Origin: Chitinophagaceae bacterium
GTDB lineage: Bacteria > Bacteroidota > Bacteroidia > Chitinophagales > Chitinophagaceae
Assembly: GCA_947447265.1 (NCBI GenBank)
Contig: CANFKC010000001.1
Location: forward strand, 124,001 to 188,000
DNA length: 64,000 bases
Reading direction: 5' to 3'
Translations under genes and position numbers: made by a program
Notes under the pieces: model-generated
Told to the model about the DNA's origin: nothing
The model's input: only the letters and a program-made list of their open reading frames with translations
The model's database searches: none
Shown: one piece after another, positions 1 through 64,000 of the stretch
Layout: each line of letters begins with the position of its first letter
Numbering within the stretch: position 1 is the stretch's first letter

Positions 1-365
1 TTGCGAACGCACTACGTTCTTCACGTTAAAATCCTTTGCTCAAATTTCCTGTCTAACCGCTATGGTTTGGCATTATGAGTCTATTGCTTCAGCACTTTTT
101 CTATCAGCAAACAACTACCACCTATAATTGCATAAAGTGGTACAAACCGCGATATATAGACCGAATGTATTGCTGGTATTGGCTTTACAAGTTTCTTTTT
201 TATAGGTACAGAAGTGCTGTGTTTTGGGTGACGCAGCTAGCAAAAAGTTGCCGGGTGACGCTCCATTAATGCCGAAATGCTAAAAAAATTAAAAAATGTC
301 CATTTTTTTTGGTGGTTTTATTTTTTATACGCACTTTTGTGGTGGGTATATTTTTCATAAGGTGT

Positions 366-408
366 AAATAAGGCTGCTGCTTCTCTAAGCTATAGCCTTA
401 TTTTTTTT
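366..408 (+). terminator. Probable rho-independent terminator, rightward
   Basis: Complementary arms at 366-375 and 394-403 (core ATAAGGCT/AGCCTTAT) are followed by a run of eight T at 401-408. No + strand gene precedes it in the window, so it probably serves a gene to the left. Confidence 0.5.
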
Positions 409-482
409 GTGCCTACTTTACTGAGCAGCATTTGTTAGGTGTGGTAAGGCAATTATCCTGAACTGGTTCAGCACACACCCAT

Positions 483-507
483 AAAAAAGGCACCAAAACT
501 GGTACCT
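483..507 (-). terminator. Rho-independent terminator of paaE
   Basis: Read on the minus strand, AGGTACC pairs with GGTGCCT (one G-T wobble) around a 6-nt loop and is followed by six T. It lies about 40 bp past the paaE stop. Confidence 0.75.
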
Positions 508-547
508 CTAACAAAATTCAACTTTATATTTTTTCGGTTGCTTATTT

Positions 548-1636
548 CTAGCGTTCGTCAAAATCTATCACTACCCTTTCGGTTCTGGGGTGGGCCTGGC
601 AAGTGAGTACAAAGCCTTTGGCTACCTCATCGTGTTCCAAGGCATAGTTTACCTCCATTTCAACTTCGCCTTCCATTACACGGGCACGGCAGGTGCAACA
701 CACCCCACCCTTGCAGGCATAAGGCAAGTCAGCACCATTGCGCAATGCAGCATCTAATATACTCTCTCCAACGAAGGGAATATCCATTGTAAACGTAGTT
801 CCGTCAAGCCTTATGCTTACGCTGCTGCTGGCACCTTTATTTACGTTGTGACTAGTCACCCATTTTTCATGTGTAGCTTTAGGCTGGTCGGGGCTGGTAA
901 ACAGCTCTATATGTATTTTACCTGATGGTAAACCAAGATCAATCAATTGCTGCTTTACCGAAAGTATCATCTCCTCCGGGCCGCAAATAAAAGTTTCATC
1001 AATGGTATCCAGGTCTATCAAACTGTCGCAGAACTCCTTGCATTTTGCTGCGTCTATGCGGCCTGTAAAGAGTGGCATTTCAATGTACTCGCGGCTGAGC
1101 AGGTTATATACCCTTACGCGCTGCATGTACTTATTTTTCAACGCTTCAATCGCTTCCCTGAAAATAATGGAGCTCTTCGACCTGTTGCCATAAATAAGTG
1201 TAAAATGGCTGTTAGGTTCATTTTCAAGCACCGTTTTCATAATGCTCATTACCGGGGTAATGCCACTACCCGAAACAAAGGCCAGGTAGTTTTTGTACTT
1301 GCCTTCTGATTTGCCCGGGGTGAATTTACCCATTGGCGGCATCACCTCTAAAATATCGCCGGCTTTAATACCACCATTGGCGTAAGTCGAAAATTTACCA
1401 CCTTCAACCTTCTTAATTGCTACGCGCAACTCCCCATCATTCGGGCTGCTGCAAATAGAGTAAGAACGACGCACTTCTGCACCATCAATAATTGTTTTGA
1501 AGGTAAGGTACTGCCCCGGCAGAAACCCGAACAGTTCAGCCTGTTGCTGGGGAATATCGAATGCTATGGAAACACAATCAGATGTCTCTGACCGAACATC
1601 CTTAACCTTTAACGCATGAAATTTGAAGCTTGACAT
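548..1636 (-). CDS. paaE: 1,2-phenylacetyl-CoA epoxidase reductase subunit PaaE
   Basis: Predicted electron-transfer subunit that passes electrons from NAD(P)H through FAD and a [2Fe-2S] cluster to the PaaA di-iron oxygenase in aerobic phenylacetate breakdown. An N-terminal ferredoxin-reductase FAD domain carries RRSYS near residue 56. A nucleotide-binding domain with GSGITPVMS follows. The C-terminal plant-type ferredoxin domain has cysteines at about 308, 313, 316 and 346 in the CX4CX2C...C pattern. The 362-residue length is normal. I chose the ATG at 1636 because the upstream in-frame extension is encoded by a low-complexity word array. paaA and paaB are on the same strand upstream but separated by an opposite-strand gene. 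Other FNR-ferredoxin oxidoreductases look similar; the paa neighbours favour PaaE. Confidence 0.88.
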   Translation of the reverse strand: MSSFKFHALKVKDVRSETSDCVSIAFDIPQQQAELFGFLPGQYLTFKTIIDGAEVRRSYSICSSPNDGELRVAIKKVEGGKFSTYANGGIKAGDILEVMPPMGKFTPGKSEGKYKNYLAFVSGSGITPVMSIMKTVLENEPNSHFTLIYGNRSKSSIIFREAIEALKNKYMQRVRVYNLLSREYIEMPLFTGRIDAAKCKEFCDSLIDLDTIDETFICGPEEMILSVKQQLIDLGLPSGKIHIELFTSPDQPKATHEKWVTSHNVNKGASSSVSIRLDGTTFTMDIPFVGESILDAALRNGADLPYACKGGVCCTCRARVMEGEVEMEVNYALEHDEVAKGFVLTCQAHPRTERVVIDFDER

Positions 1637-1815
1637 ATGGATAGTTGACAGTTGGCAATTCGCAGTCGGCAATATTCAACTAAATAAGTTGGCCGTTGAA
1701 TGCGGCGCAAAGATAACAGTTTACAGTTAACAGTTTATAGTTGGCAATTGGCAGTGGGCAGTCCACAATTCAGTTGGCAGTTGGCAGTCAGCAGTGGGCA
1801 GTCAGCAGCTAAATT
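1637..1815. repeat. Intergenic word array (TTGGCAGT-type)
   Basis: The gap between paaE and the NHL gene is dominated by imperfect, slipped copies of TTGGCAGT, GTGGGCAGTC and ACAGTTTACAGTTA words. There is no fixed period and no coding potential. Arrays of this style recur with different words at 6720-6762, 16733-16817 and 48777-48815. Confidence 0.65.
1708..1715 (-). promoter_or_regulatory. -7 element for paaE
   Basis: TATCTTTG on the minus strand matches TAnnTTTG, with 71 nt between it and the paaE ATG. It sits at the edge of the word array at 1637-1815. Confidence 0.45.
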
Positions 1816-1883
1816 AAATGACCGTTACTTTTACGACATAATTAGCGTTTTCTGGAGGGAGCCTAGATTTGACCACAATTAGT

Positions 1884-1891
1884 TATATTTG
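1884..1891 (+). promoter_or_regulatory. -7 element for the NHL-repeat gene
   Basis: TATATTTG matches TAnnTTTG and lies 23 nt before the ATG at 1915. Confidence 0.55.
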
Positions 1892-1914
1892 CAATATCTC
1901 AACACTACGCCAAA

Positions 1915-3249
1915 ATGAAACACCTACTCATTGGTTTGCTTATTTTATTGCCTCTTTTTACAACTGCGCAACCGGGTATAATCAATACTATAGCAGGTAC
2001 CGGTGTTGCTGGCAGTGCTGGCGATAGCACCTTGGCTGACTCTGCAAGACTACAGCCCTATAGTGTAGCGGTTGACCAGCATGGTAATGTTTTTGTGAGC
2101 GACAATTATTTTAACAAAGTGCGGAAATTCAGGGAAGGCGATACAATTTATACCCTGGTAGGTGACGGTTATCCTGGCTTTGGTGGAGACGGCGGTCCTG
2201 CGCAGGCTGCAAGGCTAAGCAGCCCGGTGGGACTTACCGTTGACGCTGCCGGGAACCTTTATATTGCAGATGCGGCTAATTATGTTGTAAGAAAAATAAA
2301 CGTAAACGATACTATTACTACAATTGCCGGGAACCATACAACAGGCTACTATAGTTGCACCGGCGTACCAGCAACAACGTGTAAAATAGGAGCATCTGGC
2401 CTCGCAATAGATTCACATGGCAATTTATATATTGCTGATGGCAATTCAAGAATAAGAAGGGTAGATAGCGCTGGCATTCTGTGGAACTTCGCGGGAAACG
2501 GGAGCGTAGGTTATAGCGCAACCGGCGGGCCCGCTACTGCGGCCGCATTTGATGGGCCGGTTGCAGTATGCGTTGATGGCGCTGGCAATGTTTATGTTGC
2601 AGATAAGAGCAACAATGTGATTCGTAAAATAGATGGCGCTGGCATAATTTCCGCTTTCGCGGGCACATCAACTGCTGGTTTTTCGGGTGACAATGGCCCT
2701 GCAACTTCGGCTAAACTTAATGGCCCGAACGATGTAAAAGCAGATGCCTATGGCAACGTATATATTTGTGACCAGAACAACTGCAGAATACGCAAAGTTG
2801 ATGCCAGTGGCATTATTACAACTATTGCGGGCTCGTCTTCTGCTGGGGGCTTTTCAGGTGATGGCGGCCCGGCTACCAACGCTAAATTAGCCTACCCTTC
2901 AGGGATATGGGTCGATGACAGCCTCAATCTCTACATTGCCGACAAAAACAACTACCGGGTAAGAAAGGTGGGGCATACCATTCCATCAGCGGTTACCACA
3001 CTTGCCGCTGCTGCACCATGGGTAAGGGTGTACCCAAATCCCTCGCATGGTAGTTTTGTACTGGAAACAGAAAAAGCCGCAGATAACAGCACCGTGGAGG
3101 TGTATAACACAGCAGGGGTGCGGGTTTACACAAAGAGCATCATTAGCGCCCGTACAGAAATTGTATTGCAACAACCGACTGGTAACTACTTCGTTAAAAT
3201 AAAAATGGGCCAACACTTGTTGACCCAAACAATATCTATTGAAAAGTAG
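1915..3249 (+). CDS. Secreted NHL-repeat protein with T9SS sorting domain
   Basis: Predicted secreted or cell-surface beta-propeller protein of 444 residues. Residues 1-18 form a signal peptide ending TTAQ. About six NHL-type blades follow, recognisable by recurring GNVYVADxxNNxIRKID and TTIAGxGxAGFSGDGGPAxxAKL phrases up to about residue 355. The last 80 residues are a type A T9SS sorting domain (YPNPSHGSF, then the closing TQTISIEK), so export by the type IX system is expected. It has its own promoter and converges on paaB with 14 bp between stops. It interrupts the usual paa gene order. The ligand is unknown; such propellers usually bind proteins or glycans. Confidence 0.85.
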   Translation: MKHLLIGLLILLPLFTTAQPGIINTIAGTGVAGSAGDSTLADSARLQPYSVAVDQHGNVFVSDNYFNKVRKFREGDTIYTLVGDGYPGFGGDGGPAQAARLSSPVGLTVDAAGNLYIADAANYVVRKINVNDTITTIAGNHTTGYYSCTGVPATTCKIGASGLAIDSHGNLYIADGNSRIRRVDSAGILWNFAGNGSVGYSATGGPATAAAFDGPVAVCVDGAGNVYVADKSNNVIRKIDGAGIISAFAGTSTAGFSGDNGPATSAKLNGPNDVKADAYGNVYICDQNNCRIRKVDASGIITTIAGSSSAGGFSGDGGPATNAKLAYPSGIWVDDSLNLYIADKNNYRVRKVGHTIPSAVTTLAAAAPWVRVYPNPSHGSFVLETEKAADNSTVEVYNTAGVRVYTKSIISARTEIVLQQPTGNYFVKIKMGQHLLTQTISIEK

Positions 3250-3263
3250 GCTGTAATAAGGCA

Positions 3264-3569
3264 TTACATATATTTCACTTCATCAGGCAGGTTGTAGAAC
3301 GTAGGGTGGCGATATATTTTATCGCTCGCTGGGTCGTACATGGATTCGCTCTGGCCAGGGTCAGAAGCATGAATGTTATTACTTTCCACTACCCAGATGC
3401 TTACGCCTTCCATGCGGCGGGTATATACGTCGCGCGCATTTTCTATAGCCATTTCGAAGTCAGCAGCATGTAAGCTACCGGCATGCTTATGGTCGAGGCC
3501 CGCTTTGCTGCGTATAAACACCTCCCACAAAGGCCACTCTGATTTATTCGTTGTTTTATTATCGCTCAT
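3264..3569 (-). CDS. paaB: 1,2-phenylacetyl-CoA epoxidase subunit PaaB
   Basis: Small structural subunit of the phenylacetyl-CoA epoxidase complex (PaaABCDE). The 101-residue length is typical. Family-like segments are EWPLWEVFIRSKAGLDHKHAGSLHA near the N-terminus, followed by the ARDVYTRR and SIWVVES strands. It lies 108 bp downstream of paaA on the same strand and probably shares its transcript. paaC and paaD do not follow; the next gene is on the opposite strand. Confidence 0.93.
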   Translation of the reverse strand: MSDNKTTNKSEWPLWEVFIRSKAGLDHKHAGSLHAADFEMAIENARDVYTRRMEGVSIWVVESNNIHASDPGQSESMYDPASDKIYRHPTFYNLPDEVKYM

Positions 3570-3677
3570 TATTAATTGTTTTCACGCAAAGACGCGGAGA
3601 CGCAATTGCTCATTTTATTCTTTAATCAAGGTATCAAAGGCGCAAGAATTTTAATCTTGCCCCTCATTGACCAATTG

Positions 3678-4631
3678 TTATGCTGCTTTAGCTTCGTTTT
3701 CCTTTCTTGACTTCCTTTTAGAAGCATGTGCAGTTGCTGCATCGCGCACCCACTGGCCTTCTTCCCACGCTTTCTTGCGGGTTTCAAGGCGTTGTTTGTT
3801 GCACGGGCCATTGCCTTTCACAACATTTTTAAATTCGGCCCAATCAATAGCACCGAAATCAAAATGGCCGCGTTCTTCATTCCATTTAAGATCTTTATCC
3901 GGAATAGTAAGGCCGAGTATTTTTGCCTGTTCTACAGTTACATCAACAAACTTCTGACGCAGTTCATCGTTGGTAAGCCTTTTAATGCGCCACCTAACGC
4001 TGTTTTCTGTATTCGGGCTTTCCGCGTCGGGAGGTCCGAACATCATTAAACTTGGCCACCACCAGCGGTTGAATGCATCCTGCGCCATTTTCCGTTGTAT
4101 CTCGCTGCCTTTGGAAAGGTTCAGCATAATTTCAAAACCCTGGCGCTGATGGAAACTTTCTTCTTTGCACACACGCACCATAGCACGTGCATAAGGGCCG
4201 TAAGATGTGCGGCAAAGTGGCACCTGATTCATAATGGCAGCACCATCAACCAACCAGCCTACTGCGCCCATATCTGCCCACGTAAGGGTAGGATAATTGA
4301 ATATAGAAGAGTACTTAGCCTTACCTGAATGTAACTGATCATACATCTCATCGCGGCTGATACCTAATGTTTCTGCTGCACTGTACAGGTATAAACCATG
4401 TCCTGCTTCGTCCTGCACCTTGGCCAGCAATACAGCCTTGCGGCGTAATGTTGGGGCGCGGCTTATCCAGTTACCTTCTGGTAACATACCCACTATTTCG
4501 CTGTGTGCATGTTGAGATATCTGCCTGATAAGCGTTTTGCGGTAATCGTCCGGCATCCAGTCCTTCGGTTCGATCGTTTCGTCTCTATCGATCTTATCGT
4601 CAAAATGCTGCTGAAATGAAAATTGAGTCAT
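3678..4631 (-). CDS. paaA: 1,2-phenylacetyl-CoA epoxidase catalytic subunit PaaA
   Basis: Di-iron oxygenase subunit that epoxidises the ring of phenylacetyl-CoA. The ferritin-like fold supplies carboxylate and histidine ligands; visible candidates are the [14 protein letters not shown] helix (residues about 81-94) and [15 protein letters not shown] (about 155-169). The 317-residue length is normal. The C-terminus is lysine- and alanine-rich. The start at 4631 is the first ATG after a good -7 element. It is first in a paaA-paaB unit. The partner PaaC, needed for a stable complex in characterised systems, is not in this window. Confidence 0.95.
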
Positions 4632-4654
4632 AAAACTTGAGGTTTTAGCCGGTA

Positions 4655-4662
4655 CAAATGTA
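4655..4662 (-). promoter_or_regulatory. -7 element for paaAB
   Basis: TACATTTG on the minus strand, 23 nt upstream of the paaA ATG. Confidence 0.55.
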
Positions 4663-4787
4663 AGCTAATTTCAAAACTGAAGGATGTGATTTATACAGCT
4701 ATTTCCAAAACCAATATTGTAGTATACATGGTTAACGCAACGCATTTGCTCAAAACCAATATTTATTCTTTTAGTGTTTCTTCAAGT

Positions 4788-5393
4788 TCATTCTGTCGCC
4801 ATTTCAGCGAGTTTTACCCTTTCATATATGTCAGCAAGCCCAATAGTTACCTGTATTGCTGACATTGACAAAGTATCCTTTATGCTCTTAAATTCTTTAA
4901 GTTCCCAATTGCCAGCGGCATTAATTGCAAATGCTTCTACATGAATAGTCGTGGAATCAATGAGGATATATTCCTTTAATGTTGGAATATTCCTGTACAG
5001 CATAAATTTCTGTCCCCTATCGTAGTTTTTTGTAGATGGCGATAGCACCTCAATAATAACAGTAGGATTCAATGCATTCATTTCATCATTATTGCGTGTT
5101 TCAGGTTCTCCGCAAATGATGGATATATCAGGATAAGTAAACAGCGTATTGGCAGGAATGTGGATTCTTAAATCGCTACCATAAGGACGACAAGGTTTCC
5201 CCTTCAAGATGCGCCCTATTTCAACAAATGTATTTGACGTTATCTCGTTATGCGCCAGTTTTGCCCCCGACATGGCAAATATCTCGCCTTTGTAATACTC
5301 GTGCTTATCTTCTGAAGCATTTTCCATCTCCAGGTATTCTTCAATAGTATATTGGCGGCTGTTATAAGCTACAGCTGGCTCACGCACTTCCAT
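4788..5393 (-). CDS. Uma2-family (DUF820) PD-(D/E)XK nuclease-fold protein
   Basis: 201-residue cytoplasmic protein of the Uma2 family, predicted to have a restriction-endonuclease-like fold. Family features are [10 protein letters not shown] near the start, [14 protein letters not shown], the acidic strand [10 protein letters not shown], and [17 protein letters not shown], which would hold the catalytic acidic residues. Family members are abundant in cyanobacteria and scattered in Bacteroidota, often as single orphan genes of unknown role. It stands alone here, flanked by a palindrome and kbl. No toxin or antitoxin partner is visible. Nuclease activity is inference. Confidence 0.82.
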
Positions 5394-5422
5394 GAAATAA
5401 AGTTAGGGAAAAACTACAACAC

Positions 5423-5455
5423 AAGTGTGCCACACTTTAGGGGTGTGGCACACTT
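5423..5455 (-). terminator. Perfect 13-bp inverted repeat downstream of kbl
   Basis: AAGTGTGCCACAC and its exact complement flank a 7-nt loop. It lies 22 bp beyond the kbl stop, and the minus strand continues into a T-rich tract, so a kbl terminator is likely. Its symmetry would also suit a protein-binding site for the downstream Uma2 gene. Confidence 0.6.
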
Positions 5456-5476
5456 AATTGACTTTATTTAAAGCAT

Positions 5477-6667
5477 TTATTTAATCACTTCCAGCTCCTT
5501 ACCAACTTTTATAAATGCGCTGATAGCGGTATCCAGGTGATGGCGGTCGTGACCGGCCGAAATCTGTACCCTGATACGCGCCTGGCCCTTCGGTACTACC
5601 GGGTAGAAGAAACCAACAACATAAATACCTTCTTCCAGCATACGTGCGGCAAACTTCTGCGCCACAACTGCATCGTATAACATAAGCGGAGAAATAGGGT
5701 GCGTGCCCGGCTTGATATCAAACCCTGCATCTGTCATCTGTTTACGGAAATACAACGTATTTTCTTCCAGTTTATCGCGCAAAGCAGTGGTTTCGCTCAG
5801 CATATCTAAAACAGCAATGGAAGCCCCGACAATAGATGGCGCCAGTGAGTTAGAGAAAAGATACGGACGGCTGCGCTGGCGCAACATATCTATCACTTCT
5901 TTTTTACCACTGGTAAAGCCACCCGATGCACCACCGAGCGCCTTGCCCAATGTGCCCGTAATAATATCTATGCGCCCCATAACACCGCAAAGCTCATGCA
6001 CACCCCTTCCGGTTGCGCCCATAAAGCCCGATGAATGGCTCTCATCTATCATTACCAACGCGTCGTATTTATCAGCAAGGTCACATATTTTGTCCAGCTG
6101 CGCTATGGTACCATCCATTGAAAAAACCGAATCGGTCACGATCATACGGGTGCGGGCATCCATGTTAGCTTTCAATTGCGCTTCAAGGTCGGCCATATCA
6201 TTGTGTTTATAGCGACCGCGGCGAGCTTTACATAAACGCACACCATCAATAATAGAGGCATGGTTCAGTTCGTCAGATATAATAGCGTCTTCCTCTCCTA
6301 ACAATGGCTCAAACACGCCACCGTTAGCATCAAAGCACGCTACGTAAAGAATAGTATCTTCAGTACCCAGGAACTTTGCAATTTTGTGCTCCAGTTCGCG
6401 GTGTATATCCTGCGTGCCGCAAATAAAGCGAACGGAGCTCATGCCATAACCCCTGCTATCTACAGCCTTGTGTGCAGCCTCAATTACTTTAGGGTGAGAT
6501 GACAGCCCTAAATAGTTATTGGCGCAAAAATTAAGCACCTGCTTGCCATTTACGGTTATCTCAGCGCCTTGTTCTGAAGCTATGATGCGCTCGTTCTTAA
6601 ATAAACCGGCATTCTGTATTTCCTGAAGCTCGTTTTGTATCCTGGAATAAAATGATGGACTCCCCAT
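5477..6667 (-). CDS. kbl: Glycine C-acetyltransferase (2-amino-3-ketobutyrate CoA ligase)
   Basis: PLP enzyme interconverting 2-amino-3-ketobutyrate plus CoA with glycine plus acetyl-CoA, in threonine catabolism. The alpha-oxoamine synthase fold is clear: [12 protein letters not shown] near residue 48, [11 protein letters not shown] near 83, DESHSSG at 208-214, and the Schiff-base lysine in [10 protein letters not shown] at about 242. Its 396 residues match the family. The threonine dehydrogenase partner is not adjacent. Close relatives (serine palmitoyltransferase-like or 8-amino-7-oxononanoate synthase) are possible, but the overall sequence reads as Kbl. Confidence 0.93.
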
Positions 6668-6719
6668 GTTTATGATTGTTATTAGTTAATTGTAATGGTT
6701 AATTTTCTTTGCTCCCCTT

Positions 6720-6762
6720 TGATTTCGAATTTGGAATTTAAAGTTTGAAACCTGGAATTTCC
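6720..6762. repeat. Short intergenic word array (GAATTTGGAATTT)
   Basis: Between kbl and the TPR gene, slipped variants of GAATTT, GGAATTT and GTTTGAAA follow each other. Same style as the other word arrays in the window, built from a different word. Confidence 0.45.
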
Positions 6763-6767
6763 TTTTG

Positions 6768-8870
6768 TTATTGAAGGGCTTTAAGATAGTCCGGATTCAT
6801 ATTTAAGAAACCAAGTTCCCGAGCCCTCTGGACATCTTTAATGGCCTGAGCCTTATTTCCCTTTTCCTGGTAGCACATGGAACGGGCATAATATATTTCA
6901 CCCATCTCTGGGAACAATGCCAAAGCTTTATCAAAATCGTTAAAGGCATCATCGCATCTGCCTTTTCTCTGCAGCGCCCTGCCCCTGTTCAGGTAAGGCT
7001 GCACAATGTCAGGGTTCTGAGCAATGGCAATACCATATTGAACAATGGCGGAATCGGTTCTGCCGGTCATATCCAGGAAGTTACCGTAGTTACTATGCGC
7101 TTCCGGATTATAAGGCTTCAGGCGTAGTGTGCTTACGAAACAAAAATACGCACTATCAAACTGCTGTGCTATACTGTATACTATCGCCAGCCCGAGGTAG
7201 GCATTCGCAGCCATTTCGCTGCTATCCATTTTAAGGGCCTTGTAGTAATACACTTTCGATTCATTGAACTGGTTGTTACTCCGCATCAACTCGCCGATAG
7301 AAATATATGGGTTCACAAAAGTCGGTTGCAACTCAATAGCCCTGCTCAGCAAGAAGAAAGAGGAATCGTAATACAGCTTGCGCTCCTCCGGCTTTACTGA
7401 TTTGTTGAACTTCATAAAATAAGAGAAGCCCAGGTTATTATACCCATTCGGCGCCCTTACCGGTTCAATTTCAATTTCATCGCGCCACAGGCTTGCCTCA
7501 TCGTACCACACCTTACAACGCTCGTTACTCAAAAATGCAAGTACCGCGCAATAAGCGCCAACGGCAACCATGGCCATTATACCCAATTGCTTCCTGCTCT
7601 GTGAATTATACCATTCCGAGACAACCCAACCCAGCATGAAGAATAAACCGATGTACGGCAGGTAGGAATACCGGTCTGCAATAATGGCACCACCCACAGG
7701 TATGAACTGCAATAGCAACGCTATGTTAGCGAGGAAAAATAATATACCAAACATGCCGGCCTTGCTCTTCCTGGCGAGCCAGAATATTACTGCCAGCACC
7801 ACGGCGGCAATAAGCGGGTAAATATAATACACGGCAGGCAGGCTACCCTTCTCTTTTAGCGGATATGGGTAAAAACAAAGCAATTTAACCGGTGCCACTG
7901 CCTTCCATAAATAAGTTACAAGGGCATAACCACCTAATGCAATACGTTCAATAAAATTAAACTTCTCCCCTTGTGTATTCAGTGCGCCGAACACCTGCTG
8001 GTCTGACATCGACTTTATACCAAAGCCAACTGAAATAAGGAAGAATGGAATCTTATCAATCAGCGTTGCGAAATTGATGCGCATAGTTTTGAAAGATGGT
8101 ATTTCCTGCTGCGCAACATCATCAACAGTTTCAAAAAGATTGCCTTCAAAAAAATCGATGATAAGTAATGTGACCGGTAAAATAACCGCTACAGGTTTTG
8201 ATAGAAGAGAGCTTAGAAAAAGCAGCAGAACCAATCCGTACCACTTCCAGCGGCCGCTATCTTTACGGCGTATGTAAAACAGGTAAGCAATGCAAGCAGC
8301 CATATAAAAGAGCCCGTAAACAACATCTTTACGGCCGGCAATCCATGCCACCGATTCTATGTGCATGGGGTGTATACCAAACAAAACTGCTGTAATAATG
8401 GCGGCGACGCGCTGTTTAGTCAATAGCTTTACAAAAAAGTAAACCAGTACCGTTGTTGCAATATGGAACAAAAGACTGGTAAGATGGTAAGTGTACGGCT
8501 CTAGGGTAGCGCGGCTATAGTCGATGGCCAGAGTAAGCATGGTAAGCGGGTGATAGTTACCCATAATAGGGGTAAGAAAAATCTCTTTCACCCCTTCGGC
8601 ATTCAGGTGATCTTTAATCAGAGGCTGGTTCTTCACATAACCGGGATCGTCCCAATTCGTGAATTGATTGAGCAATGAAACCTTCAACACCAGGTACGTA
8701 AACAAAGCTATACAGGCAGAGACAACAATATCGAGCTTACCGCCAGACAGTTTTGAGCCTCCGGTTGCAGAAGCGTTCGCTGTCCTGGCCACATTTGGCC
8801 TGGTTTGCACCGGCTGCGATTGCTTAGTATTATTGTTCACCGGCTGCTGCCTGTTACTGTTTTTTGCCAT
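6768..8870 (-). CDS. Polytopic membrane protein with C-terminal TPR repeats (TMTC/GT-C-like)
   Basis: 700 residues. A basic, low-complexity N-terminus (about 1-45) is followed by some ten hydrophobic helices up to about residue 450, then TPR repeats to the end. The first loop carries NWDDPGYV, like the acidic motif of GT-C glycosyltransferases of the PMT/TMTC type. Later loops have GIHPMHIESVAWIAGRKDV and GGAIIADRYSYLPYIG, both typical of bacterial TMTC-like proteins. The TPR part includes NNLGFSYF and SNYGNFLDMTGRTDSAIVQY. A lipid-linked sugar donor and a surface-protein acceptor would fit, but neither is shown by the sequence. Confidence 0.75.
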   Translation of the reverse strand: MAKNSNRQQPVNNNTKQSQPVQTRPNVARTANASATGGSKLSGGKLDIVVSACIALFTYLVLKVSLLNQFTNWDDPGYVKNQPLIKDHLNAEGVKEIFLTPIMGNYHPLTMLTLAIDYSRATLEPYTYHLTSLLFHIATTVLVYFFVKLLTKQRVAAIITAVLFGIHPMHIESVAWIAGRKDVVYGLFYMAACIAYLFYIRRKDSGRWKWYGLVLLLFLSSLLSKPVAVILPVTLLIIDFFEGNLFETVDDVAQQEIPSFKTMRINFATLIDKIPFFLISVGFGIKSMSDQQVFGALNTQGEKFNFIERIALGGYALVTYLWKAVAPVKLLCFYPYPLKEKGSLPAVYYIYPLIAAVVLAVIFWLARKSKAGMFGILFFLANIALLLQFIPVGGAIIADRYSYLPYIGLFFMLGWVVSEWYNSQSRKQLGIMAMVAVGAYCAVLAFLSNERCKVWYDEASLWRDEIEIEPVRAPNGYNNLGFSYFMKFNKSVKPEERKLYYDSSFFLLSRAIELQPTFVNPYISIGELMRSNNQFNESKVYYYKALKMDSSEMAANAYLGLAIVYSIAQQFDSAYFCFVSTLRLKPYNPEAHSNYGNFLDMTGRTDSAIVQYGIAIAQNPDIVQPYLNRGRALQRKGRCDDAFNDFDKALALFPEMGEIYYARSMCYQEKGNKAQAIKDVQRARELGFLNMNPDYLKALQ

Positions 8871-8937
8871 TCAACATCAATAATTCTACTGTCATTTAAT
8901 GTTAACTATCTACCCTGCACAATAGGCGGAACTCGTA

Positions 8938-9669
8938 TCAATTGCTCACTACAATTTCATTACCTTTCAACACCGGCACAACCGGGTGGGTATTCAATGT
9001 TGTACAATATTCCATATCCTGTGCCAGCCCAAAACCAGACAATCTCCTGTAGTGTGAGCTATCCTTCAGAAATTCTATCAGGCCAACTTCACTGGCATCA
9101 CGGTATAGCGTTGCAGCAGCCCTTGCACTATCGCAATTAATATCAAAGCTATCCCGAACTTCTGCGACAACTGCACCTGCAAAAAGTGTATCCTCCATAT
9201 TGAAGCGATCTTTCCATGATGCACAACCGAGCAATACATTCTTATTCTGCTTTTTCAGAAAATCGCATACAGCGGCAAGGTTAAGAAAAGAACCTATTAC
9301 AATTACCGATGCACCCTGTACCATGTGCAACAAACGTGTACCATTTGTTGTTGTGAGTACGAGTGTTTTTCCCTTTATAAATTCGTTCGGGTATTCCAGC
9401 GGCGAATTGCCATATTGCAGACCCTCAGCTACCTTGCCATCACGTTCACCTGCAGTAATGCTGTTGTCAATTAACTTTCCAAGTTCAATACATCCCTCAA
9501 CCGAGGCTACAGGCAATACACACTTTGCCCCATTGCTTAATGCAGCCGTGATAGTAGAGGTAGCCCTGAAAATGTCAATTATAACAACCACCGAACCGGT
9601 GGTGTCATATAAATGAAGTAAGGCAGGTGACAAGCAAACTTCAAGTTTGGGTTTTTGTATGGATGCCAT
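8938..9669 (-). CDS. comB: 2-phosphosulfolactate phosphatase family protein (ComB)
   Basis: 243 residues. ComB family hallmarks are VVIIDIFRATSTITAAL near residue 30, ERDG and GNSPLEYP in the middle, and LTTTNGTRLL near 105. In archaea ComB removes phosphate from 2-phosphosulfolactate in coenzyme M synthesis. Bacteroidota have no coenzyme M, so the substrate here is uncertain and may be a sulfonate or a related phosphoester. It follows gldN on the same strand beyond a strong terminator, so it is probably transcribed separately. Confidence 0.87.
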   Translation of the reverse strand: MASIQKPKLEVCLSPALLHLYDTTGSVVVIIDIFRATSTITAALSNGAKCVLPVASVEGCIELGKLIDNSITAGERDGKVAEGLQYGNSPLEYPNEFIKGKTLVLTTTNGTRLLHMVQGASVIVIGSFLNLAAVCDFLKKQNKNVLLGCASWKDRFNMEDTLFAGAVVAEVRDSFDINCDSARAAATLYRDASEVGLIEFLKDSSHYRRLSGFGLAQDMEYCTTLNTHPVVPVLKGNEIVVSN

Positions 9670-9694
9670 GAAAAATAATTGAAGTGCAAAATAA

Positions 9695-9722
9695 TAAAAA
9701 AGCGCTGCAACTTGCAGCGCTT
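9695..9722 (-). terminator. Rho-independent terminator after gldN
   Basis: AAGCGCTGC pairs perfectly with GCAGCGCTT around a 5-nt loop (9700-9722). On the minus strand it runs into TTTTTTATTATTTT. It ends the gldKLMN unit, 21 bp past the gldN stop. Confidence 0.88.
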
Positions 9723-9743
9723 CGTAAATAAGTTACTTTACTA

Positions 9744-10673
9744 TTAGTACACCCACATATCGTGTTCTTTATTGAAGATCTCGTTGGCGTTCTGTTGGCT
9801 CTCATAAAGTGCCTCCATTTTGCCCCTTGCATCTGTACCGAAAATGTCTTCGTAACGTTGGTTGAGCGAATTGCTCACCTTAGTTATTTTGCTAGAGAAC
9901 ATACGGCGCTCAAAGAATTCATCCCATGTAAAACGGTAAACATCGTTATTAGGATTGTAAACTTCGTAGGTAGCCAATGTGTTGCGTATTTCAGGATAAG
10001 ACAACCAGAACATAGCGGCAGAGCCTTTATAGTTTTGGTTCTCATCAAGATAATCAAGAACCGGAGCAATACCGATGATCCTAACTACCATTTTACCCAT
10101 GTTACGGTCAAATATCCAATCTTCCTTTACCCTGTATGAGAATACGAGATGCGGGTTGAAATCCTTCTTAATGATTTTCTTGATCATGGTACCATCCACG
10201 TCTTCCACTTCAATAGTGTCGGGCTTAGGAGTGATAGCCTCGATAACCTGCTCTTTAGTCAATTTGGTAGTGAAACGGTCGTCATTGCCAAACGGAGAGT
10301 ATGCAGTTATTTTACCAGACTTGATCGCATCGATAAGAATTTCTATGAACATACCACCACCGGTATTTTCATCACCTTCATACCTGAAACCGATGTTCTG
10401 CTTTTCGCGAACATCTATTTCGCGCCAAACCCTCTTCTGCCAAAGTACATCAGCAGCACGAATTACCTGATAAGGCAATGGAGCGCCTACGTGCGGAACT
10501 TTATCATAAGCACCATCGGTTGCCAATGACGGCTTCCAGGTATCGTTAACCGAATGGTATCCTGAACCGCTAACCGGTTCGTCGGTAACAGTACCTTTCT
10601 GGCCAAAAGCAGTAGCACAACCCGCCAAAAGTGCAAAAGTAACAGCGTATTTATAAGAATTAAGGATGGACAT
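9744..10673 (-). CDS. gldN: Gliding motility / type IX secretion protein GldN
   Basis: 309-residue periplasmic T9SS component, equivalent to PorN, that associates with the GldK ring at the outer membrane. A signal peptide covers residues 1-24 (cleavage near ATAFGQ, with a possible lipobox-like LLAGC). The family-like body includes ADVLWQKRVWREIDVREKQN, YSPFGNDDRFTTKLT and RIIGIAPVLDY. It is last in gldK-gldL-gldM-gldN and starts 26 bp after gldM, with the terminator immediately downstream. Confidence 0.93.
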   Translation of the reverse strand: MSILNSYKYAVTFALLAGCATAFGQKGTVTDEPVSGSGYHSVNDTWKPSLATDGAYDKVPHVGAPLPYQVIRAADVLWQKRVWREIDVREKQNIGFRYEGDENTGGGMFIEILIDAIKSGKITAYSPFGNDDRFTTKLTKEQVIEAITPKPDTIEVEDVDGTMIKKIIKKDFNPHLVFSYRVKEDWIFDRNMGKMVVRIIGIAPVLDYLDENQNYKGSAAMFWLSYPEIRNTLATYEVYNPNNDVYRFTWDEFFERRMFSSKITKVSNSLNQRYEDIFGTDARGKMEALYESQQNANEIFNKEHDMWVY

Positions 10674-10699
10674 ATCCCAGTATTTTTTTGTAAAGTTAA

Positions 10700-12283
10700 T
10701 TAATTTAAATTAAATATCAACGCACCCAGATCCCTTACTTTGCCATCGGGGCCAACAGCCTTGATGTTTTCAAGATACACCCTGTCGCCTGGCTTTACTT
10801 TGCCTTGCAGCGATGCTACCAGTGCGTTATCCATAAACTTAGCACCCTTGCCACCTGCTGGCATTTTTACCAGTATTTCAGGCACATAGTCACCACCCTT
10901 AGGAAGCATAGAGAACTTGAATTCAATAATAGTGAATTTGGTATCGAATTCGAAATTTTCCATAACAGCAAGCGGAGCAACAGCAGCTTTGAACATACCT
11001 GCAGACATTGGACCACCGGTTTTGCCTAACAATTTAGCAATTGGATTAGGGATTGTTTTAACACGAATAATAGATGTAGAAACTTTTACCGGAGCACCAT
11101 CTTTATTCTTACTCTTAGCCATAATGTCTACTGCGAAAGAAGTTGATGGCGTAGTGCACCTGATAGCGAAATGGCCGTTAGAACCTGTTTGGGTAGCTCC
11201 CGGAGGTAACTGAAGATATACATCTTCAACAGCATAGCCAGCAGCACTAACTGTTACAGGGTTATCAACACCAATATAGAATACGTTCATCTTGTCTAAC
11301 TGCAATGACGCACCGGTAGTACCTACCATGTAATCGAAACTCCAGTCTCTTGTAATTAAACCCTGAACTGTTTCCAGCATTACTTTACCTTTTACAGTCT
11401 GTAAACCAGTACCCGCTGCAACAGTTTCCCAAGGAATAGCACCATTTACCGCATCTTTCTTAGAACCACCACCCTGTGTAATAACAGCAGTTGGCTTCAA
11501 AGTCCTGTTAAATGCAGCCAACAATATGGTCGCTTCAATTTTATCGCCCTGTAAAGCGTAAGTAGTTTTAGGAACTGCTACTGCAGCCATTGTATCGAAC
11601 ACGAACTCTTTAGTGTGTGCTAATTCAGAAAGGCGTTTGATAACCATGTTCTCACTGCTTCTTACGTCATTCTGGAATTTAGAAAACAATGCAAGAGATG
11701 CGATTGCTGGCATGTGCTCAAAGTTTGCAATATTCCAGTCACCTGTAGGATTGTGCTCGTTCTTCTTAGGAACTTCAATGCTCAAAGGCATTGTTTTGCC
11801 GAAAGTTGCAGTATCTTCTGGTGGTAACTGAGAAAGCAGATACTTCCTCATTTCCAAAATCTTCTTTTGAACAGTGTCACCACCTTTCTTTTCAACTAAC
11901 AAAGTTGTAGTCGCATCGATGTTATCCATCTTATCAGGGAAAGTTGAATCTTCCTTGCCATAACCACCAGCGGCCATAACGACTCTCTTCTTCCAATCAT
12001 TGAAGTACTTCATCATTTCGTCAGACTTAGCAACGATGTCGTCGGCCTGCAATTTGTATTTGTGTACCTTTTCGTATTGACCCTTTACGTTTTCACTTTC
12101 CTTAATTGCAGCATAAACCTCAGCCGTCTTGGCATCGATAGATCTGTTCGACTTATCGATACTCGTGCTTAACGTTTTGAATGCGTTAAGAATTTCATTT
12201 GATACGTTGAGTGCCAGCAGTGCGGTCAAAACCAGATACATCAGGTTGATCATAATTTGCCGCGGCTCCTTAGGTATAGACAT
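10700..12283 (-). CDS. gldM: Gliding motility / type IX secretion motor protein GldM
   Basis: 527 residues. A short cytoplasmic N-terminus with PRQIMINLMYLVLTALLALN forms the single inner-membrane helix at about residues 8-30. GldM helices pair with GldL to make the proton-driven motor. A long periplasmic part follows, with an early coiled-coil-like segment (residues about 35-130) and beta-rich domains reaching towards the GldKN ring. It ends with GALIFNLN. The spacing to gldL (58 bp) and gldN (26 bp) fits one operon. Confidence 0.95.
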   Translation of the reverse strand: MSIPKEPRQIMINLMYLVLTALLALNVSNEILNAFKTLSTSIDKSNRSIDAKTAEVYAAIKESENVKGQYEKVHKYKLQADDIVAKSDEMMKYFNDWKKRVVMAAGGYGKEDSTFPDKMDNIDATTTLLVEKKGGDTVQKKILEMRKYLLSQLPPEDTATFGKTMPLSIEVPKKNEHNPTGDWNIANFEHMPAIASLALFSKFQNDVRSSENMVIKRLSELAHTKEFVFDTMAAVAVPKTTYALQGDKIEATILLAAFNRTLKPTAVITQGGGSKKDAVNGAIPWETVAAGTGLQTVKGKVMLETVQGLITRDWSFDYMVGTTGASLQLDKMNVFYIGVDNPVTVSAAGYAVEDVYLQLPPGATQTGSNGHFAIRCTTPSTSFAVDIMAKSKNKDGAPVKVSTSIIRVKTIPNPIAKLLGKTGGPMSAGMFKAAVAPLAVMENFEFDTKFTIIEFKFSMLPKGGDYVPEILVKMPAGGKGAKFMDNALVASLQGKVKPGDRVYLENIKAVGPDGKVRDLGALIFNLN

Positions 12284-12341
12284 TCTTTATTTTTTACTAT
12301 AAGTGAGTTATAATAATGTTCCGTTCGGTATTATAAGAAAA

Positions 12342-13181
12342 TTAACGTCCCTGCATTGCAGACAGCATATTACCATAGATCTGGTTAAGGCTGGTAAGAT
12401 TCTTAGATAAGAGCGCAATCTGGTCTTTAGTATTAGTTGCGTCTTTAGCACTTGCTGCCATTGCATCAGATGCACTAACCAGGTTGCTGTAAAATTTATT
12501 CATTGCTTTCAGGTGGTTGTTTGCATCCTGCAATTCAACTTCATATATCTGGTTAAGAGTACCTAAGTTTTTAGATAATACTTTAACCTGATCATGGAAC
12601 TTAGCAGTATCGCCGGCAGCATCATTAAATGCACCCATTGTTTTAGTAGCACCTACGAAAGTATTTTTCATCTGGCCCAAAGCATCAGCTGCTTCACGAG
12701 CACCTTTAGAATAAGCATCAGTTGAAGAAGTGATGTTGGTAATGTCTTTCATCTGCTCAACAGTTTTACCAAAATTGGTAAAGTTCTCGTTCAGACGCTT
12801 CATGCTTGTAGGTGTGATCTGAGCTTCTTCCATCATCTTGTCTAAAGACTTCATTGGAGACTCACCTGGTTTACCTGGAACTTCGTGTGCAGCAGTACCA
12901 TGATCTTTCAATCCCTTACGGAAAGCTTCAACGTGTGGATTTTCAGTTATACCCGGGTAGAAACGTTCCCAGTAGTAATCGCTATGAGGTGGGAGCAGAC
13001 CAAGCATCGCAAAGATAACCGCTTCCGTAATCATACCAGAAGTAAGCATGAGACTTGCACCTGGCCAGTGCTGAATTTTAAAGAGCGCACCCATAAGTAC
13101 CACAGATGCTCCAAGACCGATGATTAGATTTTTTAGGTACTTACCTGAGTTCGATTCAAAAAAGATTACTATCGGATTCAT
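12342..13181 (-). CDS. gldL: Gliding motility / type IX secretion motor protein GldL
   Basis: 279-residue cytoplasmic-membrane partner of GldM. Two transmembrane helices lie near residues 18-36 (NLIIGLGASVVLMGALF) and 43-62 (LMLTSGMITEAVIFAMLGLL), separated by the conserved KIQHWPGA loop. The rest is cytoplasmic and rich in helical segments. It ends with two similar stretches (VLSKNLGTLNQIYEVEL and LLSKNLTSLNQIYGNML) that look like an internal repeat. The helix pair forms the motor stator-like ring with GldM. Confidence 0.95.
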   Translation of the reverse strand: MNPIVIFFESNSGKYLKNLIIGLGASVVLMGALFKIQHWPGASLMLTSGMITEAVIFAMLGLLPPHSDYYWERFYPGITENPHVEAFRKGLKDHGTAAHEVPGKPGESPMKSLDKMMEEAQITPTSMKRLNENFTNFGKTVEQMKDITNITSSTDAYSKGAREAADALGQMKNTFVGATKTMGAFNDAAGDTAKFHDQVKVLSKNLGTLNQIYEVELQDANNHLKAMNKFYSNLVSASDAMAASAKDATNTKDQIALLSKNLTSLNQIYGNMLSAMQGR

Positions 13182-13238
13182 GCTATTTTAGTTTTGCTTT
13201 TTATACTTAAGTTTATGATGAATGTCTTTTTTTCAAAA

Positions 13239-14519
13239 TTATCCTTTCTTAACAGCGCGCCTGTTCCTTAAAGCTGGCTCAGCATAAGTAATTACGCAAC
13301 GGAAGCCGATATAAGGTTTTGCAGTATCTGCATATTCGAAATCGCGAGTACCAACCTGCAGGAAATAAGCAACATCCCTCCAGCTACCACCACGAACTAC
13401 TTTTCTTGTAGTTTCGATAGCATCGCCAGGCCTGTTAGCCCTCTTTACTTCAGAGTTGATATCAGACATCTGGTCGTAAGAACCATTTGCATAAGCAGAA
13501 TTGGTCCACTCTGATACGTTACCTGACATGTTCTTCAGACCGTAATCGTTAGCTGCATATTTATCAACCGGAACTGTGTACAAACCACCATCAGCAGAAT
13601 AGTTACCGCGCTGAGGTTTGAAGTTAGCTAAATAGCAACCTTTTTTATTGATGATGTAAGGACCACCCCATGGATAAGGAGATTCGTTCCTGCCACCGCG
13701 TGCTGCCCACTCCCACTCTGCTTCTGAAGGAAGACGGAACTTGCTTTCGGTATACATTTTTGATTTATCGCGCTCTGAAACCCAGATTTTAGTACGCCAA
13801 TCGCAGAATGCGTTAGCCTGATACCAGTTAACACCTACAACAGGGTAAGTATTAAAGCCCTGGAACCAGAAGTACTGGCGGGAAATTGGTTCATTGTAAG
13901 AATACATGTATTGACGAACCCAAACAGTAGTATCAGGATATGCCTGAATAGTTACCGGATAAATGAACGCTTTTTCATTGTATGTTTTGCTATTTGCTGC
14001 CCTAGAGGCATTCTGGTAGTCAAAAGTCTGGTAAGAATATTTCAATTCCTTGGTATTGATCATCTTAATACCCCAGCCTGATTGGTCAGCCTGAATGTAC
14101 ATAGATGCCAATTGATCCTGAACGTCAGCGTCTTTCCAGTTGATCCTCTTATTCCAGTCCAGCTTAGTGCTGCCGTCCGGAAGATCTTTTACGTACTGAA
14201 GAATGGTACGAGCTATAGAATCCTTTACCCAGTTGGTAAACTGGCGGTATTCCTGGTTCGAAATTTCGGTCGCATCCATGTAAAAACCTACAGTTTGTAC
14301 AGTATGAATGTTCGCATCGTTTCTACCACGTACATCTTCGTCACTTGCTCCCATTTTAAATGTTCCTGATGGAACATAAACCATACCTATCGGCACAGGA
14401 GCCTTATAATTCATCCTGCTTTGATCACCTATTAATTGGCCATTTGAGCCCCTTTGCCCGCAGCTTGCCGCGAATGCAAGCAAAGCTAAAGAGAAGACTT
14501 TCAGGGATGTTCTTTTCAT
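13239..14519 (-). CDS. gldK: Gliding motility / type IX secretion lipoprotein GldK
   Basis: 426-residue outer-membrane lipoprotein that forms the periplasmic ring with GldN. I place the start at 14519, where the product opens with KR, a hydrophobic stretch and the lipobox FAASC, giving an acylated cysteine near residue 20. Upstream in-frame codons would bury this signal. The body is a formylglycine-generating-enzyme-like domain: GMVYVPSGTFKMGA, RLPSEAEWEWAARGG, GNVSEWT and VVRGGSWRD. GldK proteins use this fold structurally. First gene of gldKLMN. Confidence 0.95.
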   Translation of the reverse strand: MKRTSLKVFSLALLAFAASCGQRGSNGQLIGDQSRMNYKAPVPIGMVYVPSGTFKMGASDEDVRGRNDANIHTVQTVGFYMDATEISNQEYRQFTNWVKDSIARTILQYVKDLPDGSTKLDWNKRINWKDADVQDQLASMYIQADQSGWGIKMINTKELKYSYQTFDYQNASRAANSKTYNEKAFIYPVTIQAYPDTTVWVRQYMYSYNEPISRQYFWFQGFNTYPVVGVNWYQANAFCDWRTKIWVSERDKSKMYTESKFRLPSEAEWEWAARGGRNESPYPWGGPYIINKKGCYLANFKPQRGNYSADGGLYTVPVDKYAANDYGLKNMSGNVSEWTNSAYANGSYDQMSDINSEVKRANRPGDAIETTRKVVRGGSWRDVAYFLQVGTRDFEYADTAKPYIGFRCVITYAEPALRNRRAVKKG

Positions 14520-14615
14520 ACTACTATCTGTTATTTTAGCAATTTGGCAAGTAAAAATGCTGGTTTCAACTGTACACAACTATTGAAACCGACGCACAAT
14601 ATTCAAAGATTTTTC

Positions 14616-14623
14616 CAAAAATA
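14616..14623 (-). promoter_or_regulatory. Candidate -7 element for gldKLMN
   Basis: TATTTTTG on the minus strand, 96 nt upstream of the gldK ATG, with a TTG about 24 nt further upstream as a weak -33 candidate. The leader would be A/T-rich. Confidence 0.4.
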
Positions 14624-14685
14624 CAACTTTCCACAAAAAAATGTTAACAATCGGTAACACTATTCAAAAAAAACTGCCGGGTTTA

Positions 14686-16713
14686 TTACCTATTTTTTAT
14701 ACCTCTAAGTGCCTGTTCCACTGTACTGGCAGCGGCTGAGCAGGCATTTTCCGAGCACACAAATATAGACAAATTATTGAGAGAAAATTTATTTTTCAAA
14801 ATAGGTGCAAAACCCTCATTTTTAGCGGCAAAAAGCAAATAAAGTTGCGGTAAAAATTGCTTTTTCAGCGCCTGAGCCGCCATTCGGGCATTTTCGCCTG
14901 TACAAACCGCGGTCGTTATACCTACTGCATTTCGCTGTATCAATTGGGCCCAATTACCAAAGGAATACCCATTTCGCACTGTTGTATCTACCATGTTCCC
15001 GACCATCACTTTTGAGAGCTCTATCCATTCCGGCCGCTCCATACACATACCACATATCCATAAATTATGCGCCATAATCGCATTTGCCGATGGGGTCGCA
15101 CCGTCGTAAAGGTCAACTTTGCGTACCGGAATATCGGTTTGTCTGGCTGGTGTAAAGTAGAAAAACAACGCCTCGTGGGCAAAATCTGCAATAACGTCGT
15201 CAACAAGTGCTGACGCTTTAACAATCCATTGGTCGTCGCCGGTCAGGGAAGCCAATTGTAACATTGCCTGGATGAGGTAGGCATAATCGTCAAGCTTGGC
15301 AGGTATTTTGGCAATACCATCTTTCCAGGTATGCTTCAGACCTTCCGCGCTTTCAAAACTTTCCAGCATCCATTTCATGTGCAAACCTGCTAACTGCTCA
15401 TATTCGTCATTGGCAAAAGTCGCGGCAGCCTTAGAAAGTGCTGTGCTCATGAGTGCGTTCCAGGAAAGCAGGCACTTGTCATCTGTAAGTGGCCTTATCT
15501 TCTTCGCCCTGGCTTCCAAAAGCAGGCGTTTAGCGTAGCCTATCTTTACCAGCAGTGCATCTTCCGTAATGCCGTTTTCTTTGGCAATTTCAGCTATGTT
15601 GCCGGCTATATGCAATATGTTTGTTTCTTCCCAGTTACCATGCTCTGTTACGCCAAAATATTGAGCCACTACCGGTATGTCTTCAGCCGGTAAAATCGTT
15701 GCAATTTCGCTCCACAGCCAGGTATAAAATTTCCCTTCCACACCCTCGCTATCGGCGTCTAGTGCGCAATAGTAACCACCTGATGGGTGCTTTAATTCGC
15801 GCTCTGAAAAAGCTATTGTTTCCGCTACTATCTGCTTGTATCGTTCATTGCCGGTTAGCATGTATGCATCGCAATAAGCGCCTATCAGCAATGCATTATC
15901 GTACAACATTTTTTCAAAGTGGGGAGCCAGCCATTCTCTGTCGGTAGAATACCTTGCGAACCCACCACCTAACTGGTCATAGATACCGCCATCAGCCATC
16001 GCATCAAGGCTCAATAAAGCCTGCTGCAAACACGTACTGTCGCCTGTAAAATGATAATGTTCCAGCAGGAAGGTTATGGCCATCGTGCCCGGGAATTTAG
16101 GCGCATTACCAAAGCCTCCTTTTTGCTTGTCTGCGAGCCTCATAATGCCTGCGGCTATGTTGCTGCAAACCTCCATATCCAATTCCTTAAAAGGCTTTGC
16201 AGAAAGGCCTTTTGCAGCCTGTTTAAGGTACTGCACCATTTGTTCTGACTGTTGCACCACCTCGTCATGCCTGTTGTGCCAGATATCCAGCATGCGCTGC
16301 ATCAGCTGTGTCCACGAAGGGCGGCTGTATGCAGGTTGTGACGGATAATAGGTGCCCCCATAAAAAGGAATTCTATCCGGTGTCACAAAAGCATTCAGGG
16401 GCCAGCCGCCATTGCCGTTGATGGCCTGTACGGCATCCATGTAAAGATGGTCTACATCCGGATGTTCTTCGCGGTCAACTTTTATGCACACAAAATGTTC
16501 GTTCATAAAAGCAGCCGTAGTTTCATCTTCAAAACTCTCGCGCTCCATAACATGGCACCAATGGCAGGCTGCATAGCCTATGCTCACAATTACGGGCTTA
16601 TTTTCGGCCTTAGCTTTATCAAATGCTTCATTGCCCCACGGGTACCAGTCCACCGGATTGTGGGCATGCTGTAAAAGATAATGGCTTTGTTCGTTAATGA
16701 GTCGGTTTGGCAT
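14686..16713 (-). CDS. Thioredoxin-domain DUF255 protein (YyaL/SSP411 family)
   Basis: 675 residues from the ATG at 16713, chosen because the family opens with [20 protein letters not shown]. The N-terminal thioredoxin-like domain has a CHWC motif at residues 50-53 in the [14 protein letters not shown] context. The remainder is an alpha/alpha six-barrel resembling N-acylglucosamine epimerases, with [17 protein letters not shown] and [13 protein letters not shown]. The family is widespread and its biochemical role is unsettled. No signal peptide, so cytoplasmic. A -7 element sits 4 nt before the ATG, and the upstream spacer is a word array. Confidence 0.9.
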
Positions 16714-16717
16714 GAAG

Positions 16718-16725
16718 CAAAGGTA
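16718..16725 (-). promoter_or_regulatory. -7 element abutting the DUF255 start
   Basis: TACCTTTG on the minus strand with only 4 nt (CTTC) before the ATG, which would place transcription start at or inside the first codon. Confidence 0.45.
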
Positions 16726-16732
16726 GCGTCTA

Positions 16733-16817
16733 AATGGCTCAATTGCGTAATGGCTCAATTTAATGCGCAATTGCGCAATGACTCGATGGCTCAATTAAAA
16801 TGCTTAATAGCTCAATG
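16733..16817. repeat. Intergenic word array (AATGGCTCAATT)
   Basis: Five or six imperfect copies of AATGGCTCAATT and GCGCAATT variants lie between the DUF255 and DUF6624-like genes, with irregular spacing. No coding potential. Confidence 0.65.
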
Positions 16818-16840
16818 TCCTTCTTGAAAAAAGAAAAGGG

Positions 16841-17497
16841 TTAGCCCTTCCACTTTTTCAGGCCAATTTCCTTTCTGGCTTTGTTGGTGGCTTCGGGGTT
16901 AATGGGAGTGGCAATTTTTGCGCTTTTGGTTGCTGTATCCCATTGTTCGCTTATGCAGTACAATTGTGGCAGGTGCCGGTCACTCCGCACACGATCGTGC
17001 ATTTTCGCATATTCCATTGCTGATAAATTTCCTGCAAGCACTTCGTCTTTCAGCACGATAAAAAAGTCATCGCTCATCAGCGGGGAGTTATGAAGTAGTA
17101 TAGTGGTCACCTTCCATTCATCAATATACTTTTTAGGGAAGCCATACTTTTTGATGATGCCCGATAGCCTGATGAAGTTAGCGGAATCTATTGCACCCTG
17201 GTAGACCCACAATGAATCTTTTTGTGCCTGCGAAATGCCTACCCTACCCTTCATAACATTGCTCATCCGCCTGTTCTGGCTATCGGCTGGCTGGTTCCGG
17301 AGCTCGGCTAGTTTTTGCGGGTCAAGCTCCCCATACATCAATTGCCAGCGGTATCGCTGATCTTCAACACCCATCTTGAGTATCTCATTTTTCAGGCTAT
17401 CCTTTATTGTTTTAGTAACAGGTAGACGCCCCGGCTGCTGCGCGACAACAGCAAAGCTCAACAACAGTAAGAAAGCAGAAAGGATGTGAAATTTCAT
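16841..17497 (-). CDS. Exported protein of unknown function (DUF6624-like)
   Basis: 218 residues with a signal peptide at 1-19 (LLLLSFAVVAQQ). The mature part has EDQRYRWQLMYGE near residue 45, YGFPKKYIDEW near 115 and a histidine-containing HNSPL near 130. This resembles the DUF6624 family, where a DQxxR motif and an invariant histidine recur. No catalytic function is established. It is transcribed alone; its neighbours are an unrelated DUF255 gene and hemD. The family call is from memory. Confidence 0.62.
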   Translation of the reverse strand: MKFHILSAFLLLLSFAVVAQQPGRLPVTKTIKDSLKNEILKMGVEDQRYRWQLMYGELDPQKLAELRNQPADSQNRRMSNVMKGRVGISQAQKDSLWVYQGAIDSANFIRLSGIIKKYGFPKKYIDEWKVTTILLHNSPLMSDDFFIVLKDEVLAGNLSAMEYAKMHDRVRSDRHLPQLYCISEQWDTATKSAKIATPINPEATNKARKEIGLKKWKG

Positions 17498-17522
17498 AAT
17501 GGTGCGTTTTAGTTGGCTAACA

Positions 17523-17530
17523 CAAAACTA
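17523..17530 (-). promoter_or_regulatory. -7 element for the DUF6624-like gene
   Basis: TAGTTTTG on the minus strand, 25 nt upstream of the ATG at 17497. Confidence 0.5.
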
Positions 17531-17689
17531 CAAAAAGCGACCGCCGAAAATATTATACCGTTGGTTGTGTGCTCGCTAATAACGGCAAAGTATCGAATAC
17601 TTATGGGTTACAATGAATAGAGTACATCCCGGTGGTCGTTGGTGAGAACACCAACAACGGCGAAATGAAATAAAAAATGGAATGGGAAT

Positions 17690-18496
17690 TTACTTAACCG
17701 GTTGCTTTACGCTTACCAGGAAGAGTTCTAATGCGGCTACCATGGAGGGTGAATTAGGTGCCGGAGCTTTAATATCGAGCCTTAAACCGCTGTCTTCTAC
17801 CGCTTTTGATGTGGTAGGGCCAAATGCGCCAATAAGGGTGCCATTCTGGGTGAATTGAGGGTCGTGCTCGAATAAGGTTTGTACGCTATACGGACTGAAG
17901 AAAACGATCATATCGTAGCCAACTTCCATAACCGAAGTTATATCGTTTGATACCGTGCGGTAAAGGGCCGCTTCTGTGTATTTTACATTGTGCTTTATCA
18001 TGTATTGCGCAATGTCGTTCTTAGCACTGTCAGAAAGCGGCAATATGAATTTTTCGTTGTTTTTGTGCTTGCCTACTATTTCAAGCAGACCGGCGGTAGT
18101 ACCATCTGCAGAAAAGAATACCTTTCTTTTGCGGTACAATATGAACTTCTGGAGGTATAATGCAACTGCTTCTGTTATGCAGAAGTACTTCATTTCCTGC
18201 GATACCTTTACTTTCAACTCTTCGCATATCCTGAAGAAATGATCAACTGCGCTACGGCTAGTGAACACTATTGCAGTGTACTCGGTAATATCAACACGTT
18301 GTTTGCGGAACTCCTTTCCTGACAAGCCTTCCACGCGAATGAAAGCGTGAAAATCAACCTTTACATCATATTTTTTGGCAAGCTCAAAATAGGGAGATTT
18401 ATCAGTCTCTGGGCGAGGCTGAGTAATTAAAATACTATTAACCTTAACTTCCTTTTTTTCAGCAGTTTTCTTTTTTGAACTAACAACTTTTGCCAT
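17690..18496 (-). CDS. hemD: Uroporphyrinogen-III synthase
   Basis: 268-residue cytoplasmic enzyme that closes hydroxymethylbilane to uroporphyrinogen III in heme synthesis. HemD sequences diverge widely, but the pattern is clear: ILITQPRPE at the start of domain 1, IVFTSRSAVDHFF near residue 93, FFSPYSVQTLFEHD near 190, and the end motif GAFGPTTSKAVEDSGL with APAPNSPSMVAAL. A lysine-rich extension of about 20 residues precedes the first strand. It lies 53 bp downstream of a DUF4271 gene, a pairing seen in other Bacteroidota. Confidence 0.88.
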   Translation of the reverse strand: MAKVVSSKKKTAEKKEVKVNSILITQPRPETDKSPYFELAKKYDVKVDFHAFIRVEGLSGKEFRKQRVDITEYTAIVFTSRSAVDHFFRICEELKVKVSQEMKYFCITEAVALYLQKFILYRKRKVFFSADGTTAGLLEIVGKHKNNEKFILPLSDSAKNDIAQYMIKHNVKYTEAALYRTVSNDITSVMEVGYDMIVFFSPYSVQTLFEHDPQFTQNGTLIGAFGPTTSKAVEDSGLRLDIKAPAPNSPSMVAALELFLVSVKQPVK

Positions 18497-18549
18497 ATTC
18501 TAGGACCCGGTAATTTTTTGAAAGGTTGTTGTATTCCGGCAACATTAAT

Positions 18550-19425
18550 TTAATAAAACATTAGTCCTTTAACTAATAATTTCATTAAAACCGCCAGTGG
18601 CAATATTTCCGAGGCGCAAAGGTACATAAAAAAATGGAATTTACTATATTGGAAAAACGACCCGAAAACCTGCCACGACCTCACATACCTGTTTAACAGC
18701 AATATGCCCCCAATTACAAATGAGATAATAACTATTTGTTGTGCAATATCCCTGTCAGCAAAAGCCAGCACTATAATGAACGGTATTAGTACCATGCCGA
18801 GGATCTTATTAATAAGAAATACGTTAAACAAATACTGCTCCGTAACCCCTTCTAACCTGAAGGCCCAGCCACTGAAACGCACAGCCGCATATTTGGCCGC
18901 GTAAATAATGCCCGTGCCGGCAATAAGCATGATGAGCAACAACGAAGATGGTATAACCCCCGAATGGTGCGGCGTGAACAACTTTACCACATAGTAGATA
19001 TAAGCACCTTCGGCTATTATGAAAAAGATGTTCATTAAAAAATTGGGCAAGCCTGCGCTGGCCAGCTGGTCTTTCAGTTGCCTGCTGCTGAGTGTCGGGT
19101 TCCAGAACGCCATCCAGAGGTTGTAGAAATACCGTTCATCTACAAACCGGATCACGCCCAGCATCAGGCACAACGACAGCAAGAGGTAAAAATCAGATGT
19201 GGCGGACGTGAAGGGGTGCGGCATTTCTACATCGCTGATAATGTAGCGGGTAGCCAGCATCGGGTGGCGCGTTAATACGCTATCCATCATATGCACGGTA
19301 CCTGCTTTCAGTACGGCGGTATCTGCAACCGTAACTATCCCGTATTTTGACAGGTTTACCTTAGCCATCCCCTCGTTACAAGAGAAAGCCAGCATTAAAA
19401 ACAACAAAAATTTAAAATACCGCAT
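18550..19425 (-). CDS. DUF4271 membrane protein
   Basis: 291 residues from the ATG at 19425 (the in-frame codon further out is TTG). A signal-like N-terminus ends near FSCNEGMA. A short extracytoplasmic segment follows, then about seven hydrophobic helices, with LRFVDERYFYNLWMAFWNPTLS between the first two. The phrase FFQYSKFHFFMYLCASEILPLAVLMKLL at the end is typical of DUF4271. Function is unknown. Its place directly upstream of hemD, with hemW diverging across about 125 bp, suggests a link to heme metabolism; that is inference from position only. Confidence 0.78.
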   Translation of the reverse strand: MRYFKFLLFLMLAFSCNEGMAKVNLSKYGIVTVADTAVLKAGTVHMMDSVLTRHPMLATRYIISDVEMPHPFTSATSDFYLLLSLCLMLGVIRFVDERYFYNLWMAFWNPTLSSRQLKDQLASAGLPNFLMNIFFIIAEGAYIYYVVKLFTPHHSGVIPSSLLLIMLIAGTGIIYAAKYAAVRFSGWAFRLEGVTEQYLFNVFLINKILGMVLIPFIIVLAFADRDIAQQIVIISFVIGGILLLNRYVRSWQVFGSFFQYSKFHFFMYLCASEILPLAVLMKLLVKGLMFY

Positions 19426-19434
19426 CTGAAAACG

Positions 19435-19442
19435 CAAAACTA
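19435..19442 (-). promoter_or_regulatory. -7 element for DUF4271-hemD
   Basis: TAGTTTTG on the minus strand, 9 nt before the DUF4271 ATG and 95 bp from the divergent hemW element. Confidence 0.5.
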
Positions 19443-19537
19443 ACTGTTTATCGGTTCATAATATTTGCAGCCGATTAATAGTGCACGAATATTTTTCCAC
19501 CCGGGTTGTTAGTAACACTTCGCCAGCCCATTTAGCG

Positions 19538-19545
19538 TAATTTTG
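19538..19545 (+). promoter_or_regulatory. -7 element for hemW
   Basis: TAATTTTG with 6 nt (CAACCT) before the hemW ATG at 19552, leaving essentially no leader. It favours this ATG over the upstream in-frame TTG at 19543, which overlaps the element. Confidence 0.55.
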
Positions 19546-19551
19546 CAACCT

Positions 19552-20727
19552 ATGTTACAGCCCGAAAACCCAGACGCACAACCCAGGCACAAGGCAGGCA
19601 ATGCTGGTATTTACCTGCATATACCTTTCTGTAAAAAAGCTTGTGTGTATTGTAACTTTCATTTTTCTACTTCTCTCAGCAATAAGGACGAGCTGTTGAA
19701 GGCTATGCTGCACGAAATAGAACAGCAGCGCGATTACCTGGCAGGCACGCCGGTTTCCACTATTTACTTTGGGGGCGGCACTCCATCGCTCCTTTCCGCT
19801 GACGAAATAATGAAACTGATAGACGCTGTTTACAAATACTATCCTATAGCTGAAATAAAAGAATGTACCCTTGAAGCCAATCCAGACGACCTCGATAAAG
19901 GCTATTTAAAGGCTTTAAAAGCGACCCCAGTAAACCGACTAAGCATAGGGGTGCAATCGTTTGTAGAAAGCGACCTCGAATACATGAAAAGGGCACATAC
20001 CGCACAACAGGCGGACTATGCCATTAAGGCCGCCCAGGATGCCGGTTTTTCCAACCTTAGCATTGACCTGATATATGGCACCCCCGGACTGTCAGATAAG
20101 GCATGGAAGGATAATCTTTCCCGGGTAAGAGAGCTGCAGATACCGCACTTTTCATCGTATGCGCTGACGGTAGAAGAAAAGACCGCACTGAATTATGCTA
20201 TTCAGAAAAAGAAATCTGCCCCGGTTGACCCGGCACAGGCGGCCGCACAATTTGAATTGCTTTCAGAATTTGCTGCGGTAAATGGCTATGACCATTACGA
20301 GATATCCAACCTGGCGTTGCCCGGCAAATATGCGGTGCACAATACCAACTACTGGCTGGGTATGCCCTATCTTGGCATAGGCCCATCGGCGCATTCTTTC
20401 AATGGCACAGCGCGCAAGGCTAACATCAGCAACAACGCCTTATATACAACTGCATTGCTGTCCGGTAAAGAAGCCCCTGCAGAAACGGAGCAGCTGACCA
20501 CTATTGAGCACCTGAACGAGTATATCATGACATCTATCCGCACTATGTGGGGGTGTGACCTGAACTTTGTTTCCGTTAAATGGGGATGTGATTACCGCTC
20601 GGTAATTGAAAAAGAATCCGAAAAACACATTAGCCGCGGCTTATTGGTTAAAAAGGACGCCACCCTACTACTTACACAACACGGTAAACATTTTGCTGAC
20701 AGAATAGCGTCAGAGCTTTTCTTTTAG
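19552..20727 (+). CDS. hemW: Radical SAM heme chaperone HemW
   Basis: 391-residue radical SAM protein. The [4Fe-4S] motif is CKKACVYCNF with cysteines at 27, 31 and 34; the following CNF is the HemW signature that separates it from coproporphyrinogen oxidase HemN. STIYFGGGTPSLLS and ECTLEANPDDL are also family-typical, as is SIGVQSF. HemW binds heme and delivers it to target proteins; older annotations call it oxygen-independent coproporphyrinogen III oxidase. It diverges from DUF4271-hemD. Confidence 0.93.
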   Translation: MLQPENPDAQPRHKAGNAGIYLHIPFCKKACVYCNFHFSTSLSNKDELLKAMLHEIEQQRDYLAGTPVSTIYFGGGTPSLLSADEIMKLIDAVYKYYPIAEIKECTLEANPDDLDKGYLKALKATPVNRLSIGVQSFVESDLEYMKRAHTAQQADYAIKAAQDAGFSNLSIDLIYGTPGLSDKAWKDNLSRVRELQIPHFSSYALTVEEKTALNYAIQKKKSAPVDPAQAAAQFELLSEFAAVNGYDHYEISNLALPGKYAVHNTNYWLGMPYLGIGPSAHSFNGTARKANISNNALYTTALLSGKEAPAETEQLTTIEHLNEYIMTSIRTMWGCDLNFVSVKWGCDYRSVIEKESEKHISRGLLVKKDATLLLTQHGKHFADRIASELFF

Positions 20728-21090
20728 GGGATACAAAGATTATATTCATCATCCAAAGCTGGTGAAATGAACGCTCTATTGCGTGCTTCCAGCAAAAACG
20801 ATATGCAATAGTTGCAGCACTGGTGCTTCAACCAATCCTGCTTTTGCAGCAAATTTCGGCAGGCTGATTTCAACATCAAAACACGTCACGAAAATAACGT
20901 TTAACCCTTCGGGGTTGCCAGCGTATATCCATATTCCGTGGGTAATCAACCGCGGCCATTCCTATTTACGTCCTTCGGAGTAGGCTGAATGTTGATAGCC
21001 GAATGGCGCAAATTAAAAAAGACCCATGAGGCTTTTTGAAAGCCAACCGGCATTACCAATTGCATCCAAAATCCATTCATTAGCATAAAG
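20728..21090. repeat. Convergent intergenic region with a hairpin element
   Basis: No gene seen. At about 20870-20990 are short GC-rich hairpins with TTCG loops, including AACCCTTCGGGGTT and a CCTTCGGAG segment, near a CCGCGG palindrome. The style matches the larger element at 60060-60440. It lies between the hemW stop and the terminator of the giant gene. Confidence 0.5.
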
Positions 21091-21128
21091 AAACGAGCCG
21101 CTCCAAATTAATGGAGCGGCTCGTTTTT
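21091..21128 (-). terminator. Strong hairpin terminator of the giant GEVED gene
   Basis: A perfect 15-bp stem (21091-21105 with 21112-21126) carries a 6-nt loop AATTAA, 28 bp past the stop. T-runs occur on both sides, so it can also stop rightward transcripts from hemW. Confidence 0.88.
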
Positions 21129-21153
21129 ATTTGAGAAGTAATCAATATTCCGA

Positions 21154-24100
21154 CTACTCTTTAATCAACCTCTGAACAACTTTCTGATCGCCTGAAGTAA
21201 GCTCAACCATGTAAACGCCTGCTGCAAAATTGCTCAGCTGTACGCTGATACTGCCATTTTGCTTAGTGCCGATATTCTGGTTGTAAACACTTACACCTGA
21301 AAGATCAAGAACTCGTACGCTTACTGCTTCAGCTTTACCGTTTGTGAAACCGATAGTTACTTCGTCAGTAGCAGGGTTTGGAGTCATAGTAACCTGCAGA
21401 CCCTTGTTATTAGCAACGGTAGAAGGAGCCATGCTTAACTCAAACCTTTGTTCGCCCTGTGTTTGCTTATCTGAAGAGATAGAGAACCTGTATTCAGTAC
21501 CTTGTTGTAACAATACAAATTGTTTCAACAGTTTGTCATGCAGGTAAACTTTACCCCCTTCAGGAAGAGCAACGTTTTCAGACTTGATAATGAAATCCTG
21601 AGCAATGTTACTTTGGATACCCAATGGTATTGCACTTTCAGCCTGGTAAGGACGGCCATCGATTGTCAATTTCTTGTTGTCAGCTGACAAGCTATAGAAA
21701 TTAAGATCAGCAGGGCTGTTTGGCTTAGTTGCGTCATAGTTACCATCTTCTTCGTTAGTAGCATCATCGTTAAACTTGATGTTTAACATATCCCAAGGAT
21801 GATAGTTTGCATCATAGATAGTTAATGCAACATAATCAGGACTAGCTTTCAACACACTAGTTGTTGATGTGGCATTCTTCATGCTTTCCGTGAACGTCAT
21901 AGTTGCAGCATTGTAAGCAGCACGTACCTGGAAGCAAGCGTTAGCCTGCAAGTAGTAAGGAACTGCAGTAACAGAAGGAATTGCCTGAGCCTGGAACTGA
22001 CCGGCAGAACCAAGGAACGGATTCCAGATATAGTATGCTGCACCAGTTACCGCACCGGCAACTTTCGCGTTGAATACACTTGTACCGATATCAACCGGAG
22101 AAGCGTAAGGGTTACCTACCATGTTGTATTCCTGGTTAGCGGCTGAACCCTTAGCAAGAACAACTGTCTGAGTGCCCTGGTTCAACACACCTGACTGTGC
22201 AACGGTAGTTGAAGATGGAACGTAAGCACCATAGCCTAAACCTTCGCCCTTAGCACCACGGAAGTACAAACGAATACCCTGATATTGATGTATCCTGTTA
22301 CTGTCAGCGGTAACATAAGCGCTTGTGAAAGGCCTCCAACCTGGATCAGATGCAGCAGCTGAGTTACCAAACAAAGGATCGTAACGGAATGCAGATGGAG
22401 CATTAGAAGCAGTAGTAGTGAAACCGTTAGAAGCACCACCGGCACCAGTTACGTCTATGTAATTCTGAATCTGGTCAAGACCAATGTAGTTGCTGAACGG
22501 ATGAGCCCAGAAACGATAAGCACGACGACCACCTGGTATCCACTGAGTTACTTTAACATTACCTGTTATTGCACTACCAGAAGCAGGAACCGGTGCAAGA
22601 CGCGCAGTGCCGAAACTATCTGAGTAGAATACAACGCTATCACCTGTAGCAAGCGTACCAGCAGTAATAGTAGCAACACCCTTGATTGTGAACCTTGAAG
22701 CAACGCTTACAGTAGCACCGCTTGGGTTGTTCAACTCAAAGTTGTTAACAGAACCAATACCAGAGATAGTCTGACTACCTGCTGAACTATTCAGAACAAC
22801 CGAACCAGCACCGGTAATAGAACCGCTGTGTGTCATGTTACCCTTAATATTCAGGTTACCGCCATTGCCAATTGCAACAGTAGCACCAGAAGCGATAGTG
22901 ATGTTATTCGCAGTACCACTTGCAGAAGCAGCAATTACTGGGCTGTAAGTAGTTCCTGAAGGAATAATTACATTATCAGTTGCTGTTGGTATGAAACCGC
23001 AAGACCAGTTAGTTGTTGTATTCCATTCAGTTTCAACACCCGTAGTACCACCTACCCATGTCATTGGAATAGGATTGATAACAGTATCGATATTGATAGA
23101 ATCAGAACATACCGGATTGTGTACATCATACAATGTGTAAGTAGTTGCAGTAGTTAACGCACCTGTTGTAAGTGTGTAAGTACCGCCAGTTAATGTAGCA
23201 TTAATGATAGAACCGTGGTTGATCTGGTAAGAAACTGTAGCACCAGAAGTACCGGTAAATACAATACTTGTTGAATAACCAGAGCAAGGAGGAACTGCTG
23301 AAGTAATGCTACCTGCAGGAACAGCGTAAAGGGTCAGCGTAAAGCCATATGATGTGCTAGAGCAAGGACCGTTTGAAACTGTTATTGTTCCGGTATAAAC
23401 ACCTGCGATACTTGTTGAAGGTATTGTAAGAGCGATAGCAGAACCAGACAGTGTTGCACCTGATACGTTGCTGAAGCCATCAGTGATAGCAGCAGAACCC
23501 CATGTGATACTGTATGTTGTAGGAGAACCTGTAGGGCTTGAGAACGAAATGTTAGCTGATGTAGCTGGCTGGCAAAGACTTGGGTTAGCTCCTAAAGTAA
23601 TAGAAGGAGTTGTGTTAACCGTGTCAGCACCTGTCTGCCATACATTGCAACCACCTACTGAAGCTAATACTGTATAAGCTCCTGTAGTGTACTGAGTACC
23701 GAACGTTACACCAGTACCTGTAGAACCAGTAACAGGGCTACCTGATACTACACTGTTCTTATACATCTGGTAGCTAACACCTGTTTCAGAGTTAGAAGTA
23801 CCAACTGTAACACCAGCAGCAGTACAACCATTACCACCGGTAACACTGTAAGCAACAGGAGAAACTGCGATAGTAGAAGAACCTGTCATTGTAGTTTGGC
23901 AACCACCTGCTGTAGCAGTACCAACAACTGAGTAAGAACCAGCGCCATAAACTGTACCGAAAGATATTGCAGAAGCAGTACCAGCCACAGGGCTGCCAAC
24001 AGCTGATGCACCAAGGTATAATTGATAGTTAACACCAACATCAGAACCAGATAAGCCAATTGTCACACCTGAGTATGAGCAACCTGAACCACCTGTCATT

Positions 24101-27100
24101 GTGTATGTGTTAGGGCTGTTGTAGATAATGCAAGAACCTGTCATTGTAGTCTGGCAACCGCCTGTAATAAGCGTTGCTACTATAGTGTAGGTACCAGTAA
24201 CGGTCATCGTACCAAAGCTGATTGAAGAACCTGTACCTGTTACAGGACTGCCAACCGGAGTTGCACCTCTGTATAACTGGTAAGTAGCGGTTGCCTGCGA
24301 GTTTGGCAATGTAATAGTAGTACCTGCAGTACAACCTGTAGCAGGAGCTACCGTGTAAGCTGTTGGTGGCGTGTAAACGTTAACTGTATTAGTAGAAACG
24401 TTACCCGCTGTACAACCGCTGTTTGCATCAACTGAAGTTACAGTGTAGACAGTAGTAGAAGTGATACCTGTTGACACCGGATTAGCGATGTTGGTAGCGC
24501 TTAAGCTACTACCTGGAGTCCATGTGTAGCTGTAAACCGGACGTTCAAACCTCCACGCTGTACCAGCAACAGTGTTGTTGATAGTATAGTTGACGTTGTT
24601 TTGACCAGGAACGGTTGTAGACAAGCTATAACCTGGGTTTTGAATACCGCATACCATGTTGTAGGTACTTGCTGTATTTGCTTTTGAAATGAACATTTCA
24701 ATAACGTTGCTGGTTTCATACAGTACGATCTGTCCCGTGTTAGGAGCGCCGCCTGAAAAATCACCATAATTGTTATAGTTCACTACAAACTTACGGTTTG
24801 GCGTTGTGCCGATAGTTCCATAAGTAATACCTGAACCATTCAAATCATGCCAGAATAAAGCAATGGCACCTGGAACAGCACTCGTAGGGAAGCTTGCAAC
24901 AGTATAAGATGCACTTGAACCACCGATAGAGATGAAACCATTGGTACAGATACTTATTGTACTGTAAGCAGTACCATAGTAGTTAAATGAGAACGGAATA
25001 GTAGCCGAACTAGCAACATCATCGCCTGAAGGACCTGCAGTAGAACTGGTAAGCGTATACGGAGTGTATGGAATAGCCATAACGGTATAGTTAGTAGAAC
25101 CAGATGCAGGAGAAGTAACACTAACACTAAGGTTAGAAGTACCGCCCGGGCAGATGCTAGCCGGAGTCGCTGATACAGACACTACCGGAGTAGTATCTAC
25201 ACTAGCCCAATATGAAGTAGATGTAGTACAACCTGACTGCGTAGCAGATACTGAATAGATACCTGAACGGTTGGTTGCAGCACTGCCTATTGTAGCAGTA
25301 GCAGATGTTGAAGTAAAGCTCAACGGACCAGACCATGAATATGTAAATGAACCAGAACCTGTAGTATTAGCTGTTAAGCTTAACGTACCACCGCTACATA
25401 CAGTAGCAGAGCTGATAGATACAGCAGATCCGTTTACAGTCATAGAAGCAGTAACCGGAGAACCGCAACCTGTGCTATAAGTAATAGTTACAGTACCAGA
25501 AGTCATACCGGTAACAACACCAGTACCAAATCCGATTGAAGCGATTGATGGGTTAGACGACGTCCATGCACCACCAGAAATTGCATCAGTTAAAGTAGTT
25601 GTAGCAGTCGCACAAACTGATGTAGCACCAGTTATTGAAGATGGACCGCTGCTACCTACCGCTACTGTCATTGTAGTAGAGCAGCTACCGATAGCATAAG
25701 TAACCGTTTCTGTACCAACAGTGGTAGCAGTGTAAAGGTCACCGGTTGTAGCAGAGATAGTAGTACCTGTAGCAGAACCTGATACTGACCATGTACCACC
25801 AGATACTGTATTGCTGAAGTTGTTAACACTTGCAGTACAAACTGATGATAAACCAATGATAGCAGAAGGAGTGCTGTTAGTTGTGAATGTTACTGTTGCA
25901 GCAGAACCGCAACCTGTGCTGTAGGTAATAGTACAAGTACCTGCTGACATACCAGTTACGGTACCAGTAGTAGTAGTAGCCGTAACTACCCTTGCTATTG
26001 TTGTATCAGAACTTGTCCATGTACCACCCGGAGTACTATTAGCTAAAGTACTTGTAGCACCAACGCAAGCGTTAGCGGTACCAGTAATAGTACCAGGAGC
26101 AGCATTAGTAGTCCATGTAGTGCTAACTGCAGTACAACCTGAAGTTGTATACAATATAGAACATGTACCAGGTGCACCACCCGTTACAACACCCGTTGTA
26201 GGGTTTACAGTTGCGATAGCTGTGTTAGAACTAGACCATGTACCACCAGATACTGCGTTACTCAACGTTGAAGTTGAGCCAGAACAAGCACTTGGTGTAC
26301 CAGAGAACGCGCCACCTGATGGGTTAGCAGTGATCAACTGGTTTGATGATGTAGCAGAACCACCTGAAGCAGTACAAGTTAATACGCAATTGTAGTAGGT
26401 ATTAGTTGCAACTGAAGGCGCATAAGTATAGTTTGTCGCACCAGAGATAGCAGTATAAGTACCACCCGATGTAGCTGAAGACTGCCACTGGTAAGTTAAA
26501 CCAGTAACGCCAACTGCAGCTGTAGGATACATACTTGTAGATACCGGAGAGCAACCTGTTGTAGGTGTTGCAGAAACAGCACCTGCTGTAGGCGTACCTG
26601 AGCAAGCAACAGGAGCAATTACGTTAACCTTGTAGTCGCGGCAATCACCGTAGCTGATAGCTGTAGTAGGACATGGATTCATTGAAGGATATGCGCTGAA
26701 ACCACAGCAAGCATACTGAACCTGTACCCTCATCCTGTGATAACCAGGTGTTGCAGTAGAAGGAATAGTAATAGAAACAGCCTGAGCAGGTGTAGCAAAG
26801 TAGTTATAACCACCTACACTTTCAGATGATGCAAAAGAACCATCATCGTTATAGTCAATCCATATCTGACTAACCATACTGCTGTAGTATGTGCCGCCTG
26901 TTGTAATAGTACTTGTAAAAGTATTACCACGTAAGAAGCCAACAGAAGTAGATGAAGTCAGATCTTCCCATCCTGAACCAGAACATGCAGAAGCATCAGC
27001 AATAGAACCAGATGTACCGGTTACTGCAAACTGAGCATACATGCTGTAAGAAGAACAAGCAGCAGAAGCTGAACCATAAGTTGGAGTACAAGAAGATGCT

Positions 27101-30100
27101 GGTAAAGCCCATGTCGCAGTAGTTGTGTTCGTATTAGCAGAAACGCCTGAATAAGAACAGGTAACTATGCAACGATAATCAGTAGATGATGAGATACCGG
27201 TAAAGCTATAGGTAGCCAATGTAGCACCGGTAATGTTAGACCATGAACCTGCACCTGCAGCAGAAGACTGCCATTGGAAACCAATGCCACCTGAAGCAGA
27301 GTAACCTGAACATGTAAGTGTGAAAGTAGTACCACCTGAACCTGTTGTAGGAGATACTGCAGCAGTACCTGATGTTGGTGTACCAGAGCAAGGACTTGCA
27401 CCTGTACCATTTACACTAGAACATACAGCAGAAGCCAAGCCACCACCTGATACACAAATAGTACCAGAGAATGAACCCGCACTTGCAGGAGAGAACCTTA
27501 CACCAATTGTACCTGCAGAAACAGTAGCACCGGTGTAAGCTATTGTATAGCTGGAAACCCATGCAGAACCATTGTATACTTCGAACGCTGAACTAGAGCT
27601 GGTAACGGTAAGGTTACTTGCTGCAGGTGTAAGGTAAGATGCATTAAGAGTCAGCGTGCTTGTAGCAGATGAAGTACCTGTAGTTGTAGGTGAGAACGAA
27701 ATTGACGTAGGAGTCAACGTTGCCGCCGGAGGAGGAGGCAGGATGTTGATTCTGTAATCACGAGCATCACCATAAGAGATCGCTGTTGTAGGGCAAGGGT
27801 TGATGCTTGGGTAAGCAGCACCACCGCAACATTGGTAGTTAGTCACTTCCCTCATCATGTGGCTGCCCAGAGTTGCAGATGATGGTGTAGCAATTGTAAT
27901 AACCGGTGCAGATGTACCAAAACTACCACCGCCGCCTATGCTTTCTGAAGCTGCAAAAGTACCATCATCATTATAATCTATCCAGAACTGTGTATGCAAG
28001 CTTCCAAAGTAACTTCCAGACATAGCCAGGGTTACATTATAAGTAACACCAGCCGTTATAGAACAAGACAATGAAGTCCTGTCTTCGTAGCTTGTACTGG
28101 TACAAGCAGTACCATCGCTTATAGAACCAGAAACACCAACCAATGTACCTATACTACCTGACATTGGATATGAGCTACAAGGGTTAGCAAATGCTGGTAC
28201 GCAATAGTTAGAGATACGAGCAACAGATGAGTATTGGTTAAGACCAGAATACGTACAAGTAACCAGGCAATAGTAATACATGCTCGATGTTAAACCAGAG
28301 AATGTATACGTTGCATTGGTTGCACCGGTAATATTAGTCCAGGCTGAACTTCCTGTAGTCGACTGCATCCACTGATAAGTAAGACCAAGGCCAATTGAAG
28401 AACCTGACAAACTTAACGTGAATGAAGTAGCAGAAGTACCTGCACTCGGCGTAGTTACTGTAGTACCTGCAGTTGGTGTACCAGAACATGCGTTAGCACT
28501 TGTACCAGTTACTGGTATGTTCAATGGAGTTAAACCACCACCTGAAAGAACAACGTTACCTGAGTAAGCACCTACAGTTGATGGAGCGTTAAACTTAACG
28601 AATACGCTGGTAGCAGCAACGGTAGCTGAAGAGTAAGATATTGCATAAGAAGAAACGTATGTACCACCTGAAGTGCTGCAAACTGAGAAGTTTGTTGGAG
28701 CAGTTACAGTAAGCGCATCAGTTGACGGTGTTAAGAACGAACCGGTAACAACTGTTGACTGTGCAGTAGATGTTGTACTTGCAGCAATAGTACCAAAGCT
28801 AAGCGACGTTGGTGTAGCTGAAGACATTGGAGGAGGGTTCTGGATGATTACATAGTAATCACGCGCATCACCATACGATATAGCAGTTGTAGGGCAAGGG
28901 TTAACACTTGGATAACCAGCACCACCGCAACAAGCAGCATAGTTACCAACTATCCTGGCCCTGTGCATACCTAATGCAGCACCGGAAGGTACTGTCATGC
29001 TGAAGGTAGGAGTTGATGTAGATATTGAACCATAGGCGTTACCACCCATGCTTTCACTGCTTTCGAAAGTACCGTTATCGTTATAGTCGATCCAGAACTG
29101 TGTACCGAAACTTGTATAGTAAGTAGTACTTACGTTTTCAGTAACAGTGTAAGAAATGCTCCTGTATAAGGTGCAACCGATTGAAGAAGAATAATCGATG
29201 TAGCTGGAACCTGTACATGCGTTATTATCAACAATAGAACCTGAACCACCTACTAAAAGCTTGACAGATGTAGTCATCGGGAATGAGCTACAAGCGTTAG
29301 CAAATGTTGGGGTACAGCTTGAAGCTGGTAATACCCAAGTAGCTGTAACCGGAGATGTAGTAGCTGATGAACCTGAGTATGAGCAGGTAACAACACAACG
29401 GTAGTCTGTGCTTGAAGTGATACCGGTAAATGTATAGGTAGATAAAGTAGCACCTGCTAAAGTTGTCCATGTACCTGAACCCGATGGGTTACGATATTCC
29501 CACTGGAAGCCGATACCACCTGATGCAGTATAGCCAGTACATGTAAGTGTAAAGGCAGTAGAAGCAGCGCCTGTAGTAGGAGAAACCGCTGCAGTACCTG
29601 CAGTTGGAGTACCAGAACAAGCAGTAGCGCCTGTACCGTTTACACTGGCACAAACTGCTGAAGCAAGACCACCACCTGATACACAGATAGTACCCGAGAA
29701 GGTACCGGTAGAACCTGGAGTAAACCTTACTGGTATAGTGCCTGCAGAAACTGTAGCAGCTGAGTAAGAAATACTGTAGCTGGTAGAAACCCATGCAGAA
29801 CCATTATACATCTCAAAGTTTGAGTTGGAGCTGGTTACAGTAAGAGCACCTGTAGAAGGCGTTAAATAAGTCGCATTCAATATAACGTTGGTTGTTGCAG
29901 AAGATGAACCTACCAATGTTGGAGAGAATGATATTGAAGTTGGAGCAACTGTAGCTGCTGGCGGAGGAGGAATCACATTTACTGTGTAATCACGTGCATC
30001 ACCATAAGATATTGCAGTTGTAGGGCAAGGGTTAACGCTTGGATAAGCAGCACCACCGCAACAAACCGCATAGTTACCGACTAACCTCATTCTGTGTGTA

Positions 30101-33100
30101 CCGGGAGTGGCAGTTGCAGGTAAAGTAAGCGAAATAACCGGCAGATAAGTACTGAAGCTGCTACCACCACCAATTGACTCAGATGAAGAGAAAGTTCCGT
30201 CATCGTTGTAATCGATCCAGACTTGTACGCCAAAACTTGGGTAGTACGAAGTGGTAAGATTTAAAGTTGGAGAATAAGTAGAACCAGCCCTCAATGTGCA
30301 AGACAAAGAAGTCATGTCTTCATAACTCGTACTTGTACATGATGTAGCATCAGTAATGGTACCTGAATAACCATTCAATGTACCGATACTTGCATTCATT
30401 GGGAAAGAGCTACATGCGTTAGCAAATGTTGGTAAGCAGTAAACTGCACAACCTACGTTTGATGATGTAGCAGATGCACCAGAATAAGAACAAGTAACCA
30501 CGCACTGGAACCACCTTGCAGAAGTAAGACCTGATACAGAATAGGTAGTATTGGTAGCACCAGTAATATTGGTGTACGTACCGCCTGCTGATGTAGCAGA
30601 CTGCCACTGGTAGCTAAGGCCTAAACCTACTATAGTAGCGCCTGAAAGGCTAAGGTTAAATGTAGTAGCAGAAGTACCTGCAACAGGAGATGAAGCAGCA
30701 GTACCACCTGAAGGCGTACCTGAGCAAGCATTTGCGCCGATACCGGTAACCGCTGTATTGATAGCAGCACCTAAGCCACCACCAGTTACAGTAACGTTGC
30801 CGCTATAAACACCTGCTGTTGAAGGAGCTACAAACTTAACATAAATACTGTTAGATGTTATAGTTGAAGCTGAGTAAGAAATAGTGTAAGAAGTAGCGTA
30901 AGTACCACCTGCAGTGCTGCAAACCTGGTAATTACTAGGTGCAGTTACAGTAACAGTACCTGTTGCAGGTGTAAGATAAGCCGCTGTAAGCACTGTATTT
31001 AAAGCAGAAGATGTAGTACTTGTAGCGATAGTACCGAAGTTCAATGAACTTGGAGTAGTAGAGCCATAAGGAGGAGGATCTTGTATAGTTACAGTGTAAT
31101 CACGTGCATCACCATAAGAAATTGCTGATGTAGGGCAAGGGTTAACTGATGGATAAGACGAATAACCGCAGCAGCCATAGTTACCAACAATCCTCATCCT
31201 GTGCAAGCCTGGAGTGGCTGTTGAAGGAACCGTCATGTTGAAAGTAGGCGTAGCCGTAGTTGGGAAGTTAATACCACCCATGCTTTCTGATGTTTCAAAA
31301 GTACCGTTATCGTTAAAATCTATCCACAACTGTGTAGTGAAGCTACTGTAGTAAGATGTAGTCAGGTTTTCAGTAACTGTATAAGTTAAGCTCCTGAACA
31401 AAGTACAAGTTAAAGAACCGGTATAGTCTTCATAGCTGGCAGAAGTACAGCCTGTAACATCACTGATAGAACCAGAACCACCAATTAAACTCTTAATAGA
31501 GCAATTCATTGGATAAGAACTACATGGGTTTGCAAATGCAGGTGTGCAGCTAGAAGCCGGTAGAACCCATGTTGCAGTAGTAAATGCAGTTGTAGCTGAT
31601 GAGCCAGAAGCAGAACAAGTCACAACGCATTTGTAGTAAGTTGTTGAAGCTAAACCAGAGAAAGAATAAGTAGCCAGTGTAGCACCTGAAATGTTAGTAT
31701 AAGTACCACCCGATGTGCTCGCAGACTGCCATTGGAAGCTGATGCCACCTGCTGCAGTATAACCAGAACATGTAAGTGTGAAAGTAGTTGCAGCAGCACC
31801 TGTAGTTGGAGAGCATGATGCAGTACCTGCAGTTGGCGTACCAGAACAAATTGATGCACCTGTACCTGTTACTGAAGCGCATACTGCTGATGATAAACCA
31901 CCACCAGTTACACAGATAGTACCAGAGAATGAACCAGCAGAACCCGGTGTAAACCTTACAGGGATAGTACCTGCAGCAACTGTAGCACCGGTATAAGCAA
32001 TAGTATAGCTTGATACCCATGCAGAACCACTATACACTTGGAAGTTAGTGTTAGAGCTTACAACCGTAAGGCTGCTTGAAGCCGGCGTTAAATAAGAAGC
32101 ATTTAATATAAGGTTGGTGGTAGATGAAGAAGTACCAGTTGTTGTTGGTGAGAATGCAATTGAAGTTGGAGCCAACGTAGCTGCCGGAGGAGGTGGCAGA
32201 ATGATGATCTTGTAATCACGCGCATCACCATAAGAAATAGATGTTGTAGGGCATGGGTTGATGCTTGGGTAAGCAGCACCGCCGCAACATTGGTAGTTAG
32301 TTACTTCCCTCATTATGTGAGTACCCACTGTTGCTGTTGTTGGTATAGCAATAGTAACTACCGGTGAAGATGAAGAGAATGCACCACCGCCGCCTACGCT
32401 TTCTGAAGTAGCGAAAGTACCATCATCATTATAATCTATCCAGAACTGTGTATGCAAGCTACTGTAGTAACTTCCAGACATAGCCAGGCTTACATTATAA
32501 GTAACACCACCTGTTAAAGAGCAAGACAATGAAGTCATATTTTCATAGCTTGTACTTGTACATGCAGAGCCATCGCTTATAGTACCTGTAGTACCTATCA
32601 ATGTGCCAATACTGCCGGACATTGGATAAGAGCTACAAGGGTTAGCGAATGCAGGTAAGCAATAAATTGCAACACCAACAACGTTCGATGCTGCGCTTGC
32701 GCCTGAATAAGTACAACCCACAACACACTTGAAGTAAGTAGCCGAAGTAAGGCCCGATACCGTATAAGTAGCATTGGTTGCACCTGTAATATTAGAGTAA
32801 GTACCACCTGATGTGGTAGCAGACTGCCATTGGTAAGTTAAACCTAAACCGATAGATGTACCGGAAAGGCTGAACGTAAATGAACTACTTGAAGTACCGG
32901 TTGGCGCTGACACGCTTGCAGTACCCGGAGTAGGAGTGCCGCTACATGCATTTGCGCTTACACCTGTAAGGGATGCACAAACTGCAGATGACAAACCACC
33001 ACCTGATACACAAACTGTACCAGTGTAAGTACCCGGTGTACCTGGCGCTACAAAATGTACATATACGCTATTAGCTGATACTGCGCTACCTGAATAAGAG

Positions 33101-34941
33101 ATAGTGTAAGAGCTGGTATAAGTACCACCCGCTGTTGCACAAACCTCGTAGTTAGCTGATGCAGTTACGGTAAGCGTACCGCTAGAAGCAGTAAGGAACG
33201 CTGCGTTTAACACAGTAGCCTGTGATGCTGACGTAGAGCTGGTACCGATAGTACCGAAGTTCAACGTAGTTGGCGCTAAAGATGCCATTGGAGGAGGCGC
33301 TGCGATCGTAACTGAATAGTCACGGCAATCACCATAGGAAATTGCAGATGTAGGGCAAGGGTTCATGCTCGGGTATGCAGACGCGCCGCAGCACTGATAG
33401 TTACCTACAATCCTCATTCTGTGTAAACCTACCGCAGCAGTAGCTGGAATTGCCAGAACCGCTGTTGGAGTAGGCGTACTTGAATAACCATTACCACCTA
33501 CACTTTCAGAAGTTTCGAAAGTACCGTTATCGTTAAAGTCAATCCAAACCTGCTCATTAAAGCTACTGTAATAAGTAGTACTAGTATTTAATGTAGCGGT
33601 ATAAGAAAGAGATTGATAAAGTGTACAAGTCATAGAAGCAGAATAATCTTCATAGCTTGAACCAGTACATGCAGTGTTATCAGTAATAGAACCTGTAGCA
33701 CCTACAAGGTTTTTGATAGATGTAGTCATTGGATAAGAACTACAAGCATTTGCAAATGCTGGTGTGCAAGATGACGCAGGAATAGCCCATGTAGCCAATA
33801 CAGGGGATGTAGTAGCAGAAGAACCTGATGCAGTACAAGTAACAAGACACCTGTAGTAGGTGTTAGATGTCATACCTGAAAAACTGTAAGATGAAGTAGT
33901 AGCACCTGTAATATTAGTATAGGTACCGCCTGCACTTGCAGAAGACTGCCACTGGAAAGTAATGCTGCCTGCACTTGTATAACCAGTGGTCGATAATGTA
34001 AAGGTAGTACCTGTAGAACCAGTAGTAGGGCTCACACTGCCGGTACCTGCTGTTGGGGTACCAGAGCAAACTGCCGCTGAAGTACCGCTAACTGATGCGC
34101 AAACCGCTGATGACAAACCGCCACCACTTACGCAAACAGAACCAGAATAAGAACCTGCAGAAGCCGGAGCAACAAAATGTATTGGAATAGTTGCTGCAGA
34201 AACGCCTGCGCCAGAGAAAGATATAGTGTAGCTGCTAACCCACGCACTGCCATTATAAACTTCAAAGTTTGATGGAGCAGTTACAGTAAGGTTACCTGTT
34301 GATGTAGAAAGATAAGATGCACTAAGAACTGTATTTAAAGTACCTGATGTAGAACCTGCAAGTACCGCGCCGAAAGCACGTGAACTTGGTGTAAGAGATG
34401 CTGTTGGAGGAGGTGTTGCAACGTTGATCGTATAATCACGGTCTTCACCATAATAATAGCCGCCGCAAGGGTTGATTGAAGGATAGTGTGCACCACCATA
34501 GTTGGCATCATTAACAGCAACCCTCATACGACGGTTACCTGGGTAAACACCACCCGCAAGGGTAATATTAAATATGTGGTTACCAGTACCGGATGTAAAT
34601 CCACCTACACTTTCCGAAGCATCAAATGTTCCGTCATAGTTAAAGTCAATCCATATCTGGCCGGAACAAGAATATCCTCCCGGAGTGTTAACCGTAACCG
34701 CGTAGGTGCCGCCCATGTACATGGTGCAGGAAAGCGACGTCTTGTCAAGGTATCCACTACCATTGCAAGCTGCAGCGTCGCTTATAGAACTGGATACGCC
34801 AGTTGCGTTAAAGGAGCCGACGCGCATACCATAGTACGAACACGAGCCGTACGCATAGCTAAACGTGGGTGTGCAGTAGGTTTGCGAGTAACCCGCAAAA
34901 CTGCCTATACACAGTAAGATTAGTAAAATCAGTTTTCTCAT
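21154..34941 (-). CDS. Giant secreted GEVED/Ig-repeat surface protein with T9SS sorting domain
   Basis: One uninterrupted frame of 4,595 residues from the ATG at 34941, chosen because it gives a clean signal peptide (LILLILLCIGSFAGYSQ). Eight modules of about 370 residues follow. Each has a GEVED-type domain (WIDFNDNGTF loop, CCG...NPCP cysteines, ending ISYGDxRDY near residues 167, 540, 906, 1279, 1649, 2026, 2395 and 2767). In the first seven an abnormal-spindle-like strand domain (SGGGLSSAVCASV) and an Ig-like domain with FQWQSS come next. After residue 2780 come Ig/BIG2-like repeats, a propeller-edge-like domain near 3330, three short YQLY repeats (3550-3770), an adhesin-type tail and a type A T9SS domain (last 80 residues). 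It is probably a cell-surface adhesin or matrix protein; the ligand is unknown. Confidence 0.9.
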   Translation of the reverse strand: MRKLILLILLCIGSFAGYSQTYCTPTFSYAYGSCSYYGMRVGSFNATGVSSSISDAAACNGSGYLDKTSLSCTMYMGGTYAVTVNTPGGYSCSGQIWIDFNYDGTFDASESVGGFTSGTGNHIFNITLAGGVYPGNRRMRVAVNDANYGGAHYPSINPCGGYYYGEDRDYTINVATPPPTASLTPSSRAFGAVLAGSTSGTLNTVLSASYLSTSTGNLTVTAPSNFEVYNGSAWVSSYTISFSGAGVSAATIPIHFVAPASAGSYSGSVCVSGGGLSSAVCASVSGTSAAVCSGTPTAGTGSVSPTTGSTGTTFTLSTTGYTSAGSITFQWQSSASAGGTYTNITGATTSSYSFSGMTSNTYYRCLVTCTASGSSATTSPVLATWAIPASSCTPAFANACSSYPMTTSIKNLVGATGSITDNTACTGSSYEDYSASMTCTLYQSLSYTATLNTSTTYYSSFNEQVWIDFNDNGTFETSESVGGNGYSSTPTPTAVLAIPATAAVGLHRMRIVGNYQCCGASAYPSMNPCPTSAISYGDCRDYSVTIAAPPPMASLAPTTLNFGTIGTSSTSASQATVLNAAFLTASSGTLTVTASANYEVCATAGGTYTSSYTISYSGSAVSANSVYVHFVAPGTPGTYTGTVCVSGGGLSSAVCASLTGVSANACSGTPTPGTASVSAPTGTSSSSFTFSLSGTSIGLGLTYQWQSATTSGGTYSNITGATNATYTVSGLTSATYFKCVVGCTYSGASAASNVVGVAIYCLPAFANPCSSYPMSGSIGTLIGTTGTISDGSACTSTSYENMTSLSCSLTGGVTYNVSLAMSGSYYSSLHTQFWIDYNDDGTFATSESVGGGGAFSSSSPVVTIAIPTTATVGTHIMREVTNYQCCGGAAYPSINPCPTTSISYGDARDYKIIILPPPPAATLAPTSIAFSPTTTGTSSSTTNLILNASYLTPASSSLTVVSSNTNFQVYSGSAWVSSYTIAYTGATVAAGTIPVRFTPGSAGSFSGTICVTGGGLSSAVCASVTGTGASICSGTPTAGTASCSPTTGAAATTFTLTCSGYTAAGGISFQWQSASTSGGTYTNISGATLATYSFSGLASTTYYKCVVTCSASGSSATTAFTTATWVLPASSCTPAFANPCSSYPMNCSIKSLIGGSGSISDVTGCTSASYEDYTGSLTCTLFRSLTYTVTENLTTSYYSSFTTQLWIDFNDNGTFETSESMGGINFPTTATPTFNMTVPSTATPGLHRMRIVGNYGCCGYSSYPSVNPCPTSAISYGDARDYTVTIQDPPPYGSTTPSSLNFGTIATSTTSSALNTVLTAAYLTPATGTVTVTAPSNYQVCSTAGGTYATSYTISYSASTITSNSIYVKFVAPSTAGVYSGNVTVTGGGLGAAINTAVTGIGANACSGTPSGGTAASSPVAGTSATTFNLSLSGATIVGLGLSYQWQSATSAGGTYTNITGATNTTYSVSGLTSARWFQCVVTCSYSGASATSSNVGCAVYCLPTFANACSSFPMNASIGTLNGYSGTITDATSCTSTSYEDMTSLSCTLRAGSTYSPTLNLTTSYYPSFGVQVWIDYNDDGTFSSSESIGGGSSFSTYLPVISLTLPATATPGTHRMRLVGNYAVCCGGAAYPSVNPCPTTAISYGDARDYTVNVIPPPPAATVAPTSISFSPTLVGSSSATTNVILNATYLTPSTGALTVTSSNSNFEMYNGSAWVSTSYSISYSAATVSAGTIPVRFTPGSTGTFSGTICVSGGGLASAVCASVNGTGATACSGTPTAGTAAVSPTTGAASTAFTLTCTGYTASGGIGFQWEYRNPSGSGTWTTLAGATLSTYTFTGITSSTDYRCVVTCSYSGSSATTSPVTATWVLPASSCTPTFANACSSFPMTTSVKLLVGGSGSIVDNNACTGSSYIDYSSSIGCTLYRSISYTVTENVSTTYYTSFGTQFWIDYNDNGTFESSESMGGNAYGSISTSTPTFSMTVPSGAALGMHRARIVGNYAACCGGAGYPSVNPCPTTAISYGDARDYYVIIQNPPPMSSATPTSLSFGTIAASTTSTAQSTVVTGSFLTPSTDALTVTAPTNFSVCSTSGGTYVSSYAISYSSATVAATSVFVKFNAPSTVGAYSGNVVLSGGGLTPLNIPVTGTSANACSGTPTAGTTVTTPSAGTSATSFTLSLSGSSIGLGLTYQWMQSTTGSSAWTNITGATNATYTFSGLTSSMYYYCLVTCTYSGLNQYSSVARISNYCVPAFANPCSSYPMSGSIGTLVGVSGSISDGTACTSTSYEDRTSLSCSITAGVTYNVTLAMSGSYFGSLHTQFWIDYNDDGTFAASESIGGGGSFGTSAPVITIATPSSATLGSHMMREVTNYQCCGGAAYPSINPCPTTAISYGDARDYRINILPPPPAATLTPTSISFSPTTTGTSSATSTLTLNASYLTPAASNLTVTSSSSAFEVYNGSAWVSSYTIAYTGATVSAGTIGVRFSPASAGSFSGTICVSGGGLASAVCSSVNGTGASPCSGTPTSGTAAVSPTTGSGGTTFTLTCSGYSASGGIGFQWQSSAAGAGSWSNITGATLATYSFTGISSSTDYRCIVTCSYSGVSANTNTTTATWALPASSCTPTYGSASAACSSYSMYAQFAVTGTSGSIADASACSGSGWEDLTSSTSVGFLRGNTFTSTITTGGTYYSSMVSQIWIDYNDDGSFASSESVGGYNYFATPAQAVSITIPSTATPGYHRMRVQVQYACCGFSAYPSMNPCPTTAISYGDCRDYKVNVIAPVACSGTPTAGAVSATPTTGCSPVSTSMYPTAAVGVTGLTYQWQSSATSGGTYTAISGATNYTYAPSVATNTYYNCVLTCTASGGSATSSNQLITANPSGGAFSGTPSACSGSTSTLSNAVSGGTWSSSNTAIATVNPTTGVVTGGAPGTCSILYTTSGCTAVSTTWTTNAAPGTITGTANACVGATSTLANSTPGGTWTSSDTTIARVVTATTTTGTVTGMSAGTCTITYSTGCGSAATVTFTTNSTPSAIIGLSSVCTASVNNFSNTVSGGTWSVSGSATGTTISATTGDLYTATTVGTETVTYAIGSCSTTMTVAVGSSGPSSITGATSVCATATTTLTDAISGGAWTSSNPSIASIGFGTGVVTGMTSGTVTITYSTGCGSPVTASMTVNGSAVSISSATVCSGGTLSLTANTTGSGSFTYSWSGPLSFTSTSATATIGSAATNRSGIYSVSATQSGCTTSTSYWASVDTTPVVSVSATPASICPGGTSNLSVSVTSPASGSTNYTVMAIPYTPYTLTSSTAGPSGDDVASSATIPFSFNYYGTAYSTISICTNGFISIGGSSASYTVASFPTSAVPGAIALFWHDLNGSGITYGTIGTTPNRKFVVNYNNYGDFSGGAPNTGQIVLYETSNVIEMFISKANTASTYNMVCGIQNPGYSLSTTVPGQNNVNYTINNTVAGTAWRFERPVYSYTWTPGSSLSATNIANPVSTGITSTTVYTVTSVDANSGCTAGNVSTNTVNVYTPPTAYTVAPATGCTAGTTITLPNSQATATYQLYRGATPVGSPVTGTGSSISFGTMTVTGTYTIVATLITGGCQTTMTGSCIIYNSPNTYTMTGGSGCSYSGVTIGLSGSDVGVNYQLYLGASAVGSPVAGTASAISFGTVYGAGSYSVVGTATAGGCQTTMTGSSTIAVSPVAYSVTGGNGCTAAGVTVGTSNSETGVSYQMYKNSVVSGSPVTGSTGTGVTFGTQYTTGAYTVLASVGGCNVWQTGADTVNTTPSITLGANPSLCQPATSANISFSSPTGSPTTYSITWGSAAITDGFSNVSGATLSGSAIALTIPSTSIAGVYTGTITVSNGPCSSTSYGFTLTLYAVPAGSITSAVPPCSGYSTSIVFTGTSGATVSYQINHGSIINATLTGGTYTLTTGALTTATTYTLYDVHNPVCSDSINIDTVINPIPMTWVGGTTGVETEWNTTTNWSCGFIPTATDNVIIPSGTTYSPVIAASASGTANNITIASGATVAIGNGGNLNIKGNMTHSGSITGAGSVVLNSSAGSQTISGIGSVNNFELNNPSGATVSVASRFTIKGVATITAGTLATGDSVVFYSDSFGTARLAPVPASGSAITGNVKVTQWIPGGRRAYRFWAHPFSNYIGLDQIQNYIDVTGAGGASNGFTTTASNAPSAFRYDPLFGNSAAASDPGWRPFTSAYVTADSNRIHQYQGIRLYFRGAKGEGLGYGAYVPSSTTVAQSGVLNQGTQTVVLAKGSAANQEYNMVGNPYASPVDIGTSVFNAKVAGAVTGAAYYIWNPFLGSAGQFQAQAIPSVTAVPYYLQANACFQVRAAYNAATMTFTESMKNATSTTSVLKASPDYVALTIYDANYHPWDMLNIKFNDDATNEEDGNYDATKPNSPADLNFYSLSADNKKLTIDGRPYQAESAIPLGIQSNIAQDFIIKSENVALPEGGKVYLHDKLLKQFVLLQQGTEYRFSISSDKQTQGEQRFELSMAPSTVANNKGLQVTMTPNPATDEVTIGFTNGKAEAVSVRVLDLSGVSVYNQNIGTKQNGSISVQLSNFAAGVYMVELTSGDQKVVQRLIKE
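26600..34900 (-). repeat. Eight tandem ~1.1-kb coding repeats inside the giant gene
   Basis: The DNA encoding the YGDxRDY motif recurs at about 34440, 33320, 32223, 31103, 29993, 28863, 27757 and 26640, a period of 1,097-1,130 bp. Alternate copies fall in two classes: those entered by PASSCTP and those entered by YCLPAF. The copies near 32.2 and 27.8 kb are the most alike at DNA level. Confidence 0.9.
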
Positions 34942-35029
34942 GCTGGTGGTTGTTTTTGGTTTTTGTGTTTTGTGATTGTAAAAGGAATTGTTCATTTCAT
35001 TCGTCCGTGTGCACTGTAGTGGTTGATCT

Positions 35030-35512
35030 CTAGCCATAATTCTCTAATTTAGAAGGTGAAGAAATAGGAGAGAGGAGATGAGTAATCAACGACTTTGATT
35101 CGGTGAGGAGTACAAACGAAAAAAACCGGGAGCGTGAGCTGCCAGCCAAAACCTTTCCCGTAACTGTATTTCCATTGTGCTCGTCATAATTAGTATGAAT
35201 GCAGAAACCCGCATCAGGCGACACACCGTTATTATTATTTGTTATTGCTTGCAAATTGTTCGAAAGTATCCAACCAACGGAGCTGTTTAATAGGTAAGAG
35301 CAAAACAAGTTAGCAGAAATGTTTTGCATTCCCTGAACACGCTCGTTTACGCTATGTCTCAAATTGGTTGTGCCAATGACGACTTCCTCTTTACCCTTTT
35401 CCCCCTGGGTAAGGCCCGATGGCAGTCCATTGCCAGTAAGCTTCGCCTCACCGGCAAAACCCGCCATGCAAAAACTGCACATTAGAATGATGATTGAATA
35501 AACCTTTTTCAT
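35030..35512 (-). CDS. Small secreted protein of unknown function upstream of the giant gene
   Basis: 160-residue frame with a convincing signal peptide (KKVYSIIILMCSFCMAGFAG). The mature part has no recognised domain: a polar stretch GLTQGEKGKEEVVIGTTN, then asparagine-rich ITNNNNG, and a hydrophobic/serine-rich end. Its stop is 88 bp before the giant gene's ATG, so the two could share a transcript. No TAnnTTTG element stands close upstream. It may be a real leader-gene product or a decayed remnant of a longer protein. I do not recognise it. Confidence 0.42.
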   Translation of the reverse strand: MKKVYSIIILMCSFCMAGFAGEAKLTGNGLPSGLTQGEKGKEEVVIGTTNLRHSVNERVQGMQNISANLFCSYLLNSSVGWILSNNLQAITNNNNGVSPDAGFCIHTNYDEHNGNTVTGKVLAGSSRSRFFSFVLLTESKSLITHLLSPISSPSKLENYG

Positions 35513-36374
35513 GTTTTGTGTAGAGTATATGTTTTTACTTCTTTCTTTTACTGGTGCGGCTTTCGCAGCGTTAATGATTATTTAAACAATGTTTAACTTT
35601 GAGATAAACCGATTGCATTAGTAACAAATACTTTCGATATCACTCGCAAGTTATCAAAAAAATTAACAAAAAGCTACTTTCTCATTCAAAAAAATCACCT
35701 TTTAACCTTCGGTTAACCAATAAATAACTATTGATTAGATACTTTCCGATGGTTTTAAGCCATTTAGTTTTTTTTAATGCATACTTGTTTGGCCTGCTAT
35801 TAACTAAACGTGACTATTGCGTTAAAAGCATTTTAACTTTTAGCGAACTTCAAATGTAAGGAAATGAATGTCAAAACACGCAGTTTAATTCACTTTTAAC
35901 AAATTGATAAAAATACACAAAATTTATATGCGTAAATAGCTGTCAATAAAATAATAACACATTAACATAACACAATCAGATATAACCGTTTTGAAAACCC
36001 ATCTGTTAAAATTATCCAAAAAAAATAGATGCATCTGTATGCAATTTGGATTTTGTTGCATTTAAACCGGATAACATATAAACTAAGCAGAAAGCATTCA
36101 TTTTATAGTACTATATAGTATTTTTTTTGTCACTTTAACACAACAAACGACAGTTATTAACATATACCAACTCAACGGATGCAAGCATTAATAACCTTTT
36201 ACAATAAAATAATAACACGCGAATACAAATAGAATTCCCACCGATTCGAAGTTTGCTACATGAAAACAATTCTAGAACTATTGACGACATACTAAAATAT
36301 ACGTTGATTTTTATGAGCGCAAGCGTTCTACTTACCAATATTTGTTTAAAAGCGGACAAACGACAATATATCTG
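35513..36374. other. Long AT-rich intergenic region between divergent units
   Basis: About 860 bp between the small secreted ORF (leftward) and the sulfotransferase-like operon (rightward). It is very A/T-rich, with many TTAAC and AACAAA words, and no convincing gene, tRNA or strong hairpin. The open frames inside lack plausible starts. It must hold the promoter for the giant-gene unit, but I could not locate it. Confidence 0.6.
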
Positions 36375-36382
36375 TACATTTG
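36375..36382 (+). promoter_or_regulatory. -7 element for the sulfotransferase-like operon
   Basis: TACATTTG, 21 nt before the ATG at 36404. The next two paralogues have no such element and short gaps, so this promoter probably drives all three. Confidence 0.55.
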
Positions 36383-36403
36383 AAGAGGTCAAGAATCCGG
36401 CGA

Positions 36404-37933
36404 ATGAAGAAGTGTATAATTTTGCTTTTCCTTAGTCTGTTTGTATTAAAATCAAACGCACAATGGCAATACCCAGCTCAAGGCAAAGAAATAAACTATA
36501 GAATTGCAGGTTTTTCGTTGCCGGAAGTACCACAGACAACTCAGTATACGCTTGAAGTGACGGAAGGACTTTATGATAACGAAAATTTTTTCAAGACACA
36601 TATCATAAAACGGTGTACTTCAAAAACCAACCAGCTAATCGTAGAATTACCATCCTGGGGACAAAGTTACACCTGGCGATTCCTTTATACCCATCCCGGA
36701 AACAGAACAACAAGTAGCCCGCTTTATCATTTCAGCACAGGCAAGCCTCCAGTTGTAGATACTCATCTCTACCGGCTACGAATAATAAAGAATGCAAAAA
36801 AATATCAGCAAGCTTATGTCATCTGCGATAAAAGCAGGGTTATCTATGACATGAAAGGCAATGCGATATGGTACCTGCCAAATATACCTGGTATAATTGA
36901 GTCAAACGGAGAAGTACGCGACCTGAAACCAACCTTTAAAGGCACAATGACCTTCGTTACAAACAATATGGCTTACGAAATAACCTACGACGGTCAGCTA
37001 CTATGGAAGCCACCCAATATCGGCCAGGTAAGTCAGGATAGCATAGAACGCTATCACCACGAAATAAATATACTCAGCAACGGAAACTATATGGTGCTGG
37101 GAAACGAACTGATACCCTGGGAATGGCGTAAAGACAGCAATGGCGATAGCGCACTATCTCTGGTATCTGCAGAACAGATGAGTCAGAATACGGGAAAAAC
37201 ATACCCACGCATTTCATTCGGAACAGTTATTGAATACGATCAGGCGAATAATGTAGTCTGGTCATGGCGCTCCTCTCAATATTTTCTGGAGCAACAAACG
37301 AACCAAAAAACGTTAAAGAATCTTAAGAATCTTTTCGACAGCCACGAAAACGGATTCGCATTCGATGAAAAAAATAAAAACCTGTACGTAAGCTTTAAAA
37401 ACTTCAGCCAAATATTTAAGATAAATTATCCTGACGGCATAGTGACAAATGTTTACGGCAAATCCGGCGACCCCATAACCGATCAAAAAGCACCGTTTTG
37501 CCATCAGCATAGCGTCAAAATATTTAAAAACGGAAACATTTGCCTTTTTAATAACAACATTTGCCATCCGGATGAAACACCAACTGCATTAATGATGCAA
37601 GAGCCTGCCGGAGGAAAGGGAAATCTTAAAAAGATATGGGAATATAAATATCCCTATAAAGGCGATTTTACAGAACTCAGAAAAGCCCAGGGAACATCGG
37701 GAGGAAATGTAATGGAACTACCCGGCGGTGAAATACTCGTATCTATGTGCAATCCATATGGCAATGTGTTTATTGTAAGCATGGATAAAAAACTGCTCTG
37801 GGATGCAGTACTCGAAGTCTGGAACCTTGTAGAAAAAAAGTGGTCAGCACAATCGGCATACAGGTACAGCATCATTACCAGTCGCAACAACCTTGGGCAC
37901 CTTATATGGCGCGAGAATATTGAGGGCCGGTAA
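36404..37933 (+). CDS. Arylsulfotransferase-like exported protein, copy 1
   Basis: 509 residues from the ATG at 36404, with a signal peptide (LLFLSLFVLKSNAQ). A beta-sandwich-like N-terminal domain (about 20-125) precedes a propeller-type domain. Candidate active-site motifs resembling aryl-sulfate sulfotransferase are YHHEINILSNGNY, SHENGFAFDE (H-x-N) and CHQHSVKIFKNGN (Q-H). The family (AssT) moves sulfate between phenolic compounds in the periplasm. This copy is the most diverged of three: it lacks the glycine-rich PxGxL stretches of the others and has EQMSQNTGKTYPR. The family call is moderate; acceptor and donor are unknown. Confidence 0.7.
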   Translation: MKKCIILLFLSLFVLKSNAQWQYPAQGKEINYRIAGFSLPEVPQTTQYTLEVTEGLYDNENFFKTHIIKRCTSKTNQLIVELPSWGQSYTWRFLYTHPGNRTTSSPLYHFSTGKPPVVDTHLYRLRIIKNAKKYQQAYVICDKSRVIYDMKGNAIWYLPNIPGIIESNGEVRDLKPTFKGTMTFVTNNMAYEITYDGQLLWKPPNIGQVSQDSIERYHHEINILSNGNYMVLGNELIPWEWRKDSNGDSALSLVSAEQMSQNTGKTYPRISFGTVIEYDQANNVVWSWRSSQYFLEQQTNQKTLKNLKNLFDSHENGFAFDEKNKNLYVSFKNFSQIFKINYPDGIVTNVYGKSGDPITDQKAPFCHQHSVKIFKNGNICLFNNNICHPDETPTALMMQEPAGGKGNLKKIWEYKYPYKGDFTELRKAQGTSGGNVMELPGGEILVSMCNPYGNVFIVSMDKKLLWDAVLEVWNLVEKKWSAQSAYRYSIITSRNNLGHLIWRENIEGR

Positions 37934-37983
37934 TTAATTACATTTATCGCCGAACACTTCCCCGGCTGAAACATCGCATTACT

Positions 37984-39522
37984 ATGTATAAAACCATAAT
38001 ACTGATAGCAATTTTGTTCGCAAATATCTCGGGCAATATCATAGCACAGATACACCCGGCTGAAGGTGCCCGGCTGCACTACCGGTTAATTGGTTTTTCT
38101 TTTCCGGCAGCATTAAATACTGCTGGCAGCAAATTAGAAATAGCCGCTGGTACCTATAATTCCGAAAGCGAATTCAGAAGCAATGTCATTAAATCTGCTG
38201 CTGTAAAAAATAACAAAATAATTATAGAAGTACCTACGTTCGGCGCCGAATATACATGGCGACTTACAGCCGCTGCAAGCACTCAAAGAATGGCAAACCC
38301 GTTCCACCATTTCACTACGTTGAAAAGCAGCAATGCAGATACCACCAATTACCGTTTCAGGATAGTGCAAAGTGCAATAAAATATAAAGACGCTTACGTG
38401 TTTAATGACAAGACCAAAACTATGTACAATATGCAAGGCGAGCCTGTTTGGTTTCTGCCAAACATCCATGGGATTGTAGAAGACAATTCAGAGATAAGGG
38501 ACATCAAACTGACGCCACAAAATACCATTACATTTCTTACCTACAATATGGCATACGAGATCAACTACGATGGGGAAGTATTGTGGCGCGCACCAAACAA
38601 GGGTGCGCTAAGCCGGGATGCCGAGGAGCACTACCATCACGAGCTAACCCGACTTGCCAACGGGCACTACATGGTGCTTGGTCATGAGATACTAAAATGG
38701 AAATGGGACTACTCCAACAATGGTGATAGCTCTATTGCAATAGTAGAGGGTAATGAAAACAACGCTACTGTTGTAGGCAAGAGCAATATTCCATTACGAA
38801 GGATGCAAATGGGCACTATAATTGAATACGACAGTTCTGGTCAGATCATCTGGTCATGGAAATCATCTGCCTATTACAAGAATGAAAACCTTAGGTTTCT
38901 ACAATCATCTATGGGTTTTATCGAGAGCCACGAAAATGCATTCTTTTTTGACGAAAAAAATAAAATGCTTTACGTTAGTTTCAAGAACACCAACCAGGTG
39001 CTTAAAATAAAATACCCGGAAGGAAAAGTAGTTCACAAATATGATGGCTTGGAGTTACAGACCAAGGTTGGCACCAGCATGCTGGCATTATTCTCACAGC
39101 AACATGCTTGTAAAGTGACATCGGCAGGAGATCTGTCGCTATACAACAATAACATGGCAAACAGCTTTGTAGAGCCACAGGTACTTATTTTGCAACAACC
39201 AACTATTGCCAATGGTAAGTTAAAGCCTGTATGGATGTATCAATACCCACAGAAATACAGGCTAGAGACCAGAGATAGACTCACCAGCGGTGGTAATGTT
39301 ATTGAACTGCCCGATCATTCTTTTTTTGTCTCCTCGTGTACGCCGTATGGCAATGTTTTTATAGTAAATAGAGAAAAGAAATTATTGTGGGATGCACTGC
39401 TTGAAATATGGAATGCTGATGAGCATAAATGGGTAACAAAATCGGCTTACAGATACAGTATTATTACGAACCGAAAAAACCTGGAACATCTGATACACGG
39501 AGAAAATATTGAAAGCCAGTAG
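37984..39522 (+). CDS. Arylsulfotransferase-like exported protein, copy 2
   Basis: 512 residues with a signal peptide (ILIAILFANISGNIIAQ). It aligns end to end with copies 1 and 3: RLIGFSFP, YTWRLTA, YNMQGEPVWFLPNIHGIVEDN, YHHELTRLANGHYMVLGHE, IIWSWKSSAYYKNE, SHENAFFFDEKNK, SQQHACKVTSAGDL and the end RYSIITNRKNLEHLI. The HH[DE], H-x-N and Q-H motifs expected for sulfuryl transfer in the AssT family are kept. It starts 50 bp after copy 1. No sulfatase or DsbA-like partner is adjacent, unlike classic assT loci. Confidence 0.72.
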   Translation: MYKTIILIAILFANISGNIIAQIHPAEGARLHYRLIGFSFPAALNTAGSKLEIAAGTYNSESEFRSNVIKSAAVKNNKIIIEVPTFGAEYTWRLTAAASTQRMANPFHHFTTLKSSNADTTNYRFRIVQSAIKYKDAYVFNDKTKTMYNMQGEPVWFLPNIHGIVEDNSEIRDIKLTPQNTITFLTYNMAYEINYDGEVLWRAPNKGALSRDAEEHYHHELTRLANGHYMVLGHEILKWKWDYSNNGDSSIAIVEGNENNATVVGKSNIPLRRMQMGTIIEYDSSGQIIWSWKSSAYYKNENLRFLQSSMGFIESHENAFFFDEKNKMLYVSFKNTNQVLKIKYPEGKVVHKYDGLELQTKVGTSMLALFSQQHACKVTSAGDLSLYNNNMANSFVEPQVLILQQPTIANGKLKPVWMYQYPQKYRLETRDRLTSGGNVIELPDHSFFVSSCTPYGNVFIVNREKKLLWDALLEIWNADEHKWVTKSAYRYSIITNRKNLEHLIHGENIESQ

Positions 39523-39582
39523 CTATTAATGCTCACCACGTTCCACAACCATTTTATGAGCGCCACAATCCACAAGCAAAAA

Positions 39583-41094
39583 ATGATTAAGACAATAACC
39601 ACTGTACTGATACTGCTTTGCTTTGTGCAGCCCTATACGCAGGCACAACAAACACCAAAAGAAGCCAGCAGCCTTAACTACAGGATAATCGGATTCTCTT
39701 TTCCTGCTACCGCAAAAGCACCTGGTTACAAAGTTGAAATTGCTCAGGGCAACTACAATGACGAAGCTGATTTTAAGAAAAACATAGCCGTAACTACTAC
39801 CTGCACAACCAACAAAATAATTATAGAAGTGCCAGCGTTTGGCGCAGCATATACGTGGCGGGTAACCGCGCAAAACAACAACAGAAATAGCACTCCATTA
39901 TACCACTTCAATACCGCGAAAAGCAACAATGCAGATACCGCAATATACCGCTTCACGGTGCTTCAAAACGCTCTGAAATTTAAAGATGCTTTTATATTTA
40001 ACGATGGCAATAAAGTACTGTATAATATGCGTGGCGAGCCCGTATGGTTCTTACCGAATATTAAAGGCGTGGTTGATGAAACTTCTATAATCCGCGACCT
40101 TAAAATATCGCCACAAAACACCATTACTTTTCTTAACTACAATATGGTTTATGAGATAAACTATGATGGCGTTATACTGTGGCGCGGCCCTAACAACGGC
40201 AAGGCAAGCGGCGATTCTGTTGAGAGTTACCATCATGAAATTACCAGACTCGCGAATGGCCATTACATGACCCTGGGGCATGAGGCCCTGGGATGGGAAT
40301 GGAAGTACACCGGCAATGGCGACAGCAGCGCAGTATTGACAGGAAAAAAGCCGGTCGTCAACCCCAATGGCGGCCTTAAAAAAATGGCGCTGATGGGCAC
40401 CGTTATAGAATATGACGAGAGTGGAAATGTTGCCTGGTCATGGAAATCATCAAGCTATTACAAAGGCGACAAACTGCAGCAACTGCAGTCGCCTTTGGGT
40501 ATGAAAGAGACCCATGAAAATGCCTTTTTCTTTGATGAAAAAAGAAAGCAGCTCTACGTGAGTTTTAAAAACACCAACAAGGTACTTAAAATAAAATACC
40601 CTGAAGGCAAAGTGATGGATGTTTATGATGGGCTGGAATTAACTACCAAGGTTGGCAGCAGCAATCTGGCATTATTTTCAGAACAGCATGCCTGCAAATT
40701 AGCAGCCAATGGCGATCTGTACCTCTACAACAATAATATGGCCAATTCCTTTTCTGCGCCGCAGGTGCTGGTACTACAGCAACCTACTGCACCCAACGGA
40801 CAACTGAAAACAGTATGGAAATATGAATACCCTACCGGTAGCAACAGGCTTAACAGAGAGCGCCTTACAAGCGGGGGTAATGCAATAGAACTGCCCGACC
40901 GTTCTATGTTTATAGCATCTTGTGTACCTTATTCCAATGTCTTCATTGTAACCAGGGATAAGAAAATAATCTGGGATGCCTTCCTCGAGAGATTCGACGT
41001 TTTAACGAAAACCTGGAAACATTTCCCGCAGTATCGCGCAAGCATCATCACCAGCCGGAAAAAAATGGAGGATCTCGTCTGGGCGGCTCAATAA
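39583..41094 (+). CDS. Arylsulfotransferase-like exported protein, copy 3
   Basis: 503 residues from the ATG at 39583, where a signal peptide begins (TVLILLCFVQPYTQAQQ); an upstream ATG at 39529 would add 18 polar residues ahead of it. Closest to copy 2: FNDGNKVLYNMRGEPVWFLP, YHHEITRLANGHYMTLGHE, ETHENAFFFDEKRK, SEQHACKLAANGDLYLYNNN and LTSGGNAIELPDRSMF. The putative catalytic histidine is in EQHAC. It is last of the tandem unit and convergent with purH across a shared hairpin. Confidence 0.72.
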   Translation: MIKTITTVLILLCFVQPYTQAQQTPKEASSLNYRIIGFSFPATAKAPGYKVEIAQGNYNDEADFKKNIAVTTTCTTNKIIIEVPAFGAAYTWRVTAQNNNRNSTPLYHFNTAKSNNADTAIYRFTVLQNALKFKDAFIFNDGNKVLYNMRGEPVWFLPNIKGVVDETSIIRDLKISPQNTITFLNYNMVYEINYDGVILWRGPNNGKASGDSVESYHHEITRLANGHYMTLGHEALGWEWKYTGNGDSSAVLTGKKPVVNPNGGLKKMALMGTVIEYDESGNVAWSWKSSSYYKGDKLQQLQSPLGMKETHENAFFFDEKRKQLYVSFKNTNKVLKIKYPEGKVMDVYDGLELTTKVGSSNLALFSEQHACKLAANGDLYLYNNNMANSFSAPQVLVLQQPTAPNGQLKTVWKYEYPTGSNRLNRERLTSGGNAIELPDRSMFIASCVPYSNVFIVTRDKKIIWDAFLERFDVLTKTWKHFPQYRASIITSRKKMEDLVWAAQ

Positions 41095-41147
41095 ATTTGC
41101 GCTAAACCAACGCAGTAGCGAACGCTATGAATTAACTTAAAATAAAG

Positions 41148-41177
41148 CAGCCTCACATCGCAAAAGTTGTAAGGCTG
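41148..41177 (-). terminator. Hairpin between convergent sulfotransferase-like gene and purH
   Basis: CAGCCT at 41148-41153 pairs with AGGCTG at 41172-41177. On the minus strand it is followed by CTTTATTTT, fitting a purH terminator 25 bp past its stop. Confidence 0.6.
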
Positions 41178-41201
41178 ATTTACTGATTTTCAAATAAGAT
41201 A

Positions 41202-42716
41202 TTAGTGTTTAAAGTGCCTGGTACCGGTAAGCACCATAGCCAGTTTATTAGCTACACAATAGGCAATGCTGTCATTATCGCGCACTGAACCGCCCGGCTG
41301 GATAAACGCAGCTATACCAGCTTCGTGCGCCATTTTAACGCAATCATCAAACGGAAAAAATGCATCAGATGCCAACACTGCACCCTGCAATGAAAAGCCG
41401 AACTGGCGGCTCTTATCTATCGCTTGCCGCAGTGCATCAACACGACTGGTCTGGCCACAACCCTTACCCACCAACTGGCAGTCTTTTACCAATGCGATGG
41501 CGTTAGATTTAAGGTGTTTGCAAACCACGTTAGCAAATAGCAAATCGCGCTGCTGCGCATCGCTGCATTCCACACCACCAACTTCTTTCCACTCCGCGAA
41601 ATTCTTAGCGTCTGAATCTTGCACCAGCACACCATTAAGTATGCGCTTGTACTCTTTAACCGGGTAAAATTTCTTCTTCTGCAACAACAAGTTGCGGTTC
41701 TTTTTCCCTTTCAGCAAAGCCAGTGCGTCAGCATCAAAACCTGGCGCCAGGAGTATTTCAAAAAAGAGTTCATTTATTTTTTGCGCAACGTTAAGGTCAA
41801 TAACCTGATTCGTTACCAACACACCACCGAAAGCGCTTTCAGGGTCGCCAGCCAGCGCCTTTTCCCATGCAGTTGCAACATTATCCGCAAGGGCAACTCC
41901 ACACACATTGGTGTGCTTAATTATAGCAAACATAGGTTGGTCAAATTCAGCGCAGATCTGCACCGCAGCATCAATATCAACCAGGTTGTTATAAGACAAT
42001 TCTTTACCGTTCAGCTTTTCGAACAACTCATCAAGATGGCCATAAAATTCAGCGTGCTGGTGTGGGTTTTCGCCATAACGTAACACCTGCTTATTGCTAT
42101 GCGAAAGCTGGAAATTACCATGCGCAGTATGGCTTTTAAAATAAGCTGAAATAGCCACATCGTAATGCGCGCATTCTGCGAATGCAAGTGAAGCAAAATG
42201 CTTACGGTCATCAATAGAAGTGGTGCCGTTTTTCGCATTCAGCAGGTCGTAGTATTCTACGTATTGGCCGGTAGAAGCTACGATGCAGACATCAGCAAAA
42301 TTTTTACCGGCTGCACGAATGAGCGACACCCCGCCGATGTCAATTTTTTCAATGATGGTTTTCTCATCGTCAGTAGATGCTACTGTTTCTTCAAAAGGAT
42401 AGAGGTCAACAATTACAAGGTCGAGCAATGGTATCTCATATTCCTTCACCTGCTCCATATCGCTATCGAGCGCACGCCTGGCCAATATGCCGCCAAACAC
42501 CTTTGGGTGCAGTGTTTTTACCCGGCCACCCAGTATCGAAGGATACCTGGTAACATCTTCGACCGCAACACATGGCAGGCCGAGCCCTTCAATAAAAGTC
42601 TGCGTTCCCCCGGTTGAATACATAGTAACCCCCAGTTCGTGCAGCCTCCTTACAATAGGTTCCAGGCCATCTTTATAAAAAACAGAAATCAGTGCTGATT
42701 GTATTTTGCGATCCAT
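41202..42716 (-). CDS. purH: Bifunctional AICAR formyltransferase / IMP cyclohydrolase
   Basis: 504-residue cytoplasmic enzyme for the last two steps of purine synthesis: AICAR to FAICAR using 10-formyl-THF, then cyclisation to IMP. The N-terminal MGS-like IMP cyclohydrolase domain has STGGTQTF and RVKTLHPKVFGGILARR. The C-terminal transformylase has RYGENPHQ, LSYNNLVDIDAA and the catalytic IKHTNVCG. The ending SDAFFPFDDCVKMAHEAGIAAFIQPGGSVRD is complete. The ATG at 42716 is preferred over the preceding in-frame TTG, which lies in a -7-like element. Confidence 0.97.
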   Translation of the reverse strand: MDRKIQSALISVFYKDGLEPIVRRLHELGVTMYSTGGTQTFIEGLGLPCVAVEDVTRYPSILGGRVKTLHPKVFGGILARRALDSDMEQVKEYEIPLLDLVIVDLYPFEETVASTDDEKTIIEKIDIGGVSLIRAAGKNFADVCIVASTGQYVEYYDLLNAKNGTTSIDDRKHFASLAFAECAHYDVAISAYFKSHTAHGNFQLSHSNKQVLRYGENPHQHAEFYGHLDELFEKLNGKELSYNNLVDIDAAVQICAEFDQPMFAIIKHTNVCGVALADNVATAWEKALAGDPESAFGGVLVTNQVIDLNVAQKINELFFEILLAPGFDADALALLKGKKNRNLLLQKKKFYPVKEYKRILNGVLVQDSDAKNFAEWKEVGGVECSDAQQRDLLFANVVCKHLKSNAIALVKDCQLVGKGCGQTSRVDALRQAIDKSRQFGFSLQGAVLASDAFFPFDDCVKMAHEAGIAAFIQPGGSVRDNDSIAYCVANKLAMVLTGTRHFKH

Positions 42717-42724
42717 CAAAAGTA
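42717..42724 (-). promoter_or_regulatory. -7-like element touching the purH ATG
   Basis: TACTTTTG directly adjoining the purH start on the minus strand. Transcription from it would begin inside the coding frame, so either the match is fortuitous or translation starts further in. Confidence 0.3.
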
Positions 42725-42973
42725 AATTTGGTGCGAAGATAATAAGGTTTGCGGAAGCATCCGATTGCAGTGTATTTGCTCAAAAAGTAAAAATTAACAA
42801 CCTTACTATATTTGCAATTCTAGTTGGTAAATATGTCCCCTCAACCATATTAGCCTTGAAAATCGCGGCTGTTCTCCATAAAAATGTGCAGGATTTGTTT
42901 ATGCTGGAAGCATCTGATTAATACCACAAAGCCGAAAATTCAATACTTTTTAGCACCTTTATACGATACTTTA

Positions 42974-42981
42974 TATTTTTG
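42974..42981 (+). promoter_or_regulatory. -7 element for the cyclophilin gene
   Basis: TATTTTTG, 20 nt before the ATG at 43002, with a TTTT stretch about 23 nt further upstream. Confidence 0.55.
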
Positions 42982-43001
42982 CTGCATTAACCAAACAATC
43001 A

Positions 43002-43676
43002 ATGAAAAAAACCATACTTACACTTATTGCCCTGGCATATATATCTGCCGCTGCATTCGCCCAGAAAAACAAGGTGAAAATTGAGACTGAATACGGGAAT
43101 ATTATTGTTATGCTGTATGACAATACCCCGAAAAACACCGAAAACATGGTTAAAAACGCAAAAGAGCATGTATACGACAGCACTTTGTTTCACCGTGTAA
43201 TACCTAAATTCATGGTACAGGCGGGAGACCCGGACTCTAAACACGCAAAACCAGGCGAAATGCTGGGCAACGGCGGACTGAAGTACACGATACCTGCCGA
43301 AATAAACGATTCCAACTTCCACAAAAAGGGTGCATTAGGCGTAGCACGAGATAATAACCCTGATAAATCGGGCTCTGCAAGCCAATTTTACCTGGTGGTA
43401 GGCAAGGTGTGCACCGATGATGAACTCAACAATATTGAAAAACGCACTGGCCGCAAATTTACCACTACCCAGCGCGAAGCGTACAAAACCGTTGGCGGAA
43501 CTCCGCACCTGGATGGCAACTACACTGTTTTCGGCGAAATAGTTGAAGGACAGGAGATTGCAGATAAAATATCTCTCGAAGCCCGCGATGGTAGTGACCG
43601 CCCGAACAAAGACATTCGCATTATAAGCCTCAGTGCAATGAAAAATAAGAAGAAGAGGCATTTCCTGTTCTTTTAA
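43002..43676 (+). CDS. Exported cyclophilin-type peptidyl-prolyl isomerase
   Basis: 224 residues with a signal peptide (LIALAYISAAAFAQ). Predicted to catalyse proline isomerisation of proteins outside the cytoplasm. Cyclophilin core motifs are TEYGNIIVMLYDNTPKNTENM, FHRVIPKFMVQAGDP, and GALGVARDNNPDKSGSASQFYL (with the QFY that lines the active site). An insert with CTDDELNNIEKRTGRKFTTTQREAY splits the domain, as in other Bacteroidota secreted cyclophilins. The last seven residues are basic and hydrophobic. It is monocistronic, with its own promoter and strong terminator. Confidence 0.93.
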   Translation: MKKTILTLIALAYISAAAFAQKNKVKIETEYGNIIVMLYDNTPKNTENMVKNAKEHVYDSTLFHRVIPKFMVQAGDPDSKHAKPGEMLGNGGLKYTIPAEINDSNFHKKGALGVARDNNPDKSGSASQFYLVVGKVCTDDELNNIEKRTGRKFTTTQREAYKTVGGTPHLDGNYTVFGEIVEGQEIADKISLEARDGSDRPNKDIRIISLSAMKNKKKRHFLFF

Positions 43677-43745
43677 GCAGTGACAAAGTATCCTTAGCAG
43701 CACCCTATTTTCAGATCATTCCTGATCAGGATGCTTAACATATTG

Positions 43746-43784
43746 GCATTGACAACTTCCGGGAAGTTGTCAATGCTTTTTTTT
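43746..43784 (+). terminator. Rho-independent terminator of the cyclophilin gene
   Basis: A perfect 13-bp stem (43746-43758 with 43764-43776, GCATTGACAACTT arm) with a 5-nt loop CCGGG is followed by eight T. Confidence 0.93.
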
Positions 43785-43843
43785 GACCATATAGCAGCCG
43801 CACCGCTTCCGCAGTTTTAACCATAAATTATATAGTAAACAGC

Positions 43844-43851
43844 TATTTTTG
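43844..43851 (+). promoter_or_regulatory. -7 element abutting the rhomboid start
   Basis: TATTTTTG with only 4 nt (CAGT) before the ATG at 43856. Confidence 0.5.
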
Positions 43852-43855
43852 CAGT

Positions 43856-44692
43856 ATGTCCTCTTTCAATACGGGTTCCGGTCAGGGTATGCCACCGGCT
43901 GTAAAAAATATCATCATCATTAATGTAATAATGGTACTGGCGCAATTTGCGCTCTTCAGGACCGGTATAAACCTTGATGATACGCTTGCGCTGCACTATT
44001 GGACATCGCCGGATTTCAAGTGGTGGCAGTTACTTACCCACATGTTCATGCACGGTAGCCCTGATAATTTGAATCTGACCATTGAGCACATATTTTTTAA
44101 TATGTTTGGTTTATTTATGTTCGGCTCTATGCTCGAAAATATCTGGGGTACCAAACGCTTCCTTATCTTCTATCTGATTTGCGGGCTTGGTGCCGGTTTC
44201 TGCCACATGGGGGTGCTTTCTTACGAATTCATGAGCTTTCATCATTCTTTTTTAGAGTACCAACAACACCCTACCCTCACAGAATTTACCAAATTCCTCT
44301 CAAGCCATGGGCTATCGGAAAGCGGCCAGTTTCTTAGAGCCTGGGCAGAAGATCCTGGTTCTCCGGCCTTTTCCGCTGAAAGTATAAAGCTGTTGCATAG
44401 TTTTTATGGACAAATGACCGACGTGACCATGGTGGGTGCATCAGGCGCTATTTTCGGGGTAATATTTGCTTTTGCTTACCTTTTCCCGAATACAGAAATG
44501 TACCTTATGTTCATACCAATACCCATAAAAGCAAAATGGATGGTGACAGGTTATGCTGTTATTGAGCTATTTTCAGGTGTTGGGCATATTAAAGGCGATA
44601 ATGTGGCGCATTTTGCGCATTTGGGTGGTATGTTGTTTGCTTTCATTCTGTTAACTATATGGAAGAGAACGAACCGGAACGACTTTTATTAA
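43856..44692 (+). CDS. Rhomboid family intramembrane serine protease
   Basis: 278 residues, six or so transmembrane helices. The catalytic serine is Ser196 in VGASGAIFG and the histidine is His255 in AHFAHLGGM. EHIFFNMFGLFMFGSMLE near residue 77 is the conserved helix-2 H/N region, and the GTKRFLIFYLICGLGAGF helix follows. A hydrophilic insertion of about 65 residues (122-187) before the catalytic helix is typical of Bacteroidota rhomboids. It should cut single-span membrane proteins within the membrane; the substrate is unknown. A catalytically dead paralogue starts 14 bp downstream. Confidence 0.93.
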   Translation: MSSFNTGSGQGMPPAVKNIIIINVIMVLAQFALFRTGINLDDTLALHYWTSPDFKWWQLLTHMFMHGSPDNLNLTIEHIFFNMFGLFMFGSMLENIWGTKRFLIFYLICGLGAGFCHMGVLSYEFMSFHHSFLEYQQHPTLTEFTKFLSSHGLSESGQFLRAWAEDPGSPAFSAESIKLLHSFYGQMTDVTMVGASGAIFGVIFAFAYLFPNTEMYLMFIPIPIKAKWMVTGYAVIELFSGVGHIKGDNVAHFAHLGGMLFAFILLTIWKRTNRNDFY

Positions 44693-44700
44693 TAACTTTG
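44693..44700 (+). promoter_or_regulatory. -7-like element between the two rhomboid genes
   Basis: TAACTTTG begins directly after the first rhomboid's stop codon, 6 nt before the second gene's ATG. It may be an internal promoter. Confidence 0.4.
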
Positions 44701-44706
44701 CAATAA

Positions 44707-45627
44707 ATGGGAACAGGGAACAGGAGATCGGCACTATCATATATTCCGGGCTACAAGAACAATGCAGTTTTGCAACTCATTATTTTTTCGGGCTCGGCAT
44801 ACCTTGCGCTAGCCATTTCGTGGTCTATCATCATGATTGTGTATTCCGGCAGCTGGACCAACTTTAATACCTATTTCTTACCCAATATCTCACTAGGTTC
44901 CGTGGCTACCTTCCAGCACCATTGGTGGACGATTTTTACATACGGCTGGTTTCAGCAGCCTAACAGCTTTTTAGAATTGGCAAGCGGCATGCTGTGGCTT
45001 TACTGCTTCGGCTCTGTAGTGCAGATGCTCATTGGCCCAAAACATGTAATTCCACTTTACGCATACAGCCTTATTGCAGGTGGCATTTTTTACATGGCAG
45101 CCCAATTGCTACCCGGCCAGCTGGCAAATATTCCGATATCCTTCCTGAGTGGCCGTGCAGGTATAATAGGCATGGCTGTTGCAGCATTTACGCTAACACC
45201 TAACTACAAGTTTTACCTTACTGAAACATTCACCATACCGCTGTTGGTTATCTTCCTGCTGTTCTGCGGACTTGCCGTCACTACGTGCTACGAACCAGGC
45301 ATTGGTTTTTCTGCACCCATATTATTGCTCAATATCGGCGGCAGTATTATGGGTTTTGTATACGTAAAGCTAACCAAAGCTGGCTACCAGCCTGCGGGTT
45401 GGGCATATAGCCTTGCTGCCGCAATAGAAGGATCAGTAACCCCAAAAGCACGTCCAACCCTGGTTCGCCAGAAAAGTATAGCCGGTAATACCTACAGCGT
45501 TTACCAGCCCAAACAAGGTATTTCACAGCGACTGATTGATGAGATACTCGATAAAATAAACCAGAAAGGTTATGACTCCCTCTCAAATGAAGAAAGGGAA
45601 ATTCTGCAGCGTGCTGGCAGGGAATAA
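44707..45627 (+). CDS. Rhomboid-like protein lacking catalytic residues
   Basis: 306 residues with a rhomboid-like helix pattern. Where the active paralogue has GASG, this one has GRAG (Ala151 replacing Ser), and where it has AHLGG this one has LNIGG (Asn209 replacing His). It should therefore be proteolytically inactive, like eukaryotic iRhoms. The N-terminal loop before helix 2 keeps HHWWTIFTYGWFQ. The cytoplasmic tail ends with a small helical domain (residues 270-306: ISQRLIDEILDKINQKG, SLSNEEREILQRAG), common on Bacteroidota rhomboids (DUF6576-like). Possibly a regulator or substrate adaptor for the upstream protease; that is inference. Confidence 0.85.
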   Translation: MGTGNRRSALSYIPGYKNNAVLQLIIFSGSAYLALAISWSIIMIVYSGSWTNFNTYFLPNISLGSVATFQHHWWTIFTYGWFQQPNSFLELASGMLWLYCFGSVVQMLIGPKHVIPLYAYSLIAGGIFYMAAQLLPGQLANIPISFLSGRAGIIGMAVAAFTLTPNYKFYLTETFTIPLLVIFLLFCGLAVTTCYEPGIGFSAPILLLNIGGSIMGFVYVKLTKAGYQPAGWAYSLAAAIEGSVTPKARPTLVRQKSIAGNTYSVYQPKQGISQRLIDEILDKINQKGYDSLSNEEREILQRAGRE

Positions 45628-46273
45628 ATAATCAAGCAATAGCCTGTAGTGCATTTAAAAGTTTATGAGAGTCCTTTCGGGCAATGTCATTAGGGCAAGA
45701 TTTATTAGTGATATATTTCGCTTATCGCACAACCTGTTACCAATCATCTCCAGGTAAACCAATCAATAGTTTAACCTAGATTTTGCAATTAAATGCCCAT
45801 TATTAACTTAACTCCTTGATTATCAATATCGTTTTGTTGAAATTTTCTACTGCAATGCAGTAAAAAAACGAACGATTAACTTATTGGTAGTCAATTATTT
45901 ACAACGATAATGAACTTCAACTGCAAAATTTGGGTTTAACAGCAAGGATATTCATCATCTTTGCAACCCGGTACTAAACACCGCTGCGGTAGTAAAAATT
46001 TTACGCACCGCCTAAAATGCGGCTTTAAACGGTTTAGAACAACATCGGCCCACATTTATGCGTGGCTATTACACAAAAGGAAACGGATGCCTCGCTCAAA
46101 GCATCCGTCTCCCGGTTCGTGTGGTTGTTGTTTTCTCAGTTTATGCTACCCATAGGCATTTCAATTTAGTGGTTGAAAAAATGTTATCGTCTTACCTGTT
46201 GTTTATCCATAAGCAATGCGTTGTTTTAATATTGTTGAAAGAATATTCACTTGATGTTTTTTAGCCTGGCCTA
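45628..46273. other. Intergenic region, no convincing gene
   Basis: 646 bp between the rhomboid-like gene and the histidine kinase, which converge. The open frames inside have no family resemblance. It contains a short TACTGC/GCAGTA hairpin at 45848-45862 without a T-run and the hairpin listed at 46083-46108. Confidence 0.6.
46083..46108 (-). terminator. Possible terminator downstream of the histidine kinase gene
   Basis: ACGGATGC pairs with GCATCCGT around a 10-nt loop. The minus strand continues TTTCCTTTTG. It lies about 165 bp past the kinase stop, so the assignment is tentative. Confidence 0.4.
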
Positions 46274-47086
46274 TTAATTTAAGCTGCTGGTAATAATATT
46301 GAAACCCATTGTAAACTCCGTTTCTTTGCCCGGCTCACTTGTAAACCCGATTGTTCCGCCCATTAATTCCACGTACCGTTTCGCTACATATAAACCCATG
46401 CCAGCACCTTGTATGTTGGCTACATTATCTGACCTGTAAAAAAGCCTGAAAAGGTTCGGCTGTTCGGTTAGTGGTATGCCTATTCCTTGGTTCTTAACTG
46501 ACACCTCAAAATGCCGTTCCGTAAGCCGCGTTGTTATCAGTATAGGGCACGCGCCGCTTGAAAATTTAATAGCGTTTGAAAGCAGGTGTAACATGGCGCC
46601 TTTTAACAGCACCGGATCAAGTATCACCTTGGTTTCGTCGCCAATATGTTCGTATACAATATCCATTTTCAGGTTGCAATAATTGTTGAGGTCAACTATC
46701 ATTTTCGATATTTTATGCTTTACATCGAAGTAAACAAAATTGGTTACGACCTTATCGTCCTTCAACTTACCAACTGCCAGAAAATCATCAAGTATTTCAG
46801 TAAGTGAATTGACCGAGGTTATAATGCGATCGAGATGCATTGCTCTCTTTTCCTGCTGGTCTTCACGGTTGTACTGCCCTATTAAATAGGCCGATGACAA
46901 CGCCTCACTCAATGGTGTTCGGAACTGATGCGAGGCCATTTCAATAAGCCTTGATTTCAGCATTCTAAGTTCGCTGACCTGAGTGGCAACACTGCCACCA
47001 TCCTTAACATTTTTCGCGGTTTTCAAAACCTCTACTGTCATGCTGTCGTTGTTTTCGTGCACTAAAACTTCACTTAAATTTCTCAT
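46274..47086 (-). CDS. Cytoplasmic sensor histidine kinase without a sensing domain
   Basis: 270 residues. No transmembrane helix, PAS or GAF domain precedes the dimerisation/phosphoacceptor helix, where His53 sits in ASHQFRTPLSEA. The ATPase domain has LLSNAIKFSS (N box), VKNQGIGIP (G1, with Asn-Gln replacing the usual Asp) and GAGMGLYVAKRYVELMGG (G2). The N-terminal 40 residues are polar and short. It has no adjacent response regulator. Input may come from a partner protein. Its leader is about 100 nt and holds a small hairpin. Confidence 0.85.
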   Translation of the reverse strand: MRNLSEVLVHENNDSMTVEVLKTAKNVKDGGSVATQVSELRMLKSRLIEMASHQFRTPLSEALSSAYLIGQYNREDQQEKRAMHLDRIITSVNSLTEILDDFLAVGKLKDDKVVTNFVYFDVKHKISKMIVDLNNYCNLKMDIVYEHIGDETKVILDPVLLKGAMLHLLSNAIKFSSGACPILITTRLTERHFEVSVKNQGIGIPLTEQPNLFRLFYRSDNVANIQGAGMGLYVAKRYVELMGGTIGFTSEPGKETEFTMGFNIITSSLN

Positions 47087-47104
47087 CTTAATTTTTCTTT
47101 TTTT

Positions 47105-47121
47105 CTGTCGCTATACGACAG
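47105..47121 (-). promoter_or_regulatory. Small inverted repeat in the histidine kinase leader
   Basis: CTGTCG and CGACAG flank a 5-nt loop, 19-35 bp upstream of the kinase ATG. It could be an RNA hairpin near the ribosome-binding region or a dyad operator. Confidence 0.35.
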
Positions 47122-47187
47122 TGTTTTATGTTAGTAAATAAATTGTACAGTGTTTTGTGTTGTTGTTGTTTGTTACTGATTATGATG

Positions 47188-47195
47188 CAAAAGTA
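47188..47195 (-). promoter_or_regulatory. Candidate -7 element for the histidine kinase
   Basis: TACTTTTG on the minus strand, 101 nt upstream of the kinase ATG, leaving room for the leader hairpin. Confidence 0.4.
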
Positions 47196-47355
47196 TATCC
47201 GCAACACCCCCTTCTAAATGACCCACATCAAAACCGTGGTTGATGCTGATCAATTGGGGTGGGGAGGGCAAATGAATATTTTAATAAATCAATTAGCAAA
47301 TTTTTTCCCCTACTAATCAACTAATCAATTAATTTCGCATCCAAATACAAATTCA

Positions 47356-48054
47356 ATGAAGAAAGTAGTTACCAATGCCGATGAAGCGGTTAGTGATATT
47401 CCTTCGGGAGCAACTATTTTGCTGGGTGGTTTCGGGCTGTGTGGTATACCTGAAAACTGCATCTCTGCAATGGTTCGCAAAGGCATTAACAACCTCACCT
47501 GCATATCAAATAATGCTGGGGTAGATGGCTTCGGAATAGGCCTTATGCTGGAAAAGAAGCAGGTAAAAAAAATGATCTCCTCGTACGTGGGCGAAAACGC
47601 AGAATTTGAACGCCAGCTGTTGAGTGGTGAACTGGAAGTAGAATTAATTCCACAGGGCACACTTGCCACCCGCTGCATGGCTGCCGGTTATGGTATGCCT
47701 GCCGTTTACCTGCAGGCGGGTTACGGCACGGAAGTGGCTGAGGGTAAAGAAATAAGGGAATTTAACGGCAAAAATTACCTGCTGGAGCATGCTTTTGATG
47801 CGGATTTCGCTATTGTAAAAGCATGGAAGGGCGATACTATGGGTAACCTTATTTTTAAAGATACCGCCCGTAATTTTAACCCGTTAATGGCAATGGCGGG
47901 TAAAATAACTATTGTTGAAGTAGAGCACCTGGTAGAGCCGGGCGAACTGGACCCTAATCATATCCATACTCCGGGCATTTATGTGCATCGCATTTTCCAG
48001 GGTAGCGATTATGAAAAAAGAATTGAGCAACTGACCGTTCGTAAAAAAGCATAA
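47356..48054 (+). CDS. scoA: 3-oxoacid CoA-transferase subunit A
   Basis: 232 residues. Alpha subunit of succinyl-CoA:3-ketoacid CoA-transferase, which activates acetoacetate with CoA from succinyl-CoA. Family features are [20 protein letters not shown] near residue 18, the [12 protein letters not shown] glycine-rich loop, [19 protein letters not shown], and [28 protein letters not shown]. It is followed by its beta subunit after 57 bp. A TAATTTCG stretch near 47330 differs by one base from the usual -7 pattern. Butyrate-acetoacetate CoA-transferase is the nearest alternative. Confidence 0.94.
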
Positions 48055-48111
48055 TAGCATTTACAAAACAGTGGTCAATTTTACTTTTTTACCTTTCACT
48101 TTTAATTTTTT

Positions 48112-48768
48112 ATGGCTCTTAATAAAGAACAAATAGCAAAAAGAATTGCCCAGGAATTGCAGGATGGTTTCTATGTAAACCTTGGCATAGGCATACCTAC
48201 TTTGGTGGCTAATTATATACCTGCAGGCGTTAGCGTAGTGCTGCAAAGCGAAAATGGCCTGCTCGGCATGGGACCGTTCCCTTTTGAGGGCGATGAAGAT
48301 GCCGACCTTATTAACGCAGGCAAACAGACTATTACTACTCTTCCCGGATCATCGTTTTTTGATAGTGCCATGAGTTTTGGTATGATACGCGCCGGCAAAG
48401 TGCACCTGACTGTATTAGGTGCCATGGAAGTATCAGAAACCGGTGATATCGCTAACTGGAAGATACCGAACAAAATGGTGAAAGGCATGGGTGGCGCTAT
48501 GGACCTGGTTGCTGCGGCTAAAAACATTATTGTCGCCATGCAACACACTAACCCAAAGGGTGAAAGCAAGCTATTGGCGAAATGCTCTTTACCACTTACC
48601 GGTGTAGGATGCGTTAAAAAAGTAGTAACTGACCTTGGTGTATTTGATATTACTGCAGATGGTTTTATTTTAAGGGAATACGCGCCTGGCATATCTATTG
48701 ACGAGATAAAAGCAAAAACAGCCGGCAAGCTAGTCGTAGCCGCTGACGTAAAAGAAATAGCACTATAA
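48112..48768 (+). CDS. scoB: 3-oxoacid CoA-transferase subunit B
   Basis: 218 residues. Beta subunit carrying the catalytic glutamate, in [12 protein letters not shown] near residue 44 (the glutamate that forms the CoA thioester). [19 protein letters not shown] and [23 protein letters not shown] are family-typical, as is [12 protein letters not shown]. It forms the working enzyme with scoA directly upstream. Together they link acetoacetate or ketone-body and amino-acid breakdown to acetyl-CoA. Confidence 0.95.
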
Positions 48769-48776
48769 TAATGGTG

Positions 48777-48815
48777 AATTGTAAATGGTAAATGGTTAAT
48801 TGCTTCTTGCAGGCA
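48777..48815. repeat. Short intergenic word array (AATGGTAAATGGTTAATT)
   Basis: Slipped AATGGTGAATTG/TAAATGG words directly after scoB. A second A/T dyad (TTTATAATTTAAAATTTATAA-like) stands just before arsC at about 49013-49033. Confidence 0.45.
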
Positions 48816-49041
48816 ACATCTTTACCATTTTACTTTTAGGGCAGAATAGCTAACACCTATTACCGTTTCAGCAACAAATTCCGGCACCGCGGCTTAACGT
48901 GGAGAAAGCAGAGGGCTCGCAGCAGGCGCAAAGCCAAAGCCGGTTCTGGCGCTAAACCTCTACTAATTCTCCCTACATTCTACCAGGTACAAATCACCAG
49001 GTATAAATCACCATTTATAATTTAAAATTTATAATTTACCA

Positions 49042-49383
49042 TTGATAAACGTTTACCATAACGGAGCTTGCAGTAAAAGTAATGGTGCCCTGGAACTATT
49101 ACAGGCAAAGGGCATTCCGCACGAGGTACGGTGGTACCTTATGGAACCGCTGAGTGTAGAGGAGCTATCCGCCCTGCTTATAAAACTTGGTATGCAACCT
49201 TCTCAACTGGTGCGCAAAGGAGAGCCAATTTATAAAGAGCGTTACGAGGGTAAATCCGTTACAGAAAACGAGTGGCTGCAAATACTAGCAGACAATCCCA
49301 CCCTAATAGAACGGCCAATAATAGAAAATGGGGGACAGGCCATAATCGCACGGCCACCTGAAAGGGTATTAGAAATGACCTAA
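49042..49383 (+). CDS. arsC: Arsenate reductase-family protein (ArsC type)
   Basis: 113 residues from a TTG at 49042; no in-frame ATG is near, and the family begins only a few residues before VYHNGACSKS. The catalytic cysteine is Cys10. ERPIIENGGQAIIARPPERVLEM carries the arginines that bind the oxyanion in glutaredoxin-dependent ArsC. It may reduce arsenate, though the family also includes members with no proven arsenate role. No arsR or arsenite pump is adjacent. It converges on the next gene with a 4-bp overlap of stops. Confidence 0.82.
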   Translation: MINVYHNGACSKSNGALELLQAKGIPHEVRWYLMEPLSVEELSALLIKLGMQPSQLVRKGEPIYKERYEGKSVTENEWLQILADNPTLIERPIIENGGQAIIARPPERVLEMT

Positions 49384-49988
49384 TTGATTCCGAAACCGAA
49401 GCCAATTGCCGCAATTAGTCCGCCCGGTTTAAGGAAATTATAGGCTTTTACGGTTGCGTCATTGATCGGGTCGCCATAAACCTGATTAAAAGTATTAGCG
49501 GTAAGTGCCTGCGACCAACCTAACATGAGAAAAAACTTGTTCTTTCCGGTCTGCCCCAGATTTGCGTAATAGTGCGTCGCGATGTAAAAATTAGTAACCG
49601 GGTGCAGATCAAGGGTGACCTGCTCGTTATTACCGTAAATAGTTGATGCGCTTGTCTGGAAATTGCTCAGTCCTAAATTATGTGTAACCCCTAAGCCAAT
49701 CGTCCACCCCTTGTGGCAGGGTTTAAAAAAATACTGGAAGCCGACATTCATTTTGTAGCCCCAGCTGCTAACACCAAAGCCGGCATCGACGCCAACCTGC
49801 TTAACAAACTCATATTCAGCACCTACAGCCAGCAAGCCATTACTGTTATTAAGACCCGTGCTGGTGGTAATAAACATAGTGGAGCATTTGCTGTCAGTAA
49901 CCACTTTTTTGTGATCCCCTTTCGCCTGTTGGCCATAAGTGGAAGCGACAATTAGAAAAAGGCATAAAGCCAGAGTAAACTTCTTCAT
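49380..49988 (-). CDS. Small exported protein, probable outer-membrane beta-barrel
   Basis: 202 residues from the ATG at 49988, where a signal peptide begins (FTLALCLFLIVASTYGQ). Upstream in-frame codons run into the 110-bp repeat and are unlikely to be used. The mature protein shows alternating hydrophobic and polar strands with aromatic ends (GVDAGFGVSSWGYKMNVGF, FYIATHYYANLG) and finishes GGLIAAIGFGFGIN, resembling small eight-stranded barrels. I recognise no specific family. It overlaps the arsC stop by 4 bp. Confidence 0.65.
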   Translation of the reverse strand: MKKFTLALCLFLIVASTYGQQAKGDHKKVVTDSKCSTMFITTSTGLNNSNGLLAVGAEYEFVKQVGVDAGFGVSSWGYKMNVGFQYFFKPCHKGWTIGLGVTHNLGLSNFQTSASTIYGNNEQVTLDLHPVTNFYIATHYYANLGQTGKNKFFLMLGWSQALTANTFNQVYGDPINDATVKAYNFLKPGGLIAAIGFGFGIN

Positions 49989-50061
49989 AAGCTGGTATTG
50001 TATTGTAAAAGTACGATGGCATAGCAAAAAAGCAAATTTTATTGTAATTTGTTGTGTGGGC

Positions 50062-50338
50062 TTACGGGCGTTACAAACGCCAATCCGTGGCATCCTCGTT
50101 GCAAACGAGGACGAGTGAACGAGTGAGAACGAGGTTATATATATGTGGCACACCTTGTAGTTCAACATATATTACGGGCGTTACAAACGCCAGTCCGTGG
50201 CATCCTCGTTGCAAACGAGGACGAGTGAACGAGTGAGAACGAGGTTATATATATGTGGCACACCTTGTAGTGCAACAAATATTACGGGCGTTACAAACGC
50301 CAGTCCGTGGCATCCTCGTTGCAAACGAGGACGAGTGA
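50062..50338. repeat. 110-bp tandem repeat, 2.5 copies, with paired hairpins
   Basis: Copies start at 50062, 50172 and 50282, an exact 110-bp period; the third stops after 57 bp. Copies 1 and 2 differ at about three positions and copy 3 matches copy 2 throughout. Each unit holds two perfect hairpins: GGCGTT-ACA-AACGCC and CCTCGTT-GCA-AACGAGG, then an ACGAGTGA direct repeat and a TATATATA stretch. No coding content is credible. It ends 95 bp before panD and begins 73 bp upstream of the leftward barrel gene. Confidence 0.92.
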
Positions 50339-50417
50339 GTCATCTTGCCTTAAATAGTTTTATTATTCATTTAACTAAGTTATTCCCTAATAACTTTACC
50401 CTTTTGGTTAAACCTTG

Positions 50418-50425
50418 TACATTTG
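50418..50425 (+). promoter_or_regulatory. -7 element for panD
   Basis: TACATTTG, 8 nt before the ATG at 50434, with a TTT about 20 nt further upstream. Confidence 0.55.
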
Positions 50426-50433
50426 CAGCCGCT

Positions 50434-50778
50434 ATGCAAATAGAAGTACTGAAATCTAAAATACACAGGGTAAAGATCACAGAATCTAACCTGAACTACA
50501 TAGGCAGTATTACCATTGATGAAGATCTGATGGATGCAGCCAATATGATTGAGAATGAAAAAGTACAGGTACTTGATATCAACAATGGTTCCCGTCTTGA
50601 AACATATATTATAAAAGGCACACGCGGTTCTGGTCAAATATGTATGAACGGGCCTGCAGCGCTGCTGGTTTCAGTTGGCGATACTGTTATTATTATCTCT
50701 TATGCCCGTATGGACTTTGAAGAGGCAAAGACTTTCAAGCCTGTGATCATATTTCCGAAAGAAGACAATAGTTTGTAA
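50434..50778 (+). CDS. panD: Aspartate 1-decarboxylase proenzyme
   Basis: 114 residues. Pyruvoyl-dependent decarboxylase that makes beta-alanine from aspartate for pantothenate and CoA. The self-cleavage site is Gly24-Ser25 in [26 protein letters not shown] at the start and [19 protein letters not shown] are diagnostic. The start at 50434 follows a -7 element; longer in-frame readings run back into the tandem repeat and are not credible. It is followed after 18 bp by a membrane protein gene and may be co-transcribed with it. Confidence 0.97.
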
Positions 50779-50796
50779 ATCCGTACCTTTACTGGA

Positions 50797-51801
50797 ATGA
50801 AGAAAGCCCTGGCCACAATACTAAAGTACGTAATTTTCCTTGGGCTGGGGATAGGTATTGGATGGTACATGCTATACAAGGTGCAGAAAGAGGGCAATCT
50901 TGATAAACTGCTGAATTCCATATACCAAAGCGTAAATCCCCCATGGTATCTTATTACCATATGCTTCGTGGGCTTCCTTTCGCACTATATACGGGCTATC
51001 CGCTGGCGGTATCTGCTCGAAACTATTGACCTGAGGCCAACCCTTACCAATACCATGTTCGCGGTAATGATAGGGTATGTTACCAACCTGATTCTGCCCC
51101 GTGCAGGCGAAGTTGCCAAATGTACTGTACTTGCCAAATACGAAGATATGCCTGCCCATAAAATGGTGGGCACTATTGTTGCAGAGCGTGCATTCGATGT
51201 GGTTTGCCTGCTTACCATAGCTTTAGTTACCTTTTTGCTGGAAATGGGCCGCATCAGCAGCTACATCTCTAAATTCATTGTCCCCTACCTGAAAGGCCTG
51301 GAAACCGTTATGACCATAGGCCTTATAGTGATAGCGGTAGTTATTGCAGGCACCATGTTGTGGTACCGGAAAAACAAAGACAGTAAAATAGGACTGCTGG
51401 CAAAAGAAATGACCCATGGCATACTATCCATAGTAAACATGAAAAAGAAGTGGGAATTCGTAATTCTCACCGTATTAATGTGGCTTATGTATACCCTGCA
51501 GATCTACCTTGGCCTGAAAAGCGTTGGCGCAAATCTTTCGCTTGTATCATCGATGGTTGTGCTGGTTTGGGGCAGTGTGGCATTAATATTTGTACCGGGT
51601 GGCATAGGGCTGTATCCGTGGCTTGTTTCGCAGATGCTGCAGGGCCCTTACCAGATAGACCAGATAACAGCTGACGCGTTTGGCTGGATTGCCTGGGCGG
51701 TACAAACCTGTGTTATTATAATACTTGGCGTCTTTTCGCTGCTATTCATTCATTCTTACAATAAAAAGCGAAATGCAAAAATTGCAGTGGATACAAAATA
51801 A
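50797..51801 (+). CDS. Lysylphosphatidylglycerol synthase TM-region / UPF0104-type membrane protein
   Basis: 334 residues with about eight transmembrane helices, first at residues 8-25. Family signals are HYIRAIRWRYLLETI near residue 65, VTNLILPRAGEVAKCTVLAKYEDMP near 89, GTIVAERAFDVVCLL and the late FVPGGIGLYPWLVSQML. The fold is that of the flippase half of MprF and of related lipid transporters, without the catalytic half. Substrate unknown. Its last 29 bp overlap rfaE2, implying coupled translation. Confidence 0.82.
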   Translation: MKKALATILKYVIFLGLGIGIGWYMLYKVQKEGNLDKLLNSIYQSVNPPWYLITICFVGFLSHYIRAIRWRYLLETIDLRPTLTNTMFAVMIGYVTNLILPRAGEVAKCTVLAKYEDMPAHKMVGTIVAERAFDVVCLLTIALVTFLLEMGRISSYISKFIVPYLKGLETVMTIGLIVIAVVIAGTMLWYRKNKDSKIGLLAKEMTHGILSIVNMKKKWEFVILTVLMWLMYTLQIYLGLKSVGANLSLVSSMVVLVWGSVALIFVPGGIGLYPWLVSQMLQGPYQIDQITADAFGWIAWAVQTCVIIILGVFSLLFIHSYNKKRNAKIAVDTK

Positions 51802-52264
51802 GATTTACAGCGGTGAAGCAATGCGCCAGCAGTGCAATGTGTGGCGGGCTTCCGGCAGAAAAATTGTATTTACCAATGGCTGCTTCGATATACTGCACCA
51901 TGGCCACCTTACTTTACTGGCAGAAGCAGCGGAATTTGGCAACAAACTGATACTGGCGCTCAATACTGACGCTTCCGTAAAACGACTGAAAGGGCCGGAG
52001 CGCCCGATAACCCATGAGCAGGACAGGGCTTTTCAGGCTGCTTCGCTGCTGTGTGTTGATGCCGTTTGCCTTTTTGATGAAGATACACCGGAAGCGCTGA
52101 TAAAAACCCTGAAACCCGACGTACTTGTAAAGGGCGGCGACTACACCATTGACACTATAGTGGGCGCTGACTTTGTGTTGGCAAATGGGGGCACAGTAGA
52201 GATCATACCATTCGTTCAGGGCTATTCCACTACCTCAATTATCGGCAAGATTAAAAAATTGTAA
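51773..52264 (+). CDS. rfaE2: D-glycero-beta-D-manno-heptose 1-phosphate adenylyltransferase
   Basis: 163 residues from the ATG at 51773. Nucleotidyltransferase that activates heptose-1-phosphate to ADP-heptose for LPS inner core. The HxGH-type motif is in FTNGCFDILHHGHLTLL; LNTDASVKRLKGPERPI, LKPDVLVKGGDYT and the end GYSTTSIIGKIKKL are family-typical. It is the free-standing equivalent of the C-terminal half of E. coli HldE; the kinase half is not in this window. The 29-bp overlap with the preceding membrane protein suggests one transcript. Confidence 0.94.
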   Translation: MQKLQWIQNKIYSGEAMRQQCNVWRASGRKIVFTNGCFDILHHGHLTLLAEAAEFGNKLILALNTDASVKRLKGPERPITHEQDRAFQAASLLCVDAVCLFDEDTPEALIKTLKPDVLVKGGDYTIDTIVGADFVLANGGTVEIIPFVQGYSTTSIIGKIKKL

Positions 52265-52313
52265 ATTATTCGGGCAAATACATAAGCAGCTACGTTTTCA
52301 GGATGTAAGAGGC

Positions 52314-52321
52314 TATTTTTG
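52314..52321 (+). promoter_or_regulatory. -7 element for ppk1-ppx
   Basis: TATTTTTG, 16 nt before the ppk1 ATG. Confidence 0.55.
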
Positions 52322-52337
52322 AAAACATTTCAAATTC

Positions 52338-54416
52338 ATGACCAATCACAACAAACACGTTATTGTAAGAGATTTAAGCTGGCTGGCATTTAACGCCCGG
52401 GTTCTACAGGAAGCGAAAGATACCAGTAATCATATACATGACCGCCTTCGCTTCTTAGGTATTTTTTCAAATAATCTCGATGAATTTTTCAGGGTGCGTG
52501 TGGCTGCATTAAGCAGGATGGTACTTTTGGGTAAAGAAGCTAAAATGCACCTGGAAGCCAATCCGGATAAAATATTGCGAAGGATACACCTCACCGTAAT
52601 TGAGCAGCAGGCTGAATTTGACCGTATTTTCCAGGATATTATTGCAGAACTGGGTAAGAATGGAGTTCATATAAAAAATGAAAAGCAACTCAGTAAGGTA
52701 CAGAAGGAATTTGTAAGAACTTACTTTGAACAAAAGGTACGCACGCAGGTTATCCCGTTGATGATAGAGACCATCCCGCAGATGCCTTTATTGCGCGATA
52801 AATCTATTTACCTGGCCTGTGTTTTGGGCAATAGCACTTCATCAATGCTGCAGCGCTACGCGCTTATTGAAATACCTACCAAGGTATTGCCGCGCTTTGT
52901 AATAATGCCCTCAGAAAAAGGCACTACCGATATTATTCTGCTGGAAGATATTATCAGGTTCAACATCCCTAATTTGTTCGCCCCATTTGGCTTTAACCAG
53001 TTTATGGGCTACATTATTAAAGTAACCCGCGACGCTGAACTTGATATTGATAATGATGTTAGCAACAACATACTTTCAGAGCTGGAAAAAGGTCTGAAGA
53101 ACCGCAAGAAGGGCCGTGCAACGCGATTTGTATATGACCGCACCATTGACCCTCCGCTGCTCAACTTCCTTACCAAGCGCCTTGGCCTGCTGAAAAAAGA
53201 CCACCAGATACCGGGCGGCAGAATACACAATTTCAAAGATTTTATTGATTTCCCAAAGACGATATTTAACGATATACCGGCACGGCCACAACCTTTTGTG
53301 CACCCGCTGCTGCGCCAGCCTCTGCTGATACTGGATGTACTGGAAAAGCGCGATGTAATGCTGCATTTCCCTTACCATTCGTTCGATTCTGTAATCGATC
53401 TGATAAGAGAAGCGGCAATTGACCCTAATGTGCTCAGCATTAAAATTACCTGCTACCGCCTGGCTAAAAATTCTAAGATAGTGAACGCGCTGATTAATGC
53501 CGTTCGTAATGGCAAGCAGGTGACTGTAGTGCTGGAACTCCGCGCCAGGTTTGATGAAGAAGCGAATATGCGCTGGAAAGAACACCTGGAAGAAGAAGGT
53601 GTGAACGTGGTACTGGGCATCCCTAACATGAAGGTGCATGCGAAAATATGCCTGATAAAGAAACGCACTTTCAATAAAATAAAGGAATACGGCTTTGTTT
53701 CAACAGGCAACCTGAATGAAAATACGGCAACCTATTATGGCGACCACTGCCTGCTTACTACTAACAAGAACATTATCGCAGATCTGAATAAGGTTTTCAA
53801 CTACCTGGAAAACCCGCTCAAAAAAACCGTGGTTTACAAGAACTGTAAAACATTATCGGTTGCGCCATTTAATATGCGCGCCGCCTTTTCAGCACTTATT
53901 GATAAGGAGATCCGCAACTACAAAAAAACAAAGAAAGGCAGCATCATTATTAAGCTTAACAGCCTTGTAGATAAAGAACTGATAGATAAATTATATGCCG
54001 CAGCTAAAGTTGGTGTTGATATAAAGCTGGTTATACGGGGTATCTGCTGCGCCTATACCCAACAAAAAGTATTCAAAGACCACATGCAGGCAATCAGCAT
54101 CATTGACGATAACCTGGAACACGCAAGGGTGTTCATTTTCGATAATAATGGAGCTCCGCAGGTATTCATATCTTCGGCAGACTGGATGATAAGAAACCTT
54201 GACCATCGTGTAGAGGTTGCCTGCCCCGTTTTTGACAAGGAAATACAGCAGGAATTGATGGAAATAATGAAGATACAGCTTGCCGAAAATGTAAAAGGTC
54301 GTATATTAGACAACGATCAGCACAATGAGTACGTGCAGCGGGCCGACAAAGCACCGGTTGTGCGTTCGCAGGAGGCTATTTATACATACTTACGCAATAA
54401 AAAATACGTAGATTGA
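52338..54416 (+). CDS. ppk1: Polyphosphate kinase 1
   Basis: 692 residues. Transfers the gamma phosphate of ATP to a growing polyphosphate chain. The PPK1 domain order is visible: N-terminal DLSWLAFNARVLQEA, middle domain FLGIFSNNLDEFFRVRVAA, then two phospholipase-D-like domains. The autophosphorylated histidine should be in MKVHAKICLI (about residue 435), and the second domain has FISSADWMIRNLDHRVEVACP. It overlaps ppx by 4 bp (TTGA), coupling synthesis and breakdown of polyphosphate in one operon. Confidence 0.97.
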   Translation: MTNHNKHVIVRDLSWLAFNARVLQEAKDTSNHIHDRLRFLGIFSNNLDEFFRVRVAALSRMVLLGKEAKMHLEANPDKILRRIHLTVIEQQAEFDRIFQDIIAELGKNGVHIKNEKQLSKVQKEFVRTYFEQKVRTQVIPLMIETIPQMPLLRDKSIYLACVLGNSTSSMLQRYALIEIPTKVLPRFVIMPSEKGTTDIILLEDIIRFNIPNLFAPFGFNQFMGYIIKVTRDAELDIDNDVSNNILSELEKGLKNRKKGRATRFVYDRTIDPPLLNFLTKRLGLLKKDHQIPGGRIHNFKDFIDFPKTIFNDIPARPQPFVHPLLRQPLLILDVLEKRDVMLHFPYHSFDSVIDLIREAAIDPNVLSIKITCYRLAKNSKIVNALINAVRNGKQVTVVLELRARFDEEANMRWKEHLEEEGVNVVLGIPNMKVHAKICLIKKRTFNKIKEYGFVSTGNLNENTATYYGDHCLLTTNKNIIADLNKVFNYLENPLKKTVVYKNCKTLSVAPFNMRAAFSALIDKEIRNYKKTKKGSIIIKLNSLVDKELIDKLYAAAKVGVDIKLVIRGICCAYTQQKVFKDHMQAISIIDDNLEHARVFIFDNNGAPQVFISSADWMIRNLDHRVEVACPVFDKEIQQELMEIMKIQLAENVKGRILDNDQHNEYVQRADKAPVVRSQEAIYTYLRNKKYVD

Positions 54417-55306
54417 TACTTGCAGCGATTGATATTGGTTCTAATGCCGCCAGGTTACTAATTTGTGAAACATCGGTGTACAAAGATGGGTCCGTCGATT
54501 TTACCAAACTTACCCTGCTGCGCATACCCCTTCGCTTAGGCTTTGATGTGTTTGATAACGGTTTTGTATCAGACGAAAAAAAGAAAAAACTTATTGAAAC
54601 CCTTAAGGCGTACAGGCTGCTCATGAACATTTATAATGTTGAAGCCTATAAAGCATGCGCCACTTCTGCTATGCGCGATGCCAGTAATGGCCCGCAGATA
54701 ATGCAGGAAATACTGGATGAAACAGGTTTCGAAATAAAAATAATAAGCGGTGTTGAAGAAGCCAACATACTCTACGAAACGCATATAGCCGATACCCTGG
54801 GTGAAAGCAAATCATACATGTATATTGATGTGGGCGGCGGCAGCACTGAAGTAACTTTATACGCGCAGGGTAAAACCATTTTTAAAGAATCGTTTAACGT
54901 AGGCACTATAAGGCTGCTGCACAATAAAGTGACCGATGAGCAGTGGGACCACGTAAAATGGTTCATTAAAACGCATACTAAAAATCACCAGCCGCTAGAA
55001 ACCATTGGTACCGGTGGTAACATTAACAAGATATTTTCCATTTCAAAACGCAAGGAAGGCAAGCCATTGCCGCTGGACCTGCTGAAAGACTATTACAAAG
55101 AACTGAGCTATACTACGCTTGAAGAGCGTAAGCACCTCTATCACCTGCGCGATGACCGTGCCGATGTTATTGTTCCCGCCTTGCAGGTATATATCTCTAT
55201 TATGCGGTGGGCGCAAAGCGACGAAATATATGTACCTAAAATAGGCCTGGCCGATGGCCTTGTAAAGATGCTTTATGAAGAGCTGACCACAGGCAAGGGA
55301 AAATAA
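54413..55306 (+). CDS. ppx: Exopolyphosphatase / guanosine pentaphosphatase (short Ppx/GppA)
   Basis: 297 residues from the TTG at 54413, needed for the family opening AAIDIGSNAARLLI and overlapping the ppk1 stop. Ppx/GppA ASKHA fold: phosphate loops DIGSNAAR and MYIDVGGGSTEVTL (about 134-147), with ATSAMRDASNG between. GTGGNINKI is the adenosine-like loop. It lacks the extra C-terminal HD-like domain of the long enzymes. It hydrolyses polyphosphate or pppGpp; the ppk1 neighbour favours polyphosphate. Confidence 0.93.
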   Translation: MILAAIDIGSNAARLLICETSVYKDGSVDFTKLTLLRIPLRLGFDVFDNGFVSDEKKKKLIETLKAYRLLMNIYNVEAYKACATSAMRDASNGPQIMQEILDETGFEIKIISGVEEANILYETHIADTLGESKSYMYIDVGGGSTEVTLYAQGKTIFKESFNVGTIRLLHNKVTDEQWDHVKWFIKTHTKNHQPLETIGTGGNINKIFSISKRKEGKPLPLDLLKDYYKELSYTTLEERKHLYHLRDDRADVIVPALQVYISIMRWAQSDEIYVPKIGLADGLVKMLYEELTTGKGK

Positions 55307-55521
55307 TGCCGCTTAGTATGACCAATTAACAATCTTGATGTTCCGATATTCCTGCAAGAGCGTGTTGTGAGGCTGCTTCACTGCGTCCGTAATGACTTGG
55401 TTTTTTAGTGGGCAGGGCCTTCGGCAAGTACAAATATCAATTTTTCGTAAGTCTGGGCATTTTTACTATCTTTATTTAGCCGAAATTTTCACTTTTAGTT
55501 TTTCCCTTGGGCGCATAACCG

Positions 55522-55529
55522 TATTTTTG
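55522..55529 (+). promoter_or_regulatory. -7 element for the LysM/glucosaminidase gene
   Basis: TATTTTTG, 45 nt before the ATG at 55575, with a GTTTTT stretch about 19 nt further upstream. Confidence 0.5.
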
Positions 55530-55574
55530 CATAAATTTTCAAAAAACGAAATTATTTTAATATAAATCAGCCCG

Positions 55575-57773
55575 ATGATGAAACAATTACTCTTCTGCTT
55601 TTCGCTATTACTGGCTTCAGTTACCGCGATAGCGCAGGATAGCTTTACCTGCAGGGCGCAAAGGTATATTGCCCAATATTCATGCTACGCAATGACCGAA
55701 CAGAAGCGCTGCGGCGTGCCGGCATCTGTAACACTGGCGCAGGGCGTACTGGAAACAGAAGCAGGCAAAAGCGAACTGGTATCGCTGGCCAACAACCACT
55801 TTGGCATTAAATGTAAAAACGACTATCAGGGCCCCAAAGTATACCATGATGACGACAGGCCGCAGGAGTGCTTTAAAATGTACCGCAGTGCCGAAGATTC
55901 TTATAAAGATCATTCTGACTACCTGAAAAGAAACAGGCGTTACGAACCGCTATTTAACTACCACCCTACCGACTACACTAATTGGGCCAAGGGCTTGAAG
56001 AAATGCGGCTATGCGACTAACCCTATTTACGCACAACGCCTCATTAAAATAATAGAAGATTTTAACCTGCAGGAGTATACGCTGAAGGCGCTAGATAACA
56101 CCACGCCGGAGCAGGCTTTACTTGTTGCGGCAAACCCGCTGCCGGATACCAAGGACACTAGCAAAACAGTGCAAGTAGCTGAAACGCCAAAACCTAGAAA
56201 AGAAATATTACTGGCGGCACAACCAAAGGCATTTGCAGCTATGCAGGCGGCCGATACCACTAAGAAACCTGCACCAGCGCCAACAGCTGATGCTGCTAAA
56301 AACGACGCACCTGTAGCAGCGGCGGCAGTAACTCCGGTAGCAGCACACCCGGTAGTTACCGATAGTGCAAAACCCGCACCAGTAGCACCTGTGGCACCCA
56401 ACCTGGCAGGCGATGTGAAATTTGACAGCGGCAAGGTTATAGTTATGAATGGTCTGAAAGCCTTCTATGCCAACAAAGGCGAAATGTTGCTGCAATACGC
56501 GGTTAAATACAAAATCCGCTACCAGAAGTTACTGGAAATAAACGAACTGCCTGATGCACCTTTAACTGCAAACACCCTGGTGTATCTTGAAAAGAAACAC
56601 AACGAAGGCACACACGCCAAACATACTGTAAAAGAGGGGGAAACATTGTTTATGATAGCGCAGGAAGAAGGCATTGTTTTAAAGCGCCTTTTAACGCTCA
56701 ACATGCTTGACCAAAATGATGAGCCTGCAATTGGCACAATACTGGAATTACAAAATGGTGCCACCCGCAAACCAGCGCTCAGAGCCACTCCAGCGCCTGA
56801 CCTGACCACCACTAACAATCGTTCTTTTGTGCAGCCGACCCCACCTGATGCGTTTGTTCAGGTTACACATGCAGCACCGGCGGATACAACAAAAGCAATT
56901 GTAAAAAAAGAAGTGAACCGCGACACTTACGTAACAACAATACACACGACTATTGATTCCGGAGCGAGAACTGAAACTGTGCCAGCAAAGCCGATGGAAC
57001 CAGCACCGGTAAAAAATGAAGTGGCCCAGGTTACCACAGACACTGTAAAGGACGAATTAGCTAGCTTGAAAGCAAAGCTGGATAAAGTGGTATACCCTGA
57101 AGATAACAGCCAGGTAAAAAAGGACAAGCCTGTAAAATCAGAGCCTATTATTTTATCGCCGATTGACGACAGGCCGGTTAAACCAAAAAAAGAGCCAAAA
57201 CAAAAACCTGTAGTAGCCGCGGCTGCAGCAGGCGATGATTTTTACACTGTTAAGAAAGGCGACAACCTTTTTAAAATTGCCGAGAGTAATAACACAACTG
57301 TTGCCGCTATTCTTGCCGTGAATGACATTGAAGCCGATGAATTGCACCTCGGCCAGAAGCTGCGCATGCCAGGCACAGATGAACCTGTTCGTAAAACGAA
57401 ACCAGCAGCCCATGTTGCAGCGGAACCAAAAACTGCAAAATACTATACCGTAAAGAAGGGTGATAACCTTTCAAACATCGCAGAAAACAATAACACTACT
57501 GTAGCCGCTATACTTGCCGTGAATGATATAGATGCTGACGACCTGCATTTAGGCCAGAAGCTGCACATGCCCGGCGCTGATGAAGCAACACACAAAGCAA
57601 AACCAGCCCATGCGGCAACGGAAAGTAAAACCGCAAAATACTATACAGTAAAGAATGGTGACAACCTTTCTAACATCGCCAAAAGGCAACATACTACCAT
57701 AAAAGAAATTGTAAGGCTGAACAAAATTGATGCTGACGAGCTGCATCTCGGACAGCAGTTACGTTTAAAATAA
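55575..57773 (+). CDS. Exported glucosaminidase-domain protein with LysM repeats
   Basis: 732 residues with a signal peptide (1-20, SVTAIAQ). Residues about 25-165 form a glucosaminidase (FlgJ/GH73-like) domain: ASVTLAQGVLETEAGKSELV with the putative catalytic glutamate, NNHFGIKCK, and GLKKCGYATNPIYAQ. A Pro/Ala/Thr-rich linker and two weaker LysM-like units follow (about 290-390). Three clear LysM domains end the protein near 556-598, 623-665 and 690-732 (YTVKKGDNLFKIAESNNTT type). It probably binds and cuts peptidoglycan during cell-wall turnover. hpt follows after 3 bp. Confidence 0.9.
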   Translation: MMKQLLFCFSLLLASVTAIAQDSFTCRAQRYIAQYSCYAMTEQKRCGVPASVTLAQGVLETEAGKSELVSLANNHFGIKCKNDYQGPKVYHDDDRPQECFKMYRSAEDSYKDHSDYLKRNRRYEPLFNYHPTDYTNWAKGLKKCGYATNPIYAQRLIKIIEDFNLQEYTLKALDNTTPEQALLVAANPLPDTKDTSKTVQVAETPKPRKEILLAAQPKAFAAMQAADTTKKPAPAPTADAAKNDAPVAAAAVTPVAAHPVVTDSAKPAPVAPVAPNLAGDVKFDSGKVIVMNGLKAFYANKGEMLLQYAVKYKIRYQKLLEINELPDAPLTANTLVYLEKKHNEGTHAKHTVKEGETLFMIAQEEGIVLKRLLTLNMLDQNDEPAIGTILELQNGATRKPALRATPAPDLTTTNNRSFVQPTPPDAFVQVTHAAPADTTKAIVKKEVNRDTYVTTIHTTIDSGARTETVPAKPMEPAPVKNEVAQVTTDTVKDELASLKAKLDKVVYPEDNSQVKKDKPVKSEPIILSPIDDRPVKPKKEPKQKPVVAAAAAGDDFYTVKKGDNLFKIAESNNTTVAAILAVNDIEADELHLGQKLRMPGTDEPVRKTKPAAHVAAEPKTAKYYTVKKGDNLSNIAENNNTTVAAILAVNDIDADDLHLGQKLHMPGADEATHKAKPAHAATESKTAKYYTVKNGDNLSNIAKRQHTTIKEIVRLNKIDADELHLGQQLRLK

Positions 57774-57776
57774 TAG

Positions 57777-58361
57777 ATGCGGCACAGCCCGCAGCATTAC
57801 AGCAAACCAGCAAAAAAACTAAACGCAGTGGCAGAAATTCAAATTCACGACAAGGTATTTGTATCCTTTATTTCAAAAGAAAAAATCAATGCCAGGCTTG
57901 CTGAGCTGGCTGCACAGATCAATGCTGATTATGCGGGTAAAAATCCCATCGTCATCGGTATTTTAAATGGCTCCTTCATTTTTGCCGCTGATATTTTTCG
58001 CCTGCTGACCATAGAAGCAGAAATATCATTTATTAAGCTTGCCTCTTACAAAGGCACCTCATCAACCGGCAATGTGGTAACAGCTATCGGGCTTGAAGAA
58101 ACCCTGAAAGGCCGCCACGTAATTATTGTGGAAGACATTATTGATACCGGAAAAACACTGCATTCTTTTTTACCTGAACTGCATAACCGCCAGGCGGCAT
58201 CAGTAAAAATAGCGACCTTCCTTTCAAAGCCTGAAGCGCTGAAATATGAGGTTAAAGCCGACTACTGCGCATTTGAAATTGAGAACAAATTTGTAGTTGG
58301 TTATGGCCTTGACTATGATGGTTTAGGCAGGAATATTCCTGAGTTGTACGTGCTGAAGTAA
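57777..58361 (+). CDS. hpt: Hypoxanthine phosphoribosyltransferase
   Basis: 194 residues from the ATG at 57777. Purine salvage: hypoxanthine or guanine plus PRPP to IMP or GMP. The PRPP motif IIVEDIIDTGKTL lies near residue 120; PIVIGILNGSFIFAADIFR and KVFVSFISKEKINARLAELA are typical. The first 17 residues are unusual for the family; a GTG at 57828 (opening VAEIQIHDK) would give the normal length and may be the true start. It begins 3 bp after the LysM gene stop. Confidence 0.94.
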   Translation: MRHSPQHYSKPAKKLNAVAEIQIHDKVFVSFISKEKINARLAELAAQINADYAGKNPIVIGILNGSFIFAADIFRLLTIEAEISFIKLASYKGTSSTGNVVTAIGLEETLKGRHVIIVEDIIDTGKTLHSFLPELHNRQAASVKIATFLSKPEALKYEVKADYCAFEIENKFVVGYGLDYDGLGRNIPELYVLK

Positions 58362-58371
58362 ACTACCATTT

Positions 58372-59298
58372 ATGGCAACTGCAGATGCATTCCGAAAGCT
58401 GGCATTAGCCTTTCCCGAGGCTACTGAAGAGCCACACTTTGAAAAGACATCTTTCAGAGTGCGGAAGAAAATATTCGCTACTATGGCCGCTGATAAAAAG
58501 CAGGCTATGGTGATGCTGCCAGTAGTAGAACAATCTGTTTTCTGCGAAATAGACAAAGCAATTATTTACCCCGTGACCGGCCATTGGGGTAAAATGGGCT
58601 GCACCATTTTTGAACTGCCTAAAGTGGCTCAAGACATACTTAAAGAGGCACTTACCGCCGCGTACATTAAAGTGGCACCCAAGGCGCTTACCGCAATAAT
58701 AAACGGCAGCGCCGCAACACCTGAAGACGATCCGCACACTTACTTTGCTACACCGGCTGAATTTAGAAAATGGCTGGAAAAGAACCACGAAAAGAAGACG
58801 GAGTTAATAGTTGGATTTCATAAAGTTGGTAGCGGAAAGCCGAGCATCACCTGGCCCGAATCGGTAGACCAGGCGCTGTGTTTTGGGTGGATAGATGGTA
58901 TAAGGCGTAATATTGATAAAGACAGTTACAGCATCCGTTTTACGCCACGCAAAGCCAGCGGCATCTGGAGTGCGGTGAACCTGAAAAAAATAGAAGAACT
59001 GACCGAAAAAGGGTTGATGCAACCTGCCGGAATTGCTGTTTATAATAAACGGCAGGAAAGCAGGTCGAAAATATACAGCCATGAAATTGCGCCCGTTGCT
59101 TTGAGCCAAGAATTTCTGGAAAAGCTACAGGGAAACGAAGCCGCATGGAGTTATTTTCAGGCGAAGCCGGCATCGTATCGCAACCCTGCAACTAATTGGG
59201 TAATGGGCGCGAAGCAGGAAGCAACACGGCTGAAGCGGCTGAATGAACTGATAACAGATTCCGCAGCCGGCAGGAAAATTAAATTGCTCAACTACTAA
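58372..59298 (+). CDS. Fused MmcQ/YjbR-like and YdeI/OmpD-associated protein
   Basis: 308 residues containing two families usually encoded separately. Residues 1-112 read as MmcQ/YjbR (FRKLALAFPEATEEPHFEKTSFRV, ATMAADKKQAMVMLP, AYIKVAPKAL). Residues about 120-308 read as YdeI/OmpD-associated (FRKWLEKNHEKKTELIVGFHK, SVDQALCFGWIDGIRRNID, FTPRKASGIWSAVNLKKIEELTEKGLM). YjbR has a DNA-binding-like fold; YdeI is linked to antimicrobial-peptide resistance in some bacteria. The joint role is unknown. Packed between hpt (10 bp) and aroE (2 bp). Confidence 0.85.
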   Translation: MATADAFRKLALAFPEATEEPHFEKTSFRVRKKIFATMAADKKQAMVMLPVVEQSVFCEIDKAIIYPVTGHWGKMGCTIFELPKVAQDILKEALTAAYIKVAPKALTAIINGSAATPEDDPHTYFATPAEFRKWLEKNHEKKTELIVGFHKVGSGKPSITWPESVDQALCFGWIDGIRRNIDKDSYSIRFTPRKASGIWSAVNLKKIEELTEKGLMQPAGIAVYNKRQESRSKIYSHEIAPVALSQEFLEKLQGNEAAWSYFQAKPASYRNPATNWVMGAKQEATRLKRLNELITDSAAGRKIKLLNY

Positions 59299-59300
59299 AC

Positions 59301-60038
59301 ATGCCAGCAACCTACGGACTTATCGGATACCCGCTCACGCATTCTTTTTCGCCTGGCTATTTCGCAAAGAAATTTGCGGCCAATAAAATAGACGCAGCGT
59401 ATAATTTATTTCCTTTAGCAGACATTCAATCCTTCCCACAGTTATTGGCCGCTACAGAGGGCCTTAAAGGCCTGAATGTAACGATACCGCATAAAGCCGC
59501 TATAATGCCATTTTTAAGTGCCATAGACCCCGTTGCGGCTGCAATAGGCGCAGTCAATTGCATTAACATCAGCGAGGGCGTAACGACAGGCTATAATACC
59601 GATGCAAGCGGGTTTGAAAACAGTCTTCATCCCCTACTGAAACCTCACCATGATAAGGCACTGGTACTAGGTAATGGAGGCGCATCAAAAGCAGTTATTT
59701 ACACCCTTAAAAAATTGGGCATCGCGTGCACTGTGGTTTCGCGCAATGCGGGTGAGGAAACATTGTTTTATACTGATATTACGGCCGAGACGATTAGCGA
59801 AAACACGCTTATCATTAATACTACGCCGCTTGGCATGTACCCGGTAGTTGATGAATATCCGCACATACCCTATGCAGCTATCTGTAGCAGGCATCTGCTT
59901 TACGACCTGATCTATAACCCCGAAGAAACACGCTTCTTAAGCCTGGGCAAAGCGAAAGGTGCTGCCATTAAGAATGGTTTAGAAATGCTGCACCTTCAAG
60001 CAGAAGCAAGCTGGGATATCTGGAATGCAAAAGAATAA
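59301..60038 (+). CDS. aroE: Shikimate dehydrogenase
   Basis: 245 residues. Reduces 3-dehydroshikimate to shikimate with NADPH. The substrate domain has LIGYPLTHSFSPGYF, NVTIPHKAAIMPFL (catalytic lysine), AIGAVNCI and GYNTDASGF (catalytic aspartate). The NADP domain has LGNGGASKAVIYTLKKLG, followed by INTTPLGMYP and the closing GLEMLHLQAEASWDIW. It is slightly shorter than the E. coli enzyme. It follows the MmcQ/YdeI fusion after 2 bp and is last of a tight rightward run. Confidence 0.96.
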   Translation: MPATYGLIGYPLTHSFSPGYFAKKFAANKIDAAYNLFPLADIQSFPQLLAATEGLKGLNVTIPHKAAIMPFLSAIDPVAAAIGAVNCINISEGVTTGYNTDASGFENSLHPLLKPHHDKALVLGNGGASKAVIYTLKKLGIACTVVSRNAGEETLFYTDITAETISENTLIINTTPLGMYPVVDEYPHIPYAAICSRHLLYDLIYNPEETRFLSLGKAKGAAIKNGLEMLHLQAEASWDIWNAKE

Positions 60039-60505
60039 AACCAGGGGCTAATGCATTAGCATACAATGTTAGAGTAAGTGTTCAACTCCTTCGGAGTTGG
60101 CATTTGAAATTCATTTACCGTGAGTTTCACTCACGGCTATTCCAAGTTAAGCCCTTCGGGCTATATCATTGACATCCTGGGCTTTATCCCCAGCCTTCGT
60201 CTGCAGTGCAACCAGGTGACCGCGAAGTGTTTTCAATATGTGAATTGCCCCTTAGGGGCTGCCGCTCTGTAGCAAAGCCATCTTTTAGGATTATGCTCCG
60301 TAAGGAGCTACCCAATAGGGGCAAAAAAATAGGGTATCCTGCCATGCGGGAATAAACCAATTGGGTGGCACTACGGCTACCAAGCCGTTGCACAAACGGA
60401 GCATTCCATGAAATGTAGTGCAGATGTAAAAATGTGGACAAAAATTTTTCAGCTATTGCGCGCACCTTTTAAATAGGCTTCAATGAATGAGCAAAACCTT
60501 ACTTA
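60039..60505. repeat. Multi-hairpin intergenic element between convergent genes
   Basis: No gene is credible here. From about 60085 to 60330 several short perfect hairpins follow each other: AACTCCTTCGGAGTT, CCGTGAG-TTTCA-CTCACGG, AGCCCTTCGGGCT, GCCCCTTAGGGGC and GCTCCGTAAGGAGC, with a CTACGGCTACCAAG segment near 60390. The loops are mostly TTCG-like. The same style occurs at about 20870-20990. It may act as a two-way transcription stop, or be a dispersed non-coding repeat. Confidence 0.7.
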
Positions 60506-61297
60506 CTAGCCTACAGTATAATAAACACAGGTTGTCACAAAATTGCGCAGAAAAGGAATCCAGGTTAAAGGCGCCCATTGTTTGCGAGGCGTCAGGCCAA
60601 ATTTGAATTGGTAAATAGGGTTAATAAGATAATGCTGCTTGTTAAGCACCTTTAAACCACTTTGTTTAATAATACGCTCAAACCGTTCTATTGTGATTTG
60701 CGTATCCTTAATTTCCATCTGGTCCTTTATTACAGCCTCGTCCTCTCCAGACATTCTCAGGATTGCTTTGTGTAAAGGGCGCGGCAAAATATGATAGTAA
60801 GGTATTCTGCTGGCCCACTTGGTATGGCATACCTGCTGATGGCCACCAAAAGGCATGTACCATGGCGGAAAACCAAAAAATATCTGGCCACCCGGTTTCA
60901 ATAAAGTTTTTAGATAAGGAATAAATTTCTCCTGCTCGTAAACGTGCTCTATCACGTCTTTAAGAATAATTACATCAAAGTAATTCTTGAAGCGGCTTGT
61001 AAAGGCTTCATCATAAATATTCTGGCATAAAAACTCCACCTTTCCTTCCTTCACATCTTTCTCCAACATCTCATTGGCTATGTCAATTCTTTCTGATGCC
61101 AGGTCTACGCCTACACAGATGGAACCTTTTTCCATAAAAGGTACAAGAACGCCACCTTCGCCGGTACCCACTTCCAGTACTGTTTTGCCTTTGCCCAATG
61201 GCATCGTCTTTTCTATGAATGGTAGCACATAAGCGGCTGAATTTTCAACCTGCTGATTGTAACGTACTTTATAGTCTAAGTGCTGTTTGAGCGCCAA
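60506..61297 (-). CDS. Class I SAM-dependent methyltransferase
   Basis: 263 residues from a TTG at 61297; no in-frame ATG lies between it and the -7 element. Motif I is VLEVGTGEGGVLVPF near residue 40, followed by VGVDLASERIDIA, VIILKDVIEHVYEQEKFIPYL and LLKPGGQIFFGFPPWYMPFGGHQQ. The C-terminal third (VCHTKWASRIPYYHILPRPL onward) is probably substrate-specific. It resembles methyltransferases found with polysaccharide genes, but no such cluster is visible here. Substrate unknown. Confidence 0.85.
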   Translation of the reverse strand: MALKQHLDYKVRYNQQVENSAAYVLPFIEKTMPLGKGKTVLEVGTGEGGVLVPFMEKGSICVGVDLASERIDIANEMLEKDVKEGKVEFLCQNIYDEAFTSRFKNYFDVIILKDVIEHVYEQEKFIPYLKTLLKPGGQIFFGFPPWYMPFGGHQQVCHTKWASRIPYYHILPRPLHKAILRMSGEDEAVIKDQMEIKDTQITIERFERIIKQSGLKVLNKQHYLINPIYQFKFGLTPRKQWAPLTWIPFLRNFVTTCVYYTVG

Positions 61298-61330
61298 TGG
61301 TTTGAGTTTAGTTGGTCCGTTTGAAACGAC

Positions 61331-61338
61331 AAATTTAC
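61331..61338 (-). promoter_or_regulatory. -7 element for the methyltransferase
   Basis: TAAATTTG on the minus strand, 33 nt before the TTG start, overlapping the last codon of the upstream DAHP synthase gene. Confidence 0.45.
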
Positions 61339-62411
61339 TTTTTTATTTCTTCTTCTGTAGTGCCGAGTATGGTTAATTGCCTGCGAATGCTTTCATGGTG
61401 TATTTTTTCGTAGAGGCCAACAATAAATTCCGGCGACAAATTGTGCTTTTCAGCCCGATCTGTTGTAACCGCAACTATCTCACGCCACCGTGCCGGCTGG
61501 TATGCCGTCATGTTGCAAACCTTCTTTACTTCACCTATCTGCGAACTGATTTCCAATCGTTTAGCCAACAGATCAATCACTTCAGCATCAACTGCATCCA
61601 TCAACTGGCGCAGGTATTCGAGTTGCACCTGGCTGCTCATATCACTGGTCGATTCCGTTCTTACTATCAGGTTAGCCAGTATTTCGCCGAGCCTTGCCGG
61701 TGTTATTTGTTGCTTTGCATCGCTCATGGCCTCATCCGGGTTCGGATGCGTTTCTATCATCAGTCCATCAAAATGCATATCCATAGCTTTCTGGGCTACC
61801 TCAGCTATAAGGCTCCTGCTACCGGTAATATGGCTGGGGTCGCAAATAATAGCCAGTTCCGGCAAACGTCTTTTTAATTCAATAGGTATGGGCCAGTTGG
61901 GCTGGTTCCGGTAGCCAACTGATGAACTATAGCCTGAAAATCCCCGGTGTATGGCTGCCACATCTTCAATCCCTACTTTTTCAAACCTTTCTATCGCGCC
62001 CATCCAAAGCTCAATATCGGGGTTAACAGGGTTTTTCACCATAACCGGCACATTTGTTCCGCGAAGGGCATCGGCAAGTTTTTGCACCTGGAAAGGATTT
62101 ACTGTAGTGCGGGCACCTATCCACAATACATCAGCGCCATAAGATAGTGCGAGTTCAATGTGCGCAGGTTCGGCAACCTCTACTGTAAATTTAATACCGT
62201 ATTGTCTCTTCGCCTCCTGCAACCAACTGAGCGCCTCGGCGCCATAACCTTCAAAAGAGCCGGGGCGGGTACGAGGCTTCCACACACCTGCCCTGAAAAG
62301 ATGAATATTTAACGGGGCCAACCCTGCCGCGGTTTCCAACACCTGTTCCTGACTTTCGGCACTACATGGCCCGGCAATTAAAAATGGCTTATCCGTATTA
62401 AAAAATGACAT
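61335..62411 (-). CDS. Bifunctional DAHP synthase / chorismate mutase (type II)
   Basis: 358 residues. Residues about 1-250 are a KDO8P-type 3-deoxy-7-phosphoheptulonate synthase (LIAGPCSAESQEQVLETA, FRAGVWKPRTRPGSFEG, CDPSHITGSR and MIETHPNPDEAMSDA). Residues about 262-350 are an AroQ chorismate mutase (LRQLMDAVDAEVIDLLAKRLEISSQIGEVK). The fusion, common in Bacteroidota, lets the mutase domain mediate feedback by prephenate in studied examples. It opens the shikimate pathway; aroE lies nearby but converges on it across the methyltransferase. A -7 element sits 4 nt before the ATG. Confidence 0.95.
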   Translation of the reverse strand: MSFFNTDKPFLIAGPCSAESQEQVLETAAGLAPLNIHLFRAGVWKPRTRPGSFEGYGAEALSWLQEAKRQYGIKFTVEVAEPAHIELALSYGADVLWIGARTTVNPFQVQKLADALRGTNVPVMVKNPVNPDIELWMGAIERFEKVGIEDVAAIHRGFSGYSSSVGYRNQPNWPIPIELKRRLPELAIICDPSHITGSRSLIAEVAQKAMDMHFDGLMIETHPNPDEAMSDAKQQITPARLGEILANLIVRTESTSDMSSQVQLEYLRQLMDAVDAEVIDLLAKRLEISSQIGEVKKVCNMTAYQPARWREIVAVTTDRAEKHNLSPEFIVGLYEKIHHESIRRQLTILGTTEEEIKK

Positions 62412-62415
62412 ACTG

Positions 62416-62423
62416 CAAAAGTA
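62416..62423 (-). promoter_or_regulatory. -7 element abutting the DAHP synthase start
   Basis: TACTTTTG on the minus strand with 4 nt (CAGT) before the ATG at 62411. Confidence 0.5.
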
Positions 62424-62650
62424 CTGGCTAAACTGCTTAATTACCTCAAACCTGTAATGATTATACTTTATTGGTGCATATAGAAAGTTAATGAAGTGAG
62501 CTGAGACGATTACCTCTCAAAGCGCTGGCTTTAGCTATTTGCATTACATGCCAATGTTATAACAATTTAAAGTGCGCATGTAACAACTTGGTATCTTATT
62601 TACGCATCTTTGCATTGCCTGCTGCGCAGGATAATCTCAATCTGATTGCT

Positions 62651-63457
62651 ATGAAAAAATTTATATTTTACTTCTGCCTTGTAACGTTATTCGCATCGGC
62701 ACCGATTTTATATTCCTGCCATAAAAACGCAAATGGCCGCAATACTTTAAACCTGGTCGATGATGCAACGGTGCTCTCACTTTCAAGCCAGCAGTACAGC
62801 ACGTTTATCGCAACCAATCCGCCTATCACCGGCACCCCGGCAGCATTAATGGTGCAGCGCGTGGGCAGCAGGTTAACATCCGCTGTTCAAACCTACCTGA
62901 GCGGGAAGGGCCAGGCAAACTTAATTGATAACTATCAGTGGGAATTTAACCTGGTGGGTAATAGTGAAGTCAACGCCTGGTGCCTGCCGGGCGGCAAGAT
63001 TGTAGTATATACGGGCATTCTTCCATTAGTACAAAATGATACTGACCTTGCCGTGGTTATGGGGCATGAAATTTCGCATGCGATACTCAAACACGGTAAT
63101 GAGCGGATGAGCGAACAATTGATTGTGCAATATGGTGGCGCCGCATTGTCTGTTTTATTATCATCAAAGCCAGCTGAAACGCAACAACTATTCAATAGCG
63201 CTTATGGTATTAGCAGCACGCTGGGCGTACTCGCTTTTTCCCGTAAGCAGGAAAATGAAGCAGACGAAAGTGGTTTATACATAATGGCTACTGCTGGCTA
63301 TAACCCTAATGCAGCGATAGGCTTTTGGGAACGTATGAAGGCACAAAGCGGAGGCTCGTCAGTGCCTGCTTTCTTAAGCACACACCCCAGCGACGATACC
63401 CGTATACAGAATATTAAGGACCTGATGCCGAAGGCATTAGCTTATTACCACCCGTAG
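62651..63457 (+). CDS. M48 family metalloprotease, lipoprotein
   Basis: 268 residues from the ATG at 62651, which gives a lipoprotein signal (ILYSC, Cys23). The zinc site is HEISH at 139-143 with a downstream ENEADESGLYIM glutamate. QWEFNLVGNSEVNAWCLPGGKIVVYTGIL and LSTHPSDDTRIQNI are typical of the Oma1/BepA-like M48 branch. No TPR tail, unlike BepA. Probably a periplasmic or outer-membrane quality-control protease. A CATCTTTG at 62605-62612 is one base off the -7 pattern. Confidence 0.93.
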   Translation: MKKFIFYFCLVTLFASAPILYSCHKNANGRNTLNLVDDATVLSLSSQQYSTFIATNPPITGTPAALMVQRVGSRLTSAVQTYLSGKGQANLIDNYQWEFNLVGNSEVNAWCLPGGKIVVYTGILPLVQNDTDLAVVMGHEISHAILKHGNERMSEQLIVQYGGAALSVLLSSKPAETQQLFNSAYGISSTLGVLAFSRKQENEADESGLYIMATAGYNPNAAIGFWERMKAQSGGSSVPAFLSTHPSDDTRIQNIKDLMPKALAYYHP

Positions 63458-63660
63458 GATGACGTCAATAAGCAAGGGCGCAAAGCCGCATGCCAGAAAT
63501 AATACAATATTTAAGAGGTGCAACTAAAAAAACTGGAAAACCTTCGGTCAATTGGATTTCACCCCCGGTTTCTGCTAACAATTGTCACGGCTGCTAGTGG
63601 GCATAATTTAAAACCACTACCACCATTACCTATCTATATCGCCGTGTAATTTATGGCGTA

Positions 63661-64000
63661 CTATACATAGTTCAACTGTAGTACCAACAACTGCTTTTTT
63701 ACGTTGATGAGTGCTTCAGTGCCCCAGTATTGCAATTCTTCACTTCGCTGATAAATAGCATCGACTGTTTGTGAGGTGCATTTTTTATCGTTCAGTACCG
63801 GCAGTTGGTTTTCCATAAAATCAACAACTTTTTCCGGCATGGCGCAGTGCATCCCTGGATGGTGGCTATCCAAAACTTGTTTGAATTCGCGATAGAGTCG
63901 TTTAAAGCGGCTTACGTATTCGCTCATATCCTGCGGGCTGCTCTTATAAATGTCGGTAAATTCGTCGCCATTGTAATAAGGCCTTATGTCCGTGAGCAGG
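63661..64000 (-). CDS. Partial gene of unknown function running off the right edge
   Basis: The frame stays open from the stop at 63661 to the last base of the window, at least 112 codons; an internal ATG at 63927 is not necessarily the start. The visible part reads DIRPYYNGDEFTDIYKSSP, then FKRLYREFKQVLDSHHPGMH and an amphipathic helical end (VDAIYQRSEELQYWGTEALI). I recognise no domain with confidence. The upstream part lies outside the window. Confidence 0.55.
   Translation of the reverse strand, partial: LLTDIRPYYNGDEFTDIYKSSPQDMSEYVSRFKRLYREFKQVLDSHHPGMHCAMPEKVVDFMENQLPVLNDKKCTSQTVDAIYQRSEELQYWGTEALINVKKQLLVLQLNYV

Follow-up and report, generated by a model that had tools for sequence, protein, structure and literature searches.

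The window analysed here, a stretch of 64,000 nucleotides, carries on its minus strand a giant gene that reads from an ATG at 34941 to its sole, terminal stop at 21154 and encodes a protein of 4,595 residues (462.8 kDa, pI 4.83). The initial annotation had proposed an unbroken 13.8-kb frame of this length without giving a strand; the frame is confirmed, and a plus-strand reading of 21154-34941 is ruled out by its many stops, the remaining five frames across this interval having 204-512 stops each. The protein begins with a signal-peptide-like stretch (MRKLILLILLCIGSFAGYSQ; 34882-34941, minus strand), recognised from the sequence itself. Upstream, at 35030-35512 on the same strand, lies a small ORF of 160 residues that has a signal-peptide-like start of its own and that adjoins a GEVED frame in two relatives as well. 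The minus strand of the window also encodes the core components of the type IX secretion system (T9SS) named in the initial annotation, i.e. GldK (13239-14579), GldL (12342-13181), GldM (10700-12283), and GldN (9744-10673). GldL, GldM, and GldN are each identified by their own Pfam families, and GldK by its FGE-sulfatase fold together with its position.

The frame can be extended upstream to an ATG at 35037, which would add 96 bases (32 codons) and give 4,627 residues; the residue numbers used below are on this 4,627-residue scale, counting from 35037 and not from 34941. Compared with the orthologue L021 from a related MAG, the 32 extra codons have 3/5/3 differences at the first, second, and third codon positions, and lack a coding signature. 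Codons 33-54, which run from the signal-peptide-like start, differ solely at third positions (0/0/3), and the 1,245 aligned codons after codon 54 have 268/175/572 differences. Since the codon signature begins at codon 33, we prefer the start at 34941 and reject that at 35037. The excess of third-position differences indicates that the first ~1,300 codons compared with L021 are under protein-level selection. Some exact internal repeats of at least 40 bases are present within the frame and none of at least 50 bases, making a collapse of modules in the short-read assembly unlikely; this possibility was rejected.

A Pfam search of the whole protein returns eight GEVED (PF20009) stretches, with 322.5 bits against a gathering score of 24.4 (E 5e-98), in line with the eight GEVED-type modules initially proposed. 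Successive module starts are spaced by 369, 369, 371, 370, 374, 371, and 371 residues. Based on three segment profiles, modules 1-7 each consist of a GEVED domain (approximately 155 residues), a middle domain (approximately 115 residues), and a third domain (approximately 95 residues), while module 8 comprises a GEVED and a third domain (approximately 260 residues in total) without a middle domain. The regular ~370-residue (1.1-kb) unit described earlier is hence valid for the seven three-domain modules, the eighth being shorter. All modules are on the minus strand: module 1, with a GEVED-ASH-Ig layout, spans 33769-34875 and is followed by module 2 (32662-33768), module 3 (31549-32661), module 4 (30439-31548), module 5 (29317-30438), module 6 (28204-29316), and module 7 (27091-28203), with the two-domain (GEVED-Ig) module 8 at 26308-27090 closing the array. 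The three best matches of module 8 are the final GEVED modules of C6a, L023, and C5.

Structure prediction was performed for module 3, in which the GEVED domain occupies 32197-32661, the middle, ASH/SPD-2-like Ig-fold domain 31852-32193, and the third, Ig-like domain (CSGTPTAG...) 31552-31848. AlphaFold2, run with 19 aligned modules, gave a confident and nearly all-beta model (mean pLDDT 89.7, pTM 0.65). In VIA-align, the GEVED and middle domains together match residues 724-1009 of the endo-beta-N-acetylglucosaminidase HS (Endo-HS) with a Z of 15.0 over 209 aligned residues; the rmsd of 20.6 shows that the two domains are placed differently from those in Endo-HS. A profile built from GEVED alone (22 domains) matches Endo-HS residues 735-875 by sequence as well, albeit weakly (E 0.0029), and given that the match is both structural and sequence-based, Endo-HS probably represents a distant relative of GEVED with a solved structure. 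The middle domain by itself matches the SPD-2 domain of CEP192 (7ptb; Z 11.3, rmsd 2.8, 103 aligned) and a protein from P. gingivalis (2qsv; Z 9.8, rmsd 2.6, 101 aligned). For the third domain, a profile match was obtained to the Ig-like repeats of the phage tail protein 9c2d (E 2.1e-8).

When the array is compared with itself, the share of identical positions is highest (21.4%) at a lag of 740 residues, versus 17.0% at 374 residues. Modules 3, 5, and 7 are mutually 70-78% identical (78% for modules 3 and 7) and modules 2, 4, and 6 63-66%, compared to approximately 50% between the two groups, which we term class A (odd) and class B (even). Among the 35 possible 3-versus-4 splits of the seven three-domain modules, the odd/even split is the best, with 63.8% identity within and 50.6% between groups, and shuffling of these seven modules gives permutation p values of 0.018 for lag 2 and 0.029 for lag 4. 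In a maximum-likelihood tree of 36 three-domain modules, modules 2, 4, and 6 join L021 module 2 (support 97/95) and modules 3, 5, and 7 join L021 module 3 (100/96), while module 1 pairs with L021 module 1 (100/100) outside both classes. Module 1 is therefore a separate type and the alternation is restricted to modules 2-7, which form a super-repeat of approximately 740 residues that is common to the related MAG contig L021. One-to-one, modules 1-4 are 66, 73, 77, and 87% identical to modules 1-4 of L021, the last value being over 197 residues because the contig ends there. Of the modules of the paralogue on contig C47, the first branches as sister of the even class (96/88) and the second as sister of the odd class (91/97, which falls below the joint mark of the tool). 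Modules 3 and 7 form a group that leaves out L021 module 3 (97/92), suggesting that one of the copies arose, or was converted, late. In the giants with 11 and 10 GEVEDs mean identity is highest at lag 4, with permutation p values of 0.10 and 0.07, and we make no claim of a lag-4 periodicity there.

All eight modules contain the acidic motif W-I-D-[FY]-N-x-[DN]-G-x-F-x-x-x-E, represented in module 3 by WIDYNDDGTFATSE (32401-32442, minus strand). Its ligand positions are spaced as in EF-hand loops, whose pattern D-x-[DNS]-x-[DNS]-G-x-[hydrophobic]-x-x-x-E is found in 8/8 modules. The initial annotation suggested that this loop may bind calcium; its EF-hand-like character is borne out, and on the strength of the sequence pattern the loop probably does bind calcium. 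To broaden the view we used a set of 58 modules, comprising 46 of the 47 GEVED matches of this genome and four each from L021, L023, and L025. The set was picked with a profile of the eight modules of the protein itself, which missed the match on contig C26, and the conservation counts that follow consequently lean towards this module type. Loop residues Asp1, Phe8, and Glu12 are invariant (58/58), position 5 is D or N in all 58 modules, and Gly6 is present in 52.

The conservation of the cysteines is more uneven. Within the protein, the start Cys and the NPC Cys are found in 8/8 modules, the CTL-type Cys in 7/8 (absent from module 8), and CCG in 7/8 (absent from module 1), so that the cysteine set initially described as fixed is complete for the first two and nearly so for the others. 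Over the 58 modules, again leaning to this module type, the NPC Cys is present in 58, the first Cys in 54, the CTL Cys in 33, and the CCG pair in 14, and a fixed set as originally stated was rejected on the basis of the last two counts. The 14 modules with a CCG pair come from this protein, from its orthologue, and from the C47 and C50 paralogues. Cysteine co-occurrence is clean solely for the adjacent CCG pair itself, and the number of cysteines per module ranges from 11 to 14. The genome gave no match to DsbB (PF02600) or VKOR (PF07884), in searches that picked up the controls in 6/14 and 3/14 cases, respectively.

Between the array and the C-terminus, the minus strand encodes a succession of different domains. 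Big_2-type repeats (25228-26325) were detected with an E of 1.8e-11 when residues 2905-3270 were scanned apart, in agreement with the Ig/BIG2-like repeats noted initially. They are followed by a single-copy, nidogen-like (NIDO) domain (24523-25092, residues 3316-3505) with a match to PF06119 of 20.9 bits (E 3.8e-4), below the cut-off of 25. An AlphaFold2 model of this domain, based on 5 sequences, is mediocre (mean pLDDT 65.8) and has no Foldseek match at E 0.001, the best being a legume lectin with E 0.48 and a probability of 0.11. The short YQLY repeats mentioned in the initial annotation and the stretch that follows them (23068-24450) are visible in the sequence, and in the other giants they occupy an equal place in the domain order, while a separate scan of residues 3530-3990 gave no match to any Pfam family. 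Next comes a segment (22588-23070) that weakly resembles (19.0 bits) residues 884-985 of a chain named RemA, and then a RemA-like C-terminal base (21226-22209): residues 4277-4604 match PDB 8gl6_D in phmmer with an E of 1.4e-8 for the whole protein and 1e-10 for the C-terminal 648 residues. The chain in PDB 8gl6 is named RemA, while the T9SS translocon paper names the trapped substrate RemZ, a RemA homologue (PMC10994853). Neither the whole protein nor the segments scanned apart, which leave unmatched stretches, have a lectin family among their Pfam matches.

The protein ends in a T9SS type-A sorting domain (CTD; 21157-21384, minus strand, residues 4552-4627) that is over the cut-off for both TIGR04183 (45.6 versus 23 bits, E 5.1e-12) and PF18962 Por_Secre_tail (49.4 versus 27 bits, E 5.8e-13), confirming the sorting tail proposed earlier. 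The NCBIfam scan of the protein gives TIGR04183, and the type-B CTD (TIGR04131) is not matched. At least 150 type-A CTDs are present in the genome, a count based on scoring 150 of 304 candidates. In F. johnsoniae, type-A CTD substrates are described as using the PorV shuttle and ending up statically anchored or released (PMC12618676). The signal-peptide-like start, the type-A CTD, the RemA-like C-terminus, and the presence of GldKLMN nearby all point to a T9SS cargo, as was assumed from the start.

The nearest named records, L021-L023, belong to a MAG that bears the label Flavipsychrobacter stenotrophus, and one of these contigs is identical to a contig of the same-genus genome G009; the genus in our counts is the one that holds L021-L023 and G009 in the classification scheme used, and the window falls within it. 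In the genome studied here, GEVED is matched 47 times, the longest frame concerned having 6,145 residues. Two paralogues of 6,145 and 5,673 residues have eleven and ten GEVEDs, respectively, with all modules but the last being GEVED-middle-third and the closing one GEVED-third. In both of these other complete giants the array is followed by the same Big_2, nidogen-like, YQLY, and RemA-like order, as it is in a 6,501-residue frame with twelve GEVEDs in the sister genome G004. The 6,145- and 5,673-residue paralogues have an extra N-terminal stretch before the array, the scanned parts of which have no Pfam match; the 4,595-residue protein has no such stretch. A module without a middle domain is found solely in the last place in 4/4 complete giants examined (three here and one in G004) and in the incomplete L023. 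The exceptions are an incomplete frame on contig 331 of G007, which has a two-domain module in second place, and paralogues of 924 and 1,047 residues, which contain a three-domain module but lack a two-domain one. The restriction of the two-domain module to the array end is a tendency and not a law.

Paralogues of 1,996, 2,259, and 2,796 residues consist of two-domain units only. GEVED occurs in all genomes of the genus (11/11, with between 1 and 52 matches per genome), and across the phylum 94 of the 296 genomes sampled contain it. When the whole-module profile was used, some match was obtained in 105 of the 117 genomes of the family, at most 17 candidates being scored per genome. The 133 matches listed for other genomes comprise 109 to a single end domain (GEVED in 42 cases and the third domain in 67), 12 to the middle and third domains together, 9 to GEVED with part of the middle domain, and 3 to nearly the whole model (G332 1-353, G367 1-331, and G006 2-341). 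Judged from these profile matches, two-domain GEVED-third arrays are common in the family, and three-domain arrays are seen clearly only in this genus among the matches listed. The middle domain may have been inserted into an older two-domain unit, although the middle-third pairs elsewhere allow other routes; the occurrence of such pairs elsewhere in the family, among the matches listed, weakens the notion of an insertion confined to the genus. In addition to the strand, our analysis provides the 7 + 1 module plan, the two module classes, the orthologue, and the paralogue family, none of which were part of the initial annotation. A literature search retrieved no published work on giant GEVED arrays.

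The reading that we favour, with a probability of roughly 0.6, is that of an extended, T9SS-exported surface protein which has its RemA-like base and CTD at the cell and its array pointing outward, stiffened by calcium and adhesive via the GEVED faces or the nidogen-like domain. As a type-A cargo, the protein would be exported via the Sec pathway and then the T9SS and would form a long all-beta fibre, either displayed at the cell surface or shed from it. The CTD, located at the cell with the RemA-like base, would probably be removed on export. The YQLY, nidogen-like, and Big_2 domains would come next, in the outward direction, and seven GEVED-ASH-Ig units would make up the distal part, closed on the cell side by the single GEVED-Ig unit. 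Unit duplication would set the length of the array, which varies among paralogues (8 to 12). Each GEVED would contribute one EF-hand-like loop that probably binds calcium and stiffens the chain, and ligands would most likely bind to the faces of the repeated GEVEDs and to the nidogen-like domain. The protein is thus most likely an adhesin or a matrix component. Of the adhesive or matrix role put forward in the initial annotation, the plausibility persists, owing to the resemblance to a gliding adhesin and the occurrence of GEVED in CshA-type adhesins, while no ligand-binding domain could be identified with confidence. GEVED alone does not imply adhesion, since it is also present in the M4 protease EK4-1, which is a secreted enzyme (PMC10178186).

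A more far-reaching scenario, which we put forward only tentatively and consider doubtful as a whole, is that the genus makes T9SS fibres of tunable length, in which a fixed base (closing module, Big_2, nidogen-like, YQLY, RemA-like, and CTD) carries 8-12 GEVED units. The ASH-type middle domain would have joined a GEVED-Ig unit, and duplication of blocks of alternating A/B units would have produced a hetero-repeat fibre, in which the A and B modules have different binding partners or point to opposite sides.

The array might instead be a pure length spacer that binds nothing and sets the distance from the surface, with the number of modules selected for length. The variation in GEVED number (8, 10, 11, and 12) above one C-terminal order would fit such a function, and the extra N-terminal stretch of the two longer giants, without a Pfam match in the parts scanned, could be the tip to be lifted. 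In the protein studied here, however, the array starts right after the signal-peptide-like start, leaving no separate N-terminal tip to lift. Moreover, the acidic loop and the NPC Cys are kept in 58/58 modules, which would seem to go beyond the needs of a spacer unless rigidity is calcium-dependent, and we regard this explanation as rather unlikely. Less probable still is an extracellular-matrix or sheath protein that is released to the medium and crosslinked via its cysteines. Type-A CTD proteins can indeed be released (PMC12618676), and each module has 11 to 14 cysteines that could take part in crosslinks. On the other hand, most GEVED cysteine columns other than the NPC and start Cys vary between paralogues, and searches for DsbB and VKOR, which matched 6/14 and 3/14 controls, gave nothing in the genome.

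The locus might also be a repeat gene that is decaying or not expressed, or result from faulty assembly; in favour of this are the great length of the gene within a draft of 98 contigs and the related locus L016, which looks broken. This has already been largely refuted by the one terminal stop in 13.8 kb, the lack of exact repeats of at least 50 bases, the third-position excess relative to the orthologue, and the one-to-one correspondence with L021 modules 1-4, and we consider it very improbable. The GEVED giants of this genome, with one C-terminal order and differing array lengths, offer a natural series to probe the role of GEVED and the need for calcium. The giants also bear on how the T9SS handles substrates of at least 460 kDa. 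The significance would be less if the array proves to be an inert spacer.

Several known systems can be compared with the protein. The RemA/RemZ-type T9SS substrates of Flavobacterium johnsoniae have in common with it a homologous C-terminal region of approximately 330 residues, a weaker preceding segment, and the type-A CTD. The match is confined to the C-terminal region, however, and the protein here has 4,595 residues with a GEVED array and no matched lectin family. GhpA, the grappling hook protein of Aureispira (PDB 9fly and related), is likewise a giant. The module model matches GhpA with VIA Z values of 9.0 to 10.0 and a Foldseek E of 1.5e-6 for 9fly, but Ig-fold Z values of such size are common. 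At the sequence level, neither phmmer (E 1) nor profile searches (E 10) matched GhpA, and the modelled similarity appears middling, structural, and of Ig type only, with no sign of a hook.

SprB-type gliding adhesins are giant T9SS cargo too, SprB itself being a giant. SprB, however, has a type-B CTD according to PMC12618676, and the protein here has a type-A CTD and no SprB-repeat family among its Pfam matches. An SprB identity was rejected, as TIGR04183 is matched and the type-B TIGR04131 is not. CshA-type fibrillar adhesins, which carry a Gram-positive anchor, resemble the protein in having GEVED inside a long multi-domain surface protein. As stated in PMC10952558, GEVED (PF20009) was defined in these adhesins downstream of the NR2 adhesive domain, and CshA-type NR2 domains are reportedly always followed by GEVED. 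The present protein has no Pfam match to CshA_NR2, and PF18651 was silent in its own genome (0/1) and in 198 phylum genomes (0/198), the controls being equally silent. It differs further from the CshA type by its array of eight GEVEDs and its T9SS CTD. By its profile matches the protein belongs to both the type-A cargo and the GEVED families, and we infer that it works like a fibrillar adhesin.

Directly upstream of the giant T9SS cargo gene lies a small frame of 160 residues (35030-35512, minus strand) with a signal-peptide-like start, whose stop overlaps the upstream ATG of the giant frame (35037). It has no match in Pfam or NCBIfam, and is present in 3 of the 11 genomes of the genus, namely its own and 2 others, G009 (50%) and G007 (36% over residues 1-107); in both of these, the relative is likewise located upstream of a GEVED frame. 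We compared the small frame by codon position with L021, the contig of a related MAG labelled Flavipsychrobacter stenotrophus that carries an orthologue of the giant. Codons 1-20 differ at third positions only (0/0/4), while differences in the later stretches are spread roughly evenly over the 3 positions (8/11/10, 32/22/35, 19/14/19, and 2/2/1). Judged from these sequence patterns, the product looks to be secreted and fast-evolving.

Past the start of the giant, on the opposite strand, are 3 tandem frames of 512-521 aa (36380-41094, plus strand). Two of these match Arylsulfotransferase in Pfam (PF05935; 4.6e-17 and 8.7e-11); the middle frame, scanned against NCBIfam only, has no match there. 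Elsewhere in the window, the end of a 444-aa frame (1915-3249, plus strand) coincides with a type-A T9SS CTD match (G000:C1:127028-127240). The whole genome contains at least 150 type-A CTDs, several belonging to frames 2,000 to 6,000 aa long, which makes for a very large predicted T9SS secretome.

On contig C50 of the same genome, locus L016 has neighbouring frames of 917, 1173, and 283 aa (1948-9204, minus strand), 2 of which contain a single GEVED each. The 283-aa frame ends within a middle domain and the next frame starts close by, suggesting that one gene here may have been interrupted by decay or an assembly error.

The nidogen-like domain is internal in the giants, whereas its relatives in other GEVED proteins, at loci L013 (6844-7212), L014 (10837-11277), and L025 (3473-3844), are N-terminal, where they could be tip domains.
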